Assembly (NCBI GenBank): GCA_944470555.2
Contig: OX104127.1
Coordinates: forward strand, 30,705,661-30,769,660
DNA from: Heterobilharzia americana
Taxonomy: Eukaryota; Platyhelminthes; Trematoda; Strigeidida; Schistosomatidae
Reading direction: 5' to 3'
Length of the DNA stretch: 64,000 nucleotides
Shown here: piece by piece, positions 1 through 64,000 of the stretch
How positions within the stretch are numbered: position 1 is the stretch's first letter
How the letters are laid out: the number at the start of each line of letters is the position of its first letter
Translations under genes and position numbers: made by a program
Notes under the pieces: generated by a model
The model's input: the letters and a program-made list of their open reading frames with translations, nothing else
Databases searched by the model: none
What the model was told of the DNA's origin: nothing

Positions 1-620
1 GTTTTTCGTTGTCAAGACTTCCGATATCTGGGCCACCTTCTTTGCAAACCATACCCAGCTATGACGCCCAGAGACTGCTTGAAGGTTTGATAACGCCCGA
101 TTGGAATTCACTTTTTGCCATTTTGAGCTTATCGGGAGCTAGACAGCTTTCTTTTGATGCCACAGGAGAAGCTGTGGTTGTGACGAGATCCATAACACTG
201 CTGGTTATGCACGGAGGAGTAGGCATTGGCTGTTGTGACTCTGGATGTTTCTCTGACACTGCCCGATAGGACAGATCGCCTGACTGTCTAGCTCTAACGA
301 TGGCTAAACTTGGGCCTACGTAGGTAGTGCAGCCAGCCGATAACTTCGTGTTGTTATCTGTCAGTCATCGACGGCGAGAACCTACGAGTAGGTCGCAACG
401 GATCGGCTAATCTGCGCCAACGATGGGCATAGAAACATCAACTAAGAGGAAAATCCAGTGAGTAGGTTGACGTAAACGCTGGTTGAGATGAGCGTGCAGT
501 CTCCCAAAAGTTGCTATCGCCTTGCCGTTAGCCACTTGAAGACTGGAGGATGGGCCATGGTGATGCTCCTTCATCGGTGCCGGACGGACGCTAATTTCTG
601 CGCCGGTGTCGACATGGTAA
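1..620 (-). mobile_element. Ty3/gypsy LTR-retrotransposon pol fragment (protease to start of RT)
   Basis: Reading leftward, a retropepsin-like segment at about 620-407 has the active-site motif DTGAEIS, a mid-domain and the closing MPIVGAD. It is followed, after a frame change and stops, by a linker and the start of a gypsy reverse transcriptase (GVIKPSSSLWAS, about 95-60), which runs off the window edge. This order (protease, short linker, RT) is the gypsy pol order. The fragment is broken by stop codons and begins abruptly at an AT-rich triplet repeat near 618-632. It is a dead copy and most of its pol lies outside the window. Confidence 0.8.
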
Positions 621-1205
621 TAATAATAATATTCATTCCTGAATGTACAGGCACACACGATTTTTACAGGTATGAATGAGTTTATATACAAATTACATTC
701 ATCTTCATGGAAAGTAATCTGAATCCCTGCACGTTGTCACTTAAAGGTATAAGTGCTGTATGTTCATATAATGGAACATCCTAACAGATTAAGCGTGCAG
801 AAAATTTACAAGTTGGACAAGTGGAAGTGTTGTCTTTGCATTAACAAAAAGACGGGTTTGTTTAAAGCTTGAAGCTAATACTTCCATTGTGACAGTTTCT
901 ACTTTTTGCTTGAGATAATGATGAAAAGTTCATGAATTGTTTACATATTGTGCTTCATTGACGACTCCAGGACTGCATAATTCATGCATGTTAACGCCAC
1001 TCCACAACAAAGACTCATAATCTTGATGAATATTATGACTGAAAGCCAAATGTCTTCACTTCTCTTACTGCAGCATCCAGAATTAATAGACTTGTTTGAC
1101 TGCGCCAGATGGACTTCCAGAACATCTTGTCCTTTGTTTTCAGGGGTCGCGAAAATCTTTCAGTTGGTGAGTGTTGGACTATGCCGGTTGCTTTTATAAT
1201 CAGTT
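618..1205. other. No recognisable feature
   Basis: A short (TAA)n-type run sits at 618-632. The remainder is AT-rich with only short random frames. I see no domain and no splice-flanked exon. Confidence 0.5.
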
Positions 1206-1584
1206 AATCCTATCCAATATCTTTTTAACGAGCTTGTGTAAACTAATTGATCTCTTCGCGCTCGCTTCTTGGTCTTGCGGAACGGCTCCAGACCTTTTGG
1301 TGGATTTCGATGCGCTAGGTCCAGCCACTCGTCTGCTATAGCTCTGATTTACAGAACAGGAAGTCAAGTGTTGGTATGTTTGACTCGGACTGTGGTGCAG
1401 TTGGCTTCTTCAGATGTCGAGTTGCCAGACAGTTGTCAGGACTGGTCGCTAGAGAGGGTTGGGGATAGTGAAGAGAAAACCTAGAAAGTGTTTGCGTGGG
1501 TAAAAGAAGAGAGGAAAAGTGAACTAATGGAGTAATCTACCTACACCCAAGTAAGGTGAGTAGGGGTGCAAGGGTATGAAGAAC

Positions 1585-4440
1585 TTAGGTGAGCGAGGCT
1601 AACTTGCGGCAAGTGGAAGGGTGAAAAGGGCTTAAATGGATACGACAGAAAGAAAACTGGTTGGAATGGCTTGACATCACTTCATGTTCCAGCTGTGTGG
1701 GTAGGCAATGAGTCTCTGCATGACTGTCTAGCCTCTTCTTGAAGCTTCCAACAGTTGGGGAGGAGACCACCTCTGCTGGCAGTGCGTTCCAGTACCCACA
1801 GACCCGGTGGGAGAAGAACTGCGAACGCACATGCGTTTTTGACCTCTGGTGTGCTATTCTATTGGGGTTTCCTCGAGGATCTCCATAGTGGCCACTCGGT
1901 AAGACTTCTCTTTTTGGGTGACTTGGGTTACTCATTAGTTTGTAAGCCATTATTAAGTAGCCACGTATCCTTCGATAGCTAAGGGAGTATAGACCTAGGT
2001 CTTTGAGTCTATCCTCATATGGTTTTCGTTGCATTCCAACGACCCCTTTTGTGGCTCGCCTCTGAACTTTCTCCAGTAAGTTGGCCCTTCTTTTCAGCTG
2101 TGGTGGAGCGAAGACGTTATGGACCTCTAAGTGAGGCCGCATGTAAGTCTTGTAGAGCTTCAGAAAGGGTTCTGGGTGAGGGCACCCAGTTGTCTACGCA
2201 CAAAGTGTATCACCCCATATGCTTTTGAGACATCACCTGGGTAATTGGGGCTGGCGTCCAGTTTCTCCGTCACCGTTAGACCTAGGTTTTTTTCTACTGT
2301 GGTATGGGATAGACGTGAACTATAAGGATAGTAGGATGCTTTCTGGGGATCAGGAGTGCGGAAAAACATGGACCGGCACTTATCCAGGTTAAGTGCCGGT
2401 TCCTTATTAGTTCATCATTCCTGCAGTGTTTTGAGGTCGTTCTATACTGTCATAGATTTCGCTTCACAAGCTATTGCCCTCCGTACCCTGGCGTCACTGG
2501 CGTACCGGAGAACCGGACAGCTGATAGGTTGCGGCAGGTCATTCAAGAACAGTAGGAACAACAGTGGACCCGGGATTGCTGCTTGTGAGGCACCGGACGA
2601 GGATGTTCTCCAAGTTGAGTAGACCCTGTTGACTTTCACGCAGAACTCCCTATTGTCTAAGTAGTTCTGCAGCCACGATAGCTCCTGGCTGCGGATACCT
2701 AATCCAGCTATCCTATTTATTAGGATACGTTGTGAGACGGTACCAAAGGCTCTGGCGAAGCCCAGAAAAATTACGTGGACCAGGACCTTGAGATCCCAGC
2801 ATGCTGTCCGGTGATCATGGGCCGTCAGGAAGTTGGGGGCACATGACCCTCTCTTCCGGAAGCCATGTTGAGCGTCACTGCGTGCTTGTTTTTGTCCAGA
2901 TATTCCGTGATACGGTCGTCCATCAAACTGTCCATAACTTTTTATATTACTGGTAGAAGTGTTGTGAGTCTATAAAAGTTGGGATTCTGTCCGTCTTCTC
3001 CTTTGAAGATGGGAGAAAGGATAGCCCGTTCCCGCTCTCTTGGGAGATTTCGCTCATCCAAGGAGTATTGGAAGAGGTTGCAGAGCAGGCCACTTAGGGT
3101 GCTTGCACATTCTTTCAACACAGATAGGCGGACGTCTTTGTACCCTGGGGATTTTCCCGTGCTTAGCTTTAATAGCGAGTTATCTGTATTCCGTGCAACT
3201 CAGTAGCATGGCGTAACTTTGCAGGCTGTTCATGAGATTGGTATGCGCACTTTCTTGCTGGAATGCTGAGCTGTGTCGAGTGTGGTGCCCAACATTTCAG
3301 CAATCTCGTGTCCAGAGAGGTTTTCTCCGTTCGGACCTTTTATGACACACGCTCCTTGGCTTGTCGATTTTCTTTTTGCCATGAATCGGTAAAGGTTTTT
3401 AGGGTTCACCCCAAGCCTTTCGGCGAGGTTGGGCTGGAACGACCTCCTGTCTCCCCGCACCCTTATGTTGCTTCGATTCCGTGAGGGCATGCATGCGCCA
3501 TGGTCGTCCTGTTCTCTGGACAGCCTCTATGTGTGCCATGCCCTTCTCTAAGCTTCTAGAAGGCGCTCAGTGCCCCTTTTTAGCCATGACGTTTACTTTC
3601 TGGTTATTGTTACCGCCAAAGGGACGTTTTGCGAGGCGGCCGCCTTAATGATATCTTTTACCATTTCCCAGTGCTGGTCGATCGATAAGGAACACCAATC
3701 CACTGGCCACGAAGCTGTTGAAAGGCTCTTGTTCACACTTTCGTAACTTGCATTGTTGTAACATAGGTAAGAAAGAGGTCCCTCCCACGGTAACTCTTCA
3801 CTAAATACCGGGTCGAACATTACCGTAGCGCGATCGTTACTTCCAAGAGGGGTTTGTACCTGAACGTTTTCAACCAGAAAGGGGTTCACCAGTCAGTAGG
3901 TAGTTCAGTTTAAATGGTTTACCATCTGACCCCCAGCGGGTGTTGTCGCTGACTTTTTCCTGCAATCCAGCCATTTGGATGGCATTTAGCAGGTTACAAC
4001 TGAACTTCCGGCTCGGGGTAGTGCCACCTTGCTCTAAGCTAAGTGTTGGAGCGCTGAAGTTGCCAGCTACCAAAATCAGGTCGTACCCTATAGCTGACAC
4101 TGTGGATATTGCTGGGAGTAGTTTTTGGTTGTGTTCCAACTTGCTATCAAGGGACCTATAGATTCCCCCAACTAGGAATTTAGTGCGTTTGACCGTGAAG
4201 TGGCACCAGATAGAGTCTAAGAGCTCAGTCAGTGCCATATCAGTGGTTTGTTCGCTTCTGAACCACTTGTTCACGCATATTGCAACTCCCTCCGTCCCTA
4301 TGTTCTGCGTCTCTCCTGAACAGAATCATGTCGTCTATGTTAACTTCGGTGTCACTTATGCCCGGCGACAACCATGTTTCTGTCAGGATCATGATTTTCG
4401 GGGTGAGGTCGAGACAGAGGGATTGGAGCTCTGGCATTTT
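1585..4440 (-). pseudogene. CR1 copy 1 ORF2 endonuclease/reverse transcriptase, broken
   Basis: The endonuclease begins around 4440 (KMPELQSLCLDL, LTETWL) and includes LVGGIYRS. At the usual AGDFNAP site it reads AGNFSAP, so a catalytic Asp is replaced by Asn. A linker (STSQGACVIKGPNGE) precedes the RT. The RT keeps GPLLFLLFLNDLP, but its catalytic box reads YASD (complement of 2493-2504) instead of [FY]ADD. The C-terminal region at 2142-1700 (MRPHLEVHN, LLEKVQRRATK, YRRIRGYLIMAYK) is the best preserved part. Several frameshifts and stops are present. Both active sites are damaged. Confidence 0.85.
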
Positions 4441-5922
4441 ACTTCGGAGTCCCCTGACGTTGCTGTAGAGACACTTGGAAGTGTTTCTCGTGACGTGAGA
4501 TGTCTCTGAGTTCCAGTGGAACTGGCCCAGTTAAGTTTTTCCCCTCATCCACTGGTGCATTCGGTGTTGAGTGGAGGTTGCTGGTCTGATTCTCAACGTT
4601 TCGGTTTAGGGTTACGGTGGCCTGAGCACAGGGCGTAACTGCTGTCTGTTGTTGTCGCAGTGTTCTCGGTCTGCTTTCACAGCAGCAAACGTTACCGCTT
4701 ATGGTGCTCTTGACTTTGTACCACGTCTCCAGCACTCTGGTGAGTACTTCTGGGGATTCGAAGTTGACAGGCATTAGTCCAGGTGAGGTCATGGTTGTCA
4801 GATGCAGGGGGCGTAGTAGTCTGCTAATTGTCGTAGCCGCAGTCCCACTCAGCACCATCCGGGTCGATAACCACTCCCATTTTTCGACGTCGTGTGTGTA
4901 CTTCTCACCTGGGGTACCGGTCACCATTTCAGGTATTCTGTGCACGACCATGGTTGTGGGTTTTGTAGACCAGCTGCTTCTCTCATCGGCGGAGGCTCTC
5001 CTGCGGGTGAGTGGGTGCCTTTGCATAGTTGACACAGTTTTGCCTCGCGAACGCCCAGACCTAGCATGGCACAGAGAGAGTCCCACTGCTGCCTGTCAAA
5101 CTTGTCCTTATGTTCCAGAAGGCTACCGTCACAGATGGGAACGTTAAATAGAATGACGGAGCTAGGTCGGTCAGTGATGCCAATATTATTCTATCTGATA
5201 GGTGGTTTTCACAGGTGCTTTGAGTTTTTTCTCCACTCTGACCCGTTCTCTATGTTGCCCGCTGGATGCTGTTTCTGGTGTGACTCCATGGCTTGAGGTG
5301 GATGCAGTTGCCTTTGGTGTAGGCAGTGCATTGTTCTGCTTAGAACCTCTCAGGTTCTTAGTCTCCTGTAGGCCATTGCTAAAATCATCTGGAGAGTCAA
5401 TATCCTCTGTGACAGTCGTTTGGACGGATACCTGCTTTTTGATTACTGGAGATTTGTCGGTTACTCTGAGTAAGCCCGAAGCTAGGTTCGGTCCCAGAAG
5501 GCACTGTGGGCAAATGTACCAAAACCACGTGCACGGGTGACGCGTCATAAAGTTATAGTACTGATGTGGCACTCCTTTGTCACATCGGCAGTGCACCCAT
5601 CTGTTGCAGCTGTTGCACTCAAAGGCAGCATCAATTTTAGTGACAGTGAGAGCACATGCGTGGCATTTATCATCATGTCCATGCGGTTTTCCAAACGTTT
5701 ATGCCCTACTCTTTGACGTTTCCGCCCAGTGGTTCTCACTGGGGGATCGGGGTGGGCGCAGGGAGTAGCATGGGCTCTGGGTCTACCAGGTATAGTGACG
5801 TTTACAGTGCCGGGAGTACTGGTTACACGGCTAACTTCAAGTGTCGCAAGCCGTGATTGTGACCGACCGACAGAGGTGGGCTTGGGTAGTGCGTCCGTAT
5901 CCTCAATTTCTTTCTTTGCCAC
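4440..5922 (-). pseudogene. CR1 copy 1 ORF1 with PHD finger, frameshifted
   Basis: The frame opens at 5922 (MAKKEIEDTD). After a frame change near 5700 it shows a C4HC3 zinc-binding pattern: KCHAC, then ECNSC, then HCRC, then ICPQC, at about 5680-5490. This spacing is that of a PHD finger, which is known from ORF1 proteins of CR1-group elements and is thought to help nucleic-acid or chromatin binding. The following Ser/Thr-rich region and a conserved tail (about 5086-4470) are in shifted frames. The ORF is not translatable as a whole. Confidence 0.75.
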
Positions 5923-5969
5923 GCTTTGGCGTCTCGTAGCTCCAGTCCTAGTAACTACTGAGGATGACT

Positions 5970-6690
5970 AGGTCAAAAACTGTGGCGAGATTGTACCCAA
6001 AGCATTTCTACCACTTGCCTTTTTCGGGGTCAGCATACTTCTACCGCGCATATTAATATTAATAAACAGATGAAGATAAAAGAAGTAGAGCAATGAAAAT
6101 GCACGGCAGTAAACAGAAGACTCTCGACCTTACCTTCAATTGTCTGTTCCTGTGACTCTGTCGAAGTTCAAAAACTACCAAGCCCTGGAAGTAGATGTTA
6201 GTGAGATATAATTTGCCGCAGATACAGCAATCTGAGGTGGATTTCGATAATTATGAAGTTGTAGTCCAGAGAACATTCTTTATTTCTGTTTGTTGTATTT
6301 AGGTATTCTGAACTCGGTAAAACTGGTTACTCTCCATGAAGGGTAGTTTCAGCCGCGGTCTATTCCTTAAGTAATTAGTTCTCGACGGAAATCAAGCCAA
6401 CGTTTAGAACTGAATTATTTTTCTACAACGAGAAAAGAACAGAGGAAGCAGCAGGCGGAGAAAGCAAGAATTTCAACAAGGAGAGTGTTTTCTATGTTCA
6501 TGCTCCTCCCTACTTAACTTCCCTTGCTATGGCTTTTATTGTATATCCTTATTCTATAGAGTATTTAAAAATATAAATTTCATGCTGTCATGTGGTGTAG
6601 GATTTCTGTTTTTGATCACTGTGTTGGGTGGGGCAGAATTTGCCGTTAGTAACTAACTTTCGTTTTTATTTTGGTGATGTGCAACAGCCG
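5970..6690. other. Spacer between CR1 copy 1 and gypsy gag remnant
   Basis: AT-rich sequence with no domain in any frame. I looked for a CCHC zinc knuckle that would extend the gag remnant leftward and did not find one. Confidence 0.4.
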
Positions 6691-7275
6691 GCTTTCTCCG
6701 CCGGCGCGACAGTTCCCGGCATTTTGTGACCTCATCCCTAAAGATGCTGTAAAACCAGAACCATTTATGGTTTTTTACCCTGTGAGGTTTGGTTTTGGAC
6801 TACCACGAGAGTTGGTGCGCTGGCCTGGAGTGCTTTTCTGTGATGTGCTACGTAACATAGGGCTTCGAGTTCGTAGCAGCTGTTAAACCGAGTTGCGTAG
6901 CTTGTTCGCCTCTGAATCCTAGCTCCCAAGGTTTTCGCAGACCGAACATACGCTGGAGACCGATCCGCTAGAGATCTCCAGCATCCTGTCTTCTGAGGCT
7001 GCCAGGTCATCGACTGTAACTGACTGAATTGTCACTAACACGGTTTGCGTCGGTCGTGGTAGTTCCGAGAGAAACAGTTCTCGAAAAATGCCATTATCGA
7101 CAGTTCGTGTGCTCACGACTTCTTACATGTCCATGAGCCCCCCAGTAGCCGGGTCGCTACCTAGCTCGATGTTACGAAGCAATTCACCCAGGCGCCGGCG
7201 ATCTGTGGGATCACTTTTCTTCAGGAGCGTAGCCTCAACGAGTGCATAGGGATCACTTACTTCAAAGTTAGCCAT
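6690..7275 (-). mobile_element. Ty3/gypsy gag fragment, decayed
   Basis: Reading leftward from 7275, NFEVSDPYALVEATLLKK, then RRRLGELLRNIELGSDPA, then, after a stop, FRELFLSELPRPTQTVL and DDLAASEDRMLEISSG. This succession is the C-terminal half of a gypsy gag (capsid-like) protein. In-frame stops break it, and no zinc knuckle follows. It has the same orientation as the protease fragment at 1-620 and may be the other half of one element, with CR1 copy 1 lying between them. Confidence 0.7.
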
Positions 7276-7540
7276 ATGTGCTGTGACGTGCCTGTTTAAT
7301 TCCCGCGGTAAGCAACGTATGGCAGCAAAAGCTCAAGAATGTGGATCTGCTACTCTCCATTCTCAGAAATCTTACTCAGTACACACAAACCATGTTTCTG
7401 CACTGTCTGGCCAGTATGACAGAGGCTGGATAGTGTTGGTAGTCAAGTTACTGCGGAAAAGCTTCGGAGTATTGTCGGACATGGAGAGGGGTCATATGTG
7501 GATATACTGAGGTTATCAGAGTAAAAAAGATTTACAAGTT
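7275..7540. other. Unassigned spacer
   Basis: Short stretch between the gag remnant and the CR1 3' fragment. No coding or structural signal was seen. Confidence 0.4.
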
Positions 7541-7975
7541 TAAAATGGAATGGGCTCACCAACTCAAGAACTCCCCTGGTGCCAACTTGAAAGACGCAGG
7601 GTGTCACTATATTATTCCGTTGTTTAACTTTTCTTTGCCTTTTACTTGTATACATCTGCCTTTTTAGGTTTCATCTTCACTATGGCAAACTCTGTCTAAC
7701 GATCAGTCCGAAGAAGTGTCTGGCAACTCGACATTTGAAGGATCCAACTGCACCATGACCCAAGGCAAACTAACCAACGCTTAAACTCCAGTTCTGTATA
7801 CCAGGGCTACGGTAGACGATTGGATGGACTTACTGCATCAAAATCCGCAAAAGATTCAAAATCTTTCAGCAAGACCACCGAGCCAGCAAGAAGAAATCAA
7901 GTGGTTTACACAAGCTCGTTAAACAGATATTGGATATCAGATATACACCTCTAGGGTTTCCCATAGCTAATGTGG
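7540..7975 (+). mobile_element. CR1-like 3' UTR fragment
   Basis: Matches, in reverse complement, the 3' UTR of CR1 copy 1 at about 1210-1550. Shared blocks include TGTCTGGCAACTCGACAT and the near-terminal TTTACACAAGCTCGTTAAA followed by AGATATTGGATA. It lies just upstream of a separate 5'-truncated CR1 copy, so it is the tail of an older insertion rather than part of that copy. Confidence 0.65.
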
Positions 7976-7979
7976 GTGA

Positions 7980-10095
7980 GTGGCTAATCCTTTTGAACCA
8001 AAAACTGCAGAAGTGATCTGAGAGTGGACGGAATCAAATAGTTCATTTATGCATGCTGCCTCAAAAAAATTTATTGAGTCGTGCAGGTTTATTCTACAAC
8101 CAGTGGTTCTGAAAAACCGCGCCGAGGTGCTTACTAAACCGCTTCGCAAACTTTATGAGCACTCAATAGACTCGTGCAAACTCCCTAAAGAATGGAAGAG
8201 GGCCATCTTGTCACCCATCTTCAAGGGAGAAGACAGAAAAAGCCCTGGCAGCTACAGGCCAAATGCTCTACTCCCTAAAGTGTCGAAAGTGTTGGAAAGC
8301 CTGGCAGCTGATACCATCTAGGAATTCCACAATGGGTAAAACACAATCCATGCCGCTCAGCATGGCTTTTGGAGTGGTTGCTCATGTGCCACCAACTGAC
8401 AAGCCGCCTGGGACGACTGGACACAAAGCTGGGATAACGAAAAACCGATGCATGTTGTAGTTCTCGGCCTAGCCAAAGCATTTGATAGTGTCCCACCCAC
8501 AGTACTGCTTCACAAGATCATGTCAGCTGGTATAAGTGGACCCCTACTCTCTTGGTCCAAGGAGCACCTGGAAGGGAGGCAGTTCTGCACTAAAGTGAAC
8601 AGAATAAGGTAGGAGTGGAGACCCTCAACGCCAGGACTATCCCTAGGGGCAATCCTAGGACCGCTTCTGTTCCTCCTGTTTGTCAACGATCTGCCAGATA
8701 AAATAGCCTCACCCATCTCCCCCTTCGCTGACGACATAAAAATTTGGAGGGTGGTCAACGAAGAAGCTGATTGTACGGCACTACAAAAGGACTTGCAGCA
8801 ACTCAAGCTCTGGTCGTCGGAAAATGACCTGAGCTTCAATTTGGAAAAGTGCAAAGTAATGCACATCAGTAAAAATGAAGCAAGTACGACCGACTTCCAC
8901 TACTTGCTGAGCAACCGTGCTATCACCAGAGTGTCCATGGAGAAAGATTTGGGGCTCAACTTCTCCGACACCTTGGACACCAGCTCCAACTACGAAGGTA
9001 TGACAACCAGAGCGAACGCCACTCAACACTTTCTGCGTATACTGCTCGGCGCCCTCACTCCCGAACTCTTCCTCACCATTTTCAAATCCTGCTTACGGCC
9101 GCATCTAGAGGTCTTCAATACGGTATCTCCTCCAACACCCAAGAGAGACTCTAACCTCCTTGAAAGAATACAAAGAACTGCAACAAAATCAGCCGTGGGG
9201 CTAGGGGAAAAGACGTATCCTGAAAGACTTAAATACCTAAACCTATTTACCCTGGGTTATCGCAGGAGAAGGAGTGACCTCATTATGGCATACAAGATTG
9301 CCCATCAAGCAGACCATGCAAACAAATCAATTTTGCCTGCAACTGAACGATCTTCACGAGGAAACCCCATTAAGATAGCACACCGGAGAGCCAACACCAT
9401 ACTCAGGTCCAAATTTTTCTCCCTAAGGGTATGTGCTTTATGGAATGCCTTGCAGCGACACATCGTCATAGCTCCCTCAGTCGACTCATTCAAGGGGCGA
9501 TTAGACAGTTATGTCACCTCTCATAGACTACCACGGACATACTCAGGTAGTCACCGACCTCAGTACCCCCAACTCCCTCCCAACCACCACTCACTATCTC
9601 CCTCCTTAATACACATACATTACCCGCTAATTCTTCCGTAGGAACCAAACCCATGCGACCATTCACGCAATTCCCAAATACTTTTTTTTCGTTCTTATTC
9701 CTCTTTCTCACCCCTCCTTTTCTTCTCCTTCCCCTTTCTCTTCTCTTATTGTTATTTTTCTTCTTTCGTCTCTTTTTCTTTATTCTTTATCCATTCTTTC
9801 ACCACAACCTTACTATCCTCTTTCGGATACCTACACAGACAGGAGTCACGGCAGTTCTCTAAACTTCCCAGCAACCTGTAGCTCCCCAATCACTCTACAA
9901 ATTACAACTCACTATCTCACAAAACATCCACCTCACCGAAGCTAAAAGCAAGAAAGCAGAGGGGATTTCCTCGTCCACTGCAGGAGTGAACCGAACAACT
10001 CGAACCAAGCCCTAGGAACTAGATGCGAGAGATCGAAGACTACCAGTTTTCTACGCTCGCACTATCAATATTGGATATTGGATTGTGTATTACCT
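7980..10095 (+). mobile_element. CR1-like non-LTR retrotransposon, copy 2, 5'-truncated
   Basis: The copy starts inside ORF2 ahead of the RT domain. The C-terminal RT frame runs to 9641, followed by a pyrimidine-rich 3' UTR (9660-9800) and an ending near 10095 with ATATTGGATATTGG repeats like those ending copy 1. The truncation is typical of incomplete target-primed reverse transcription. It is better preserved than copies 1 and 3. Confidence 0.85.
8049..9641 (+). pseudogene. CR1 copy 2 reverse transcriptase, partly intact
   Basis: RT motifs appear in order: LPKEWKRAILSPIFKGEDR (about 8180), the AKAFDSV motif after a frame change (about 8470), GAILGPLLFLLFVNDLPD, then the catalytic box FADD at 8723-8734. 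After that an open frame from 8751 runs 296 codons through the thumb and C-terminal region (CLRPHLEVFN, LLERIQRTATKSAVG, YRRRRSDLIMAYKI, FFSLRVCALWNAL). The catalytic aspartates are intact, but frame changes and at least one stop (near 8610) upstream prevent a continuous product, and no endonuclease is present. Confidence 0.85.
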
Positions 10096-10530
10096 TGGCA
10101 CTTATTACAAATGTCAGTGCTACTTCTATCTAATTTTCAAGGTCTTTTTCTCCTGATTATTTTGTTGTTTTGGTATAATATTCTTGTAGCATTGTAGATT
10201 CAACTGCAATAAAAAAATTAGGGACAACATCAACCACAAATGTAATTAGTTTAAACATAGAACTCTAGGAACCATCGTTCACCAATTCCACAACACAAAG
10301 CTTAGCTATTTTCAACATTGGTCAATAATTGCACAACCTTTATTCAGCAGCCGGATCAGTGTTGATTTGTTTTGGAACTGAGTGATCTTGAGGTTTTTAT
10401 AGGCTATATTTTTAAGACAATAGCAAACTAACTCAGCTACAGGCCAAGTTTTCAAAATAAATAGTGCTAGCGTAGGAAGCTGATTGCTTTTGAGCTCGTA
10501 TCTAGCTCATGAGACATCATTCTTTATCGC
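10095..10530. other. Unassigned spacer between CR1 copies 2 and 3
   Basis: AT-rich sequence without a recognisable motif. It may include the decayed 3' UTR of copy 3, which reads in the opposite direction. Confidence 0.4.
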
Positions 10531-13500
10531 TTTTCTCCTTCGACGGATTAAGAAGTCTTTTATTTTTGCTTTCAGCTATGTTGAAGTGAAAGTACGCTCT
10601 TCGAATAGTGGCGTGAGATTTCTCCACATCAGAAATTTCTAATGTGAAAAGACGGAGTGTCCAAACCTTTGATTGGATTATTTCAGATGTCGAGACGGAA
10701 CGTCAGAAACGCTGATTTAATTGCACAATAGGCTAAAATATAACTTCCCTAGAGTTTATATTGGGGAAAAGCTTCAGAATTTCCAACCGTTCCTCATAGG
10801 AAAGATACGAAAGTCTTGCTACTAACCTTTTATCCACTCGTTGTGTTGATCCGGGTTTGAAGCAAGGAGTAGATTCCTGTGTGCAGTGTTCTAGATGAGA
10901 TCTTACTTAAGTAGAATAAACTATCGTTAATACTTCATCAAAGCACGTAAACGCCCTATTTGGTGACAACAGCATTTGGCATTGCTCCACATCAGAAAAT
11001 CCTCAGCTGGGATATTCCACTAATCAAAATAAGATGTTGGCAATAGTCATCTAGTTGCACATATTTGGCTCCTACATAATCGTCAACATATCCCTCGACT
11101 GGAAAAACTACTAATATCACTTCTTAGAACTAATCAATCTACCTCCTGTCAGTAGTTCTCAGTTGTTCCAGCTGCCCAACTGCAGTAACTTTTGGTTCTC
11201 TTCGAAGGTAATTCTCCAGGAAACATGTTTTTTGGTCCCGCATACACATCTGTGGCTCACGGTTAAACTCGTTGGCAAGCTGCAAAAGACCAAGTGACAG
11301 GTATCTGGAGGCAATCCAACTTAAATGTCTTTGTCTTTCTACGTTCTGTTATTCCGCTGCGTTCAGTCTTTGATTCCCGTCACTTAAATAAACATTTTTA
11401 TAACACTGTCATCTGAGATCATGTCAGCCGAGATAAGTCAGAGGTTTGCTTACGCTGGCTGATACGATCTTGTGGAGTAGGATTTCGTGCAAGAGATTGA
11501 AATGCTTTAGCCACGTTGAGGAAAATGACGTAGTGGTTTTCTGTTGTCCCAGCTAAAAGTTCAGTCGTCCCGAGTGATCAGCTGAACAGTGTCTTTCGTG
11601 TCCAAGAATTCCCAGACCTCCTCTGCTATCAGGCTTTCCAATCCTTTGGACAGTATAGGGAGTAAGGCAATCGATTTGTAGCTACCAGAACTTGTCTCTT
11701 CCGTTGACAATAGGTGACAAGTTGGTGCATTCCCACTCTAAAAGGCCTTCGTGACTAGCGAGTATGTTAAAAGATCACCGACCAGTTTCGCCAGTGCCTC
11801 AGCTCGGTTCACTAGGACTACTGATCTTGGGTCTTTGCAGTTAGGGGATTGACCTTGACGGAGCCTGGATCGTTTTTCTGATACTTTTTTGTGTGTGATT
11901 GGGATGTGGCAAAGGTAGTCGTTATTTACGGTCTGTTCAGTATCGTTTCATATCGCTGCGTGTTTGATATCAGAAGTATTAAGCTGGGCTTTAAAGCGTG
12001 AACTCAGAAGCTCAGTTATTTCTAGACATCTCCATTGGGACCTGTTATAAGACTAGCTCCTTTGCTAGTTGACTTGCTTTTCGACAAGAAGGTACGGGTT
12101 TCCTGGATTACCTTTTATGTTCCCCGCCAGGTTTTCTTGATAGCTAAACCTGTCTATCTTATGTTGTATCGGTTGCGAATTCTTTTGTACGCCAAGAAGT
12201 CAAACTCCTTGCGTGATGAATCCAGTTGAATCAAGCCTGCTTTTTGGTGTGAAGTAGCCTCTCTATCAGGCTCTTTAGCCATGAGGTTCTCACCGACGGT
12301 CGGTGTGCTACCTGTGGCATAGTAATGTATAGATCCATGATTTATTTACTTCACCTGTATCCGGTGTTCGGTCTCCAGGTTATGATGCACTCATGAGGTA
12401 ATCTCTCATGATCTCGTAGATGGCCTTGTTGTAGCTGGGGAAGGTGCTCGGTGTTTGGATGCAAACCCTCATTAGTTATCTAGGTTATTACTGCTTAATC
12501 ACTGGCACCAAACGGAGGCTAGACACATGTTTCCAACGAAACCATCGTTAGCCAGAACATAGACTAGGAATGTTGCATTGCTGTTAGGCCTCCAGCGTGT
12601 GACATCGTTACCTTTTTTTCTGAGACCCATCATCTTAATTCCACTCTTACATCTCTAACTGGAGCCTCTGGTAGTGTCCTCATTCCGACTAAAAAGGGTA
12701 GATGGAGTGTCAAAGCCGCCGGTTATGATTATAAAGTCGCCATCCTCAGAGGTTGTAGCCGAGATAGGCTTGATAACCGTTTCATTATGGCCAGGAGTGC
12801 TAGTGGGATACTCACATATGACCCCAACCAGGTATTTGTTGTGATGGAGAGTGCAGTAGCACCATAAAGTTCAGGAGTTAGATGAGCCGCATCGCTCACC
12901 ACTTGTCTTTAAGGAGGAGCTTACGTAGAGGGCCACTTCACTCTGAGCTCCCTGTCCATACAGAGGAGTTCGCGACATTCATCTCTGTCAGAAATGTCTG
13001 ACGGGAGCTAGGATTCTGCTACAAATACGATGTTAATGTGCAAGTGTTCGCGGAGCGTCATCATTTCTTCTACTTACTATCTTATTTCCCTAACATTACT
13101 GTACTGGGTGGGAGAAATGACCTGGTTGCATATTTCTGTGAGGGCAGCACTTACGTGGTTGGGTTCCAATGCGGGGTCGTCAGACCCATAGGACTTCTGT
13201 CTCTCTGTCTTTTTGGGTTTCATTTTGAGTCTGTGTGGGGAACATAGTATTAAAATCTCATTACTGTGTTTACTTGAATCACCAGCTTGCGCCTGTTTGA
13301 CAACGATTTAGTCGAGAGATTTTGGCAGTTGCCGTCTGTCTTCTTTTCTGGTGGATTTCGACTTACTTTTATACATGGGTATTGCACCATCCATGCAATC
13401 TTTCGCGTTATACCATGGGTTTGGAACTTGTGTGAGTGAAGCTTGAGTCGAATTGTATGGCAGTTAGTCTGGTAGTGAGGATCGACTTTAGATGGGTTGG

Positions 13501-14650
13501 TCTTGGCCGTCTGCTGACGCTGTTTGCTGGTATATTGTTGAGGCCAACTTTATTTGAAACTCACTACCATTGCTCAACGTAATGATGGTACCGATCTTTA
13601 GTGGCGCATTGACTTGGCGGTTATAGGATTCCATATAAAACCATCGTGGTGTTTCTTTTTGGATTTCCAACTTAGGCTTTTCCGTCCTCTATCAATGACT
13701 ATAACTTGTCAGGCTTAGCATGCATCTCACAGGTATTGATAGTGTCCTGCTGCTGTGAGAGAAAAACGTCTTCGGCTGCTTTGGTGGTGTTCAAATACGT
13801 GTAAGGGTGGTGGCTTCTCTCGGGGTGCCCAGCTATCTTGAAAAAGACGCGGGGAGAGAAGACATTCCTGGTGTCTGACAGTAGTCGACCCACTTTTAGC
13901 AGTCAAACCATTCTTTCTTGAATAACGGTGAGTATGTCGATATATCAACGTTGAACACGATGATTGAGTTGGCTCTCATGATACTTGCATTCATCATGCG
14001 TGATACGCCCAATTTTTCAGCGGCTTTGGTATGAACTTTTCCGAGTTGTTTCTCGGTCGCAATGTCTAGGAAGTTCTGGCTGTGTTTCACCGAAGGTCCT
14101 ACAAACGGAATCATTTTCCATGCTTTTGAACTTCCCTGTGGTTGGGTAGGGGATACGGAAGTTCGATCTGAAGTGGTCTCCGTGCTACCCATTGTGTGCA
14201 TGGCTACAGGCCTAGCTTTGTTTTTAGCTGCCCTAATGTTATCCTTTGATTTTGCCTCTACTTTTTTCCTGGAGGTTGATATCCTTTGCGTGGTGGAGAG
14301 TAGCTCCTGCAGGTCCTTTGTGTGCAGTGCAGAGAGCTTTCTGCATTTTGGATAGATTTACCAGAACCACTTGGATGGCTGTTTCTTCATGAACTTATAG
14401 TACTTTTGGGTTACCTTGCTGTCAGTGGCATTGTACCCATCGCTGACATAAGTTGCATACGAATACCTCGTCGACTACCAATCTGACTTTAACATAGATA
14501 CTGCAACAATCAAATGTTATTGTGTCGCCTGTCTTCCTCTGAGAGTGTTGCAGTTAGCAGTAAACTGCTTGTGGTTATCTTGTCTCCGGGCTTGCCACGT
14601 CATTTCCTCTTTTTTAGCGAAGTCTAATGTCCGCCAAGTCCGGAACTGCT
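10530..14650 (-). mobile_element. CR1-like non-LTR retrotransposon, copy 3, heavily decayed
   Basis: Reading leftward, landmarks of the same family appear in order: a broken PHD finger (FVCNLCQRWVQC, about 14470), a Ser/Thr-rich ORF1 (14200-13900), endonuclease motifs VAESWLPSDISD (about 12990) and DFIIITGGFDTPST (about 12740), the pre-RT block STSKGASLITGPNGD (about 12050), the RT block IFLNVAKAFQSL (about 11510) and a C-terminal block YEERLEILKLFP (about 10790). Stops and frameshifts occur throughout. The blocks match copy 1 in order and spacing but are much more diverged, so this is an older insertion. Confidence 0.75.
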
Positions 14651-17600
14651 TTGTAACATAATGGAGCTACTGTGTGTCATCTGGGTGATCGCTGTGGGCA
14701 TCCTAGAAACAAGGGGTGACCGCTTCTTCAGATCGGCACTCCAATCTACCTCTAGTCAGCTGTGGATACAGTTAGGAGTGTTATCTCGAGAGTCATTGTC
14801 CCACCCAGTGTAGGATCGCGTTATCCATTTCACTATCTGAGATCTACAGATTCTGATCAGTTGTTTAGGTCTTTTCGAAGTGGCTTAATTCAGGGTTGTT
14901 GTGTATTGTCTTCACTCTCAACTCTACAATTTCACCCAAGGTTTTCTTTTCCCGCAGCATTGCTTGCTGACCGCCCTTACGCAATTACCTTTTATTATGG
15001 TAACAGCACTAATTATTCGAAACGTAATAATTACTGTTAGTTACTGTTAGCTCATTGTAAGATTATGCACAAGAAGTCTTTTACAGTTAAAAATATATTC
15101 ACAAGTATCACTGAAATGGTAAGGAAATGACTACTTTTCGTTTTAAGTACAAGATGTAAGGCATCTGAATTGCTAATGAATTAACCCACACTTCCTGTCA
15201 ACTTTTGCGTTATAGGATCATTTTCATATGTGAAGGACTTGCATTTGGAGAGTTTCATAAATACTGATGATCAAGCTAAGTAACTGTTTGGTGTTACATC
15301 ATCAAAACGTATGACTGTTAAATCAGTACATAAGGTGGTTTTGGATTCGTGGTTTCTAGCTGCAGATTTTGTTAAATAATTTGTAAACATGGTTCCAAGG
15401 TTCATACCGTGCATGTTTTTTGTATGTTAGTTCAGTTTTGATTTGCTTAGAGCAACTTAGCTTACTGGTACATGTTTATTGGCTAAAATATTAGCCACAC
15501 CAAGGTATATGAGTACCTGGTTTTTCATGTAGAAGCCAGTGGTAGGGGGGTATAAACCTAAGGCAAGTCTTCTAAGTTAATGAGCCAGATATCCACGTAT
15601 AGTCACCAAGAATGCCATTAATACTTCTGAGTTCGAACTTAGTCATAACCTTTAAGGTAAGTCGAACAGTCCACTCAACGGAGTTATGAATATATAGTGA
15701 CTAAACTGTTCAGAGCATATTTTGTGCAAACTGCAGTTCAAACTTTCTAACCACAATATTACACCAAGCAGTAAAATCACTAGTTGTCGACTTGGTTAAG
15801 TCAGTATCTGAACTTTAAGTAGCTCAGATCAAAATTCGTAGTAGTCGTGGTCATTCTGTTCTTAGAAAGTTTATTTGCTTGTACAGCTGCACATTGTCAC
15901 AGTTTTCCATTTAAATGTGAGAGAAATAGTCGTTTCTCAGGAACTTCGAGTTTTATGAATTTCCTTTTTATTTCTGCCATATTTCTATTAATTGATTTCA
16001 TTTGACGAACAAAAATAATCGGTTTCGTCTTGGTTCTTAGATAATTGTTAACTAACTGATTGGTTGCAGTTGCAATTTATAAGTATGTTATCGTAACTCA
16101 GGATGTATCCTGATTGCTGTTCCATCTTAAAAATTTACTTGCAACCAGTTTGATTTGAATCGTGCATAATGCTAATCGTGTTAATATTTCGTAAATGGCT
16201 AACACTCGTTATTATGCTGTTACATTGATCAGCATTCTGACTGCTAGCCTGTTTACGTACCTTGAATTTGTGATGTGGTTTACAAGAATTATTCACCATT
16301 TTATAAAATTGAGACTTATAAATTCATCCAATCTTGTGTCAACTTTCTGATGTAAAGCAATTAGTTTGGTGCAAAACGAAACGATAACTGCAACGTATCA
16401 ACCTGTGTTATTACTGTTGGCACTTATTGTATTTTAGCATACTGCTTTCGGACTCAGTGGAGATGCACTCAGTATTCACATGCACACTCGTGCACTAGGC
16501 AGTGGGCCACATCTGTTGTGTGAGAGCTAATGGTCCTCTCTGGATGCTCAAACCTTGGTAGGTAAAACAGGGTTCGAAGACGTTGAAGGTCGAGTGCCTA
16601 AACCAGTGATCCACAGCTCTACTTCCAGACTGAAATATATCTATCATAGAGCTTCAGTGAAAATGTTCAGTGCATCTGTAAATAAATGGACATTCGGCTC
16701 TTACTATTTTAGTCTTAAAAGTGTAGAAATGATTTCTTTCCAAAAGTTGTACTTCCGACCATGTAAATCGATTAGGTTTTGAGCCTTCATCAATTGAGGT
16801 GGCTTTTACTGTGTTACGCATGTCTAGCCACCGTCTACCCCGTCACATAATGCTCACTAAAGTAAGTTCAGGTTGGAAAAAGTTAAGAGGTGACGAGAAT
16901 TTGACTTAGTATCAGTCCCTGAAGTCTGACTGCTGGTCTGATCCATATAGAGAAATGTAAACTTCCTCGTCAGAGTCGTTGCAACAGAAACCAGTGTTTC
17001 GAGACTGAGTGATATGGTTCAGAATCAGTCTCACCGGCGTAGATGCATCCATACATTATCTTCATCTTGACCATCAAACTGAATTTCAGCATCGTTTCAT
17101 TTCTCCTTGTTACTTCTGATAACTTTCTACCACTTTCGATTGCTTTCCTCCTTCTTTATCTTTAATTGTGGTCCATTACCACTTGCTGTGGTGATATGAG
17201 GTGTGGCAAGTACGACCGGTTCACAGCAATGCCTGGTCCTATATTGATATTGTCTGTTTGTATCTATCTATCCAACTTCCGATCTTGTAGATCATAAAAA
17301 CTAAGTATTAGGGGACGTCAAGTTTTTTATGCCTAGTACCCATTTGTACTGGAACTATAACAGGTATTTAATTATGCGTTCCCATTTCAGTGTGGTGAGT
17401 TTCAGTACTTTTGATTTGCCAGTTCTTCAGAGACTTCTTAGCATACTTCAGTAAATGATTGTTACTAGAATGTACACTGCGATTGCTTCTAACACTCGGA
17501 AATACTCGCAATCCAGAAAACCTACTCTGTAAAAACTAGTAAAAGAGAGGAAGGAAGAATAAGATGATTAAATTAGGTATAGTGGTTAGGTTAAGGATAA

Positions 17601-18080
17601 TGTGTGTATAGATATGCGCCACTGACATCGGTTCTAAACCATATCACCTAGAGTCTCTAACCACTGGTTCCTCTTGTCCCACTCATTGGTCTAAGCACTT
17701 GATTTTCACTAGTTTAAGAAACATTTATATTCATATGGCACTAGAGAAGGAATGTTTCATAAAACGTTTTCGAACAAAATCCAGCTTTGATGATACATTA
17801 GGAGATCACAAAAAAAGGACTAATTAATGTTTAAAATAGCAATGAGAAGACTTACCAAGACCGAAGCAATACTAGGTTTAGTTAAATGATGTAATATGTT
17901 TAAAGGGAATGATGAGTGTGATGAGAAGTCAGGATTTTAAGGGTAGAAGGTTGGGATGTATGAGATGTAATATGCCAGTAGGCAGGTGAAAAAAAAGTGA
18001 TTTTGGGGATAAAATATTTTTACAGGTCATGTCCACTGCAAATGAAGTGATCAGACAGACTTCGTTTGAATGTAGACGCC
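14650..18080. other. Long stretch without a supported feature
   Basis: AT-rich DNA. Short frames at 14762-15040 and 16555-16782 have no domain, no coding-like composition and no clear splice context. A stretch near 17640-17700 resembles the 3' end of RTE-A elements seen at 26.7, 30.2 and 38.5 kb but is too short to call. Confidence 0.5.
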
Positions 18081-18826
18081 CAACTCACCGTTTTCCCTTT
18101 GGGTTCCACTCGAGGGCCTGCCCTGACACATGATGTCACTGAATGGTCTTCTCAGTGTGTGCCCGATCCATCTCCACTTCCTTCTGCATATTTGTTCGGC
18201 GATGGGTTTTTAGTTAGTTCGTTTTCAGGCCAGAGTTCTCTGTTACTTATTCTTTCTGGCCATCCATCTGATCTTCAGTATCGAGCGTAGGCAGCTGTTG
18301 ATAAATGTCTGTAGTTTGTTGGAAGTGCTTTTCGTGACGCGCCAAGTTTCTGAACCATATAGAAGCATTGACTTGACATTAGTGTTGAAAATCCGGATCT
18401 TGTTCACACTTTATCCTGAGTGCAGTAGATCTCCACACTGATTTCAGATTAATGAAAGCCTGTCTTGTTGTGTTTCTGATCCTGGTTTTGACATCCTCGT
18501 CTGTGTCGCTGCTGCCTGTAGTTGAAACGATGCAGCGTGCCTAGGTAGGTGAAAGAGACTACTTCGTTTACATTTCTCCCGTTGATGGTGATTAGTACTT
18601 GTTGTTCATGCTGTTGTTCGTTGGGTATCTTCATCACCTCCGTCTTCTCCATATTCACTTGAAGTCCCATCTTTGCCGTTCTGCCTGTTCTTCCTACTTG
18701 TTAGTTTTTGCCTGTAGATCTTCGAGTGTGTGCTACATTGGACATTAAACATCATCGGAGAAATCCAAATTTTCCAGGCTCTTTTCATCGGTCAAACAAC
18801 GTATACCCATCTTCTCCCTCCTGCAT
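18080..18826 (-). mobile_element. RTE-B non-LTR retrotransposon, truncated copy (left inverted arm)
   Basis: Reverse-strand RT C-terminal sequence of the RTE family that is full length at 44.85-48.1 kb: GLQVNMEKTEVMKIPNEQQ and the SFTYLG block are visible, with frame changes. The segment 18122-18822 is the reverse complement of 28742-29441 with one substitution and one single-base indel, including the same inactivating frame changes. Outside those limits the two copies diverge sharply. The copy lacks the endonuclease, RT fingers and 3' tail. Confidence 0.85.
18122..18822 (-). repeat. Left arm of a 701 nt near-perfect inverted repeat
   Basis: I compared this arm base by base with the complement of 28742-29441. 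The only differences are one transition near the outer end (GGGTATACG here, GGGCATACG there) and one extra G here within AACGGGAGAAATG. The spacer is about 9.9 kb and contains TMEM222 exons up to the fifth recovered one. Confidence 0.93.
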
Positions 18827-18829
18827 GAG

Positions 18830-19620
18830 TGTGCATGTAGTTACTGGGTGCATTTCGATTCCAGATCTGATGAGCTGCATAAACTTGAGAGTAAAAGCTT
18901 TTCATCTCCCGACTACTTGGATTGTTGCTTGTCCCGATGACTTTCAATGCAGTTTTGCTGCCAATGTCTTTACACATATTTTGACTGGCTTTACTAAAAC
19001 GTCTCTTCAGATTATGTGTAAATGAGAACGAGCTGACGATCTATGTTAGAGAACACTCCAACTACAAAATCAACGGAATTGCGAAAATTTCCGTTTTAGG
19101 TTATCTCACCTGTTAATGGGCATATAAGTGGAGTGACCTAAACCCTTACCTTTTCAATTATTTTCTATTTAGGCTTCTATATAGACCAGTGTTGAACTCC
19201 TTTACGTTGTGGCTCGTAGTGTTCAGGATGCTACATTTTATCCTATTTACCTGGTAACACTATGCTTGCCCCCCCCCCAGCCCTGAAATGATCAATAGGT
19301 CTGCAACTAAGGGATTAATCTTCTACATTTTTGGAGGTTTATAACGCTTAGTAGCTGGGTAAAATATAAAGGAGCATGCTTGATGAGGACAGTATTGAAC
19401 CTAACTGCTTCAGAATTTTGTGTACTCATAAATCGATGTTACTGCCGAATGGATATGATATCGTTTTAAGACTTATAATCTTAATTTTAATTTTTAGCAG
19501 TTAGTTTTGTCGATAACTTGTCTGTAAAGTGCAATTTTTCTGTACTCTAGCTTTCTCTTGAGAAATGGCTAACAACCGGATTTGTCTTCTTGTGCTTTAA
19601 TTTCTGCTTTATTGTTTTAC
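18830..19620. other. Region just upstream of TMEM222 exons
   Basis: Contains a C9 run at about 19270 and short frames only. It should hold the promoter and any 5' exon of TMEM222, but I could not identify either. An ATG at 19565 looked like a short first exon but its splice phase does not fit. Confidence 0.4.
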
Positions 19621-19627
19621 TTTTTAG

Positions 19628-19768
19628 GGCAGATAAGAGCGATACAGAATCTGCTGTTAAATTCAACAAACCATCACTAAACAATATGGAAACTAAGACA
19701 AATGCAGTCGTTCCGTATCTTCATCGCTTTCCATATTCTATTGTTTGGACCCCCATTCCTTTATTGAC
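19628..19768 (+). CDS. TMEM222: TMEM222 exon a
   Basis: Preceded by a pyrimidine-rich acceptor ending TTTTTAG and followed by donor GTAGGT. It encodes the variable N-terminal part and HRFPYSIVWTPIPLLT. It enters in phase 2 (one base completes the first codon), so either a coding exon lies upstream or translation starts at the ATG at 19686. Confidence 0.88.
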
Positions 19769-22700
19769 GTAGGTTTCTATTTATCCTCTACTTTCTACTT
19801 AAAAAAGTTGGCTATTCCCTATTATTGGACATATGGGGATCGCAAATTCATATGGAGTCATATACGACTTTGCAGCTCCCTATACAATTGGAGTAAGTTT
19901 TCAGTTTGTGTTTATTATGCTTCTACTATTTCTCCCTTTAGGAAGATCAGATGGCATTTGGTTGGCCAACAATGTGTGTTATTCAACAATGTTTGATAGC
20001 TTAGTTTTTGATTCTCTAGGTATTATCAAGCGCATCCTAAACACATTGGAAGTCGAGAAAACTGGGACAAAGCTGTGTTTGAAGCGAATGAAGTTTATAA
20101 AGGACGAGTGGTATGTTATCTTTCTAACCTAACAAAAGTTGATTGTTACTGGGAACTAAAATTTTCACCGCCGATTACTATTTATTTAAAATTATTTTCC
20201 TATCAAGGTGATCACGAGACTTTAAATACTGTTCATGTATTTTCGTTACCGATTAACCATATTTTTTAAAGTGAACGTATGTGTAAATGATACCTTATAA
20301 TTCTCAGACCTCGTAGCTCAGTTGGTAGAGCATCGGATCGGAAACCCCAGTGGTCTGTGGTTCGAATCCGTCCGTGGTCCGAATTTTCACTTCACCTTCA
20401 ACTGTCACCCAGTATAAAAATACTAGTCCGCCAAACCACGGCTGCTATCTCAGATAGTCAAAATGATAATCAATATGAGGTTCCGCCTCTCTAATTCAGT
20501 TATATTTGGATTGGGATGAGAAGTCCCGACTAGGCAGCCAGTGTGAATACGACCAAGCGGCAGTAACGCGTCTTAAATTCACATGGTAGTTTGGAAAAAC
20601 CCATGGTGGTTGAAGTGAAATAAAATCTGGCCAGCAGTCGGGCCTTGTAGCTCAGTTGGTAGTGCATCGGGCGGGAAACCCGGTGGTCGCTTGTTGGAAT
20701 CTGGCCACGGTCCAAATTTTCATTTCGCCTTCAATCATCACCCAGTATGAATTTTCAAAGCGTTATAAAAGTCGATTATTTCTGTCTCATTTATAAAAAA
20801 ATGTTTTCCTACATGAAACTCTCCTAACACAGAATTTTCGAAAACAGTTTACGTCACAGCCTTAAAGTTATTCATCAAAAGTGTCCCTGTATTTAACTAT
20901 CATACGCCTTGACCACAATTGTGACTCAAACCTAGTGCATGAACATGCACTGGGTTCAGTTATATTATATCCAAGTATCATAATTGGGGAACTGTCATCA
21001 CCTGATAAACACTACTATTTCTTACGTCATTGATTGAACTAAATTGATCGCTCTCTATTAGTGGGAACAACATCGCTCACTGGGAGGCAGGTGCATCCAG
21101 CTGATGAGCCCCAAATAGGACGAGACATGCTTTCTTGATTCCTCTGCTACCCACTATCCGTCGTCACTACTACCACTTTCTGGTTTAAAACATCAAGTTG
21201 AATCTTTTGAAATATTATTATTTGTGGTCTGTAAAAGATTATTCTCTGTTTATTCAGTACTTTAACATTAAACCCATGACTCCAACTTCAAAAACGTTGT
21301 CCTGTCTATTAAATTATAAAAAAAGGATAATCGATTGGAGAAGTGAACACTTTAGTTTCTCCAACTGATTACTTTGTTTTCAGGAGTTAATGCATACAAG
21401 GTCCTGATAATAGAGGGTAATAACATGTTTTTAAAACAAATGAAGTAAGATAATTCAACCTGTTATATATTTAAGTACGTGGTTCATCCCATACTTAGAG
21501 TGTGATAGCTCATGATATCACCCGGTTGTTCAGGCTGGTTGGAAAGGGATTTGGAACTCGAGAACTATGCTCAAACCAATAAGCCATAGTTTCACACATT
21601 ATTTTTGAGTATAAACTAACTATACATTCGTTAAAATAGAAGCATAAAACATGACTACGGTCGAAGTTATATAGCGGTGGGAAGCTCTGCTTATCTTAAA
21701 CCGCCTTCTTATTGGTATTAATTGCCAAAGTATGTCCGTAACGTTGAGGACACTCATGTTCTCTTGAATTTTCTAGCCTGAGCAACTCACCGCTGAATTA
21801 ATAGGTTTTACCAATAATTCATTCTGGTCTACACCTGTGTAACTGGATTCTGCACACAAATTGTTCAATAAAGGTCACGTGAAAAGTTTGATCTAGGGAC
21901 TTCGATAAGAACTTAGTTCTTGAACGCTTCATCAGTTGCCACTTAGTAACCAGCTTATTTAGAAAACTGGATCGTAATTGGTACTCAGGTTCCTTTATCG
22001 AATAGATTAGTCTGGAATCGATCTAGTTTTGGGTGACAGTGTTGCTTGTTCTGAATTTTTCAAGGGATTCATTTTCCATTACCGTGTCCTACTTGTAAGT
22101 GATAATGTGACCGGTGTGTAACAAGGATTATTAGATATTCAGTCGAATATATGACACTAATTAGAGACGTACGTCACTACTGAAATGAATAACATAGTTG
22201 CTTGTTGCAATCAATGAGATTATAAGTTTTTTGCGTGGTTGAAAAATCAGTGATAAGGTCAGGTGTAGAACACTGGGTAAGGAATTTAAGTTAGTCAATG
22301 ATGTGTGGCACGTACCAAGTCGCCACTTTTCTTGATGTATGATGTTTTCCAAAGTGCGATTAGGTTAGAAAATGGCCAGAAAAAAGCGTGGCACCAATCG
22401 ATGAAATCTGTCTATTATTCTGAGCTGTGTAAAGAGATGCTGATTGCTTGGTTAGCGTTCTCAAGATGGTAGGAACCAATGGTTGGGAACACTTAGTGAT
22501 GCAACTTCAAATCGATCACAGTGACGCAAATGTATACACATTGTTATTTTCGAAGTCTTCAACAGTTTCACTAATCTTCATTAGTCTATACTGTTTCTTG
22601 TCATATGCTTTTATCAACTTCTATGTCATCCTGTCTTATCGTTTTCTTCTCATCTCTTTGTGTACTTATGTGAAGTATGAAAACTTGAACCGATGTACTT

Positions 22701-25700
22701 CTCGTCGAATTCTACGTTTATTTGTCTGTTTGTGGTCGGGAAGATTAAGCGATGCAGTTCTTTTCTATGGAAACAGTGTAGCTGCATCTACTCTTGAACC
22801 ATGAGTGCTGTTACCTAATTATACCTTTTCCTTGCTCTCTTGAGAATTACATTCCCAATTCTTCGTTGCTTCAACGCCCCAGAATTTGGCATCTTAAACA
22901 GATCAGTTGTTTTCAGTGTTCTTTTCTATTCGTTTACTTAGTTACTAAATTGTTGTTCAGCTATAGAGTTGTTCACTGGGTTTATTTCTTATTATGGTTT
23001 ACACTGGATACAGTGTCAAGCATGCGCAGTCAAGCATGATGATGCGCTCAGTTCTTGTACAATAGTAATCATTTTGAGTTGAAAAAATGGCTAGCTTATG
23101 GATAAGGTTAAGGTAGTCCCTACCGCTCACCTTTTTATGAATATAACCATTTAAAACAAGTAGTTTCCTTTATAAACTTCAGCGAAACAATAAGAAGAGG
23201 TAAATTGTCTGAACCGTGTAATGTATTTGCGCAACACATTTCGAACTATCTGGTCGCACACGTACTTGTCATAGGTATTTATCTGAAAATTCATGAAGAT
23301 AAGGGGTGAGGAAATGAAAAGATGTCAAGTAGGAAGGCTGAATTAAAGGCAAAAAAGCAATGAAAATCAGTAGAGCGAAAATAAGAGTTCATCGAACTTG
23401 GTTTTCATAGTTGAATTTACCAAGGGAGATCTAATGTGACAACAAATTGTTTATGAACACACAAAGGTGGTTTGAACTTCTTAATACCTAAGACCTCAAC
23501 GGATTTAAGTATCCATCCCCAATACGTTTTATAAATAGGTCGAACAGAAGTAGCCACGTCAATCCTGTGACCTGTCTCAGCGATATGTTCCACGACTTAA
23601 GAACTTCGACTTCTGCTACCAACGTCTATGGGTTCAGATGATTTAGTTTGCTTCTAAAGCCACTTTAGAATATGTTCCGAGGTCCTTACTTGCATGGATC
23701 TATGAGCCCTTCCAATGTATGTCACCACACGTACATTTGAATTGGTAGATGCAATGGATGTAACATTATCGTTCACATGCTGTCGGGGTTTGAGGGAATA
23801 TACAGGCTTGGTGGTTTCTATTAATCGAACCCTAGCTGTATGGTGAATCTTTCTAACAGCAGCGTTAAGTTTCTGCTTAAAGATTGCACTATGAGAGTCA
23901 CTTTTGTATAGAAGATTGATAAAGAGATCCTTCTTTGGGACAAACTACAGATCTGATCTTGGTGCTCTGATTATTTTGTACTGCCTAATAAATTTTGATG
24001 AATAGTTATTTTCCAGCAATATTTCAGTCAGTGTTCCTCTTTTGTCTTCCAAATTATCCTCTGTGCGTATTCGTTGAACTCTACTGAATAAGCACTTAAC
24101 TAACGCTCACTTGTACTGAACTGGACAAAAGCTATGATAGTTCAAATATTGCCCTGTCCATGTAGGTTTTCTGTAGATAGATCGTTTTATCGATCCATCC
24201 TGCTTCTGAATAATGAATATGTCGAAGAATGGCAAGCAGTCATCTTCCATTTCTACCCATATCAAGGGTATGCTGTTCTTCGTTCAACTGGTTTAGAATT
24301 GAAGTAGACTGACTTGAGTTATCACTAATAATCAGGATATCGTCGGCATATCTTCGTTATAGATGAGCTTGGTCTATTAGATTCTCAGCCAAGTTTTCCA
24401 CGCGTGATATAAATATATTAGCTAGGAGGGGATCTAAAAGACTTCGCATGGCAACGTCATCAACCTTGAGGAAATGTTCGTTCTGATTATTATCTTGATA
24501 ACATGCTACATAAAACTTGCATCTTCCTGTATGTATATCTCATATCACCTATTCGTAACTTTAAAAGGCGGTAGAGTTCCTTGGTCTTGTAACTGTGGGA
24601 CTCTGTACGTTGTGAATGTACTCTAAATAACACGTATCGGAGTAAACATTGGCTAATTGTCAAAAGAAAACATGTCTGTACAGATATGCAGTTTAAATTA
24701 GTCTACTTCCATCAGATATTAAATTTCCTTTATGAGTTTGAGTAGTGCGATCAAAAACGTCTTCTCAGTTCACATTTACATTTCGTTGTATTCCCCTCTG
24801 CTGCCTACAGGCTGTTAACTTGAGTTTTATTCCAAAGTCATCTATTACCCTCTAATAGATTATGGATTTTAACTTCTGAAGAATAGTAATCATTTCATGA
24901 ATGTGCTGTTGGTAGCCTGTAACCGACTGAAGAAGATGCAGTGACTAACGCTACAGAATTTGCTTTTATTGTGTTACTCTTATTGCCTAACGTCTAACTC
25001 CTGCGTTGAGCGCATAACTGTTCCACTAGACACACGTAGTGCTGTAAATTCGCTGTTAGTCAAGTATATATGTAGCTACCCCATGTTATTCAGCTTCCAA
25101 ACCCATGTCTTCAGTCACTTTAACAAGGTAGCGTATACTTGTACTTTGTATCCCGTTTTTCATGGGCAAATAGAATTCTTACCTTCACAGTAGTTTTCGC
25201 ATGATGTGATGGTAAATGCTCTGACCGATCACTGCTACCTTGATGTTGCATATCTTAATAACCCAACGGGCTTCACTGGTGGAACGCATGTTATCTTGAG
25301 GTCCTACCACACCAGGTAGGTCTGTGGGATAATGATTAGACAGAAAGAGGGTCACTGTTATAGTGTGTTTTTGCGCTGTGATGGAGTGCGAGGGTGCAGC
25401 AATACTAGCTGGTGGGGAGTGTGACAGCCATAAGGTGCTTCCCTTGAATGACTAGTAGGGCCCTGTCGATGCTGCCTTTCATATGCGAAGGTGGGTGGGG
25501 GTAAAAAGGCTGTCACTAACAGAAGCATACTCCCTACGGCAAATCTCTGCTGGCGATACAAGTTCATAGTCAGCGTCGAAACCACCGAGCCTAAATCTCA
25601 AACTTCTATAAAGGCTGTGACCAGCTTCAAGCAGATGTCCCTTAGGTCCTGCGGTCACTCACTAACCCCCTTTCTTCAGTTATCTTAAGAAGAAATGGTC

Positions 25701-28700
25701 TTTGACGGTGTGGGCAGCCGAGAAGTGTCACCTGCCCTCACAACCCTTGTCAGCTCTCAAGTTCCCTAAGATGGTAGGTAGTGTTTAACTGTATTCAAGG
25801 TGCTTGGTGCATATTCAACTTCAAACGAAGGGGTAAGATAAAATGCTATGGGATTTTTTTTGTGTAATAAGTAAAGTATAGAGAGACCCAGCACATGTTT
25901 ATTTATTAGACTGTCAGTTCTTCTTTCTGTATGAAGAGGTCATGATACTACCTAGGCTGCCTAGACTGCCTAGGCTGAGTAGACAAAAACAATGAAGACA
26001 CACAAACCATTGAGGACACTTGGTGAAAAGCCTGGAAATCGGTCACAATGCCGCAAATAGATTCCCTATTTGACATATTCTAAAGCTTGACTATTTTTAT
26101 TTATCCTAATTTTTGAATTCCCTCTCCTCCCTTTCGCCTCCGTCTACTTTGATATTTATCTCTCCTATCCGCTTGTTCTTTGTATACTACTGTGAAGTGT
26201 AGCAACTTGAAACCAATGGATTTATGTGCGAGGCTCTAAAGTGATTTTGTCTGTCTCTCTGACACAGGTAGTTTCTGTGAGGTTTTTTACAAGTGAGGTA
26301 ATCGAATTACGGGTGTCAAAAGCAAAGCGTAACACTGGCTATGTGAGTGAACAGCTGGAGTTGTTTTGTGTCGCATTTAGAATATCCTCCCTGCAAACGG
26401 CTCTAGTTCACATTTATCAGAGTTGACCTTTTGAAAAATCATATGAAGTGATGTTGCTAAAATTAGCTAGATTAGATTTAGCAAATACCTTGGCCATTGA
26501 AATGCTTTTTAACATAATGCATTATTTTTTTTAGCATAATCTCTTCTGTGATAATTGTCACAGTCATGTGGCGTATGCTTTAAACAAAATGCGTTTTCAA
26601 GATAAAGATAATTGGAATATGATACGTGTTGTTGCATTATTGTTCTTCCAAGGAAGATATGTTAGGTAAGTCTTATTGTGCTAGAAAGTGATCTCTATTT
26701 TCATTCTTTCTATCATTGCTACTAATACTGATAATCCGCAGAGGAGTCCTCAACCACTGACTCAAATAGTCTCGGGTCCGTATCCAGATAGTCTACACCT
26801 TGCATGGCCTAGACCAAGGAGTCAGGGACTTCATGCACTGGCGCTACATCTTAATCTGATCAATGTCAACCTTATCCAACTTCCCAAGCATTGTACTTTG
26901 AGGCAGGCGGTGGCTTAGCATGTGCCACCTTGATGAAGATTCACAACCTCATTGACTGACTTGTCTCTTTTGATTTTAGTTGTTGTTTTCGTGTTCAGCT
27001 TTTCAGATTCATGCAGGAAATGCAATCCTGTCGTTCAAGGATTCAATTTTTAATGGTAAAATGATCAGTTTTAAGTGTGATTCACCTACCGTAGTTTGGA
27101 TATTATGGTAGTCCTTATTAAGTAAGCGTGTTTTACAGTGTAGTTTATGCACTTGCATATGACCACTGAATATTTGCATAAAACTACACTGATTTTATGT
27201 TCGCGTAATTTCGATCTTATCATCGTCTTTCCAGTTGTCAAATAGATACGTCAACACTTCTCTCCAGCTATATGTAACTGATGATTTCCAAAAGTTTTAA
27301 GCAAACTCGTAATATGAATATCGAGAAATTTATCATACATTTTAATCGTGAAACACTTGGAAAACAAAAAGAAAAGAGCAAATAAAGGATAACAGAATAA
27401 ACATAGAAGTCCTTTCGGTTAACCTGAATGTGCTGGATGATCTAGAACAACGCAAACATGTATGATGCAATTAGTAGTATCGTCAGGTAATGATGCTTGC
27501 CTTAGTGCAGAGACCGAAAATGAGAAACAAGACTATATAGCCGTTTTGAGCAACCTCACAACTGTTCCTAGTATGTGCGATCTAGACATTGTAATGTACT
27601 GGCCTGTAGTAGTTGCCTTGTTCTATCGAATACTACTCAATTCCAGCACTTACTCTGCGTCTTCTAGAAATACAAACAACGTTATAGGTGTGGTCTTACT
27701 TGAATGTGTTTAAGATCATGATTCGCGTGTGATTGAACCATATTGTCTTAAGCTGCACATGAAAGCTCTCAGTACTTTCGCACTACCTTTCAAAAACAGA
27801 AGATCCAGCTAGCCACTGATATGGATTTTAAGCTATGTATGGCAATATCTTAAGCCTTTGGGTTGTATAGTCTCTTGAAATTCACTTAGTGAGTTGTGAT
27901 TCATCGATACATATACGTGAGCAATAATACTCTTATATATTATACCCCGTCCAGAAATACCATCAACAGCACAGCCACAGAACTACCAGTGAACACAAGC
28001 CCTCCACCAAAATCAGAAGTCCTGAATGGCATAAAACTGCTGAACTACGGGAAAGCAGCAGGGCCACATGGAATTCCGCCAGAAGCACTGAAAACAGATG
28101 CAGAGACAACAGCGGACATGCTCACACCACACCACTACTGCAGAAGCTTTGGAAGGAAGGAAAGGTACTTGCCGACTGATTGGAAGAAGGACTACTTTGT
28201 CAAACTTCCCAAGAAGGGAGACCTAAGTGTTTGCAAGAACTAGTGCAGAATCACGCTGCTGTCCATCCAAAACAAGCCAAACACCAAGCCGCATCATCCT
28301 GGAGAGACTAAGGGATACACTTGATTCAAAATTGCGACCGGAACAGGTTGTCTGGCTGGCTGGCTGGCTTCAGGAGGAACAAATCATGTGCGGATCAAGT
28401 TGCAACACTGAGCCACGCATCATCATAGTAGAGAGCATAGAATGGCAGTCAACTCTACCCCAACTTTATCTACTTTGAAAAGTCCTTCGACAGCGTCAAC
28501 CAAGAAGTAATTTGACAAGCAGCTGCTTCAACACTACGGTTTTAGTGCCACAAACCTTTATCAACCTCATTCAACAGCTATATGAAGACGCCACATGCCG
28601 AGTGATCCACAATGGAAAGCTCAGTGACGCCTTTGAAGTGAAGACAGGGGACAAGAGTAAGACAAGGTTGCCGCCTACTATCACCGGTGACCTTCCTGAT

Positions 28701-31290
28701 TGTGGCCGACTGAAATGGACTGGATCATGTAACAAACTGTGAGGAGGGAGAAGATGGGCATACGTTGTTTGACCGATGAAAAGAGCCTGGAAAATTTGGA
28801 TTTCTCCGATGATGTTTAATGTCCAATGTAGCACACACTCGAAGATCTACAGGCAAAAACTAACAAGTAGGAAGAACAGGCAGAACGGCAAAGATGGGAC
28901 TTCAAGTGAATATGGAGAAGACGGAGGTGATGAAGATACCCAACGAACAACAGCATGAACAACAAGTACTAATCACCATCAACGGAGAAATGTAAACGAA
29001 GTAGTCTCTTTCACCTACCTAGGCACGCTGCATCGTTTCAACTACAGGCAGCAGCGACACAGACGAGGATGTCAAAACCAGGATCAGAAACACAACAAGA
29101 CAGGCTTTCATTAATCTGAAATCAGTGTGGAGATCTACTGCACTCAGGATAAAGTGTGAACAAGATCCGGATTTTCAACACTAATGTCAAGTCAATGCTT
29201 CTATATGGTTCAGAAACTTGGCGCGTCACGAAAAGCACTTCCAACAAACTACAGACATTTATCAACAGCTGCCTACGCTCGATACTGAAGATCAGATGGA
29301 TGGCCAGAAAGAATAAGTAACAGAGAACTCTGGCCTGAAAACGAACTAACTAAAAACCCATCGCCGAACAAATATGCAGAAGGAAGTGGAGATGGATCGG
29401 GCACACACTGAGAAGACCATTCAGTGACATCATGTGTCAGGCCAGGTTCTCGAGTGGAGTCCATATGAAACACAACTAGTTGGGTGCCTGAGGCGAAGGT
29501 GAGATGGTGTGAAGTGAAAGCTTATTGGCAGTCGTGGAGCCAGGTTCAAAAGACTTCAGAGAACGGATTGCAATGGAGATGTGCTACTGAAGCCTTATGT
29601 TCCACTAGGAATCCTAGGGAAAAGTAGTAATGATAATATATATTATACGCCCGACGGCTTCATGGATCATGAAACAATTTTTTAAATATACATTGAGGAT
29701 TTACAATAGAAAGTAGTCATTTGTGCTAGATGAGATTGGTTATGCTTTATCATCCACTTACATTTCATATATCTGATTACCTATATCAGGTCGACTACAT
29801 CATTTAGATGCACTAGTCATTAATGGAGCTGTAGCTGATTGGTCTACATAGATCTATATTGGTGTGGCTCATTGCCGCCTACTGCACGAACGTGCACAAT
29901 GTTGCTGCATGTATTTTGGTTTCGACCAACTAATCGTTAGGTATTTTTGCATGTATGAATTAGAAATAATGGACAGGCTAACGGAGAAAATCAACATAAA
30001 ATGTCGCACACAATCGAATCGGCTCAAGATACTACATTTTGCAGCAGTAGACAAAGCAGTATGAGAGAATAAGCAATTTGAAGATAAGGGTTAGTGCAAA
30101 TATTCAAGGAGTGAATACATGTGCACTATTATAACCAATTACACCTTACATCCTTAACCACTGATTCTTTTCACCTCGGGACCCCATCCAGACAGTCTGC
30201 ATCTGCCAGCACGACTCGGACTAACATAAGAAGGTGTCATCGACTTGTTCCAGATCTTGGTTTGGCCATCCTGAGCTCTCTTCAAAACTAATCCAACTCT
30301 CCTTAGCATGACACGTTGAAGTATGCCGTGGCTCGACATGCGCGACATGCGTCTGAGCCCCCTCAGCCAATTAAGGTTTGCAACCTCATCAATCGACTTG
30401 TATGTCATGCGTAGTACCATTCACCTGACCTCAGTATTGGTGACACGGTGATTCCACGAAATGCGAGAAGTGCTATGAAGACACATGTGACCAAATTGTT
30501 GTTGTTGCTTCATGTCTTCTTCTTTTAACTGCCATGTCTGGAAGTCCTACAACAGGACAGAACGGATTGCAGTGGTTGGATATACTCGTGCTTTAATACG
30601 TATTCAGATTTCACGTCAACGCTCATGACCTATTGCCTGAGGGCTAGTGATATCTGCCCAGACCTCGGCAGGTGGAGCAGGGTTTGAACCAGTCCAGTGT
30701 CTAGAACAGTGTTTCCCAGTTCCATTGATAGCATAAGATGACAGACATCCCTCTCTTATGTGGATAGCTTTCGTTTAAGAACTCCGCCAACTGACAGCTG
30801 CTGCCGCGAGTTGGTGGTCTGGCCTGTATATCACAATGACCCAACGAGCTACACGGGTTGGCACGCTTGTACCTTGAGTTCCTACTATGTTCTTTAAGAA
30901 TTTCAAATTAAAATGGAAGAATAACCTAGTACTCTCTAGTTTTATATAGTTATGAAATGCATTTGTTTTGTAATGTTTATCTACACAGTAGTATTAGTCT
31001 CAAGATTATTTTGGTGCCTAATTGTCTCTGTAAAGTGATGTCTTCCCGTTCTCTCTTTGTGTGTGTGTGTGTGTATGTTTTAAGGTGTTGAATTAAGTAC
31101 AGTTTATACGCATAGTTGAAGAGTGCTTAAGTTGTAATTTATTTGATAATCAGTGTATGCTCACTGCTACTACTGTTCAACGTCTTCTCTTTTCTTCAGT
31201 AAACGTCATTGCTTTTCTTCATGGTTCCCATTCATCTTTATGATATGCATAATTTTGGGCGTCATATCAATAATTCTGCATATTAGATGA
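19628..31290 (+). CDS. TMEM222: TMEM222 (transmembrane protein 222, DUF778 family), six coding exons recovered
   Basis: Exons read from the sequence: 19628-19768, 19808-19892, 19942-19973, 20020-20110, 26535-26665, 31200-31290 (stop TGA). All introns have GT-AG ends and the phases join exactly. The protein carries the family signatures FPYSIVWTPIPLLTWLFPII, GHMGIANSYGVIYDFAAPY, EDQMAFGWPT, ENWDKAVFEANEVYK, HNLFCDNCHSHVAYALN and a C-terminal hydrophobic helix SSWFPFIFMICIILGVISI. TMEM222 is a small conserved membrane protein of animals and plants whose biochemical role is poorly defined. The first and last hydrophobic stretches are the likely membrane segments. The first exon is open upstream. 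An in-frame ATG at 19686 could start a protein of about 170 residues, or an unseen upstream exon exists; the human protein is about 208. Two introns are loaded with transposons. Confidence 0.92.
19808..19892 (+). CDS. TMEM222: TMEM222 exon b
   Basis: Encodes WLFPIIGHMGIANSYGVIYD and FAAPYTIG, the most conserved core of the family. It is bounded by a 39 nt intron on the left and a 49 nt intron (donor GTAAGT) on the right. Confidence 0.93.
19942..19973 (+). CDS. TMEM222: TMEM222 exon c (32 nt micro-exon)
   Basis: Encodes EDQMAFGWPT plus two bases of the next codon. The match to the family motif (S)EDNMAFGKPT and the exact phase on both sides support such a short exon. Confidence 0.9.
20020..20110 (+). 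CDS. TMEM222: TMEM222 exon d
   Basis: Encodes YYQAHPKHIG followed by ENWDKAVFEANEVYKGRV. It is preceded by a 46 nt intron and followed by donor GTATGT, which opens a 6.4 kb intron. Confidence 0.92.
20307..20380 (+). repeat. tRNA-derived SINE head, copy 1
   Basis: A 74 nt tRNA-length unit with box A (TAGCTCAGTTGGTAGAGCA) and box B (GGTTCGAATCC). The ends pair in 6 of 7 positions like an acceptor stem and the D stem GCTC/GAGC forms, but the anticodon and T stems are poor. It shares a non-tRNA 3' tail (AATTTTCACTTCACCTTCAA) with the copy 333 nt downstream, which indicates a SINE rather than a working tRNA gene. Confidence 0.65.
20641..20713 (+). repeat. tRNA-derived SINE head, copy 2
   Basis: Same unit as 20307-20380 with substitutions that break box B (TTGGAATCT in place of TTCGAATCC). 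The tail AATTTTCATTTCGCCTTCAA follows. It lies in the 6.4 kb intron of TMEM222. Confidence 0.65.
20715..21050. other. Intronic AT-rich sequence
   Basis: Part of the large TMEM222 intron. No motif recognised. Confidence 0.4.
21055..21180 (+). repeat. SM-alpha-like repeat with degenerate hammerhead ribozyme
   Basis: The stretch GCATCCAGCTGATGAG followed by a stem II (CCCCAAATAGGA) and a downstream GCTACCCACTATCC matches the layout of the known self-cleaving SM-alpha repeats of schistosomes. The CUGAUGA core (21101-21107) is intact. The second core reads GAGA (21122-21125) instead of GAAA, so cleavage is probably lost. Confidence 0.7.
21180..22640. other. Intronic AT-rich sequence
   Basis: Inside the TMEM222 intron. 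Random short frames only. Confidence 0.4.
22640..22740 (+). repeat. Unclassified dispersed repeat, copy 1
   Basis: Shares with 26140-26265 and 37390-37525 a pattern of TTTGTGTACT, then TGTGAAGT, then CTTGAACCGATG, and a TTTGTCTGT end. All three copies have the same orientation. The weaker match here suggests an older copy. Confidence 0.5.
22740..23430. other. Intronic AT-rich sequence
   Basis: Inside the TMEM222 intron. No supported feature. Confidence 0.4.
23430..24760 (-). mobile_element. Penelope-like element, RT C-terminus to GIY-YIG, decayed
   Basis: Reading leftward: the RT block AMGSPLGPLLANIF in degenerate form (about 24450), the catalytic box YADD (complement of 24339-24350) within RRYADDILIISDNSSQ, then KTIYLQKTYMDR-type thumb sequence. 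A C-terminal GIY-YIG remnant follows (VVTYIGRAHRSMQVRTSEHI, about 23730-23670). This domain order is diagnostic of Penelope-like retroelements. Frameshifts are numerous. The catalytic RT box survives, but the copy is 5'-truncated and dead. Confidence 0.8.
24760..25220. other. Intronic spacer
   Basis: Between the Penelope and RTE-A fragments. No feature recognised. Confidence 0.4.
25225..25790 (+). mobile_element. RTE-A (SR2/SR3-like) 5'-end fragment
   Basis: Matches, in the opposite orientation, the 5' UTR and start of the long RTE-A element near 41830-41350. Landmarks are TACCTTGA, a shared CCCAACG(G/A)GC block, GAGGTCCTACCA, AGGTGCTTCCCTTG and GATGCTGCCTTT. Only the 5' UTR and N-terminus are present, so this is an unusual piece for a LINE, which normally loses its 5' end. 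Confidence 0.65.
26140..26265 (+). repeat. Unclassified dispersed repeat, copy 2
   Basis: Contains CTTGTTCTTTGTATACTACT, TGTGAAGTGTAGCAACTTGA and a TGTCTGTCTCTCTG end, as in the copy at 37390-37525. It lies 270 nt upstream of TMEM222 exon e. Confidence 0.55.
26535..26665 (+). CDS. TMEM222: TMEM222 exon e
   Basis: Acceptor TTTTTTTTAG and donor GTAAGT flank 131 nt encoding HNLFCDNCHSHVAYALNKMR, then WNMIRVVALLFFQGRYV. The HNLCCDNCHSHVA block is diagnostic of TMEM222. It begins exactly in the phase left by exon d. Confidence 0.95.
26725..26975 (-). mobile_element. RTE-A 3'-end fragment
   Basis: Reverse-strand sequence of the RTE-A C-terminal block (a VDEVVNLHRLRWLGH-like remnant through HRLPQSTML) and the PCKV/TIWIRTRD tail. 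It is only about 250 nt and strongly diverged. It lies in the last TMEM222 intron. Confidence 0.6.
26975..27945. other. Intronic AT-rich sequence
   Basis: In the last TMEM222 intron. The frame at 27462-27713 shows no domain and no splice support. Confidence 0.4.
27945..29660 (+). mobile_element. RTE-B non-LTR retrotransposon, 5'-truncated, decayed (carries right inverted arm)
   Basis: The copy starts in the RT region corresponding to about 46500 of the full-length element: EVLNGIKLLNYGKAAGP, PPEALKTDAETTADMLTP, WKKDYFVKLPKKGDLS. It runs through FINLIQQLYEDATCRVIHNG to the C-terminal region and ends near 29650 with a short TAGTAATGATAATAT tail. Frameshifts are frequent, and the catalytic box reads DFSDD rather than DFADD. 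The part 28742-29441 is almost identical, inverted, to 18122-18822. Confidence 0.85.
28742..29441 (+). repeat. Right arm of the 701 nt near-perfect inverted repeat
   Basis: 700 nt paired with 18122-18822. The flanks just beyond each end are still recognisable as the same RTE region on the 29.44 kb side but clearly diverged. This is the pattern expected of a conversion tract or of a recent copy of an already decayed element. Confidence 0.93.
29660..30150. other. Intronic AT-rich sequence
   Basis: Last TMEM222 intron. Overlapping short frames on both strands at 29864-30064 have no domain. Confidence 0.4.
30150..30720 (-). mobile_element. RTE-A 3'-end fragment
   Basis: The reverse strand encodes KSIDEVANLNWLRGLRRM, GQTKIWNKSM and PSRAGRCRLSGWGPEV, the C-terminal signature of the SR2/SR3-like RTE. 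The block 30385-30530 is nearly identical to 32937-33080 (one mismatch seen), more so than the sequence around it. Confidence 0.75.
30780..30890 (+). mobile_element. RTE-A 5'-end fragment
   Basis: About 110 nt similar to the 5' end of RTE-A: TATCACAATGACCCAACGAG, then TTGTACCTTGAG. It lies head-on with the RTE-A 3' piece immediately to the left. Confidence 0.5.
31200..31290 (+). CDS. TMEM222: TMEM222 last coding exon
   Basis: Acceptor TTTTCTTCAG precedes a frame reading SKRHCFSSWFPFIFMICIIL to a TGA at 31288. It aligns with the family's terminal membrane helix and short basic tail. It joins exon e in phase. A microsatellite starts about 70 nt downstream. Confidence 0.88.
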
Positions 31291-31359
31291 ATAGTGCCAG
31301 TCAACTGAAAACTAATAGGGAAGGCAGATCATTTGACGGGTCTCATTTTACTGAATACG

Positions 31360-31360
<1 letters not shown>

Positions 31361-31405
<45 letters not shown>
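31361..31405. repeat. (TTA)n microsatellite
   Basis: About fifteen uninterrupted TTA triplets, about 70 nt downstream of the TMEM222 stop codon, inside the probable 3' UTR or just beyond it. Confidence 0.95.
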
Positions 31406-31579
31406 GCTGATATGTTTCATCAAGTCATGATTTTATAACTTCTTCTTTCTGAATAATAACTTTTCTTTGTGTGTATTTAGCATATTCACCTTTTCATTAA
31501 AAATATAGCGATTACAGAACAGCGTTTCTTGATCTCATATCTAGTTATGATATCCTTCGAGATGGTTGTCACAAAGTTT

Positions 31580-31930
31580 TAAATAAGAAGCCGTGACCGT
31601 GGGGTGGGAGTGGGGGTCAGCTACTTGGAAGTGAAGCGGATACCAACTGAAGACGATGGTGGATACTTGTGCTAAGTCGCTAACTGACAAAAGTAGGAAA
31701 CTGTGGACTATTGAATACCAACCCAGTTACTGAATGGTCAACGCGTTCACCACGAGACCTGAAGGATCTGAGTCCGATCTCTGATGGGTTCGTGGGTGCG
31801 TACTGTTGAGGAATCCCATACTAGGAGGAGGCAGTTATTCAATACTCAGGTTTTCAATAGTTCTCCAACTGATTTCAGCCCGTGTTAATTACTACCTTTA
31901 AAATAAGTCTCTCATAAACCTCAAACTATA
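31580..31930 (+). mobile_element. tRNA-headed hammerhead SINE, decayed copy
   Basis: Homologous over its length to 43320-43670. It has a tRNA-like part (GAATGGTCAACGCGTTCACC, then CTGAGTCCGATCTC), then the TGGGTGCGTACTG block and the hammerhead region. The core reads TTGAGGA and the GAAA box is lost (GGAGG), so it is inactive. The shared tail CAACTGATTTCAGCCCGTG follows. Confidence 0.65.
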
Positions 31931-32400
31931 TAATTGTGATAAATTTAAGCTGACTCGGAATTACCCAATGTAATGTGCAGATAAGGCATTCATTTATCAT
32001 CAGGATTACAAGTGGATGATAGTAAAGCATAGTGACTAAGGCGCATTTGACGTTTAATTTATAGTCTGGTGTATAGGACAACAGGACACTATTTTATTTT
32101 AAGTACAATCATGATTTTCAGGCTTTGCTTTCGATCACTAGTTTCTATATTAGTTTATATTTTTCTTAAAACTGCGAGAATTTAACTTTCTTTGTATGGA
32201 AATAGGTGATCATCGTGTGTATATTGCCTCTACTCTGGATAGTGTTATATATGTGAGAAAAAGAATGTTCTGGTGTGTAGATTGTAGAATTACTTCAGAA
32301 GTTATGAAACCTATAAAGTTAGTCCTAAATAATTGTGCTGGGAAGTTCTCTATTGACTTCAGAGTCTTTTATTCGATTGTTAAATTGATATAGCGACAGA
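31930..32400. other. Unassigned AT-rich sequence
   Basis: A 65-codon frame at 32196 shows no domain. No other signal was seen. Confidence 0.4.
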
Positions 32401-32820
32401 TGGATATAAATCTGGAAAACTCCTTGACAGCCATCCTCTCCCTGCTGTTCAACACCATGGATATGTGTATAAGAGCTTATGGCGAGTTGTCATTTGAATT
32501 GACGACAACCATTGGTGTCCACCAGAAATGACTACAATCACCGGTCCTATTCAACTTCTTCATACACGTACTAATGCAAATAACCTTCGATACGTCTGAC
32601 TTCACAGGGATCGTTCTACTCCCTGGAGGTCATCTGGTTGACTTTGTGTGTCCAAACGCTATTGTCCTGGTAGGTGAAGATGCTGCTGAATTGCAGAGTC
32701 TTCTGGACACGTTGAGCAGAAGTCGCAGTATGTTTGGCATGCGTTTTGCACCTGTCAACTGAAACGTGATGCTCCAGGACTACTCTGCTTCAAGTACTCC
32801 CAGTGTAGTAAGGGTTTGGT
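32400..32820 (+). mobile_element. RTE-A RT palm fragment, plus strand
   Basis: Encodes CIRAYGELSFELTTTIGVHQ, PVLFNFFIHVLMQ, then FVCPNAIVLVGEDAAELQSL, LLDTLSRS and MFGMRFAP. The catalytic box is PNA in place of ADD. The inner part 32484-32722 is the reverse complement of 33265-33503 with two substitutions in 239 nt. Confidence 0.8.
32484..32722 (+). repeat. Left arm of a 239 nt inverted repeat
   Basis: Paired with 33265-33503. Two differences: CATTTG against CAATTG, and GGATCG against GGATTG. There are no indels. The spacer is 542 nt. Confidence 0.93.
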
Positions 32821-34050
32821 GTGACCCTCTTCCAAACTAATCTAATCCTCCTTAGCATGACACGTTGAAGTATGCCGTGGCCCGACATGGGCGACACGTA
32901 TCTAAGCCACCTCAGCCGATGAAGGATTGCAATCTCATCAATCGACTTGTATGTCATGCGTAGTACCATTCACCTGACCTCAGTATTGGTGACACGGTGG
33001 TTCCACGAAATGCGAGAAGTGCTATGAAGACACATGTGACCAAATTGTTGTTGTTGCTTCATGTCTTCCACTTTTAACTGCTGTGTCTGGTAGCCACATA
33101 GCAGTACTAGGTGAACTACTTCAACGTGCTGGCGTCCTCTGGTGTGTAATCTAATATCTCATCAGTGTCATGGGTGACGCAAATTGGGAAATACCAAATG
33201 AGCTTTCTGTACGCGAGCCGAGATTTCGTCAGCAACCAGCCTTTTTGGACCGGACATACTCTGCCTTCTGCTCAACGTGTCCAGAAGACTCTGCAATTCA
33301 GCAGCATCTTCACCTACCAGGACAATAGCGTTTGGACACACAAAGTCAACCAGATGACCTCCAGGGAGTAGAACAATCCCTGTGAAGTCAGACGTATCGA
33401 AGGTTATTTGCATTAGTACGTGTATGAAGAAGTTGAATAGGACCGGTGATTGTAGTCATTTCTGGTGGACACCAATGGTTGTCGTCAATTCAATTGACAA
33501 CTCACTCTGGGTGCGCTTACACAGCTGCGTGAGTTCGAGTAGAGAGCTTTGATTAGCGCTATATTCTTGCGTCAGATGACTATAGATCCTAGGATCTGGG
33601 ACACAATATCAGTTAGACTCATTCTCCTATGGTTGTCGCAGGAGGATTTCTCTCCCCTCTTCAAGGCTGTGATGATGTATGAAGCATATCAATCTGATTG
33701 GACTACGTCTGATTCCCATACATTACCTATTACTTCTGTCACATCACCAATTTCCCACGTCCATCCTTGAAAACCTTAGGTGGTGAACTACTAGGTCCTG
33801 CTGTTGTGCATCGTTTCAAGTTCGATAAAGTCTCAACTTCAAGGAAGGTTGTAGGACTCACGTCCACATCCCATCCAGCTTCAGGCTGGATGTCGTGCAA
33901 CTAAAGCGTTGCTGAAGATCATTTAAACTGTGTTTCAAGGTGTTCTGACCAACATTGTAGCCTCCTGTCCTGAGAGGTTATCAGGGCTTCATTCTTTTCA
34001 ATGATGGTTTCACCAATACGGGGTGACAGATCTAAAACCCCGATATAGCC
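32820..34050 (-). mobile_element. RTE-A fragment with internal deletions, minus strand
   Basis: Reading leftward from 34050: the pre-RT linker (RLQCWSEHLETQF), RT fingers (SSCDNHRRMSLTDIVSQIL), the palm segment with the same mutated CPNAIVL box as the plus-strand fragment, VADEISARVQKAHLVFPNLR and finally the C-terminal block near 32950. It is 5'-truncated and broken by stops and deletions. Confidence 0.75.
33265..33503 (-). repeat. Right arm of the 239 nt inverted repeat
   Basis: Same length as the left arm. Just outside both ends the two copies are still alignable RTE sequence but differ at many positions, so the high identity is confined to the arm. Confidence 0.93.
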
Positions 34051-35215
34051 AGACGGAGGGAAAGATTGGTTACTGAATTTTTACTCACCAAATCGGTACC
34101 TAACACATGCAACAGGAATGATTCGTCACACATTGCAGAGATTTTCGAAAATTACAATTCCCCTAGAAATGAAGAATAAGATGTGATATGACTGGAAATG
34201 AAGTTTCGAAGTTGTGATTAAATTGATATGATAATCAGAGATACCTTGTTCTCAGAGTTTCATCCAGTAAATATTACACTAACCACCGTGAACTATATCT
34301 AATGAACTAGTCTAATGTGAGCTACTAAATATTTCGACAATGGTAAACGAAGTGAGATATGTTTTAGCAATAAGTAACGGTAAAAGTCTAGAATAACTTT
34401 ACAATACCGTGTACGCGCAAAAATTAGAAACGGTCTCAAATCGTAAAGTTTGCACAAAGTGAAAATCCCAACTTATGACGAGCTGGGCGTGTTGTTTCAA
34501 GCTAGGACTCTACCTCATCCTACAGTATAACTTTGATTGGTGCCTTACTTGACCTGTAGGCAGCTGAAAAATCTATTTTTTACGGAAACCGTTTCTAGCC
34601 TAGCCGCATGCATATGAGGATATAAACATTGTACGTATGAAATACATCAATGAGAACTTTTTCCATGATGGAATGTACTACAGGTGAATTTCCCACGAAA
34701 AGGCTACACACAATTGTAACGTACTGTATATGTAACTATTACGTAATACTCAACCAATCCTACTTAACTCAATGTGCTTTAGTACCTGCTTAATTAGTAC
34801 CTTACCTAACGTGTAAGTAACGATAACAAAACACAAATCAAAAGGACTGGTATTCAAGAATATATTCGAAAGATCAATATATTTAAATAGAATAAAAATG
34901 AAGGGAAAACTTTATCCAACGTAACTGGCTAATATGACCTAGCTAGGGACTCTGAGAATGTGCCTGTCAACCAGCAAAATGTCGTCGAAGCCGTCTCGGA
35001 TACACACTCGTTAAAACACGTTAAGCATCCGGAGGGGAGCCGCAAGTTTATTTAGTCAATATATAGTTGATTCAACTTAGTCTATTTATTTTGGGCCTAG
35101 TTGCATTTTGGTATCAGAAAGGTTCACTACACAATCATAAGATTTTATTTTGCTAATATTTCTAGCAAAATTACTGCCCGTGATGCCACCAACAGCTAAA
35201 ATCTTTTTAATAGTA
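34050..35215. other. Unassigned AT-rich sequence
   Basis: No long frames, repeats or splice-flanked exons recognised. Confidence 0.45.
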
Positions 35216-35219
35216 TTTA

Positions 35220-35400
35220 TTCAAGTTGGTATTCATCATGGACTGACATAGGTTGGAGGAGCGTTGGGAACCTGGGAGCACTGGACAACTGTTTCGTCCT
35301 AGTATGGGACTCCTAAGCGGTGCTCACCCATGACCCTGCCAAGAATCGAACCCAGGTCCTGCGGTCATTCCGTTACCATTGGGCCACTGGGTTGGAATCT
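35220..35400 (-). mobile_element. tRNA-headed hammerhead SINE copy
   Basis: On the reverse strand a tRNA-like head (CCAGTGGCCCAATGGTAACG, box B GGGTTCGATTC) at about 35392-35340 is followed by TGGGTGAGCACCG and a hammerhead region (35332-35271). Stem II GTCC/GGAC, GAAAC and the stem III ACAGTTGT are present, and stem I pairs with CAGTGCTC except at one position. The first core reads CUUAGGA instead of CUGAGGA, which should disable it. Confidence 0.72.
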
Positions 35401-35900
35401 ATAATGGTCCATATTTCCAACTTCGGTCAGGTCACAACATAGCGCGACCATCACCCAATGTCACCAGGTTCACACCATTGGTCACAACTTTTCATTGAAA
35501 CTTCAGGAATCACCTCTCGAAGTTAGTCACTAATGAACACTAGATCAATTGAATTCTGAGGTTTATGGGGATTTACTGATTTCAGTTCATGATGAATACC
35601 AACTTGAAATCAATAAATCCTCACAAACTCCCAAACTGAATACCTGTTGACTCCTTTACAAATAGGTGTCACATATTTTGAATTACCTTTGTTCCATGTG
35701 TTAGGGGTGACAGGTATGTGTAAATATGAATTTTGTTATCAGTCCTTCTTTCCGTCTGCATTTGTTGGACTTCAGTATGGTAGTGTTGTTCCAATTGCTG
35801 TTATATTTTCGTCCTATGCATGAGCTGCTATCGGTGAACTTTTCTTCTAGTTTTTGTATTGTATTTCTGTTGGCTGACCTCTATTTAATCTTTGATGTAC
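35400..35900. other. Unassigned AT-rich sequence
   Basis: Contains CAACTTGAAATCAATAAATC near 35600, reminiscent of the SINE tail. Nothing else was seen. Confidence 0.4.
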
Positions 35901-37250
35901 ATTTAGTCTAGTTTTCAGCGGTCTTGATGTTTTTCCTACAGAGCTTATTGGGCGGTATGTATACGGTAGTCACTACATTATCGTTGTCCGGTTTTTTAAC
36001 TGGATCTTTTAGTTGGTTCAGCTGATATTTTATGAGATTCATTGCTTTAAATGCTGTGGAAATACTAACCTTTGTGAGTTTTTTTTCTAATTGCCACTGA
36101 TGTACCGTTTCTGTATGGTAATACCACTCCTATTATTGTAGTTACTTTTCTTAGTAAACTCCTGCTGTTGACTTTTATTTCTTCTTCTTGATGTTATCTT
36201 TTATGAATTGCTTTGAATATTGTTTCTTTAATAACACCTTGAATAAGATATTCACTTCTTTTCGTTGATCAGCCGGGCATGTTGTTAATCTACATATTCT
36301 GTTTGCCGAACCCTGCATTAACCTTCATTTTACTGTGGTTGAGTGGGCGGAGCCGTTATTAAAAATACCTTCCAGAATGCGTTGGTTTTCTATATAGCGT
36401 TGTTTTTAAACAGCCGTATACTATCCTCTTGATTTTACAGTCCAACATCAATAGTTCCCTCCAATTAATTCTGTTTCCATAATGAATTTTATTGAGCCCA
36501 CCTGACTGTTTATATGTGAATGGAATCCTTCAATATCCTTCTTATTTATTATGAATACAGTATCATCTACATAACTCCACCAAATTTTAATCCATGTATT
36601 TGGTTGTAGAGCATTTTTTTCCCAAAATCTCTTGAGTACATCCGTCATTATCGGTGAGATAGGCGATCCCATAACTAATCCTTCTTTTTCTTTGTACAGT
36701 TTCCCATCAAATGTGAAGAACTTTATTGTTCAACATTCATAGCCATTTCTATGGGTATTTTTGTGTGTTGGCTATTGATGTTAAACCCAAATGATGGTTC
36801 TTCATTAATTCTAAGTTGTCTCAAAGTTGTTTCACTAAGTCAGATGAGTCTACTAACCTCGTTTGGGAATAGTTTCTCATTGGTCATACTACATAAATAA
36901 GGAAACTTGATAACTTAAATGCGGGTGTATTCCCGAAATCCACAATCGGTTTAATTAAATTATCTTCTTTATGTAGTTTAAACGTACCATATATCCTAGG
37001 CATGTTCAGTGATTTAGGTTTAATTTCAAATCATTTTTACTTACCGATTACAGGTTTCATTTTCCTTACCACTTTTGCTGTTTCCTTCTTAGTTTTATTC
37101 ATAATCGTTTCATATGATTTTGTTATTACTGAATAATGTTTAAATAATAAATGCTCATTGATTTTTGCGGCATACATTATTTTGTTTAAAATTGCTATTG
37201 CACTTCCATTATCGGCATGAAATTATACCAATGTGTATAATATTCAAATC
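35900..37250 (-). mobile_element. Penelope-like element, RT region, decayed
   Basis: Reading leftward: IYGTFKLHKEDNLIKPIVDF and NTPAFKLSSFLI (about 36990-36900), then MGSPISPIMTDVLKRFWEKN, the catalytic box YVDD (complement of 36562-36573) and VGSIKFIMETEL. Near 36150 a VVLPYRNGT block introduces the connector to the GIY-YIG domain, which is not seen. The KLHK motif, YVDD box and VVLPY block in this order identify a Penelope RT. Frameshifts are many. Confidence 0.75.
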
Positions 37251-37389
37251 ACCTATATGTAAAGATCGAACAAATTCTACTCTTATTCATACATCTAAAA
37301 TATGGTTTTAAAGTCTGTTACAATGGTTCAGATGCATTCACTCATTTACAGCTTCACATTAACCGTTATATTCAAATCGTTTATTCTGT

Positions 37390-37525
37390 CACATCATTTT
37401 GTCTACTTTAATATTACACCTTTTCTATCCACCTGTTCTTTGTGTACTGTTGTGAAGTGTGGCAGCTTGAGTCGATGCACTTGTGTGTGTGAGGTTCTAC
37501 ATTTACTTTGTCAGTCAGTCAGTCA
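37390..37525 (+). repeat. Unclassified dispersed repeat, copy 3
   Basis: Contains CCTGTTCTTTGTGTACTGTT, TGTGAAGTGTGGCAGCTTGA, GTGTGTGTGAGGTTCTAC and a (GTCA)n end. It is the cleanest of three copies. Confidence 0.55.
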
Positions 37526-38180
37526 AAAGAATGTAGGTAAGCCCATCGTGGGTTTTGAGACATCCAGGACGAATCAGCTAACTGGAAATGTAATCCATTC
37601 CTCTAAAAGTTGAGGTATTATGATGTAGACCATTATATTACGATAGGCATTTCGTTTTTAGCCGGTACTATTTCGCATAATATTTGGAACCAACTCGTTC
37701 TTGACTTCCACGTTTAAATCGACCAGCTCACGTTACTATATGGCCTTCAATGTAAATGAATACATCTTAAACGAAAGATTGCAACCATAATCATATTTAC
37801 ATAGTTATCTTTAGTGGCTTTGAATGTTACTTGAAATGTGACCGCTAAATGGGTTTCACAGACTTACAGTTAGTGACTGTCAACTAGTCAAATCCCACCC
37901 TTGTTCTAGTGCAAGCTATTACTAAACATTGTCTCCTTGTGACCAAAGGAAGTATCCACTAGAACTCACGGACGGATCATTATAGAACCTTGAACAGAAG
38001 TGTATCAGCTCAAGTTGCCGCACTTCAACGAAGTATGCAGAGAAAAATTGGTTCGAAAACAGTTGACCCAAATGCAGTGTTTTATGGTTCTATATAATTA
38101 AGTCTTTTGATTTTTTTTAGTGATTCATGAAATAACGCTATGATGTTTGAAGCAATCGGTCACAAGTTTGTGTCTTGGTT
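37525..38180. other. Unassigned AT-rich sequence
   Basis: No feature recognised. Confidence 0.4.
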
Positions 38181-38290
38181 GGAGCAACATCGCTTAGTGG
38201 GAAGCGGGTACATCCAGCTGACGAGTCCCAGATGAGACAGAACTCTCGTCCTGGATTTCACTGCTACCCACCATCAGTCATCAGTTCATA
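38180..38290 (+). repeat. SM-alpha-like repeat with hammerhead motif
   Basis: Same layout as 21055-21180: GGAGCAACATCGCTTAGTGG, then CATCCAGCTGACGAG, a stem II (GTCC, loop, AGAC) and GTCCTGGATTTCACTGCTAC. The first core is CUGACGA, where the changed position is the one that tolerates any base. The second core reads AGAA instead of GAAA (38239-38242), so activity is doubtful. The 3' strand is closer to the active consensus than in the 21 kb copy. Confidence 0.72.
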
Positions 38291-38675
38291 AAACACTTAT
38301 AATTTTGTCGCAATTCTACTTTTTCTATACAATGCATACCAAACATCATCGTCGATATCGACATAGGACCAGATATTACGGTCCGACTTTCCACAGATCA
38401 TATCACTACAACAAGTGAAGAAGCAGTGAGGTGCAAGATGAAAATAAGTAAATTCAGTCAAAAGAGTCTCCAACTACTGGTTTCTTTTGTCACGTGGACC
38501 CCAACCACCTAGTCTACATCACCCCCACATGGCTCAAACCAACAGTCAAACACTTCATACATTGGTTCCATGTTTTAGTCTGGCCATCTCGGGCCTTTTC
38601 TCAGCCTGGACCTACTTCGGCCAACATTTTATGACAAGGCGATCGGTGACTGGGCATACGTAGTACGTATCCCAA

Positions 38676-40040
38676 TCATCTCAATCGATGAAGGTTTGTA
38701 ACCTCGTCAACTGATTTACCTCTTCTCCATAAAACTCCACACCTGACTTCCACTTTACTCACGTGGTGACACCACGGAATACAGCGGCCTATACTACGAA
38801 GGCAACGGTGGTCAAACACCTGCAACCTTCTCATGTCTTCCACCTTCAATGGCCATGTTTCACAGCCATACAGTAGAACAGACCGGACTGCTGTGCAGGT
38901 GCAGTATACGCGACCCTTAGTAGACAATCGGATATAACGGCTGCGCCATAGGTCGTGCAATTTGGCGAAAGCCAGTCGAGCCTTTTGTATCCATGCAGAG
39001 ATTTCATCAGCCACTGAGCCACCAGGGTAGTGCTGATCCCACTTCCCAGGTAAGTGAAGTCGTCGACACACTCAATCATCACACTCTCTGTTGTTAGCCG
39101 CGGTGGGGCACCTTTGAAGACCAATACTGGAGCAACAATTTGCATTTGCGTGGTGAAAAACGCATCCCAAACATCTTCAAATTCCCACTCAATGTGTCCA
39201 GAAGACTCTGCATCTTGTCAGCTTCTTCACCTAACACGACTGACATATCATCTGCGTATTCTAGATACAACGAAAATCCTACTGTGATTAGGTCAATATC
39301 TGTGTAATCAGGTGATGAGAGGGAGACCTCCATAAGAGTATCTATGATAAAATTGAATAAGAATGAAGACAGTGGGCATCCTTGACGGACACCACTCGAT
39401 GAGCATAGCTCCCTGGACATTTCACCATAAGCTCTAACACGCCCACAAGTGTTCGAGTGAAGAGCTTTCAATAAGGTGATGTACTTACTCGGCACGCCTT
39501 ACAGTGACAGACATTGCCATAAGACCTCTCGACCAACGGAGTCAAATGCCACCTTCAGGTCGAAAAATACAGCTATTGTCGGGCGTCGGTAAGCGTGTTT
39601 ATGTTCCAGGACCTGGCGCAGTGTGAATATTTGGTCGATACACCCACGACCGGCTCTAAAGCCTGCCTGCCTACCTGGTTTCCTCGGGCTTGCTGTTACC
39701 CAGCTTCACTCAGGCGTCTGTTGATTATATAACCTAGGATCAATCTTAGACACTATGTTCGTCAGGTTGATTCCTCTCTGGTTATCACAAGAGGACTTCT
39801 CGTCTTTCTTGAAGACTGGGATAATCACTGACTTAGACCAGTCAGGGGGGACCGTTTTTGATTCCCATATACTGACTAGTTAACACTTACATTAACCTGA
39901 ATTAGCGCACCTTACCACCATCCTTGTATACCTCTGGAGTTAGTCCGTCTGGTCCTGCCACCCTTCCTCGTCTCACGTTACCTACCGCTTTCTTGACTTC
40001 TACTAGTGTTCGCGGGTTTATCTCAATCTTCCATTCAGGA
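38676..40040 (-). pseudogene. RTE-A reverse transcriptase
   Basis: RT fingers (VIIPVFKKDEKSSCDNQRGI) at about 39830, the palm with VFFDLKVAFDSV at about 39570, an open 133-codon segment 39495-39094 holding SSGVRQGCPLS and YADDMSVVLGEEADKMQ, and a C-terminal segment to 38676 (FDHRCLRSIGR, VLLYGCETWPL). The catalytic aspartates are intact. The reading frame changes at least twice, so there is no full-length product. Confidence 0.85.
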
Positions 40041-40120
40041 CCCGACTGGATAGCAGGCAACGCAATGGTGGCTGGAGGCCAGTTAGACTGTTCCTCGAAG
40101 TGTTCTACCCATAGTTCCAG

Positions 40121-41548
40121 TCATCTCCTCTGCAAGTGAATCGCAGATCCGTCCTTCTCCGCTATAGCCTCGCTAACCACAGTTGATCTTTTCCCCAGTC
40201 TCCTTAATAAGTCCAAATAACTGTCTACTGTTACCAATCGCCGCTGCCTTTTCATCTCTTCAGCCTTCGCTACCCACCACTGTTCGCGGTCGTTGCGTAG
40301 ACTTTTTCTCAATCTACTTTTATGTTGCCCTAGCTCTTCATTGTACTCAGAGACTGCAGGGATGCATTCGCGTGCATCCATTAGTTCGGAAGAAGCTCCT
40401 GATATCCACTGGCTCCATTTAGCCACTAATTCGGAGTCAGCTACGGTCTTCAGGGCCACTTTTACAGCAGACTCCAGATGGCACCAAGCTTCTTCTGGAT
40501 GAGTGGTAGTCTTCTGTTCTGATAACTGCCTAGCCAACTTCTCACTGAACACGGCTTTGGTGTTTTCATTGTCCAGCAACACTCGTAGTGGTTTTGTTGC
40601 CAAATTCTTTCTACGTCCATTGAGACGCAGGCATATACGTGCTCGGACCAACACTTGGTTGCCATCCAAACACGTACTCCAGAAGGAGCAGTAGTCTTCC
40701 ACCAATCCTTCCAGCCATGACTGACAGCAATGTGATCTATCTGTGTTCATCGGTGAGTTGAGCTCGGTGGATGCCACGTCACACAGTGTCTTTCTTTGTC
40801 TCTGAATTTTGTGCCAACTAAAATAGGCGGTCATCTGAGCACAGTTGTAGTAGGCGATCACTGTTATCTATACGTTCAGTCGAAACTCCGAAAGTGCCAC
40901 CGAAGTGCCTCTCTGTCTCACTCAGTCTACCCATCTGTACATTGAAGTCACCTGCAACAACCAACACGTCCGAACACTTGGCATTCGAGAGGAGGCTAGA
41001 CAGTTTTCCGTAGAACTCGTCCTTCACTTCATCCGAACGACAGCCAGTCGGTGCGTAGACAGAGATTACAAACAGACAACAGCAAGTCTCACTATCCTTT
41101 CAGTTCTCACTGTGCCGTTCATTTGGATAGCTCAGAAGTGACTATCAACTGGGATCCAGCCTAGCAGTGAGTTTTCCGCCTTAGTGCCTAATGCTATGCC
41201 TACACCTGCAAGACCACCACAGTTAGCCATCCAATCTCCAGAAACTCGAAGGGTGACTTTTTCGGATTCACCAGATTGGCCGGGAGAGGTCGGGTGAACA
41301 ACCTCACTTGGGTCCTGCATGCATGTCTCACAAACACAACATACATCCATGGCCCGAGTTGCTAGAGTCTCTGCTGATGAAGCCTGTTGACCAACTTGAT
41401 GGAGGTTGCAGACATTAAGGGCTCTAGTATGTAATTTGGAGCGTGGTTTAATGAGGAAAGAAACGACAAATGAACCAACATCGCCAACCCGGCAGACCGT
41501 GGGGCGTGGTGGAGAGTTAGTTTTGGGGCCGTCTTTTTCCAACCCCAA
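40121..41548 (-). pseudogene. RTE-A endonuclease and linker
   Basis: Reading leftward: ARALNVCNLHQVGQQ, MDVCCVCETCMQDPSE, LAGVGIALG, then FYGKLSSLLSNAKCSD and GDFNVQMGRLSETERHFGG, and, after a frame change, HIAVSHGW-like sequence and a long helical linker (40700-40121, HKSRLRKSLRNDREQWW). It belongs to the exonuclease-endonuclease-phosphatase fold that nicks target DNA for reverse transcription. An internal stop at about 41132 and frame changes break it. Confidence 0.8.
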
Positions 41549-41829
41549 CCCTCCACTGAGAAGGCAGCATCAGCATGGCACTGCTGGTCATCCAAGGGAA
41601 ACACCTTACTGCTGTCCAACCCCATCCAGCTAGCAGCAGTATGATTTTCCCCTCAGACACCCATCATAGTGTAGTAATTTACACCACAACGGTAACTGCC
41701 TTTCGTCTAACCACTACCCAGTGGACCTTTCTGGTATGGTAGGACCTCGAGGGAACAAGTGTTCTACCAGCATAGCTCGTTGGGTCATTGTGATATGCAA
41801 GCCTGACCGCTACGTCAAGGTACCAGCTA

Positions 41830-43000
41830 TCGGTAGGGATCCATACCAATATGCGTTTGAGAAATTAGCTGAGAATATAATTTGTTTGTTAATGGACTTT
41901 TCATCTGGCCTTAATTGTTTAGATACCAGTACTTCTAATACGTTGTATTCAAGTATCAATTTATGTGTCCATTGTTCAATTCGATGTTGAATATTGTATA
42001 TGAATTGAATATTTTTACTATAGCTTATTCGTCTTACCATTGAATAGTTGAACATGACTGAATTTTATGGTACAGTTTCCCTCTAAAGTTTTTTTAATTT
42101 AATTTCACATTTTCAATCAAAGTATTCATTTTCTTTTTTATTCATGTAATTAGTAACATAAATTAATGAGTAACCTAATAGATTCTGACATATTATATAA
42201 CTGATTTGATTGAAACAAGTAAGTTTCAATTTTTAATTTTTCTTTTGGATTTGAGATGACATCCGCAATAGTTTTAAGTATTTTGTTTTGTTGAACACAA
42301 GGAGCAACATAATATCGATTACCTCTGATTGGTGGATGTTTATTAACCAGTTTGTGAACGTCAAGTTGTCTGCATGAATTCCTTATAATTTACATATCAT
42401 TCATGAAATCAGACATCTTGAGCACTTTTCTTTGTTTTATCAAATAGATAAGTACACTCACTAAATACTGATCCAAATTTAGCTAGTAACCACATTATAA
42501 AATATTTTTCGTACATTTCATTAAAATATTGATAATTCATAATATGATCCAGGCGAAATATTGTCTTTCTAATTTGCTTAATTCATCATTTACACTGGCA
42601 ATTAATGCATATAACTTTCTACTTTCTTATTCCATTAATAATTCTTCTTTATTTTCAATATTTGAATGAATTTTTTTTAACATTTTAATGAATTTGATAT
42701 GTAAAATTTTCATATCTACACATATTAGATACACTTAGCGAGGACCATAATTTCTAGAGTTGACAAAATATTTATCTTTAAGTTTTGCGTATTTGTGGCG
42801 ATTACAATTGATGAAAGGATGATTCTGTGCCATCTAGATGATTTTTGTGCATCATTTATCTATTTTGCTGGATATATACACATATTCATTAACTAAAAGT
42901 TACTTAGATTTCCTCAAAAATTGTTAACCAAATGAAACTGATCATTAACATATTTTTTTTCTGAATGATAGTATTATTTTTCAAGGCATTATTCATTAAT
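41830..43000. other. Very AT-rich sequence without features
   Basis: No coding signal on either strand. The 81-codon frame at 41810-42055 has no domain. Confidence 0.5.
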
Positions 43001-43265
43001 TACGTACTCAAATCAGTTGGAAAAACATTGAAAACCTTTGGGCCCTAGACAGCTGTTTCATCGTAGTATGGGACTCATCAGCAGTACACACTGAAGACTT
43101 CTACAGAGATCGAACTCAAAACTTTCAGGTCTCACTGTGAACGCGTTAACCATTCAGTTTTTGGGTCAAAGTCTAATACTGCACAATTTTCTACTTCTGT
43201 CAATTTGTGGTACAGTGCTATGAATACTAGATTGAAATAAAGAATCCGTACAAATACTAAGATAA
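43000..43265 (-). mobile_element. tRNA-headed hammerhead SINE copy with intact core
   Basis: The reverse strand has a tRNA-like head (GAATGGTTAACGCGTTCACA, box B GAGTTCGATCTC, about 43160-43100) followed by the hammerhead. CUGAUGA (complement of 43076-43082), GAAAC (complement of 43055-43059), the self-complementary stem III ACAGCUGU and the cleavage-site C are all present. Stem I and stem II are short, with some wobble or mismatched pairs. It lies tail-to-tail beside the plus-strand copy at 43320. Confidence 0.7.
43049..43092 (-). ncRNA. Hammerhead ribozyme motif, all core bases intact
   Basis: Core elements CUGAUGA, GAAA and UC are in the right order. Stem III is a six-to-eight base self-complementary segment (ACAGCUGU). 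Stem II pairs GUC with GAU. Stem I pairs GUACUG with UAGGGC at five of six positions including wobbles. Stability is marginal, so in-vivo cleavage is uncertain. Confidence 0.55.
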
Positions 43266-43319
43266 AGAATTACTTTATAGTTCTCAACGGTGACGTACTT
43301 ACAGATGGATAACCCGAAG

Positions 43320-43670
43320 TTTGAAATGGGAAGCCGCAACCTGTGGGGTTAGCTGGGAGTGAAGTGAATGTTAAGTGAAGACCTTAGTGGTTAGTTGTGC
43401 TATATCGGGAATTGACAGAAGTTGGAAACTGTGAACCGCTGAATTCAGCCCCAGTGGCTGGGTGGTTAACGCATTTCCCGTGGAAAGTGAAGGCCCTGAG
43501 TTCGAACTCTGGTGGGGTCGTGGGTGAGTACTGTCAAGGAGTCCCATACTTGGACGAAACAACTGTCCAGTACTCCCAATTCTTTACTGGTTCTCCAAGT
43601 GATATCAGTCCGTGATTAATACTACCATGAAATGAAATAAGTCTGCATAGACCTCAAACTAAAAAGAAGT
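43320..43670 (+). mobile_element. tRNA-headed hammerhead SINE copy
   Basis: An upstream leader shared with 31585 is followed by a tRNA-like head at 43451-43516 (CCAGTGGCTGGGTGGTTAAC, box B GAGTTCGAACTC), the hammerhead at 43521-43578 and the tail GATATCAGTCCGTGATTAAT. Stem I GAGTACTG/CAGTACTC is perfect, with a C:G pair of other copies replaced by T:A on both strands. Stem II GTCC/GGAC and GAAAC are intact, but the first core reads UCAAGGA, so cleavage should be lost. Confidence 0.75.
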
Positions 43671-44838
43671 TCTAAATATGTTCAAGGTTGTGTTACACAC
43701 GCGAATTTGTACAGCAAAATATTGGCTAGATGTTTAATTTGAGTAATATTAGACTAGTGACCAAATGAATCTTGTGTTATGAGGTGGGATGTCTGTGGAC
43801 ATTTTCTTGCCAATACCTTTCGTAGTCTGCTACAAGTCTTTGAGTTATCTCTACACAGTGGGAACTGACTGATAAGCTTACTCACAAAGTGTCATCAGAG
43901 TGTATTTACATGTTCAATTGTCCATCTGAAAATGAACATGTACTCGTCAAATTTGACTGGAAACCCTACCTAGCTTAGTCAGCTTCATTTTGAGCCTCAT
44001 GAAAACTCAGGTTATTCATCTTCTTTTAATATGTCTTTCAAAATAATTCGGAAAGTACAGTCGGACTGCAAAAACGAGTGTAGGAATGCCATTTATGCAC
44101 AGTTGAAGCATTATAATTTGATGTTTAAAGTCTCCGGTTATACGTTTTCGAAAAGCATGTGAATTCCCTTTCGTTGCTGTGTTCTTAGAGTATCCCTTCT
44201 ATCTTCTTAGAAAACCTTTAACTTTGTTGTCATGTATCTTGATGTTCTCATGTAAGGTGAGGTGTATAGAAGAACAACCCAGTATTGTGCACTAACCTAA
44301 TGTCATAAACTGACTTTTTAAGAAATCCTTATGACGTAATTTAGTTTCATATTTCAGTTTCCCTGTATTTTCTTGTTCTAAAGAGAGATGAACACACACA
44401 CACACAGTGAAATTTATTAGAGTGAAGCCTGGGTACGATCTAACTGTAAACACTAATGCTAGTTTATGTATCTTGTCCTGAAAATTATAATAATAAAGGA
44501 TAAGTAGCCACTTTTTTCGTCCGACGTTTATATATGTAGTCAAGGAGGAGGGAACTGATATGATTATGACCAAATAGGTTTTTATTGATCCCATCTGTAC
44601 AACTGTATTTGTTTCTGATAACTTGCAACATAAACACAGAAGAATACTGACTAAACCCAACCTGCATTAAATGGGTCCTAGATCCGGAACCATCCTGACT
44701 AACAGGTGTTGAGAATATGTACGACAATCGAAAAATGACTCGCAGAGAAACAGCGCGTAATTTGAAAAGTAATTCATTGTGTTAGTCAATACCTAATGCG
44801 AATAAACAACATGGTTCTCAATAGGAATTTGATACCAC
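43670..44838. other. Spacer before the full-length RTE-B
   Basis: AT-rich. A short (CA)n run lies near 44394-44406. Frames at 44292-44727 on the reverse strand have no domain. Confidence 0.45.
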
Positions 44839-44852
44839 TACATAAAATATTA
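44839..44852 (+). repeat. Target-site duplication, left copy
   Basis: TACATAAAATATTA, identical to 48116-48129. It marks the left insertion boundary of RTE-B. Confidence 0.92.
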
Positions 44853-45038
44853 ACCTCGCCTGGAAACTAGTTTACTAGTTACTAGCCGGTCCTAAGCCCG
44901 GGTAAACAGGGAAGGTTGGGCATAGGGCTAGCAACCCTACCCCGTAAAACAAATCTAACCGCTAAAGAAACTTGAAAGCACAAACAAAATATAAAAAATG
45001 AAAACAAACTTATTCCCCGCTGGAATCGGAGAGGCGAA

Positions 45039-45890
45039 ATGACGCCAGTTGGTGAAAGCCTTCGGGAAGCCAATTGGCCGATGTGTCTTCTCTCGATGAA
45101 AGCGAAAGTAAACGTGGGGACATGGAATGTCTGCACGATGTTTGAACCCAGTAAGGCAGCCCAGATTGCAAAGGAGATGAGAAGGTATAACATCGAAGTG
45201 CTTGGGATTTGCGAAAGCAGATGGAATGGGAGTGGACTCTCCAAACTGTCAACTGGAGAATCAATAATCTACTCCGATATTGTCACCCAGACGACAACCA
45301 TGAGCACACTGAGTTTTGGAGTGGCTATCATGATGTCCTCAAGAGCATCGAAGGCTCTCATGCAGTGGGAACCAATCTCCTCCAGGATCATGACAGCAAG
45401 ATTCAACTCAAAAGGAAGAAAGGTCACAATCATACAATGTTATGCACCTACAAATAATGCAGAGCAAGAGAAAAAGGAGGAATTCTACAGACAACTTGAA
45501 TCAACACTGGACAAGACGTCAGTTGGCGATATCAAAATTGTAATGGGTGACATGAATGCCAAACTGGGAGGGGACAACACGGGAAGAGAGCTAACCATGG
45601 GTCGAGAGGCGCTAGGTGAAATGAACGAGAATGGAGAATTGTTTGCAGAATTCTGCGCATTCAACGATTTGGTGATTGGAGGCAGTGTGTTCAGGCACAA
45701 AGATATCCACAAAGCGACATGGATTTCACCATTCACCAGATGGACACACTAAAAATCAAATCGACTTTATCTCAATCTCAAGAAAATGGAGACGCAGTCT
45801 ACTTAACACAAGGTCAAGAAGAGGAGCAGATGTAGGTTCAGACCACTCACCATCTAGTGCAAAGAACCTTCGAAATCAAGTTAAAAGCCT
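45039..45890 (+). pseudogene. RTE-B endonuclease domain
   Basis: An apurinic-type endonuclease with KVNVGTWNVCTM, EVLGICESRWNGSGL, VTIIQCYAPTNN, IVMGDMNAKLGG, HKDIHKATWISP and, after a frame change at about 45740, NQIDFISI and the final GSDH. The catalytic Asn, Glu, Asp and His positions of the fold can all be found, but two frame changes separate the last third from the rest. It nicks target DNA in RTE elements. Confidence 0.88.
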
Positions 45891-48103
45891 TCAAGGAAGC
45901 TGGTGATAGACCTCAATTCAAGTACAACACTCGGAAACTGAAGGATGAAACTACAAAGGAGATCTTCAAGGCAGCCATCAAGACAAAATGGGAGACATCG
46001 AGGGACATCCCTGAAGAAACCTGTGTGGAAGAACACTGGAAGTCTTTGAAAGCTATGTGGAAAGAAACCTGCACAACAGTATTAGGAAGGAAGAAGAAAG
46101 AAGACAAGGAATGGATCTCGACAGATACCTGGAAGCTGATAGAGGAGGAGAGGAGGATGGTGAAACAGAAGATAAACCAGTGCAAGGATGCTCAACGACA
46201 AGCGGAACTTAGCACAATGTATAAAACACTACACTGGACAGAGAAGTGAAGAAGAATGAACGGAAAGACAAAAGACACTTCTACGACACATTGGCAAGTG
46301 AAGCAGAACAGGCTGCAGGCTGGTAAGAGAGACCTGACAACATTGCATCAAATAACCAGGTTGCTATCAGGGAAGAGACCAACACAGATGAAACCAATAA
46401 AAGATGAAGAAGGAAATTTAATTACGAAAGAAGAGAAACAGAGGAAACAATGGGCCGACCACTTCAAGAAGCTCTTGAATCGACCACCACCACCACCTGC
46501 ACTTCGTCCAGAAATACCACCTGCAGCCGCTGAATTACAAGTGAACATTAATCCCCCAACGAAAATGGAAGTCCTGAACGCCATAAAGCTACTGAAATGC
46601 GGGAAAGCAGCAGGACCAGATGGGATACCGCCAGAAGCACTGAGAACAGATGCAGAGACAACAGCGGACATGCTCACACCACTATTGCAGAAGGTGTGGA
46701 AGGAAGAGAAGGTACCTGGTGATTGGAAGAAGGGTTACCTTGTCAAACTGTCGAAGAAGGAGACCTCAGTGTTTGCAAGAACTGGCGCGGAATCACTCTC
46801 CTGTCCACCCAGAGCAAGTAAAATATTAAGCCGCATCATCCTGGAGAGGCTTAAAGATGCACTGGATTCAAAACTGCGACCGGAACAGGCAGGCAGGCTT
46901 CAGGAAGTACAAATCATGTGCAGACCAAATTGCAACGCTTCGTATCATCATAGAACAGAGCGTAGAATGGCAATCAGCTCTCTACCTCAACTTCATCGAC
47001 TTTGAGAAGGCCTTTGACAGCGTCGACCGAGAAGTAATTTGGAAACTGCTTAAATACTACGGAGTACCGCAAACCTTTATCCGCCTCATTCAACAACTAT
47101 ATGAAGATGCCACATGCCAAGTAATCCACAATGGGAAGCTCAGTGATGCCTTTGAAGTGAAGACAGGAGTGAAACAAGGTTGCCTACTATCCCCCATGAT
47201 ATTCCTTATTGTGGTGGACTGGATCATGCAGCAAACAGTGGGGAGCGAGAAGAGGGGGATACGCGCTGGACTGCGGAAAAGAACCTAGAAGACTTGGATT
47301 TCGCCGATGACTTATGCCTAATGTCACATAAACTTGAAGATCTGCAGGCAAAAACTAACAAGTTGATAGAAGAGGCAGCGAAGACGGGACTTCAGGTGAA
47401 TATAGAGAAGACAGAAGTGATGAAGATACCGCACCACCACCATCAACAACAACAACAACAAACTCCAATCACTGTCAACGGGAGAAACTTGAAGGAAGTA
47501 ACCTCCTTCACTTATCTAGGAAGCACTGTTTCAACTACAGGCGGGACGGACGAGGACGTCAGAGTCAGAATCGGAAAAACAGCAAGACAGGCGTTCATTA
47601 GCCTGAAACCAGTGTGGAGATCTTCTGCACTCAGCATGCAGAACAAGATACGGATTTTCAACACCAACGTCAAGTCAGTGCTGCTGTATGGTTCAGAGAC
47701 TAGGCGCGTCACGAAAGGGATTTCCAATAAACTACAGACATTCATCAACAACTGCTTACGCTCGCTGCTGAAGATCAGATGGCCAGAAAAAATAAGCAAC
47801 AAGGAACTCTGGGAACGAACCAACCAAGAACCTATCACCCAACAAATATGCAGGAAGATGTGGAGATGGATTGGGCATGCACTGAGAAGGCCGACGGAGG
47901 ACATCACGCGTCAGGCCCTCGAGTGGAATCCCCATGGGAAGCGACGAGTTGGACGTCCGAGGGTGACATGGAGGAGGTCGTGCGAGGAGGAAATGAGAGC
48001 TTGTGGGCTGTCGTGGAGCCAGGTTCAAAAGATCTCAGAGAACAGAGGTCACTGGAGGCGTGCTACTGAAGCCCTATGTTCCACTAGTAACCCAAGGGAC
48101 TAA
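45857..48103 (+). pseudogene. RTE-B linker and reverse transcriptase
   Basis: A basic helical linker (45857-46249) ends at a TGA. The same frame resumes and holds MEVLNAIKLLKCGKAAGPDG and VPGDWKKGYLVKLSKKE. After a frame change comes NFIDFEKAFDSVDREVIWKL, FEVKTGVKQGCLLSPMIFL, then after another change the catalytic box DFADD (47297-47311) and a continuous C-terminal region (VTSFTYLGSTVST, LLYGSETRRVTK, RRVGRPRVTWRR) to the stop at 48103. All catalytic residues are present. Each domain is intact, but they are not joined in one frame. Confidence 0.9.
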
Positions 48104-48115
48104 TAATAATAATAA

Positions 48116-48129
48116 TACATAAAATATTA
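48116..48129 (+). repeat. Target-site duplication, right copy
   Basis: TACATAAAATATTA directly after the (TAA)n tail. Confidence 0.92.
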
Positions 48130-48880
48130 CTAGAGATGTTTGAATAAAGTTATACAGGGTAGAAAAGAAGTTGACACTGACGCAATTACAAATGATCAAG
48201 TCATAGTGATAACTGCCTACACATTCGTGATCACACAGAAACCTATTCAGAACAATTACCTTTACATACATGTGGTTAATAAAAAATGTGTACAACTGAC
48301 GAAAAATACTTTAATTGCAACGGCCAGCACGTGTATTAAGTTAATCAGGCCTTAATAATCAACAGAACAATGCCAAAATATTTGTAAAGTAAACAGGAAC
48401 ATTGAAGTGAATACTTTCTCGTACAATATCATACACTGTAAAATGTTTCACATCCAAATTATTGCTTATGATCATATCGAATCAGCCACTCAGCTTTCTA
48501 CATCCGTTTTTTTATACTCCTATCACCTTATCTTTTTGTTTCTAATGGTTGTAGAATTTTCCATATGTCCTGAGTAGGTTTAATGAAATGTTTATTTAAG
48601 AAAGCTTGGGAACTCGTTAGTGCATTAAAGAACAAAAATAAGTAATTGGAACTTATAAAGAAGTTGCTACTGATCTATAACTATATTATACAGTTAGTAA
48701 GGGAATTCATAAAAGTTTGTAACGCATTCGAAATCTTACTCATTCACTTTTCAGTTTCGATTTATAGACTGCCTCACCTCTTCGTTGTCAAGCTCTACCG
48801 TTTGTCAGTTATCTTTCATTATTACATGTAAGATCATCCTGTGTGCTTGCTGAGTCGTTAGCTCACCTTTTTCTCTTCTA
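48130..48880. other. AT-rich spacer
   Basis: No supported feature. Confidence 0.45.
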
Positions 48881-49235
48881 GATTCTCGTGGCCACCACTA
48901 GACTCATAATGCTCTACGCGCTCCCCTGCAACAACGTACCAATCTGCCTACCGACCTACAGGCTAGAAAAAAACGGATCAACAGCTGGTCTTTACCTGTT
49001 CATAACAAAAAACAAAGCCGTAATAGTGTTGTGAATAGTAAGAGTAAGACAAATAAATCAAAAGGATTTCAGGAAAGCTTTACGTAGAATCCTCAACGAG
49101 GCAGGAATTATGGTGGCATTTAGAGCTACAAGACCACTCATAGATAAATTGTCATGTTCAGGACCCTTTGACGTAAATGAAAATGTAATTTGTTTCACCA
49201 AATACCAAGTAAAGCTTGAGAGGTTGAATGCATAG
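48880..49235 (+). other. Possible coding exon or Penelope-like connector remnant
   Basis: After acceptor-like CACCACTAG (48890-48898) a frame of about 60 codons reads LRAPLQQRTNLPTDLQARKK, then KQSRNSVVNSKSKTNKS, to a stop near 49087. In another frame, KALRRILNEAGIMVAFRATR and PLIDKLSC follow, up to 49230. The latter resembles the connector before the GIY-YIG domain of Penelope elements. Neither reading is proven. Confidence 0.3.
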
Positions 49236-50240
49236 TTTCAATCACTTGGTTGGGGTCATTTAGATTATTGAAGCAGAGAAACAAAGCTTCATTTAGAACG
49301 AAATAGTCCAGAAAGAACAATAATCTATGAAAAAGCTCACCTATTGTAATGCATGTAGTGACACATAACCATACATGAGGAGGGTAAAAAGCAACTTTAT
49401 TGAAGGCAAGCAAAACTGAGTAGAGTGATATATCGATTACTGATTCTTTGTTCATCTGAGCAACGCTTAACAAGTGCAGCGGGAATCATTCAGTGTTTGT
49501 TTTGGAGGTGTAGTAGACCCAAAGAATGTCAAGTAAACCAAAATGACAAAATACGTACAATTCACAAGAAAAATGGATTTTATGATACACATGTATGAAA
49601 AGTTATACGTTATAGCATAAATAGTATTGTCAATGTTATAGATAATCACTGGTTACTTGGAGGTTATCTCTTCGGTATTGTCCACCACCATTTTGGGATA
49701 CTCCAGAGATCAGAAGGTGGTATTTGTTGTCTCTCCGCTGTGGTCGTCGGTCAGCTTGATTGTCGTAATATTTGGAAGTAGGATGAGAAGTCCTGTAAAT
49801 TCCCAAGACAGTCAGTTATTATGCACGACAGGCAATAGTCACGGAGGCAGAAGTCGGAATGGTTAGAAGCACATTATATTTTCACGATCAGCAGCAGCAA
49901 AAGATGCAGTTACTGCCACAACCAAAAAAGTGTATACATAAACAACATTCGTTTTTACAAGTATTGGGAAGAATGTACAGAATGTGTAAAAGAAACGATG
50001 AAAAGGAGATATTGCTTATAGTTGAAGTGGTTTACGCACAATTGTATGCAGTCTTCACAGAGGTAATGCGAATTCTACTATCATTTCAGACAATGAATAT
50101 GAGCTGACCATTTGAAAGATACTCATGACCTAAAGCTTAAGTAATAACACGGACTTAGTTAAACTGATCAACTACAACTTTACAGAGTAAAATGAAGACA
50201 TCTGGTTTTTTCTGTTGTGAATATCTTTAGTTTATTGTTA
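49235..50240. other. Unassigned sequence
   Basis: Short frames at 49195-49473 (-), 49657-49866 (+) and 49859-50107 (+) carry no domain. Confidence 0.4.
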
Positions 50241-50759
50241 GTATTTCTGTATCAGCTACATGTAAGATTTTACATGTCTTCATTATTTTGAGCAAAATCA
50301 TTCTTAACAATGCAAGAAAAAAGACACTTGCAGAATAAAATGAGTTCATTTTATTTAGCGACTTTTCATAAGCTGCAAGCAACTTACAATTGAAATGAAG
50401 TATTAGTAGTAACGATTGAATAACATACTCTGAATATGCAGAAATGAACGAAGGTTTGAAATCATGGATTAACGACAATTCTTCAAGATAGTCAGCAAAC
50501 AAGAAAGCCATGTTTATTACTGTTTGTGGAAGCTCTCGCCATCAAACATTTTCAACCTGACCTATGTACTCAGAAAGAAACTACAATCAACCTTGTTTTA
50601 CCCTGGTAACTGCCCATAAATTTTTGCATGTGTATGTATACAGTCTTCGTTTTGTTGATTGTATCACCTCTGCATTAATTACTTACTGATTGTTAATCAC
50701 TTAACGATCTTTCGGTTTTTCATATAATCACATAACCTATTAGCTCTTTGACAACCCCT

Positions 50760-51023
50760 TCTCGTTGTATGGTGTTCTCTGAGCTGGGTTGTTTAATCGT
50801 CAAGCTTTCATCATCTTTCTGGACGACACCATCAGTACTAACTTCAGTATGAAGTGAGCTGTCAATATTTCTCCGTGAGTGATTTAGTGGCTTGCTCTGA
50901 CGGTGTGGTCTGTGATTGGTTGTTTCCTTCGATTGTTGTGTCATTGATTGCATAGACTTTCCTATTGGCTGTTCCTCTGCTTGATCTCTGATCTTTCTGT
51001 CGTTTATCATTTTTCTTATTGGT
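50760..51023 (-). repeat. Penelope fold-back, left arm
   Basis: Inverted relative to 51851-52055. The shared stretch begins ACCAATAAGAAAAATGATAA and includes GACACAACAATCGAAGGAAA. About 60 nt present here are missing in the right arm. Confidence 0.85.
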
Positions 51024-51076
51024 TGATAGATCGGGTCTATGTCTATACACCTTTTGATTGCTGACTGAACTGAATG

Positions 51077-51855
51077 TCAAGCTTCTAGGAATTCTCTGAT
51101 ATTCTTTGTGTTTCCTCTGTCCAGAATTTCTACATCGTCGAAATTGAATTCATTTTCATAATTATCCCCGTGCATTGAAATGAGTGACGAAATGTCGTGG
51201 CGTTTTATAGCCAATTGGTGCTCATGTAGACGAAGGCGAAGAGGGCGGCCACTTTGTCCAATGTAGTGTTGACTACAGTTATTGCAGCTGATTCTGTAAA
51301 TGATATTCGGTTTGTCTTCTTTGTTGCATCCTTTGGTCTGCATAATAATGTTCGGAGGGAATTTTTTGGTTTATGAGCTATACCAATTCCGAGTGGTCCC
51401 AGCAATCTTGTCGTGATTTCTGATATATTCTTTATGTATGGTAGGACGATGCGTTTGTTGATTTCTGTCGATGACTTCGTAGTTGATGATGTACGGGATA
51501 GGCATCTTGTGATAAAGTTTTGTGGGTAGTCGTTCTTCTTTAGGGTGGACATCAAGTAATTTTCCTCGTTTCTCCTTGAAGCTGTTGTGCTGCAGTGTGT
51601 TCTTGCTCTTTTGAGTAGAGTCTGCACGCAACTGATTTTGTGTGTCGTTGGGTTGTTGCTATTGTAGTTGAGGGTCTGGTCAGTGTGCGTTGGCTTCCTG
51701 TACACTTGGGTTTCCAGCTTTCTGGCATTCGTCCTACTGACTGAGACATCCAGGGATGGTAGTTGGTTGTTTAACTCTTTCTCCATTGTGAATTTGATGT
51801 CACTGAAAATGTTGTTGATCAAACTGTGGGTGTTTTCTATTGGTTGATAGACCAA
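51077..51855 (-). pseudogene. Penelope-like RT C-terminus and GIY-YIG endonuclease
   Basis: Frame 51855-51205 covers the thumb and connector. After a frame change, frame 51343-51077 holds the GIY-YIG nuclease: QTKGCNKEDKPNIIYRISC, the NCSQHYIGQSGRPLRLRLHEH core and a tail ending REFLEA. The IIY and YIG tripeptides and the following Arg are the catalytic landmarks of this family, whose role is to nick target DNA. A C-terminal extension rich in Gln and Ser continues to 50720. The palm is absent, so this is a remnant. Confidence 0.82.
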
Positions 51856-52055
51856 TAAGAAAAATGATAAACGACAGAAAGATCAGAGATCAAGCAGAGA
51901 AACAGCCAATCGGAAAGTCTATACAATCAATGACACAACAATCGAAGGAAACAACCAATCACAGACCACACCGTCAGAGCAAGTACTGATGATGTCGTCC
52001 AGAAAGATGATGAAAGCTTGACGATTAAACAACTCAGCTCAGAGAACACCATGCA
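51851..52055 (+). repeat. Penelope fold-back, right arm
   Basis: Begins at a small hairpin, ATTGGT-TGATAG-ACCAAT (51842-51859), which is where the strand orientation switches. The inverted homology resumes at 52230-52430 against about 50500-50250, with a diverged gap between. Confidence 0.85.
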
Positions 52056-52324
52056 ACCAAGACCATTCACCTGAGCTACAAGTATTCTCCATTATCTCAA
52101 CAACCCCTTCTTTTACACTGATGTTAGTTTGTTGTCAGTCCGGCTCCATTTCACCATACATAAATTGCTATTGATTTTGACAAAGATTGTTGACTATTTA
52201 TGTTGTGTTTCCCTGACTTACTACCTTATTGTTAATTCTGGATTTTAAACCTTCATTTATTTGTACATATTCAAAATATGTTATGCAATCGTTACTACTA
52301 ATGTTTCATTTCAATTGTAGGTTG

Positions 52325-52365
52325 TTTACGGCTGATGAAAGGAGTTGAAACAAGATGAGCTTATT
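52325..52365 (+). ncRNA. Hammerhead-like core in the Penelope end repeat
   Basis: CUGAUGA (52332-52338) is followed after 8 nt by GAAAC (52347-52351). Penelope end repeats in animals are known to carry hammerheads with this spacing. Stem II would be only AA/UU here, so the fold is weak. The inverted partner near 50350 has lost both cores. Confidence 0.4.
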
Positions 52366-52429
52366 TTATTCTGCAAATGTCTTTGTTCTTGCACTGTTCA
52401 AACTTATCAAGGGAACTAAATACAATTAT

Positions 52430-54265
52430 TTCAATAGGAATTCCCCGATAGCAAGTAGTTAAAGGAGAATTTTTAGGTCACTAATCATCAAGGTAGACTT
52501 GTTAGCCTCAAGATTTTGATTAATATTGATTTATTATCAAGATGACCTCAGTAGAAAGTTTGACTTTCAGTGAGACTAGTTAGAATAATTTGATTAGTCT
52601 TTATCCTAGTGGACATCGACAGATCCAGTAGTTGTGGAGATCTGATTCACTAACGTGTTCCAAGATTCAAATCCTACTCACCTACTTTCATCTAGGACAC
52701 TGGGTAGAAGCACAAGCTGTCAAACAGTGAGTGTGGCTTATAGCTTAGTATTTGAAACACCTGTGTCGGATCAAGTTAAACTGTTAATAAACATCACTCG
52801 CTGTCAATCACAGGTTAGTAGTGGTATCCCAATAATTTCATGGATCAGTGAGGCGTAATGTAATGGGTGATAGTTGTTGGTAGTGTAAAGTCCAAGTAAT
52901 TCCGAGTCTTCAGTGTCAATATTTACTTGCGTTTTAACTTACTTCAGTACGTCAGTTCGCTCCATGTTTACAAATTATCACAGTATCCCTCTCTGGAATG
53001 ATGTAATGAAGTCTACAAATATATTGAGCTTTGTGATGCAGTAACCATGTCTATGTTATAGAATCTATCCAACAATGTATTTCTGAGCAACACATCTTCA
53101 TTGAAGCCTGATTCCCTCCTTAGTTTTTTCAGATTTGATATCTTCAAGTTCCAGTTAGTTACTGAGTAACACTCAGTCTAGGATCTTAAATATGATGTCA
53201 GTCACTTAAAATCCTGAATATTTATCACATCCAAATTTGTCTGCTTTCTCATAAGTCTGAGTGATCAACAGTATACCTCTATGCTTAAAGCAGAAACTGG
53301 AATTTCATGTTACTCCTCTAAGATTTCTTAAATTTTCAAAATTATTTGAAGATCCTTTCAGAAATTTTGCTGAACTGGTAAACTTGCCTTTTTTATAATG
53401 CCTTTTATAGATCTCATTCTTGAAGTTCTTGTTGAAGATGGTGAGTTATGGAGTCGCTTGATTCATTGGTAGGAACAAATTATCAGAGTCGAACTTGCAG
53501 GATGGTGATACTGGATAATAGATAGGATGTAGTTAGAAAAAGATTATGATGACACCAGTTTGTTAGGAAACCCGAAGGTTCATTCTCGAAAGAAATTAAC
53601 GGTGTTGATGATACTTATCTAGGATGAAACGAGTGTTCGATTCTCTATAGCTTCCAGTGGTTACTTGATTGATATCAGTTTTTAATGAGAGGTGTTTTCA
53701 TACTGACAAAGAACTTAGCTGTGAAAATATTTCACAGCACAACTTCTGAAACAGTCAAGTGGTAAAACAAGTATAATAAGCTGAGACCAATTTTAAGTTT
53801 GCAAGTAAACTTCACCAACATCAAGTTAACATGAGAGGATGGAGAATATTTGTAGTTCAAAAGGATGATTTTTATGATGTGTTCTCTGAGATGGATGGTT
53901 TGATCGTGAATTTTTATGGTCATTCTAGACAACATCATCACCACAAACTTCAGAAATAAGTTAGAATGGTTAAAACAATATGGAGTTGATTATTTTGAAA
54001 ACTGAAAACATAATTTACGTTTGGTTACACATTTTGTACCTTTACCTAAAAGTGAATTTTGAAAGATCACCAACAGCTTCGTGTGCTTTGTGGTAATTGG
54101 CTGTCCAAGTGTCTTTGTCTAACCCTATCATTTTACAGGACAATTTTATCATGTGGTTCAGTCCTGACAGTGTGAAGAATGAAAACTAGCATTATTGATC
54201 GTATTGATAGCACATCTTCAGAAAGAAACTACCTTTTGACTTGTAGTTGGTTCCGCAAAACTGGC
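52430..54265. other. AT-rich sequence without features
   Basis: No coding frame, repeat or splice structure supported on either strand. Confidence 0.45.
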
Positions 54266-54415
54266 TGAGAGAATTCAATTTGGAAGATTGTGGGGATTTT
54301 ATTGATTTCTGGTTGGGATTCGTCAAGGACTGACATCAGACACAGAGAGATTGACAACCGTTTCGTCCTGGTATGAGACTCCTCAGCAGTGCACACCCAT
54401 GACTCCGCCGGTGGT
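54265..54415 (-). mobile_element. Hammerhead SINE copy (left of a head-to-head pair)
   Basis: The reverse strand reads CATGGGTGTGCACTG, CUGAGGA (complement of 54380-54386), stem II GUCU/GGAC and GAAAC (complement of 54360-54364), then the family tail toward 54265. Both core boxes are intact, but the 3' strand of stem I is replaced, so the ribozyme fold is incomplete. The tRNA head is nearly absent. Confidence 0.65.
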
Positions 54416-54560
54416 TCTATCTCTGGCAGGATCATGGGTACACACTGCTGAGGAGTCCCATACTAGGATAAAAAAGCTATCCAGTGCCGCCAGGTTTCCA
54501 GGGTTTCACCAACTGATGTCAGTCTATGGTAAATACCAAGCTGTGAGAATTCAGTCAGTT
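54415..54560 (+). mobile_element. Hammerhead SINE copy (right of a head-to-head pair)
   Basis: Plus-strand copy: CATGGGTACACACTG, CUGAGGA, GTCCCATACTAGGAT, then AAAA in place of GAAA, CAGTGCCGCCAGG and the tail CAACTGATGTCAGTCTATGG. Inactive by the lost G of the second core. Confidence 0.65.
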
Positions 54561-55135
54561 CTGTCAACTAACTGTATAGCCTAATATTGACATGTAACTG
54601 TACATGGATAAACTGATTTACAGACAATTCGGAGAACAAGAACATCTTAGTGAATCATATGAAGGAGGACGGAAAAGATAAATAGACAAACAAGTAGCCG
54701 TAGAACCTCCTACAAAAGTACATCAGTTCAAGTTTCCATGCAAGCAAAGAAAAGATGAATGTAAGACGAATGACATGAAAGAAAGTGAAAGTCCATGAGA
54801 TGAGAGGAATCATAAGTAGATAAGAAATGACCGAAATGTTCAAAATTGAAGGATGACAAACAGTGTATGCATCTGCGTCATTATGAAGGATTTTGAACTT
54901 TTCACTTAGTCTGCAATAGCTGATTTCCAGCTTCAGAGTACCATAGATAGGTAGCTTATGCACATGTAGATGGCTCAGACAAAGAATAAGAAACTTCATA
55001 GGATAAAGTCACATCATGATCTGGCTCTTCTTAGCTCTATTCCTACTTCTGTTAAGATTCCATCTCGAGGTAGTCACTTATTTGTAGTGGAGTGAGTTGC
55101 TGATCACAACGAATATAAGTAGTATATATGGCAGT
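54560..55135. other. Unassigned sequence
   Basis: The frame at 54655-54999 on the reverse strand has hydrophobic stretches but no recognisable family and no splice context. Confidence 0.4.
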
Positions 55136-55315
55136 TCAATTTGGAGGTTCATGGGGATTTGTTTGTTGATTCCAGATTGGTATTCACCAGGGATTGATAT
55201 CATTGAGAAAATCACTGGAAACCTGGGAGCACTGGACAGCTGTTTCGTCCTGGTGTGAGACTCCTCAGCAGCTGCACTGGGGACAGAGCCCAGGACCTTC
55301 AGGTTCTGCAGCCAG
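55135..55315 (-). mobile_element. Hammerhead SINE copy with intact core (left of a second head-to-head pair)
   Basis: The reverse strand has CUGAGGA (complement of 55262-55268), GUCUCACACCAGGAC, GAAAC (complement of 55242-55246), stem III ACAGCUGU, the cleavage-site C and CAGTGCTCCCAGG. All core bases and the 3' strand of stem I are present. The 5' strand of stem I (GCAGCTG) pairs over about four positions only. The tail runs to 55135. Confidence 0.7.
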
Positions 55316-55324
55316 CTCAATTCG

Positions 55325-55440
55325 TGCTAAAGTGCTGCCTACGGAACCTGAAGATCCTGGGCTCAATCTCTTTTGGGGTCTTGGGTGTGCACTCCTACTT
55401 GTACCACTTGTCCCTGCATATTCGGCAATCTGGTGTTAGG
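55325..55440 (+). mobile_element. SINE tRNA-head fragment (right of the second pair)
   Basis: Plus-strand remnant: ACCTGAAGATCCTGGGCTCA and TTTTGGGGTCTTGGGTGTGC match the box B side of the head and the start of the body. It then diverges before the hammerhead. Confidence 0.5.
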
Positions 55441-56840
55441 CTATGAATATCGTTCCATTTTCGTCAGTATAAATGAGTTTGTTAAGATGAATGAATTAAA
55501 ACCCACATGATATAGAGCACATGCAAGTGATCTTGTGAAAATTTTGAACAAGACATGGCGGAGCGAGCGATGTCGAGTTTTGGTGTAGATTGCTATCAGA
55601 AGGAGGCAAGTCATGCAGTAAGTAAGCGAGACTGCAACAAGTGAGCCTGCCACAACACGTGTAGAACACTCTGATCCACTGTCTACTCCGATTTGAGATG
55701 CTAGCTGAAACTAGTTGAGTTGGAGGAAAGCAAAAGACAACACCAAATGATGTTCTGGACAGTGTGTGTGGTCCTCAGTAGCCTGCATGCGATTCTCCAC
55801 TTGCTACTAATGAACAGTTTCAGTGACATGCCTCAGAGTCTATCATATTGGCGTCGAGGCACTTAGTACTTATTATTTTGAAGATTGTGAGAAATACAGG
55901 TTAACCTTTATTCACATATACTCCCTTTTCTAATCCACGTTTTTCTGTCGTATTTATTTCCTCTTTGCGCACTTTCTAGCATGTTTCTCAATTGATTTAT
56001 CTTTTTCACCACCAACAGCTGAATAGTTGTCTCTACCAGGTGCTCTACACAAATATTTTAATGTAAGCTGAGGACTTGGATGCATAGGTCATGTGTTTAT
56101 GCTCAGTGGAGGGTAGTTTAGGTAACCAACGGTGATTAGTTGATTGCAAGTCAGGTGGTAAAGAACGTTTTCTGCAACTATACGCGGATTACAACTTGTT
56201 TCAAGCCAGCACCAACTTCCAGTGCAGCAATAGGCGTTATGTTATCTGGCATCCTGCAACTGTCGCTAAATCCTAAATTAAAGTAGATGATATTGTAACT
56301 AGCTACCACTACTTCTTGAGCGCGTTTCTGAATTTTGATCACCCTTCAATGTGAGCTGCGATCACTTTGATTCTTACTGGTTATCAGAATCTTCAACTAA
56401 AGACTAGCTGTAGAACCTGAAGAAAGTACATTTGAAAGACGTAATAGAAACGGCGAGGATAGCTACTTGTAGGCATAAAGAACACTGAATCTCTGAAAAC
56501 ATCTTGCGACTTCTTGACCTCCTTCAGTGTATTTTGGCTGGTAACGAGTACAATAATATGTGTAAGTTCACTGTGTGACAGATCAAGCAGAATTTGTATA
56601 TGGTAAACTCCGGCATTCAAAATCTTTGATTGAGATAGGAGCTGTATCTCTCAATGAAGGGTGACTGTTCCAGCTTACCTGAGGCATCGACACAAGGAAC
56701 CCTGGTGTTTCTGAGACATTTTGTCAGTTAGGTGGTCCACCGGTCACTAAATTTCATACACATGTAAAACGCTGGATACGGCACTCTAAAAAGTAGTTTA
56801 GTTGGTTTAATTATCCAAAAACATCGACCTCACTGTCTTT
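55440..56840. other. Unassigned sequence
   Basis: No supported feature. The short reverse-strand frames at 55441-55653 and 56393-56620 carry no domain. Confidence 0.4.
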
Positions 56841-57535
56841 TCTTGTGCTCCTCAGTTAACGTCAACAAGTATAATGAAGCCAAAATCCGAATGAAACTAT
56901 TGGTGCTAAAACTCCACAAGGCACCCTACTCAGGAAAACTACCCACTTGTCCTTTCAAGTATGAGGGTGGCTGTATGGTCAGGGGACTGACTATAGCGTT
57001 TGAAATGGCATGGAAGACTGAGCGTTTCCCATTACTCTGAAATGGAGCAGTTGGTGTAATCATCTTCAAAAAGTGTCGGTGTAACGTATATGATAATCGT
57101 CAGGATATCAGTCTGTTGTCAATAGCGTCCGAAATATTGACTGGTATCGTACTTCACAGGCTCTCCAAAACTTGTGGGAACTTAAGGAGCAGATTGAGTT
57201 TTATTTCAACTCATGGATATGTGCTTATCACCAGTTCATTTTCTGAAACACCTTCAAACATATTGGAGACAAACGATCTTTCTATTCATCGTCAGGAGGA
57301 GTGTTTTCGATTCGCTGAACAGGGTTGCACCCTCGAATTCTTTATTAGAAAGTGGTACCCTTGAAAGGTTGTTTGTTAATACTTTGAAAGTCAAATTCTT
57401 CAACACCTCAGCCAGAATGAAGACATAGAGCCAATGGTTTACATTTTTCCAAAGCAACAGTGGGGTTAGGTGGGGATGCACAATTTTGTTATTTCTGTTT
57501 TATTTCCCACTGAGGGATGGCCTCACTGCAAGATG
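56840..57535 (+). mobile_element. RTE-A-like RT fragment
   Basis: Plus-strand frames read, in RT order, HKAPYSGKLPTCPFKYEGGC, AWKTERFPLL, then VIIFKKCRCNVYDNRQDISL and IASEILTGIVLHRLSKT. After a frame change come VRRSVFDSLNRVAPSNSLL and NSGVRWGCTILLFLFYF. The match to the fingers and palm of RTE-A RT is clear. The catalytic box is not reached, and the copy is broken by frame changes. Confidence 0.72.
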
Positions 57536-58180
57536 CTACTTGATCGAACCAAGATGTGACCATAAAACAGCATAGAAGCATTCATATAGAGAGCCTAGGT
57601 ACTGATAAAAACTTATCTTTTTCCGCCTTTAAATAATGACCTTGGTAAGATTAAATTTTTTAATTCTTAGGAAGTTGTGAGTAAACATTCCTGTTTATTA
57701 TCACTGTTCTTTCCATTTTCATGCCAAAATATCCTACCGGGTAATACAGATAGTAAGACATTTGGTTAGGTGATCATCAGATTTCTTTCACCGTAACCAA
57801 GTGATTTTAAAAGTGGGCTGCTGTCTTACATGCCTGAATTCAATTTAAACATTGGTGCATAAAAACAAATAAGCTTTAAGCAGATGATATATTCGGTGCT
57901 ACAGTTTGTATAGATTTAAGTTTTACTTTTCTGTAACAAGGAACTTGTAATGCACGTTTGACATTTGATATCAGCGAGCATTTGATGATTTATTCAATGG
58001 CAGACATTTAAAAATAGTGGAGATTGATTTTTCCATGTGATCAATAACTGGCCTGTTTAGATATTGTCGGAAGACTAATTATGCAGCTAGTTTCATTCTT
58101 ATTCGTGGATAGTGTATTAGTTGGAGTAATAGATGAAACGAAGATTATTCATTTATTATTTTAAACAATTTATTTAACAG
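57535..58180. other. Region upstream of the 1,879-codon gene
   Basis: AT-rich. It should contain the promoter or an intron of the downstream gene, but no distinct signal was found. Confidence 0.4.
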
Positions 58181-58231
58181 ATGCCAGCATTTTGCAATGA
58201 TAAATTTGCTTACTTTCAAGAATATTTTTAG
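58181..58231 (+). other. Possible upstream ORF or 5' exon
   Basis: An acceptor-like TATTTAACAG is followed by ATG and 16 codons (MPAFCNDKFAYFQEYF) ending in TAG seven bases before the start codon of the large ORF. The stop trinucleotide itself ends a second acceptor-like tract (ATATTTTTAG), so an alternative splice site at 58231 is also possible. Confidence 0.35.
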
Positions 58232-58238
58232 TTAAAAG

Positions 58239-61200
58239 ATGTCTTACAAAACCAATTTTGATAACAAAAGTCGTCCAAAATCTGAACCATCAATCAGTGC
58301 AGTCATCGAGACTACATTGATACCAGGACATTTTTTAAAGTGTAGATCATCTAGAAAAACGAGACATAGAACATCAGTAAAACTTGATTTAACGATTAGT
58401 TGTAGAACGAAACACAATGAAAGAGGTAAATTCAGAAATAAAGTTGATAGTGAAGAAGAAGAATTACTGGAGAAAACTCAGAAATCAACCGGTGAAGATC
58501 TTCATACCAAGATTCTACCAACTACAGCTAACGATTCAACTTCTTTTGTTTACCCACAACCATTGCAAAATCTTGTCCATTATCAATCACAGCAGATGCG
58601 TTTTAACACAACTTTTGAAAATGATTTAAATAAACTAAACTTAAAACATGAAAGTATCGAAAATCTAATTGTTACTCCCAAGTTTAATTCTTCCAAAAGT
58701 TTACCTAACATTGAACAACAAGTGCATCCACAAAGTGAGTCTCACACTTGTGGTCCTGTTGAAATTGTACAAAAGCCAAGAGGTATTGAAACACCGAAAG
58801 CGACTGAGTCAAAAGAAGACGTTACAGGTGAATTAACCACCTTACCACTATTATATAATGCAAACCCGCCATTATCATCACACTCCCACTATTCAAAAAA
58901 ATCACTAGATATTGCTGATAATGAAGACATTACTGCTGCAAATCCTCCTCCCAACCTAGGAATGAATGAACATGCCGAAGGATTCAATTATCCAGAATTT
59001 AGTTATGACGTTTATGAAGAATGTCGTTATGATAAAGATCTGCAGTCCACAAGCCCTAAAAAGCTGATTGATAATTTGGAATTCGAAAGTGTTGTTAATA
59101 TCGAAATCCCAACAATCTTTACGACTGAAGTTATGGAGACTGATTTACAACAAACTACAAACTACTCTGGTGAAAAAGGGATTAGACATTATAGTAATGT
59201 TGAGACTGAGTCTCAACTTATAGCAGAGAAGACGCCATCATTATTGATGCTGACACTATCAAACAGTAAACTTGTACATGACGAACTTGTTGATAATGGT
59301 TCAAAAAAAATTGTAAGGACCCCTTTGAAGGAATCAAAGGATTTATCGATAGAACAAACTTCAAAGTTTAACGATGCCTTCCAAAAATATGCTCAAGAAT
59401 CACAAGTAAGTCTAAATGAGGTAAGTGAGGATTTAAAAGCTGTCCGAATCACTTCATACCTTTTACTCAATCAACGGACAGAACCGACTTACTTATTAGA
59501 AGAAACTGACGAAAACGAAGGATTTAAAATCTCAACACCAAATATTTTACATAGGAAAACAGATGTTAGTGAATCGCAGATGTATACTGGGAAAAAAAGT
59601 AATCAAGCTCTGCAAAATCCACTAGCCAATAAGTCCTCGATACCAGATAACTCTGAAGGTAAAACAGTAGACTCAAAGGAGATTGTTCAGTCGCAAACGG
59701 TATTCACAAATGCGTTCTCTAGGACTGTAGAAACTGAAGAAACTACTACCGTTTCCATCGCTTATTCTGATCAAAAACTAAGAGATCATGAAAATCGACA
59801 GTATGAATTAAAACAAAGTACAGATGGAGAAAATGGCATGCACTATCAAGAGTTACCCGGCCTTTTTATGGAATCACAACAGACTGTAATTCTAGACAGC
59901 TATCAAACAAACTGCCAAACACAGACGGAGTCCAGTATTAAGACAGAGCAGTGTGTGGAACCGATTCTATCAACAGAATCCAACAAAAGTGTGCCAGTAA
60001 GTGTGAGCATTACATCTTCACAAGTTGATCAGTCTGATGCAACAGATGATTGCTCACAACTTCAAGGACAAGACCACTTTCCTTACATTGTATATAAACA
60101 GGATGAAAATAAAACACATAGATATTCTTTAGACAAGTTTATAACAATTGAAATATCCACTGAAAAATCTGTGTCTAACGAACCGATTGATAAACCAGTT
60201 TTAGATGCTAAATTTGATGGTGAAATAAGAAAACCATACTTTAATGAAACTCAACTGTCCCAGAAACATTTAGCGAAAATCTCATCTGATGAGAATAATT
60301 TTAAACGTGAAATAAAAGAGTTTTTATCAAAACAGGAACAAAATATCATTATTGAACATGAATCAGACGAAAAATATTCAAGCGATGTTAACACCCTCCA
60401 AGTGATTGAAACACACACACCTGAACCACAAAAGCCAAGCCTTACTAATATTTCCTTAAACTCATCTAGAAAAGGGATTTTATCGTCAGTTGTTTCTACT
60501 AACTCATTTGTAGTACGAAGTATTACTGAAACACCTTCAACACTTCCAGTTCACTTCAGAGGTCTGAATATCGAAATGGAAAGAGTTCATTCAACTCGAA
60601 GTGAGACGTCTATTCATTCACATTCTACTCCATCACCTATTTTAGTCCCTGAAGACCAATTGGGATCCTTCTTACCGGTTACCAAAGAGCCTGACCTTAC
60701 TAATTTTACTCCGCTTATTCTTCCAGCACGAAATTTGAAAACAAGTGAAGCCATGGATACCGAGACCGATGCATCTAAAAAAGAAGTGCAACCATCCATA
60801 GTCCAGACAGTAATTCCAGTAAGCCCCGAAGTGAATACTTCAGAGACTTCTATATTTATTCAGAAAACTGATATGAGTAAGAAATTGGAGTCCATGAGCT
60901 CAGAGTCTAGCGATCACCTAGTAAGCAATCAAAAAGCAGATCTTGTTCCTCCAACGTATGATAAAGATTTTGTATCCAACATGTCAACCAGCAAGATACT
61001 TCATAGCCATAGGTTTGTAGAACTTACCATTTCAGATACACACCTGCACGAAGTGAATCCTTCGGAGATTCCTCCTGTTGTAGTAAATAAGGAATTTAAA
61101 TCATTTTCAGTTCAAAACAACGAGGGAATTATAGATGATATAAAAAATGCAATAACTAGTCAGTTTAAAGGACCAGTTGAGTCATTGGATTGGTGTATTT

Positions 61201-63878
61201 CAGAAGAAACCAGAAATGGCACACAATTATATGTTAATGATCCTCCTTTTAAAATCCTGAAAGATCCAGAATTACCCAGCACGCCAGTTAGTACTACACC
61301 TGAAAACACTCAGTTTACACCAATCAATGTCCCTACCCTGGAAGCGGTGGATTCAATGAAAGTTCTGAATGACTCAGTTAAAGATGAATTGTACCAGCAG
61401 ACTGTTGATACTAAGGCTGACGTTTTCGGGAATCTTAGTCAAGTAGAAGTTTCAATATCTATGGAACATACAGACAACATGAATCGTTTGGATTTCGTTC
61501 ATTCGGTAGAAAGTAATAAATATACGGATCCTGAATATATACCGCCTCTTTCACTGGAAATTGATGATCAAGAGTTAACCTGTTTACCTCCCAAGATATC
61601 ATTCAAAGAAACACACTTCAAATCAGTTGAAGTTCCTACCGAAAAGCCTCAGGTAGTCACTGTACCGACCATTCAACCTTATCATATTAAACAAGAATCA
61701 ACTCCATCCCTTGTTCCACTAAACTTACTAATAAATTTGACTAAATGCAATATTGGTGTGACAAATTCTTTGGAACAAAATCAACTCAAAGAAGCAGTCG
61801 ATTCCGTGTCATCGGCACAGAGTTCCAAAAACACAAAGGACCGTGAACTGAATTCTATGCACTCAACCTTAAAACAGGATGCATCTTTTATGGCAACTGA
61901 CAGCAGTGATGAAAATCACCATTTCATGTCACCCACTATGACTTCAGAAAAACTAAAGATAGTAAATTATGTTACCACTCCATCCTGCGTTCCTCAGGAA
62001 GAACTAAGCAGACAGATTTTACAAAAGACTTCTCCTGTAAATATTAGTATTAATCAGAAAGATCCCATACCAGTATTACAACCAATCAATATAGACAGGC
62101 ATGAAGCTTCGAATATGCACGAACTGGTTCAAAAAGAGAAAATCCCGAAGGCTAATGCAATTGATACCCAAAATGAATTTTCCGTGAGATTTGAGGAACA
62201 AACCCAGGGGTGTTTCACACTGAGTGAAAGTTTCAAGAATTATTTGGATGGTAGAAATGATGAACAGCTGGAAAATATCACAAACAAACTTTCACAATCA
62301 TTAGAGGTTGAAAAAATGAGCATAAGGAGTACATCATCTGACAGGCTATTAGACAGGATGTACTCATCAGCTATTTCGAGTACAGATCCTGGTCAACTTT
62401 TAGATTCGAATCGACAAGTGAATTTCATACATTTATCAAGGATTGAAAACAACATTTTCCCACAAGTGGACAGTTTTCACAAGCAAGAGGTCACTAAGGG
62501 TCAATCCCTAGAAAAAACTGAAGTTTCTGAGTCGTCTGTGAGAGTAAATATAATTAAGTCTGACGAGAACAGTACTGAGACTTCAGAAATTGTCAATAAA
62601 TGCGGAACATCACCTACTCAGTTGACTGGAGTCAGCAGACCAATCATCAAGATTGCCACATCTTTCGACCATTCTGAAGAATGTACGAAACAACCGCCTG
62701 TTGAAGTCAAGTCACAAGTAGCATTGAGTAATGATCAGATATTGACAAATCTGCATGTTCAGTTTTCCGATCAGAACAAACCTATGGGAATAAAAGATCC
62801 AGTTCTTGTCGATTCAGTATATAAGTTACACTCAATACATGACATATCACCCGATGATCAAAGTGATAACCGTCAGTTTTCATCAGTTAAGGTCTCTTCT
62901 GAACAAGATAAAGAAGAAATGAACTTAATTGATGCTACATGCAGTAAAAATTTACAGTTGGATAATGTATTAACTGGTCCTTCCACGAAAATTAAAACTA
63001 ATCAAACAGACTCATCATCATTTGTTCAGTCAAAGGCTCCGAGGAATCTTCCTCGGTTATTTTCTTCCAACCTTAGAACAGCTAGTACTACTCTTTTACG
63101 GTTACCAGAACTTTCATTGCCTTTTTGCAGCAGAAATCTGAGTGGATACTCCTCTCGTTTGATGAAAAGCAGTCCTGGCTATCCATCAAATGTTGGTACT
63201 CATGGTGTTGATATGCAATTACATTTACGTACTTTACCTATACGTAACAAATATCCTGAAAAATTTGATAAGAATGGTCGGGAATCAAGTTATTGTCGTC
63301 AGCATTCACAATTTCAATCTGTCTCTGCCCCTTGCCGTAGTCCACAACGTAATCATTCACCATTTCCTAATTACTGTCAAACTAATCCGTGCGTTCCACC
63401 AGTCTCACATCATTCTGCTATTCCCTGTAGCTGCTCAATGATACCACGTAGCCATAGTCATGGCTCCAGATATGAAGACGGTCGAGTAATGTCAACTTCG
63501 AATCAGCCCATTACTACTTTATTAAGCTGTCATCATACTAAAGTGAATGTTGAGAAATATCAAACTTCAAGTCGCGAAAATCCTCGGGATTTAAATCAAA
63601 AAGTGAACCATTCACCATCATCAAACAGACGAGTTAGTAGATGCATGTCACCATGTGTTGTATATTCCTATTGTTCACAGGTTCGCTATTCACACGGTCT
63701 TTTATGTTGTGGTGGCAGTCTACATCGACACAAAAGTATGGCCTACCTTAGTACATCATCTAATAGAAGAATACCTGAACATGAATCCTACTGTAATATT
63801 AATATCTTGAATAAACATGACCGTGCTACAGGTGTAAGCCATTTGAAACTACCTCTCAATCATTTTTATCAAAAGTAA
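58239..63878 (+). CDS. Unknown 1,879-residue protein, single open exon
   Basis: An uninterrupted frame of 5,640 nt, with a stop codon (TAA) just upstream of its ATG in the same frame and TAA at the end. I do not recognise a family. The protein is rich in Ser, Thr, Glu, Asn and Gln, with no signal peptide, membrane segment or enzyme motif, and looks largely disordered. Residues 34-48 form a basic patch (KCRSSRKTRHRTSVK) that could be a nuclear-localisation signal. The last 250 residues differ: they are rich in Cys, His, Tyr and Ser (PCSCSMIPRSHSHGSRYEDG, SRCMSPCVVYSYC) and more basic. Such a length without stops in AT-rich DNA cannot be chance. Schistosome genes usually have several exons, so upstream exons may exist. 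A scaffold or regulatory role would be guesswork. Confidence 0.85.
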   Translation: MSYKTNFDNKSRPKSEPSISAVIETTLIPGHFLKCRSSRKTRHRTSVKLDLTISCRTKHNERGKFRNKVDSEEEELLEKTQKSTGEDLHTKILPTTANDSTSFVYPQPLQNLVHYQSQQMRFNTTFENDLNKLNLKHESIENLIVTPKFNSSKSLPNIEQQVHPQSESHTCGPVEIVQKPRGIETPKATESKEDVTGELTTLPLLYNANPPLSSHSHYSKKSLDIADNEDITAANPPPNLGMNEHAEGFNYPEFSYDVYEECRYDKDLQSTSPKKLIDNLEFESVVNIEIPTIFTTEVMETDLQQTTNYSGEKGIRHYSNVETESQLIAEKTPSLLMLTLSNSKLVHDELVDNGSKKIVRTPLKESKDLSIEQTSKFNDAFQKYAQESQVSLNEVSEDLKAVRITSYLLLNQRTEPTYLLEETDENEGFKISTPNILHRKTDVSESQMYTGKKSNQALQNPLANKSSIPDNSEGKTVDSKEIVQSQTVFTNAFSRTVETEETTTVSIAYSDQKLRDHENRQYELKQSTDGENGMHYQELPGLFMESQQTVILDSYQTNCQTQTESSIKTEQCVEPILSTESNKSVPVSVSITSSQVDQSDATDDCSQLQGQDHFPYIVYKQDENKTHRYSLDKFITIEISTEKSVSNEPIDKPVLDAKFDGEIRKPYFNETQLSQKHLAKISSDENNFKREIKEFLSKQEQNIIIEHESDEKYSSDVNTLQVIETHTPEPQKPSLTNISLNSSRKGILSSVVSTNSFVVRSITETPSTLPVHFRGLNIEMERVHSTRSETSIHSHSTPSPILVPEDQLGSFLPVTKEPDLTNFTPLILPARNLKTSEAMDTETDASKKEVQPSIVQTVIPVSPEVNTSETSIFIQKTDMSKKLESMSSESSDHLVSNQKADLVPPTYDKDFVSNMSTSKILHSHRFVELTISDTHLHEVNPSEIPPVVVNKEFKSFSVQNNEGIIDDIKNAITSQFKGPVESLDWCISEETRNGTQLYVNDPPFKILKDPELPSTPVSTTPENTQFTPINVPTLEAVDSMKVLNDSVKDELYQQTVDTKADVFGNLSQVEVSISMEHTDNMNRLDFVHSVESNKYTDPEYIPPLSLEIDDQELTCLPPKISFKETHFKSVEVPTEKPQVVTVPTIQPYHIKQESTPSLVPLNLLINLTKCNIGVTNSLEQNQLKEAVDSVSSAQSSKNTKDRELNSMHSTLKQDASFMATDSSDENHHFMSPTMTSEKLKIVNYVTTPSCVPQEELSRQILQKTSPVNISINQKDPIPVLQPINIDRHEASNMHELVQKEKIPKANAIDTQNEFSVRFEEQTQGCFTLSESFKNYLDGRNDEQLENITNKLSQSLEVEKMSIRSTSSDRLLDRMYSSAISSTDPGQLLDSNRQVNFIHLSRIENNIFPQVDSFHKQEVTKGQSLEKTEVSESSVRVNIIKSDENSTETSEIVNKCGTSPTQLTGVSRPIIKIATSFDHSEECTKQPPVEVKSQVALSNDQILTNLHVQFSDQNKPMGIKDPVLVDSVYKLHSIHDISPDDQSDNRQFSSVKVSSEQDKEEMNLIDATCSKNLQLDNVLTGPSTKIKTNQTDSSSFVQSKAPRNLPRLFSSNLRTASTTLLRLPELSLPFCSRNLSGYSSRLMKSSPGYPSNVGTHGVDMQLHLRTLPIRNKYPEKFDKNGRESSYCRQHSQFQSVSAPCRSPQRNHSPFPNYCQTNPCVPPVSHHSAIPCSCSMIPRSHSHGSRYEDGRVMSTSNQPITTLLSCHHTKVNVEKYQTSSRENPRDLNQKVNHSPSSNRRVSRCMSPCVVYSYCSQVRYSHGLLCCGGSLHRHKSMAYLSTSSNRRIPEHESYCNINILNKHDRATGVSHLKLPLNHFYQK

Positions 63879-64000
63879 ACTGTCTCAGCCATTTCATAGC
63901 AATGGTTCAATGTTCAATGAGCTGAAACATAAATTTATTTAGCACAGACACTAGTAACACCTTCGACAGATTTTTGTTAAAATCATTTTGTCAAAAATTG
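63879..64000 (+). other. Start of the 3' UTR of the large gene
   Basis: 122 nt of AT-rich sequence to the window edge. No AATAAA signal is reached. Confidence 0.4.

Follow-up and report, generated by a model that had tools for sequence, protein, structure and literature searches.

The small mobile elements of family B in the blood fluke Heterobilharzia americana form a real family and carry a self-cutting RNA motif; the shape of their insertions points to Penelope-like elements as what probably copies them. The family is non-coding and occurs in high copy number. Its unit of 396 nt opens with a 5' segment of some 180 nt; an internal tRNA-like part comes next, followed by a type I hammerhead, a 3' body and finally a tail of roughly 30 nt. 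In most of the top-scoring insertions, both 3' ends point outward, one with the tail and one without it, and short flank repeats surround the whole.

Copies of Family B in the Window

The window is the whole stretch of DNA that was analysed (64 kb of contig OX104127.1). Seven copies had been named in a first-pass annotation, and a search of the window recovered all of them, at 31.7 (+), 35.3 (-), 43.1 (-), 43.5 (+), 54.35 (-), 54.46 (+) and 55.25 kb (-). The first copy (31554..31927, plus strand) has a 5' segment, a tRNA-like part (31720-31791), a hammerhead with a broken core (31800-31845), the body and the tail; its outer limits are approximate, with start and tail boxes that are weak in leave-one-out searches. 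The second (35204..35535, minus strand) consists of 5' segment, tRNA-like part (35332-35393), hammerhead (35278-35323, core broken at one position) and body. Its 5' end is adjoined by two tail pieces in opposed orientation (35553..35635; leave-one-out E 0.0034 and 0.0037). Across the window copies, the short start and tail boxes are weakly supported by leave-one-out; one of the four starts and three of the seven tails gave no match.

A 5'-truncated copy at 42978..43219 (minus strand) has a hammerhead (43042-43087) with an intact core and lost pairs. The longest copy of the window (43273..43660, plus strand) has its tRNA-like part at 43448-43519 and a core-broken hammerhead at 43528-43573. At 54278..54544, a minus copy (hammerhead 54347-54392) and a plus copy (hammerhead 54442-54487) form a head-to-head pair with inverted arms (54361-54409/54425-54473). 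This pair is flanked by the 9-bp sequence GAGAATTCA at 54269-54277 and 54545-54553, a candidate target duplication. The last copy (55137..55311, minus strand; hammerhead 55229-55274, core intact, stem I weak) lies head to head with a plus-strand tRNA-like piece (55329..55393; inverted arms 55286-55316/55334-55364).

The Hammerhead

The 46-nt majority consensus of the seven copies is a complete type I hammerhead with all core letters, all 14 pairs and three stems that are open at stem I; a check for missing core elements found both CUGANGA and GAAA in place. The elements had been said to follow in hammerhead order in all copies. This holds for the consensus but not for the single copies: none of the seven hammerheads is intact, and the catalytic core is preserved only at 43.1, 54.35 and 55.25 kb, where stem pairs are missing in every case. 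When the window was scanned with a hammerhead descriptor, six of the seven copies took the top six places; the copy at 31.8 kb scores only 19. Scores of at least 21 were observed six times (mean 0.22, maximum 3 in 100 dinucleotide shuffles) and scores of at least 23 three times (none in the 100 shuffles). Leave-one-out profiles recover the seven segments with E-values from 7e-07 to 1.7e-13. The gathering score of Rfam Hammerhead_1 (RF00163), which is 34, is reached in window family B at 55.23 kb only (37.8 bits); five other copies score 20.1 to 32.4 bits, and the 31.8-kb copy is unlisted.

Genome-wide, 83 hammerhead segments from top-scoring insertions comprise 22 that are perfect, 28 more with an intact core, 26 with a broken core and seven with an indel. 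The best full-length rows of the underlying copies are 94-98% like the unit. Among the young loci submitted to Rfam, 18 of 20 have a hammerhead of family B itself at or above RF00163 gathering, and two loci (L034, L054) carry two hammerheads on the same strand, 395-396 nt (about one unit) apart. Consensus, genome-wide segments and young loci thus confirm that a family distinct from SM-alpha-like elements carries a compact hammerhead of type I, the stem III of which is self-complementary.

Covariation in stems I and II gave a mixed picture. There is little within family B; in stem I, comparison with the SM-alpha-like family shows four of the six pairs altered in both partners, with pairing kept. 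Both consensuses have GUCC/GGAC as stem II, which is therefore uninformative. The stem III pair of the SM-alpha-like family (n = 28) is T-A in 11, C-G in seven and T-G in five cases. The minimum-energy fold of the family-B monomer consensus contains no full hammerhead, with CUG of the core pairing with CAG of stem III, and is equalled by 17 of 200 shuffles.

The tRNA-Like Part

The family had been described as a tRNA-headed SINE with a box B. A tRNA-like segment does exist: the consensus has A and B boxes at unit positions 186 and 229, separated by 32 nt, and the segment is seen in four window copies (31.7, 35.3, 43.1 and 43.5 kb). It is, however, weak and internal. Two window segments submitted to Rfam are in the right register at 14.5 and 15.8 bits (gathering score 29), and one of 20 young loci reaches gathering (29.0 bits). 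ARAGORN called no tRNA inside a family-B element in 34 loci; a single tRNA-Ser-like match lies in the flank of locus L003. The label "tRNA-headed" was rejected, because about 180 nt of family sequence precede the tRNA-like part. The idea that copies usually begin at a pol III start was likewise rejected, as not one of the 27 unselected matches has its start between unit positions 166 and 214, the interval in which the tRNA-like part begins. Thus, family B has the internal boxes of a tRNA-derived SINE but not a tRNA-like 5' head at which copies start.

Insertion Anatomy

A genome-wide search yielded a top-scoring set of 55 insertions. An inverted partial copy adjoins head to head in 46 of these, and 26 have a tandem join, the units being joined at one place. 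Wherever both ends could be classed (43 insertions), one outer 3' end is long and the other short, with a median difference of 30 nt (range 20-40). Flank repeats of at least 10 bp surround 32 of the 55 insertions (58%), compared to 2.1% of mispaired controls. Upstream tandem pieces that seemed to cluster at unit position 347 no longer did so under more sensitive mapping. The first-pass annotation lacks the head-to-head insertions, the two types of end and the Penelope-like copy near 54 kb.

Among unselected copies, an inverted partner occurs in nine of 25 for family B, nine of 21 for the SM-alpha-like family and four of seven for Penelope-like elements, versus none of 12 for a tRNA-Ser-like SINE and none of 23 for a LINE (0/35 together; Fisher 1.5e-6). 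The LINE, which we take to be an RTE element, was represented by a flank sample alone, and for its copies the comparison covered only the final 800 nt of the LINE query. By a strict criterion, four of 35 unselected family-B copies are in pairs. The control SINE, which has no known hammerhead, forms head-to-head pairs in three of 40 scored regions, and family B does so in eight of 40 and 20 of 40 (counted by hand from tables, with longer queries for family B). The trait is therefore enriched in family B, not unique to it.

Penelope-Like Elements

A Penelope-like insertion (50763..52099, minus strand) lies at a distance of about 2 kb to the copies at 54 kb. It consists of an inverted 3' arm, followed by the 5'-truncated and frame-broken end of a reverse transcriptase, a GIY-YIG segment (51080-51331) and the 3' region, and is flanked by AGAAGGGGTTGT at 52100-52111 and 50751-50762. 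The GIY-YIG match (PF01541; E 0.0012, 19.5 bits) is below the Pfam cut-off of 22.6; relatives of this copy have PF26215 and some also RVT_1. Penelope-type insertion anatomy was seen in this copy and in a second one, L091, where RVT_1 is above cut-off. Rfam returned no match on L091 with E up to 5; a hammerhead motif there was read by eye. The one match of the L091 frame to solved structures (E 0.006) is an unrelated receptor and was taken as chance. The tails of family B and of the window Penelope-like copy share a 10-letter likeness that L091 lacks, and no sequence common to family-B and Penelope-like ends could be established from these two copies.

Penelope insertions are described as mostly head to head, with an inverted pLTR, a 9-bp duplication and, at one of the inverted repeats, a tail of 31 bp (PMC3846280). 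According to the sections at hand (PMC3846280, PMC8969392), Penelope-like elements share with family B 5' truncation, partial tandems, head-to-head inverted repeats, short duplications and a tail of about 31 bp that may be present at one of the ends. Family B thus has Penelope insertion anatomy, but, unlike Penelope-like elements, it encodes neither reverse transcriptase nor nuclease. A unit of 396 nt is too short to encode these enzymes, so that family B works like a Penelope element without being one; it would be a dependent of these elements, not a member.

Relation to Known Hammerhead Elements

SM-alpha of Schistosoma mansoni (Ferbeyre 1998) and Sj-alpha of Schistosoma japonicum (Laha 2000) are hammerhead SINE-like elements and, as described, resemble family B in their high copy number, their tRNA-like part and their type I hammerhead, whose stem III is very short (PMC2770079, PMC8490949). 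The window has two SM-alpha-like hammerheads for comparison (21095..21139, plus strand, 35.7 bits; 38212..38256, plus strand, 39.1 bits). The family-B profile matches these copies weakly and around the hammerhead only (E 0.0052 and 0.015); the earlier claim that the two differ in sequence is thus upheld, and likeness beyond the hammerhead, as expected of an SM-alpha member, was not found. The tRNA-like parts differ as well; Sj-alpha is set beside family B by its published description only. The SM-alpha-like family of H. americana also has head-to-head insertions (partner in 17 of 30; unequal ends in 12 of 13 classed pairs).

Animal non-LTR retrozymes, as far as the available sections describe them, have in common with family B a type I hammerhead, a unit range of 170-400 nt, tandem units, no known coding role and flank duplications of more than 4 bp (PMC7229834, PMC7761336). 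Family B agrees with this class in that its type I hammerhead sits in a unit of a few hundred nt that is repeated in tandem (396-nt unit, 26 of 55 in tandem, L034 and L054). These sections report circular RNA, tandem repeats and co-existing Penelope elements; head-to-head dimers and two end types are not mentioned in them. The W-elements W25.2, W26.2, W27.2 and W36.2 of S. mansoni compared by description only, resemble family B in having hammerheads in repeats but are described as satellite-like; three of five S. mansoni hammerheads tested in vitro are reported to cleave, the other two having core or cleavage-site changes (PMC8490949). Exact-pattern scans of viral contigs gave no match.

Proposed Mechanism and Alternatives

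We consider it likely that family B is a non-coding hammerhead retroelement of 396 nt that is inserted by Penelope-like proteins. These proteins (reverse transcriptase plus GIY-YIG nuclease) would cut the target, and both cut strands would prime reverse transcription of family-B RNA, from two positions separated by about 30 nt; the two cDNAs would then meet head to head. The RNA used as template may be circular, or it may be a tandem transcript. From tandem copies, the hammerhead might free the 396-nt unit, the self-complementary stem III possibly suiting dimer cleavage, and a host ligase may close the freed unit, as others have shown for animal retrozymes. The tandem joins and the double hammerheads of L034 and L054 fit a circular or self-trimmed RNA; tandem transcripts fit too.

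It is unlikely that a LINE copies family B as an ordinary tRNA-derived SINE, with head-to-head pairs from occasional twin priming and the hammerhead as an ancestral passenger. The A and B boxes 32 nt apart, the young locus with a tRNA match at 29.0 bits, the LINE-like elements of the window (Exo_endo_phos, RVT_1) and the tRNA-Ser-like SINE that is head to head in three of 40 regions all agree with such an origin. Against it stand pairs in 46 of 55 insertions, the lack of two like ends in all 43 classed ones, and the lack of a partner in 23 LINE copies (against the last 800 nt of the query only); also, about 180 nt precede the tRNA-like part, where none of 27 unselected matches begins. Less probable still is that the hammerheads are relics of a once-active ribozyme family whose copies only decay and whose insertion structure is unrelated to the ribozyme. 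Broken cores (26 of 83 segments), indels (seven of 83), the lack of an intact window hammerhead and the weak fold of the monomer consensus could be read in this way, but 22 of 83 segments are perfect, full-length rows reach 94-98% likeness to the unit and related S. mansoni hammerheads cleave in vitro (three of five; PMC8490949). We hold it to be very improbable that family B is a DNA transposon or a fold-back element whose long ends are inverted, although inverted arms within short direct flank repeats, as seen here, would suit such an element. We rejected this reading because the position of the inverted junction in the unit differs from insertion to insertion; flank-repeat length also varies, and tandem pieces and 5' truncation occur.

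Insertion by Penelope-like proteins may extend beyond family B. We see about an even chance that schistosomatid hammerhead SINEs are a distinct mechanistic class, dependent on Penelope and not on LINEs, in which hammerhead-released circular or tandem RNA is copied from both strands of the target, at two fixed sites with about 30 nt between them. With reverse transcription from both strands, many insertions would be born as head-to-head dimers and would give hairpin RNA on read-through.

Implications

Animal hammerhead retroelements make circular RNAs, but the identity of the enzyme that moves them has been a guess. Penelope elements were named a strong candidate in a 2020 study, based on co-existence, tandem copies and common hammerheads (PMC7229834, as far as excerpted), and the link has hitherto relied on such indirect hints. 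The enzyme leaves a physical trace in the anatomy of insertions, and in H. americana this anatomy matches Penelope, including the tail, in two hammerhead families. The enzyme question thus becomes testable in one genome that is rich in young copies. Small-RNA clusters with hammerheads have been described in Schistosoma haematobium, nine of 16 being predicted as hairpin-derived in the portion of the report at hand (PMC5993326). It is tempting to speculate that head-to-head insertions of the family-B type could account for these hairpin-derived clusters.

Hammerhead of Family B in the Window

All seven copies of family B, the hammerhead-bearing repeat family proposed in the first-pass annotation, are present in the window. 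The claimed hammerhead order holds for the consensus of the seven segments, but no single window copy is intact. The majority consensus (GCACUG CUGAGGA GUCC CAUACUA GGAC GAA ACAGCUGU C CAGUGC) has all core letters and all 14 pairs, and the core is intact in the copies at 43.1, 54.35 and 55.25 kb. A descriptor scan of the window reached a score of at least 23 three times, and never in 100 shuffles. Rfam gives matches for six of the seven hammerheads, one of them above the gathering score. The full hammerhead was obtained in none of the minimum-free-energy folds of the seven window copies; the 43.5-kb copy retains stems I and II. In the minimum-energy fold of the consensus, the core CUG is paired with the CAG of stem III, and 17 of 200 shuffles fold equally well. 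Such a weak monomer fold would be expected from a palindromic stem III, and the hammerhead may possibly cleave as a dimer.

The family B unit spans 396 nt, with position 1 set by convention. In its consensus, box A is at position 186 and box B at 229, with 32 nt between them, and the hammerhead occupies positions 259-304. The unit's tRNA-like part scores weakly, with 14.5 and 15.8 bits in two of the window copies (gathering score 29), and the 20 young loci examined yielded two tRNA matches only (29.0 and 26.7 bits against the same gathering score). A stretch upstream of this part is common to the copies at 31.6, 35.4, 43.2 and 43.4 kb. Its alignment score was equalled by none of 300 shuffles for the pairs 43.4/31.6, 35.4/43.4 and 43.2/31.6 kb, and by one of 300 for 35.4/31.6 kb. 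Still farther upstream, pairwise alignment against shuffles found no likeness among these four copies.

Family B across the Genome

The searched genome comprises 664,890,237 bases, in which the window corresponds to C1:30705661-30769660. Searches with window positions 43354-43661 and with the 396-nt unit gave 6,506 and 6,287 candidate places, which are not equivalent to confirmed copies; 40 were scored in each case. Full-length rows among the 40 scored with the unit are 94-98% alike. In the window the family occurs at 109 per Mb, and in 193 kb of sequence flanking the fetched loci at 145 per Mb; extrapolated from this imperfect sample, these values would correspond to tens of thousands of copies.

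The 55 insertions analyzed are the top-scoring ones, and the sample is therefore biased to long, young copies. Their 83 hammerhead segments comprise 22 perfect ones, 28 with the core retained and a pair missing, 26 with a broken core and seven with an indel. Relative to the unit, the hammerhead has 3.7% mismatches, the body and 5' segment 5.0-5.1%, and the tRNA-like part 7.6%; the lower value of the hammerhead is too small a difference to argue for constraint. In 18 of the 20 young loci examined from this set, the locus's own hammerhead is at or above the Rfam gathering score, and two loci (L034 and L054) each have two such hammerheads on the same strand, 395-396 nt apart. Two insertions 5 kb apart (L018, C8:9443265; L017, C8:9448270) have identical letters in opposite orientation, which points to either a recent segmental duplication in inverted orientation or a fault in the assembly.

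Insertion Anatomy of the Hammerhead Families

Of the 55 distinct family B insertion sequences, 46 have an inverted piece that adjoins the main copy and has its 3' end facing out; in 34 of these 46, it and the direct piece overlap at the junction by at least one letter. In 26 of the 55, a tandem piece runs up to position 396 and is joined there to position 1. The outer ends fall into a long and a short class (medians 394 and 364). Of the 46 paired insertions, 33 have the short end at the left and the long end at the right, 10 have the opposite arrangement, and three have a left end of another kind; in no case are the two ends alike. The median difference between the ends is 30 (range 20-40; n = 43). 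The longest exact word common to both flanks is at least 10 in 32 of the 55 loci versus 2.1% of mispaired flanks, with medians of 10 in true and 5 in mispaired flanks. The flanks are 72% AT, versus 63% in the surroundings.

The SMalpha-like repeats, a second and separate hammerhead family, were searched with window positions 38150-38330 (1,374 candidates, 40 scored). The core is intact in 15 of the 28 hammerheads read. An inverted partner was found at 17 of 30 loci; of 13 fully classed pairs, 12 have unequal ends and one equal ends, and four more have another kind of end. Here the long end exceeds the short end by some 100 nt, and flank words of at least 9 occur at six of 30 loci versus a background of 1.1%. 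Between the two families, stem I pairs 1, 2, 3 and 5 are changed on both sides with pairing retained, stem III is different, and stem II is GUCC/GGAC in both. Within family B, pair 2 of stem I is U-G in 66, U-A in seven and C-G in two of 76, whereas the older consensus of the window copies has C-G at this pair; other double changes are few.

Penelope-like Copies and Other Window Elements

The name Penelope for the window's reverse-transcriptase element is borne out by the pair of RVT_1 and GIY-YIG domains together with the insertion anatomy. In the window copy (50763-52099), the 3' arms are inverted, the ends differ by 41-44 nt, and the flanks have a 12-bp repeat that was matched in none of 1,500 random pairs. 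The copy's 225-aa fragment alone matched no Pfam family; relatives have PF26215, with RVT_1 in some, and the C-terminal segment of the copy resembles GIY-YIG below the cut-off (E 0.0012). Locus L091, picked for two head-to-head matches in the genome protein-search table, has RVT_1 above the cut-off in both frames. Its arms of 1.8 kb are 99.6% alike, its ends are about 37-43 nt apart, and its flanks have an 11-bp word in common. The protein search scored 150 of 23,551 candidate places, with stop-free frames of up to 559 aa in the match; its coordinates give an additional head-to-head pair (C3:48946421/48948528). A hammerhead-like motif near the Penelope-like 3' end was seen by eye (CUGAUGA, six pairs, GAAA); that of L091 is absent from the Rfam matches. 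A second 3' fragment (53832-53953, minus strand) is 75% like L091 and extends to the long end.

A LINE-like element (frames 44976-48103, plus strand; Exo_endo_phos and RVT_1) is directly preceded by a type-P1 twister match (44847-44919, plus strand; 47 bits, gathering score 67.2). A review mentions RTE retrotransposons that have a twister ribozyme at the 5' end (PMC7761336). A SECIS_1 match within the element (45029-45094, plus strand; 34.2 bits versus a gathering score of 35) is probably due to chance. The frame at 58236-63878 (plus strand) is open over 1,880 codons. Of its first 553 residues, 46% match a 905-aa protein of Heterobilharzia americana at 100%, in keeping with the window's origin in that species; the protein has no named family.

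Specificity and Possible Relation to Penelope

Among copies unselected by score, an inverted partner was found in 9 of 25 for family B, 9 of 21 for the SMalpha-like family and 4 of 7 for the Penelope-like element, versus 0 of 12 for a tRNA-Ser-like SINE and 0 of 23 for a LINE whose copies were compared with the final 800 nt of the query. Shuffled upstream sequence had none. Fisher tests gave 1.5e-6 for 22/53 versus 0/35, and 0.006 for the two hammerhead families versus the SINE alone. A stricter count left 2/28 in flanks and 2/7 in the window for family B, 6/29 and 0/2 for the SMalpha-like family, and 2/5 and 2/3 for the Penelope-like element; the controls had 0/15 and 0/42. The SINE has, however, three head-to-head pairs (C3:59564286, C4:70420561, C6:13317966) in 40 scored of 2,552 candidate places, which counts against exclusiveness of the trait. 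Comparable tables for family B, with queries longer than the SINE's, have 8 of 40 (query 43354-43661) and 20 of 40 (396-nt unit). The SINE may itself be Penelope-dependent, or its pairs may be of other origin. Two of its high-copy repeats lie in the window (20307-20380 and 20641-20713, plus strand; 37.6 and 33.9 bits; tRNA-Ser gga according to ARAGORN).

Hammerheads were already known in SM-alpha and Sj-alpha (PMC2770079, PMC8490949) and in W-elements (PMC8490949). The titles and opening parts of abstracts surveyed contain no report of such insertion anatomy for hammerhead SINEs; an earlier mention may exist. Penelope inserts typically combine direct and inverted pseudo-LTRs, mostly in head-to-head arrangement, with a 9-bp duplication and, at one of the inverted repeats, a characteristic tail of 31 bp; a preference for AT-rich targets has been reported (PMC3846280). 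A curation guide briefly describes the same anatomy and states that animal retrozymes may rely on Penelope-like elements (PMC8969392), and Penelope has been proposed, on indirect grounds, as the mover of retrozymes (PMC7229834, PMC7761336). The cleavage site lies 66 nt from the short end in family B and about 34 nt from it in the SMalpha-like family; such positions would be compatible with a ribozyme that acts on the template's 3' region.
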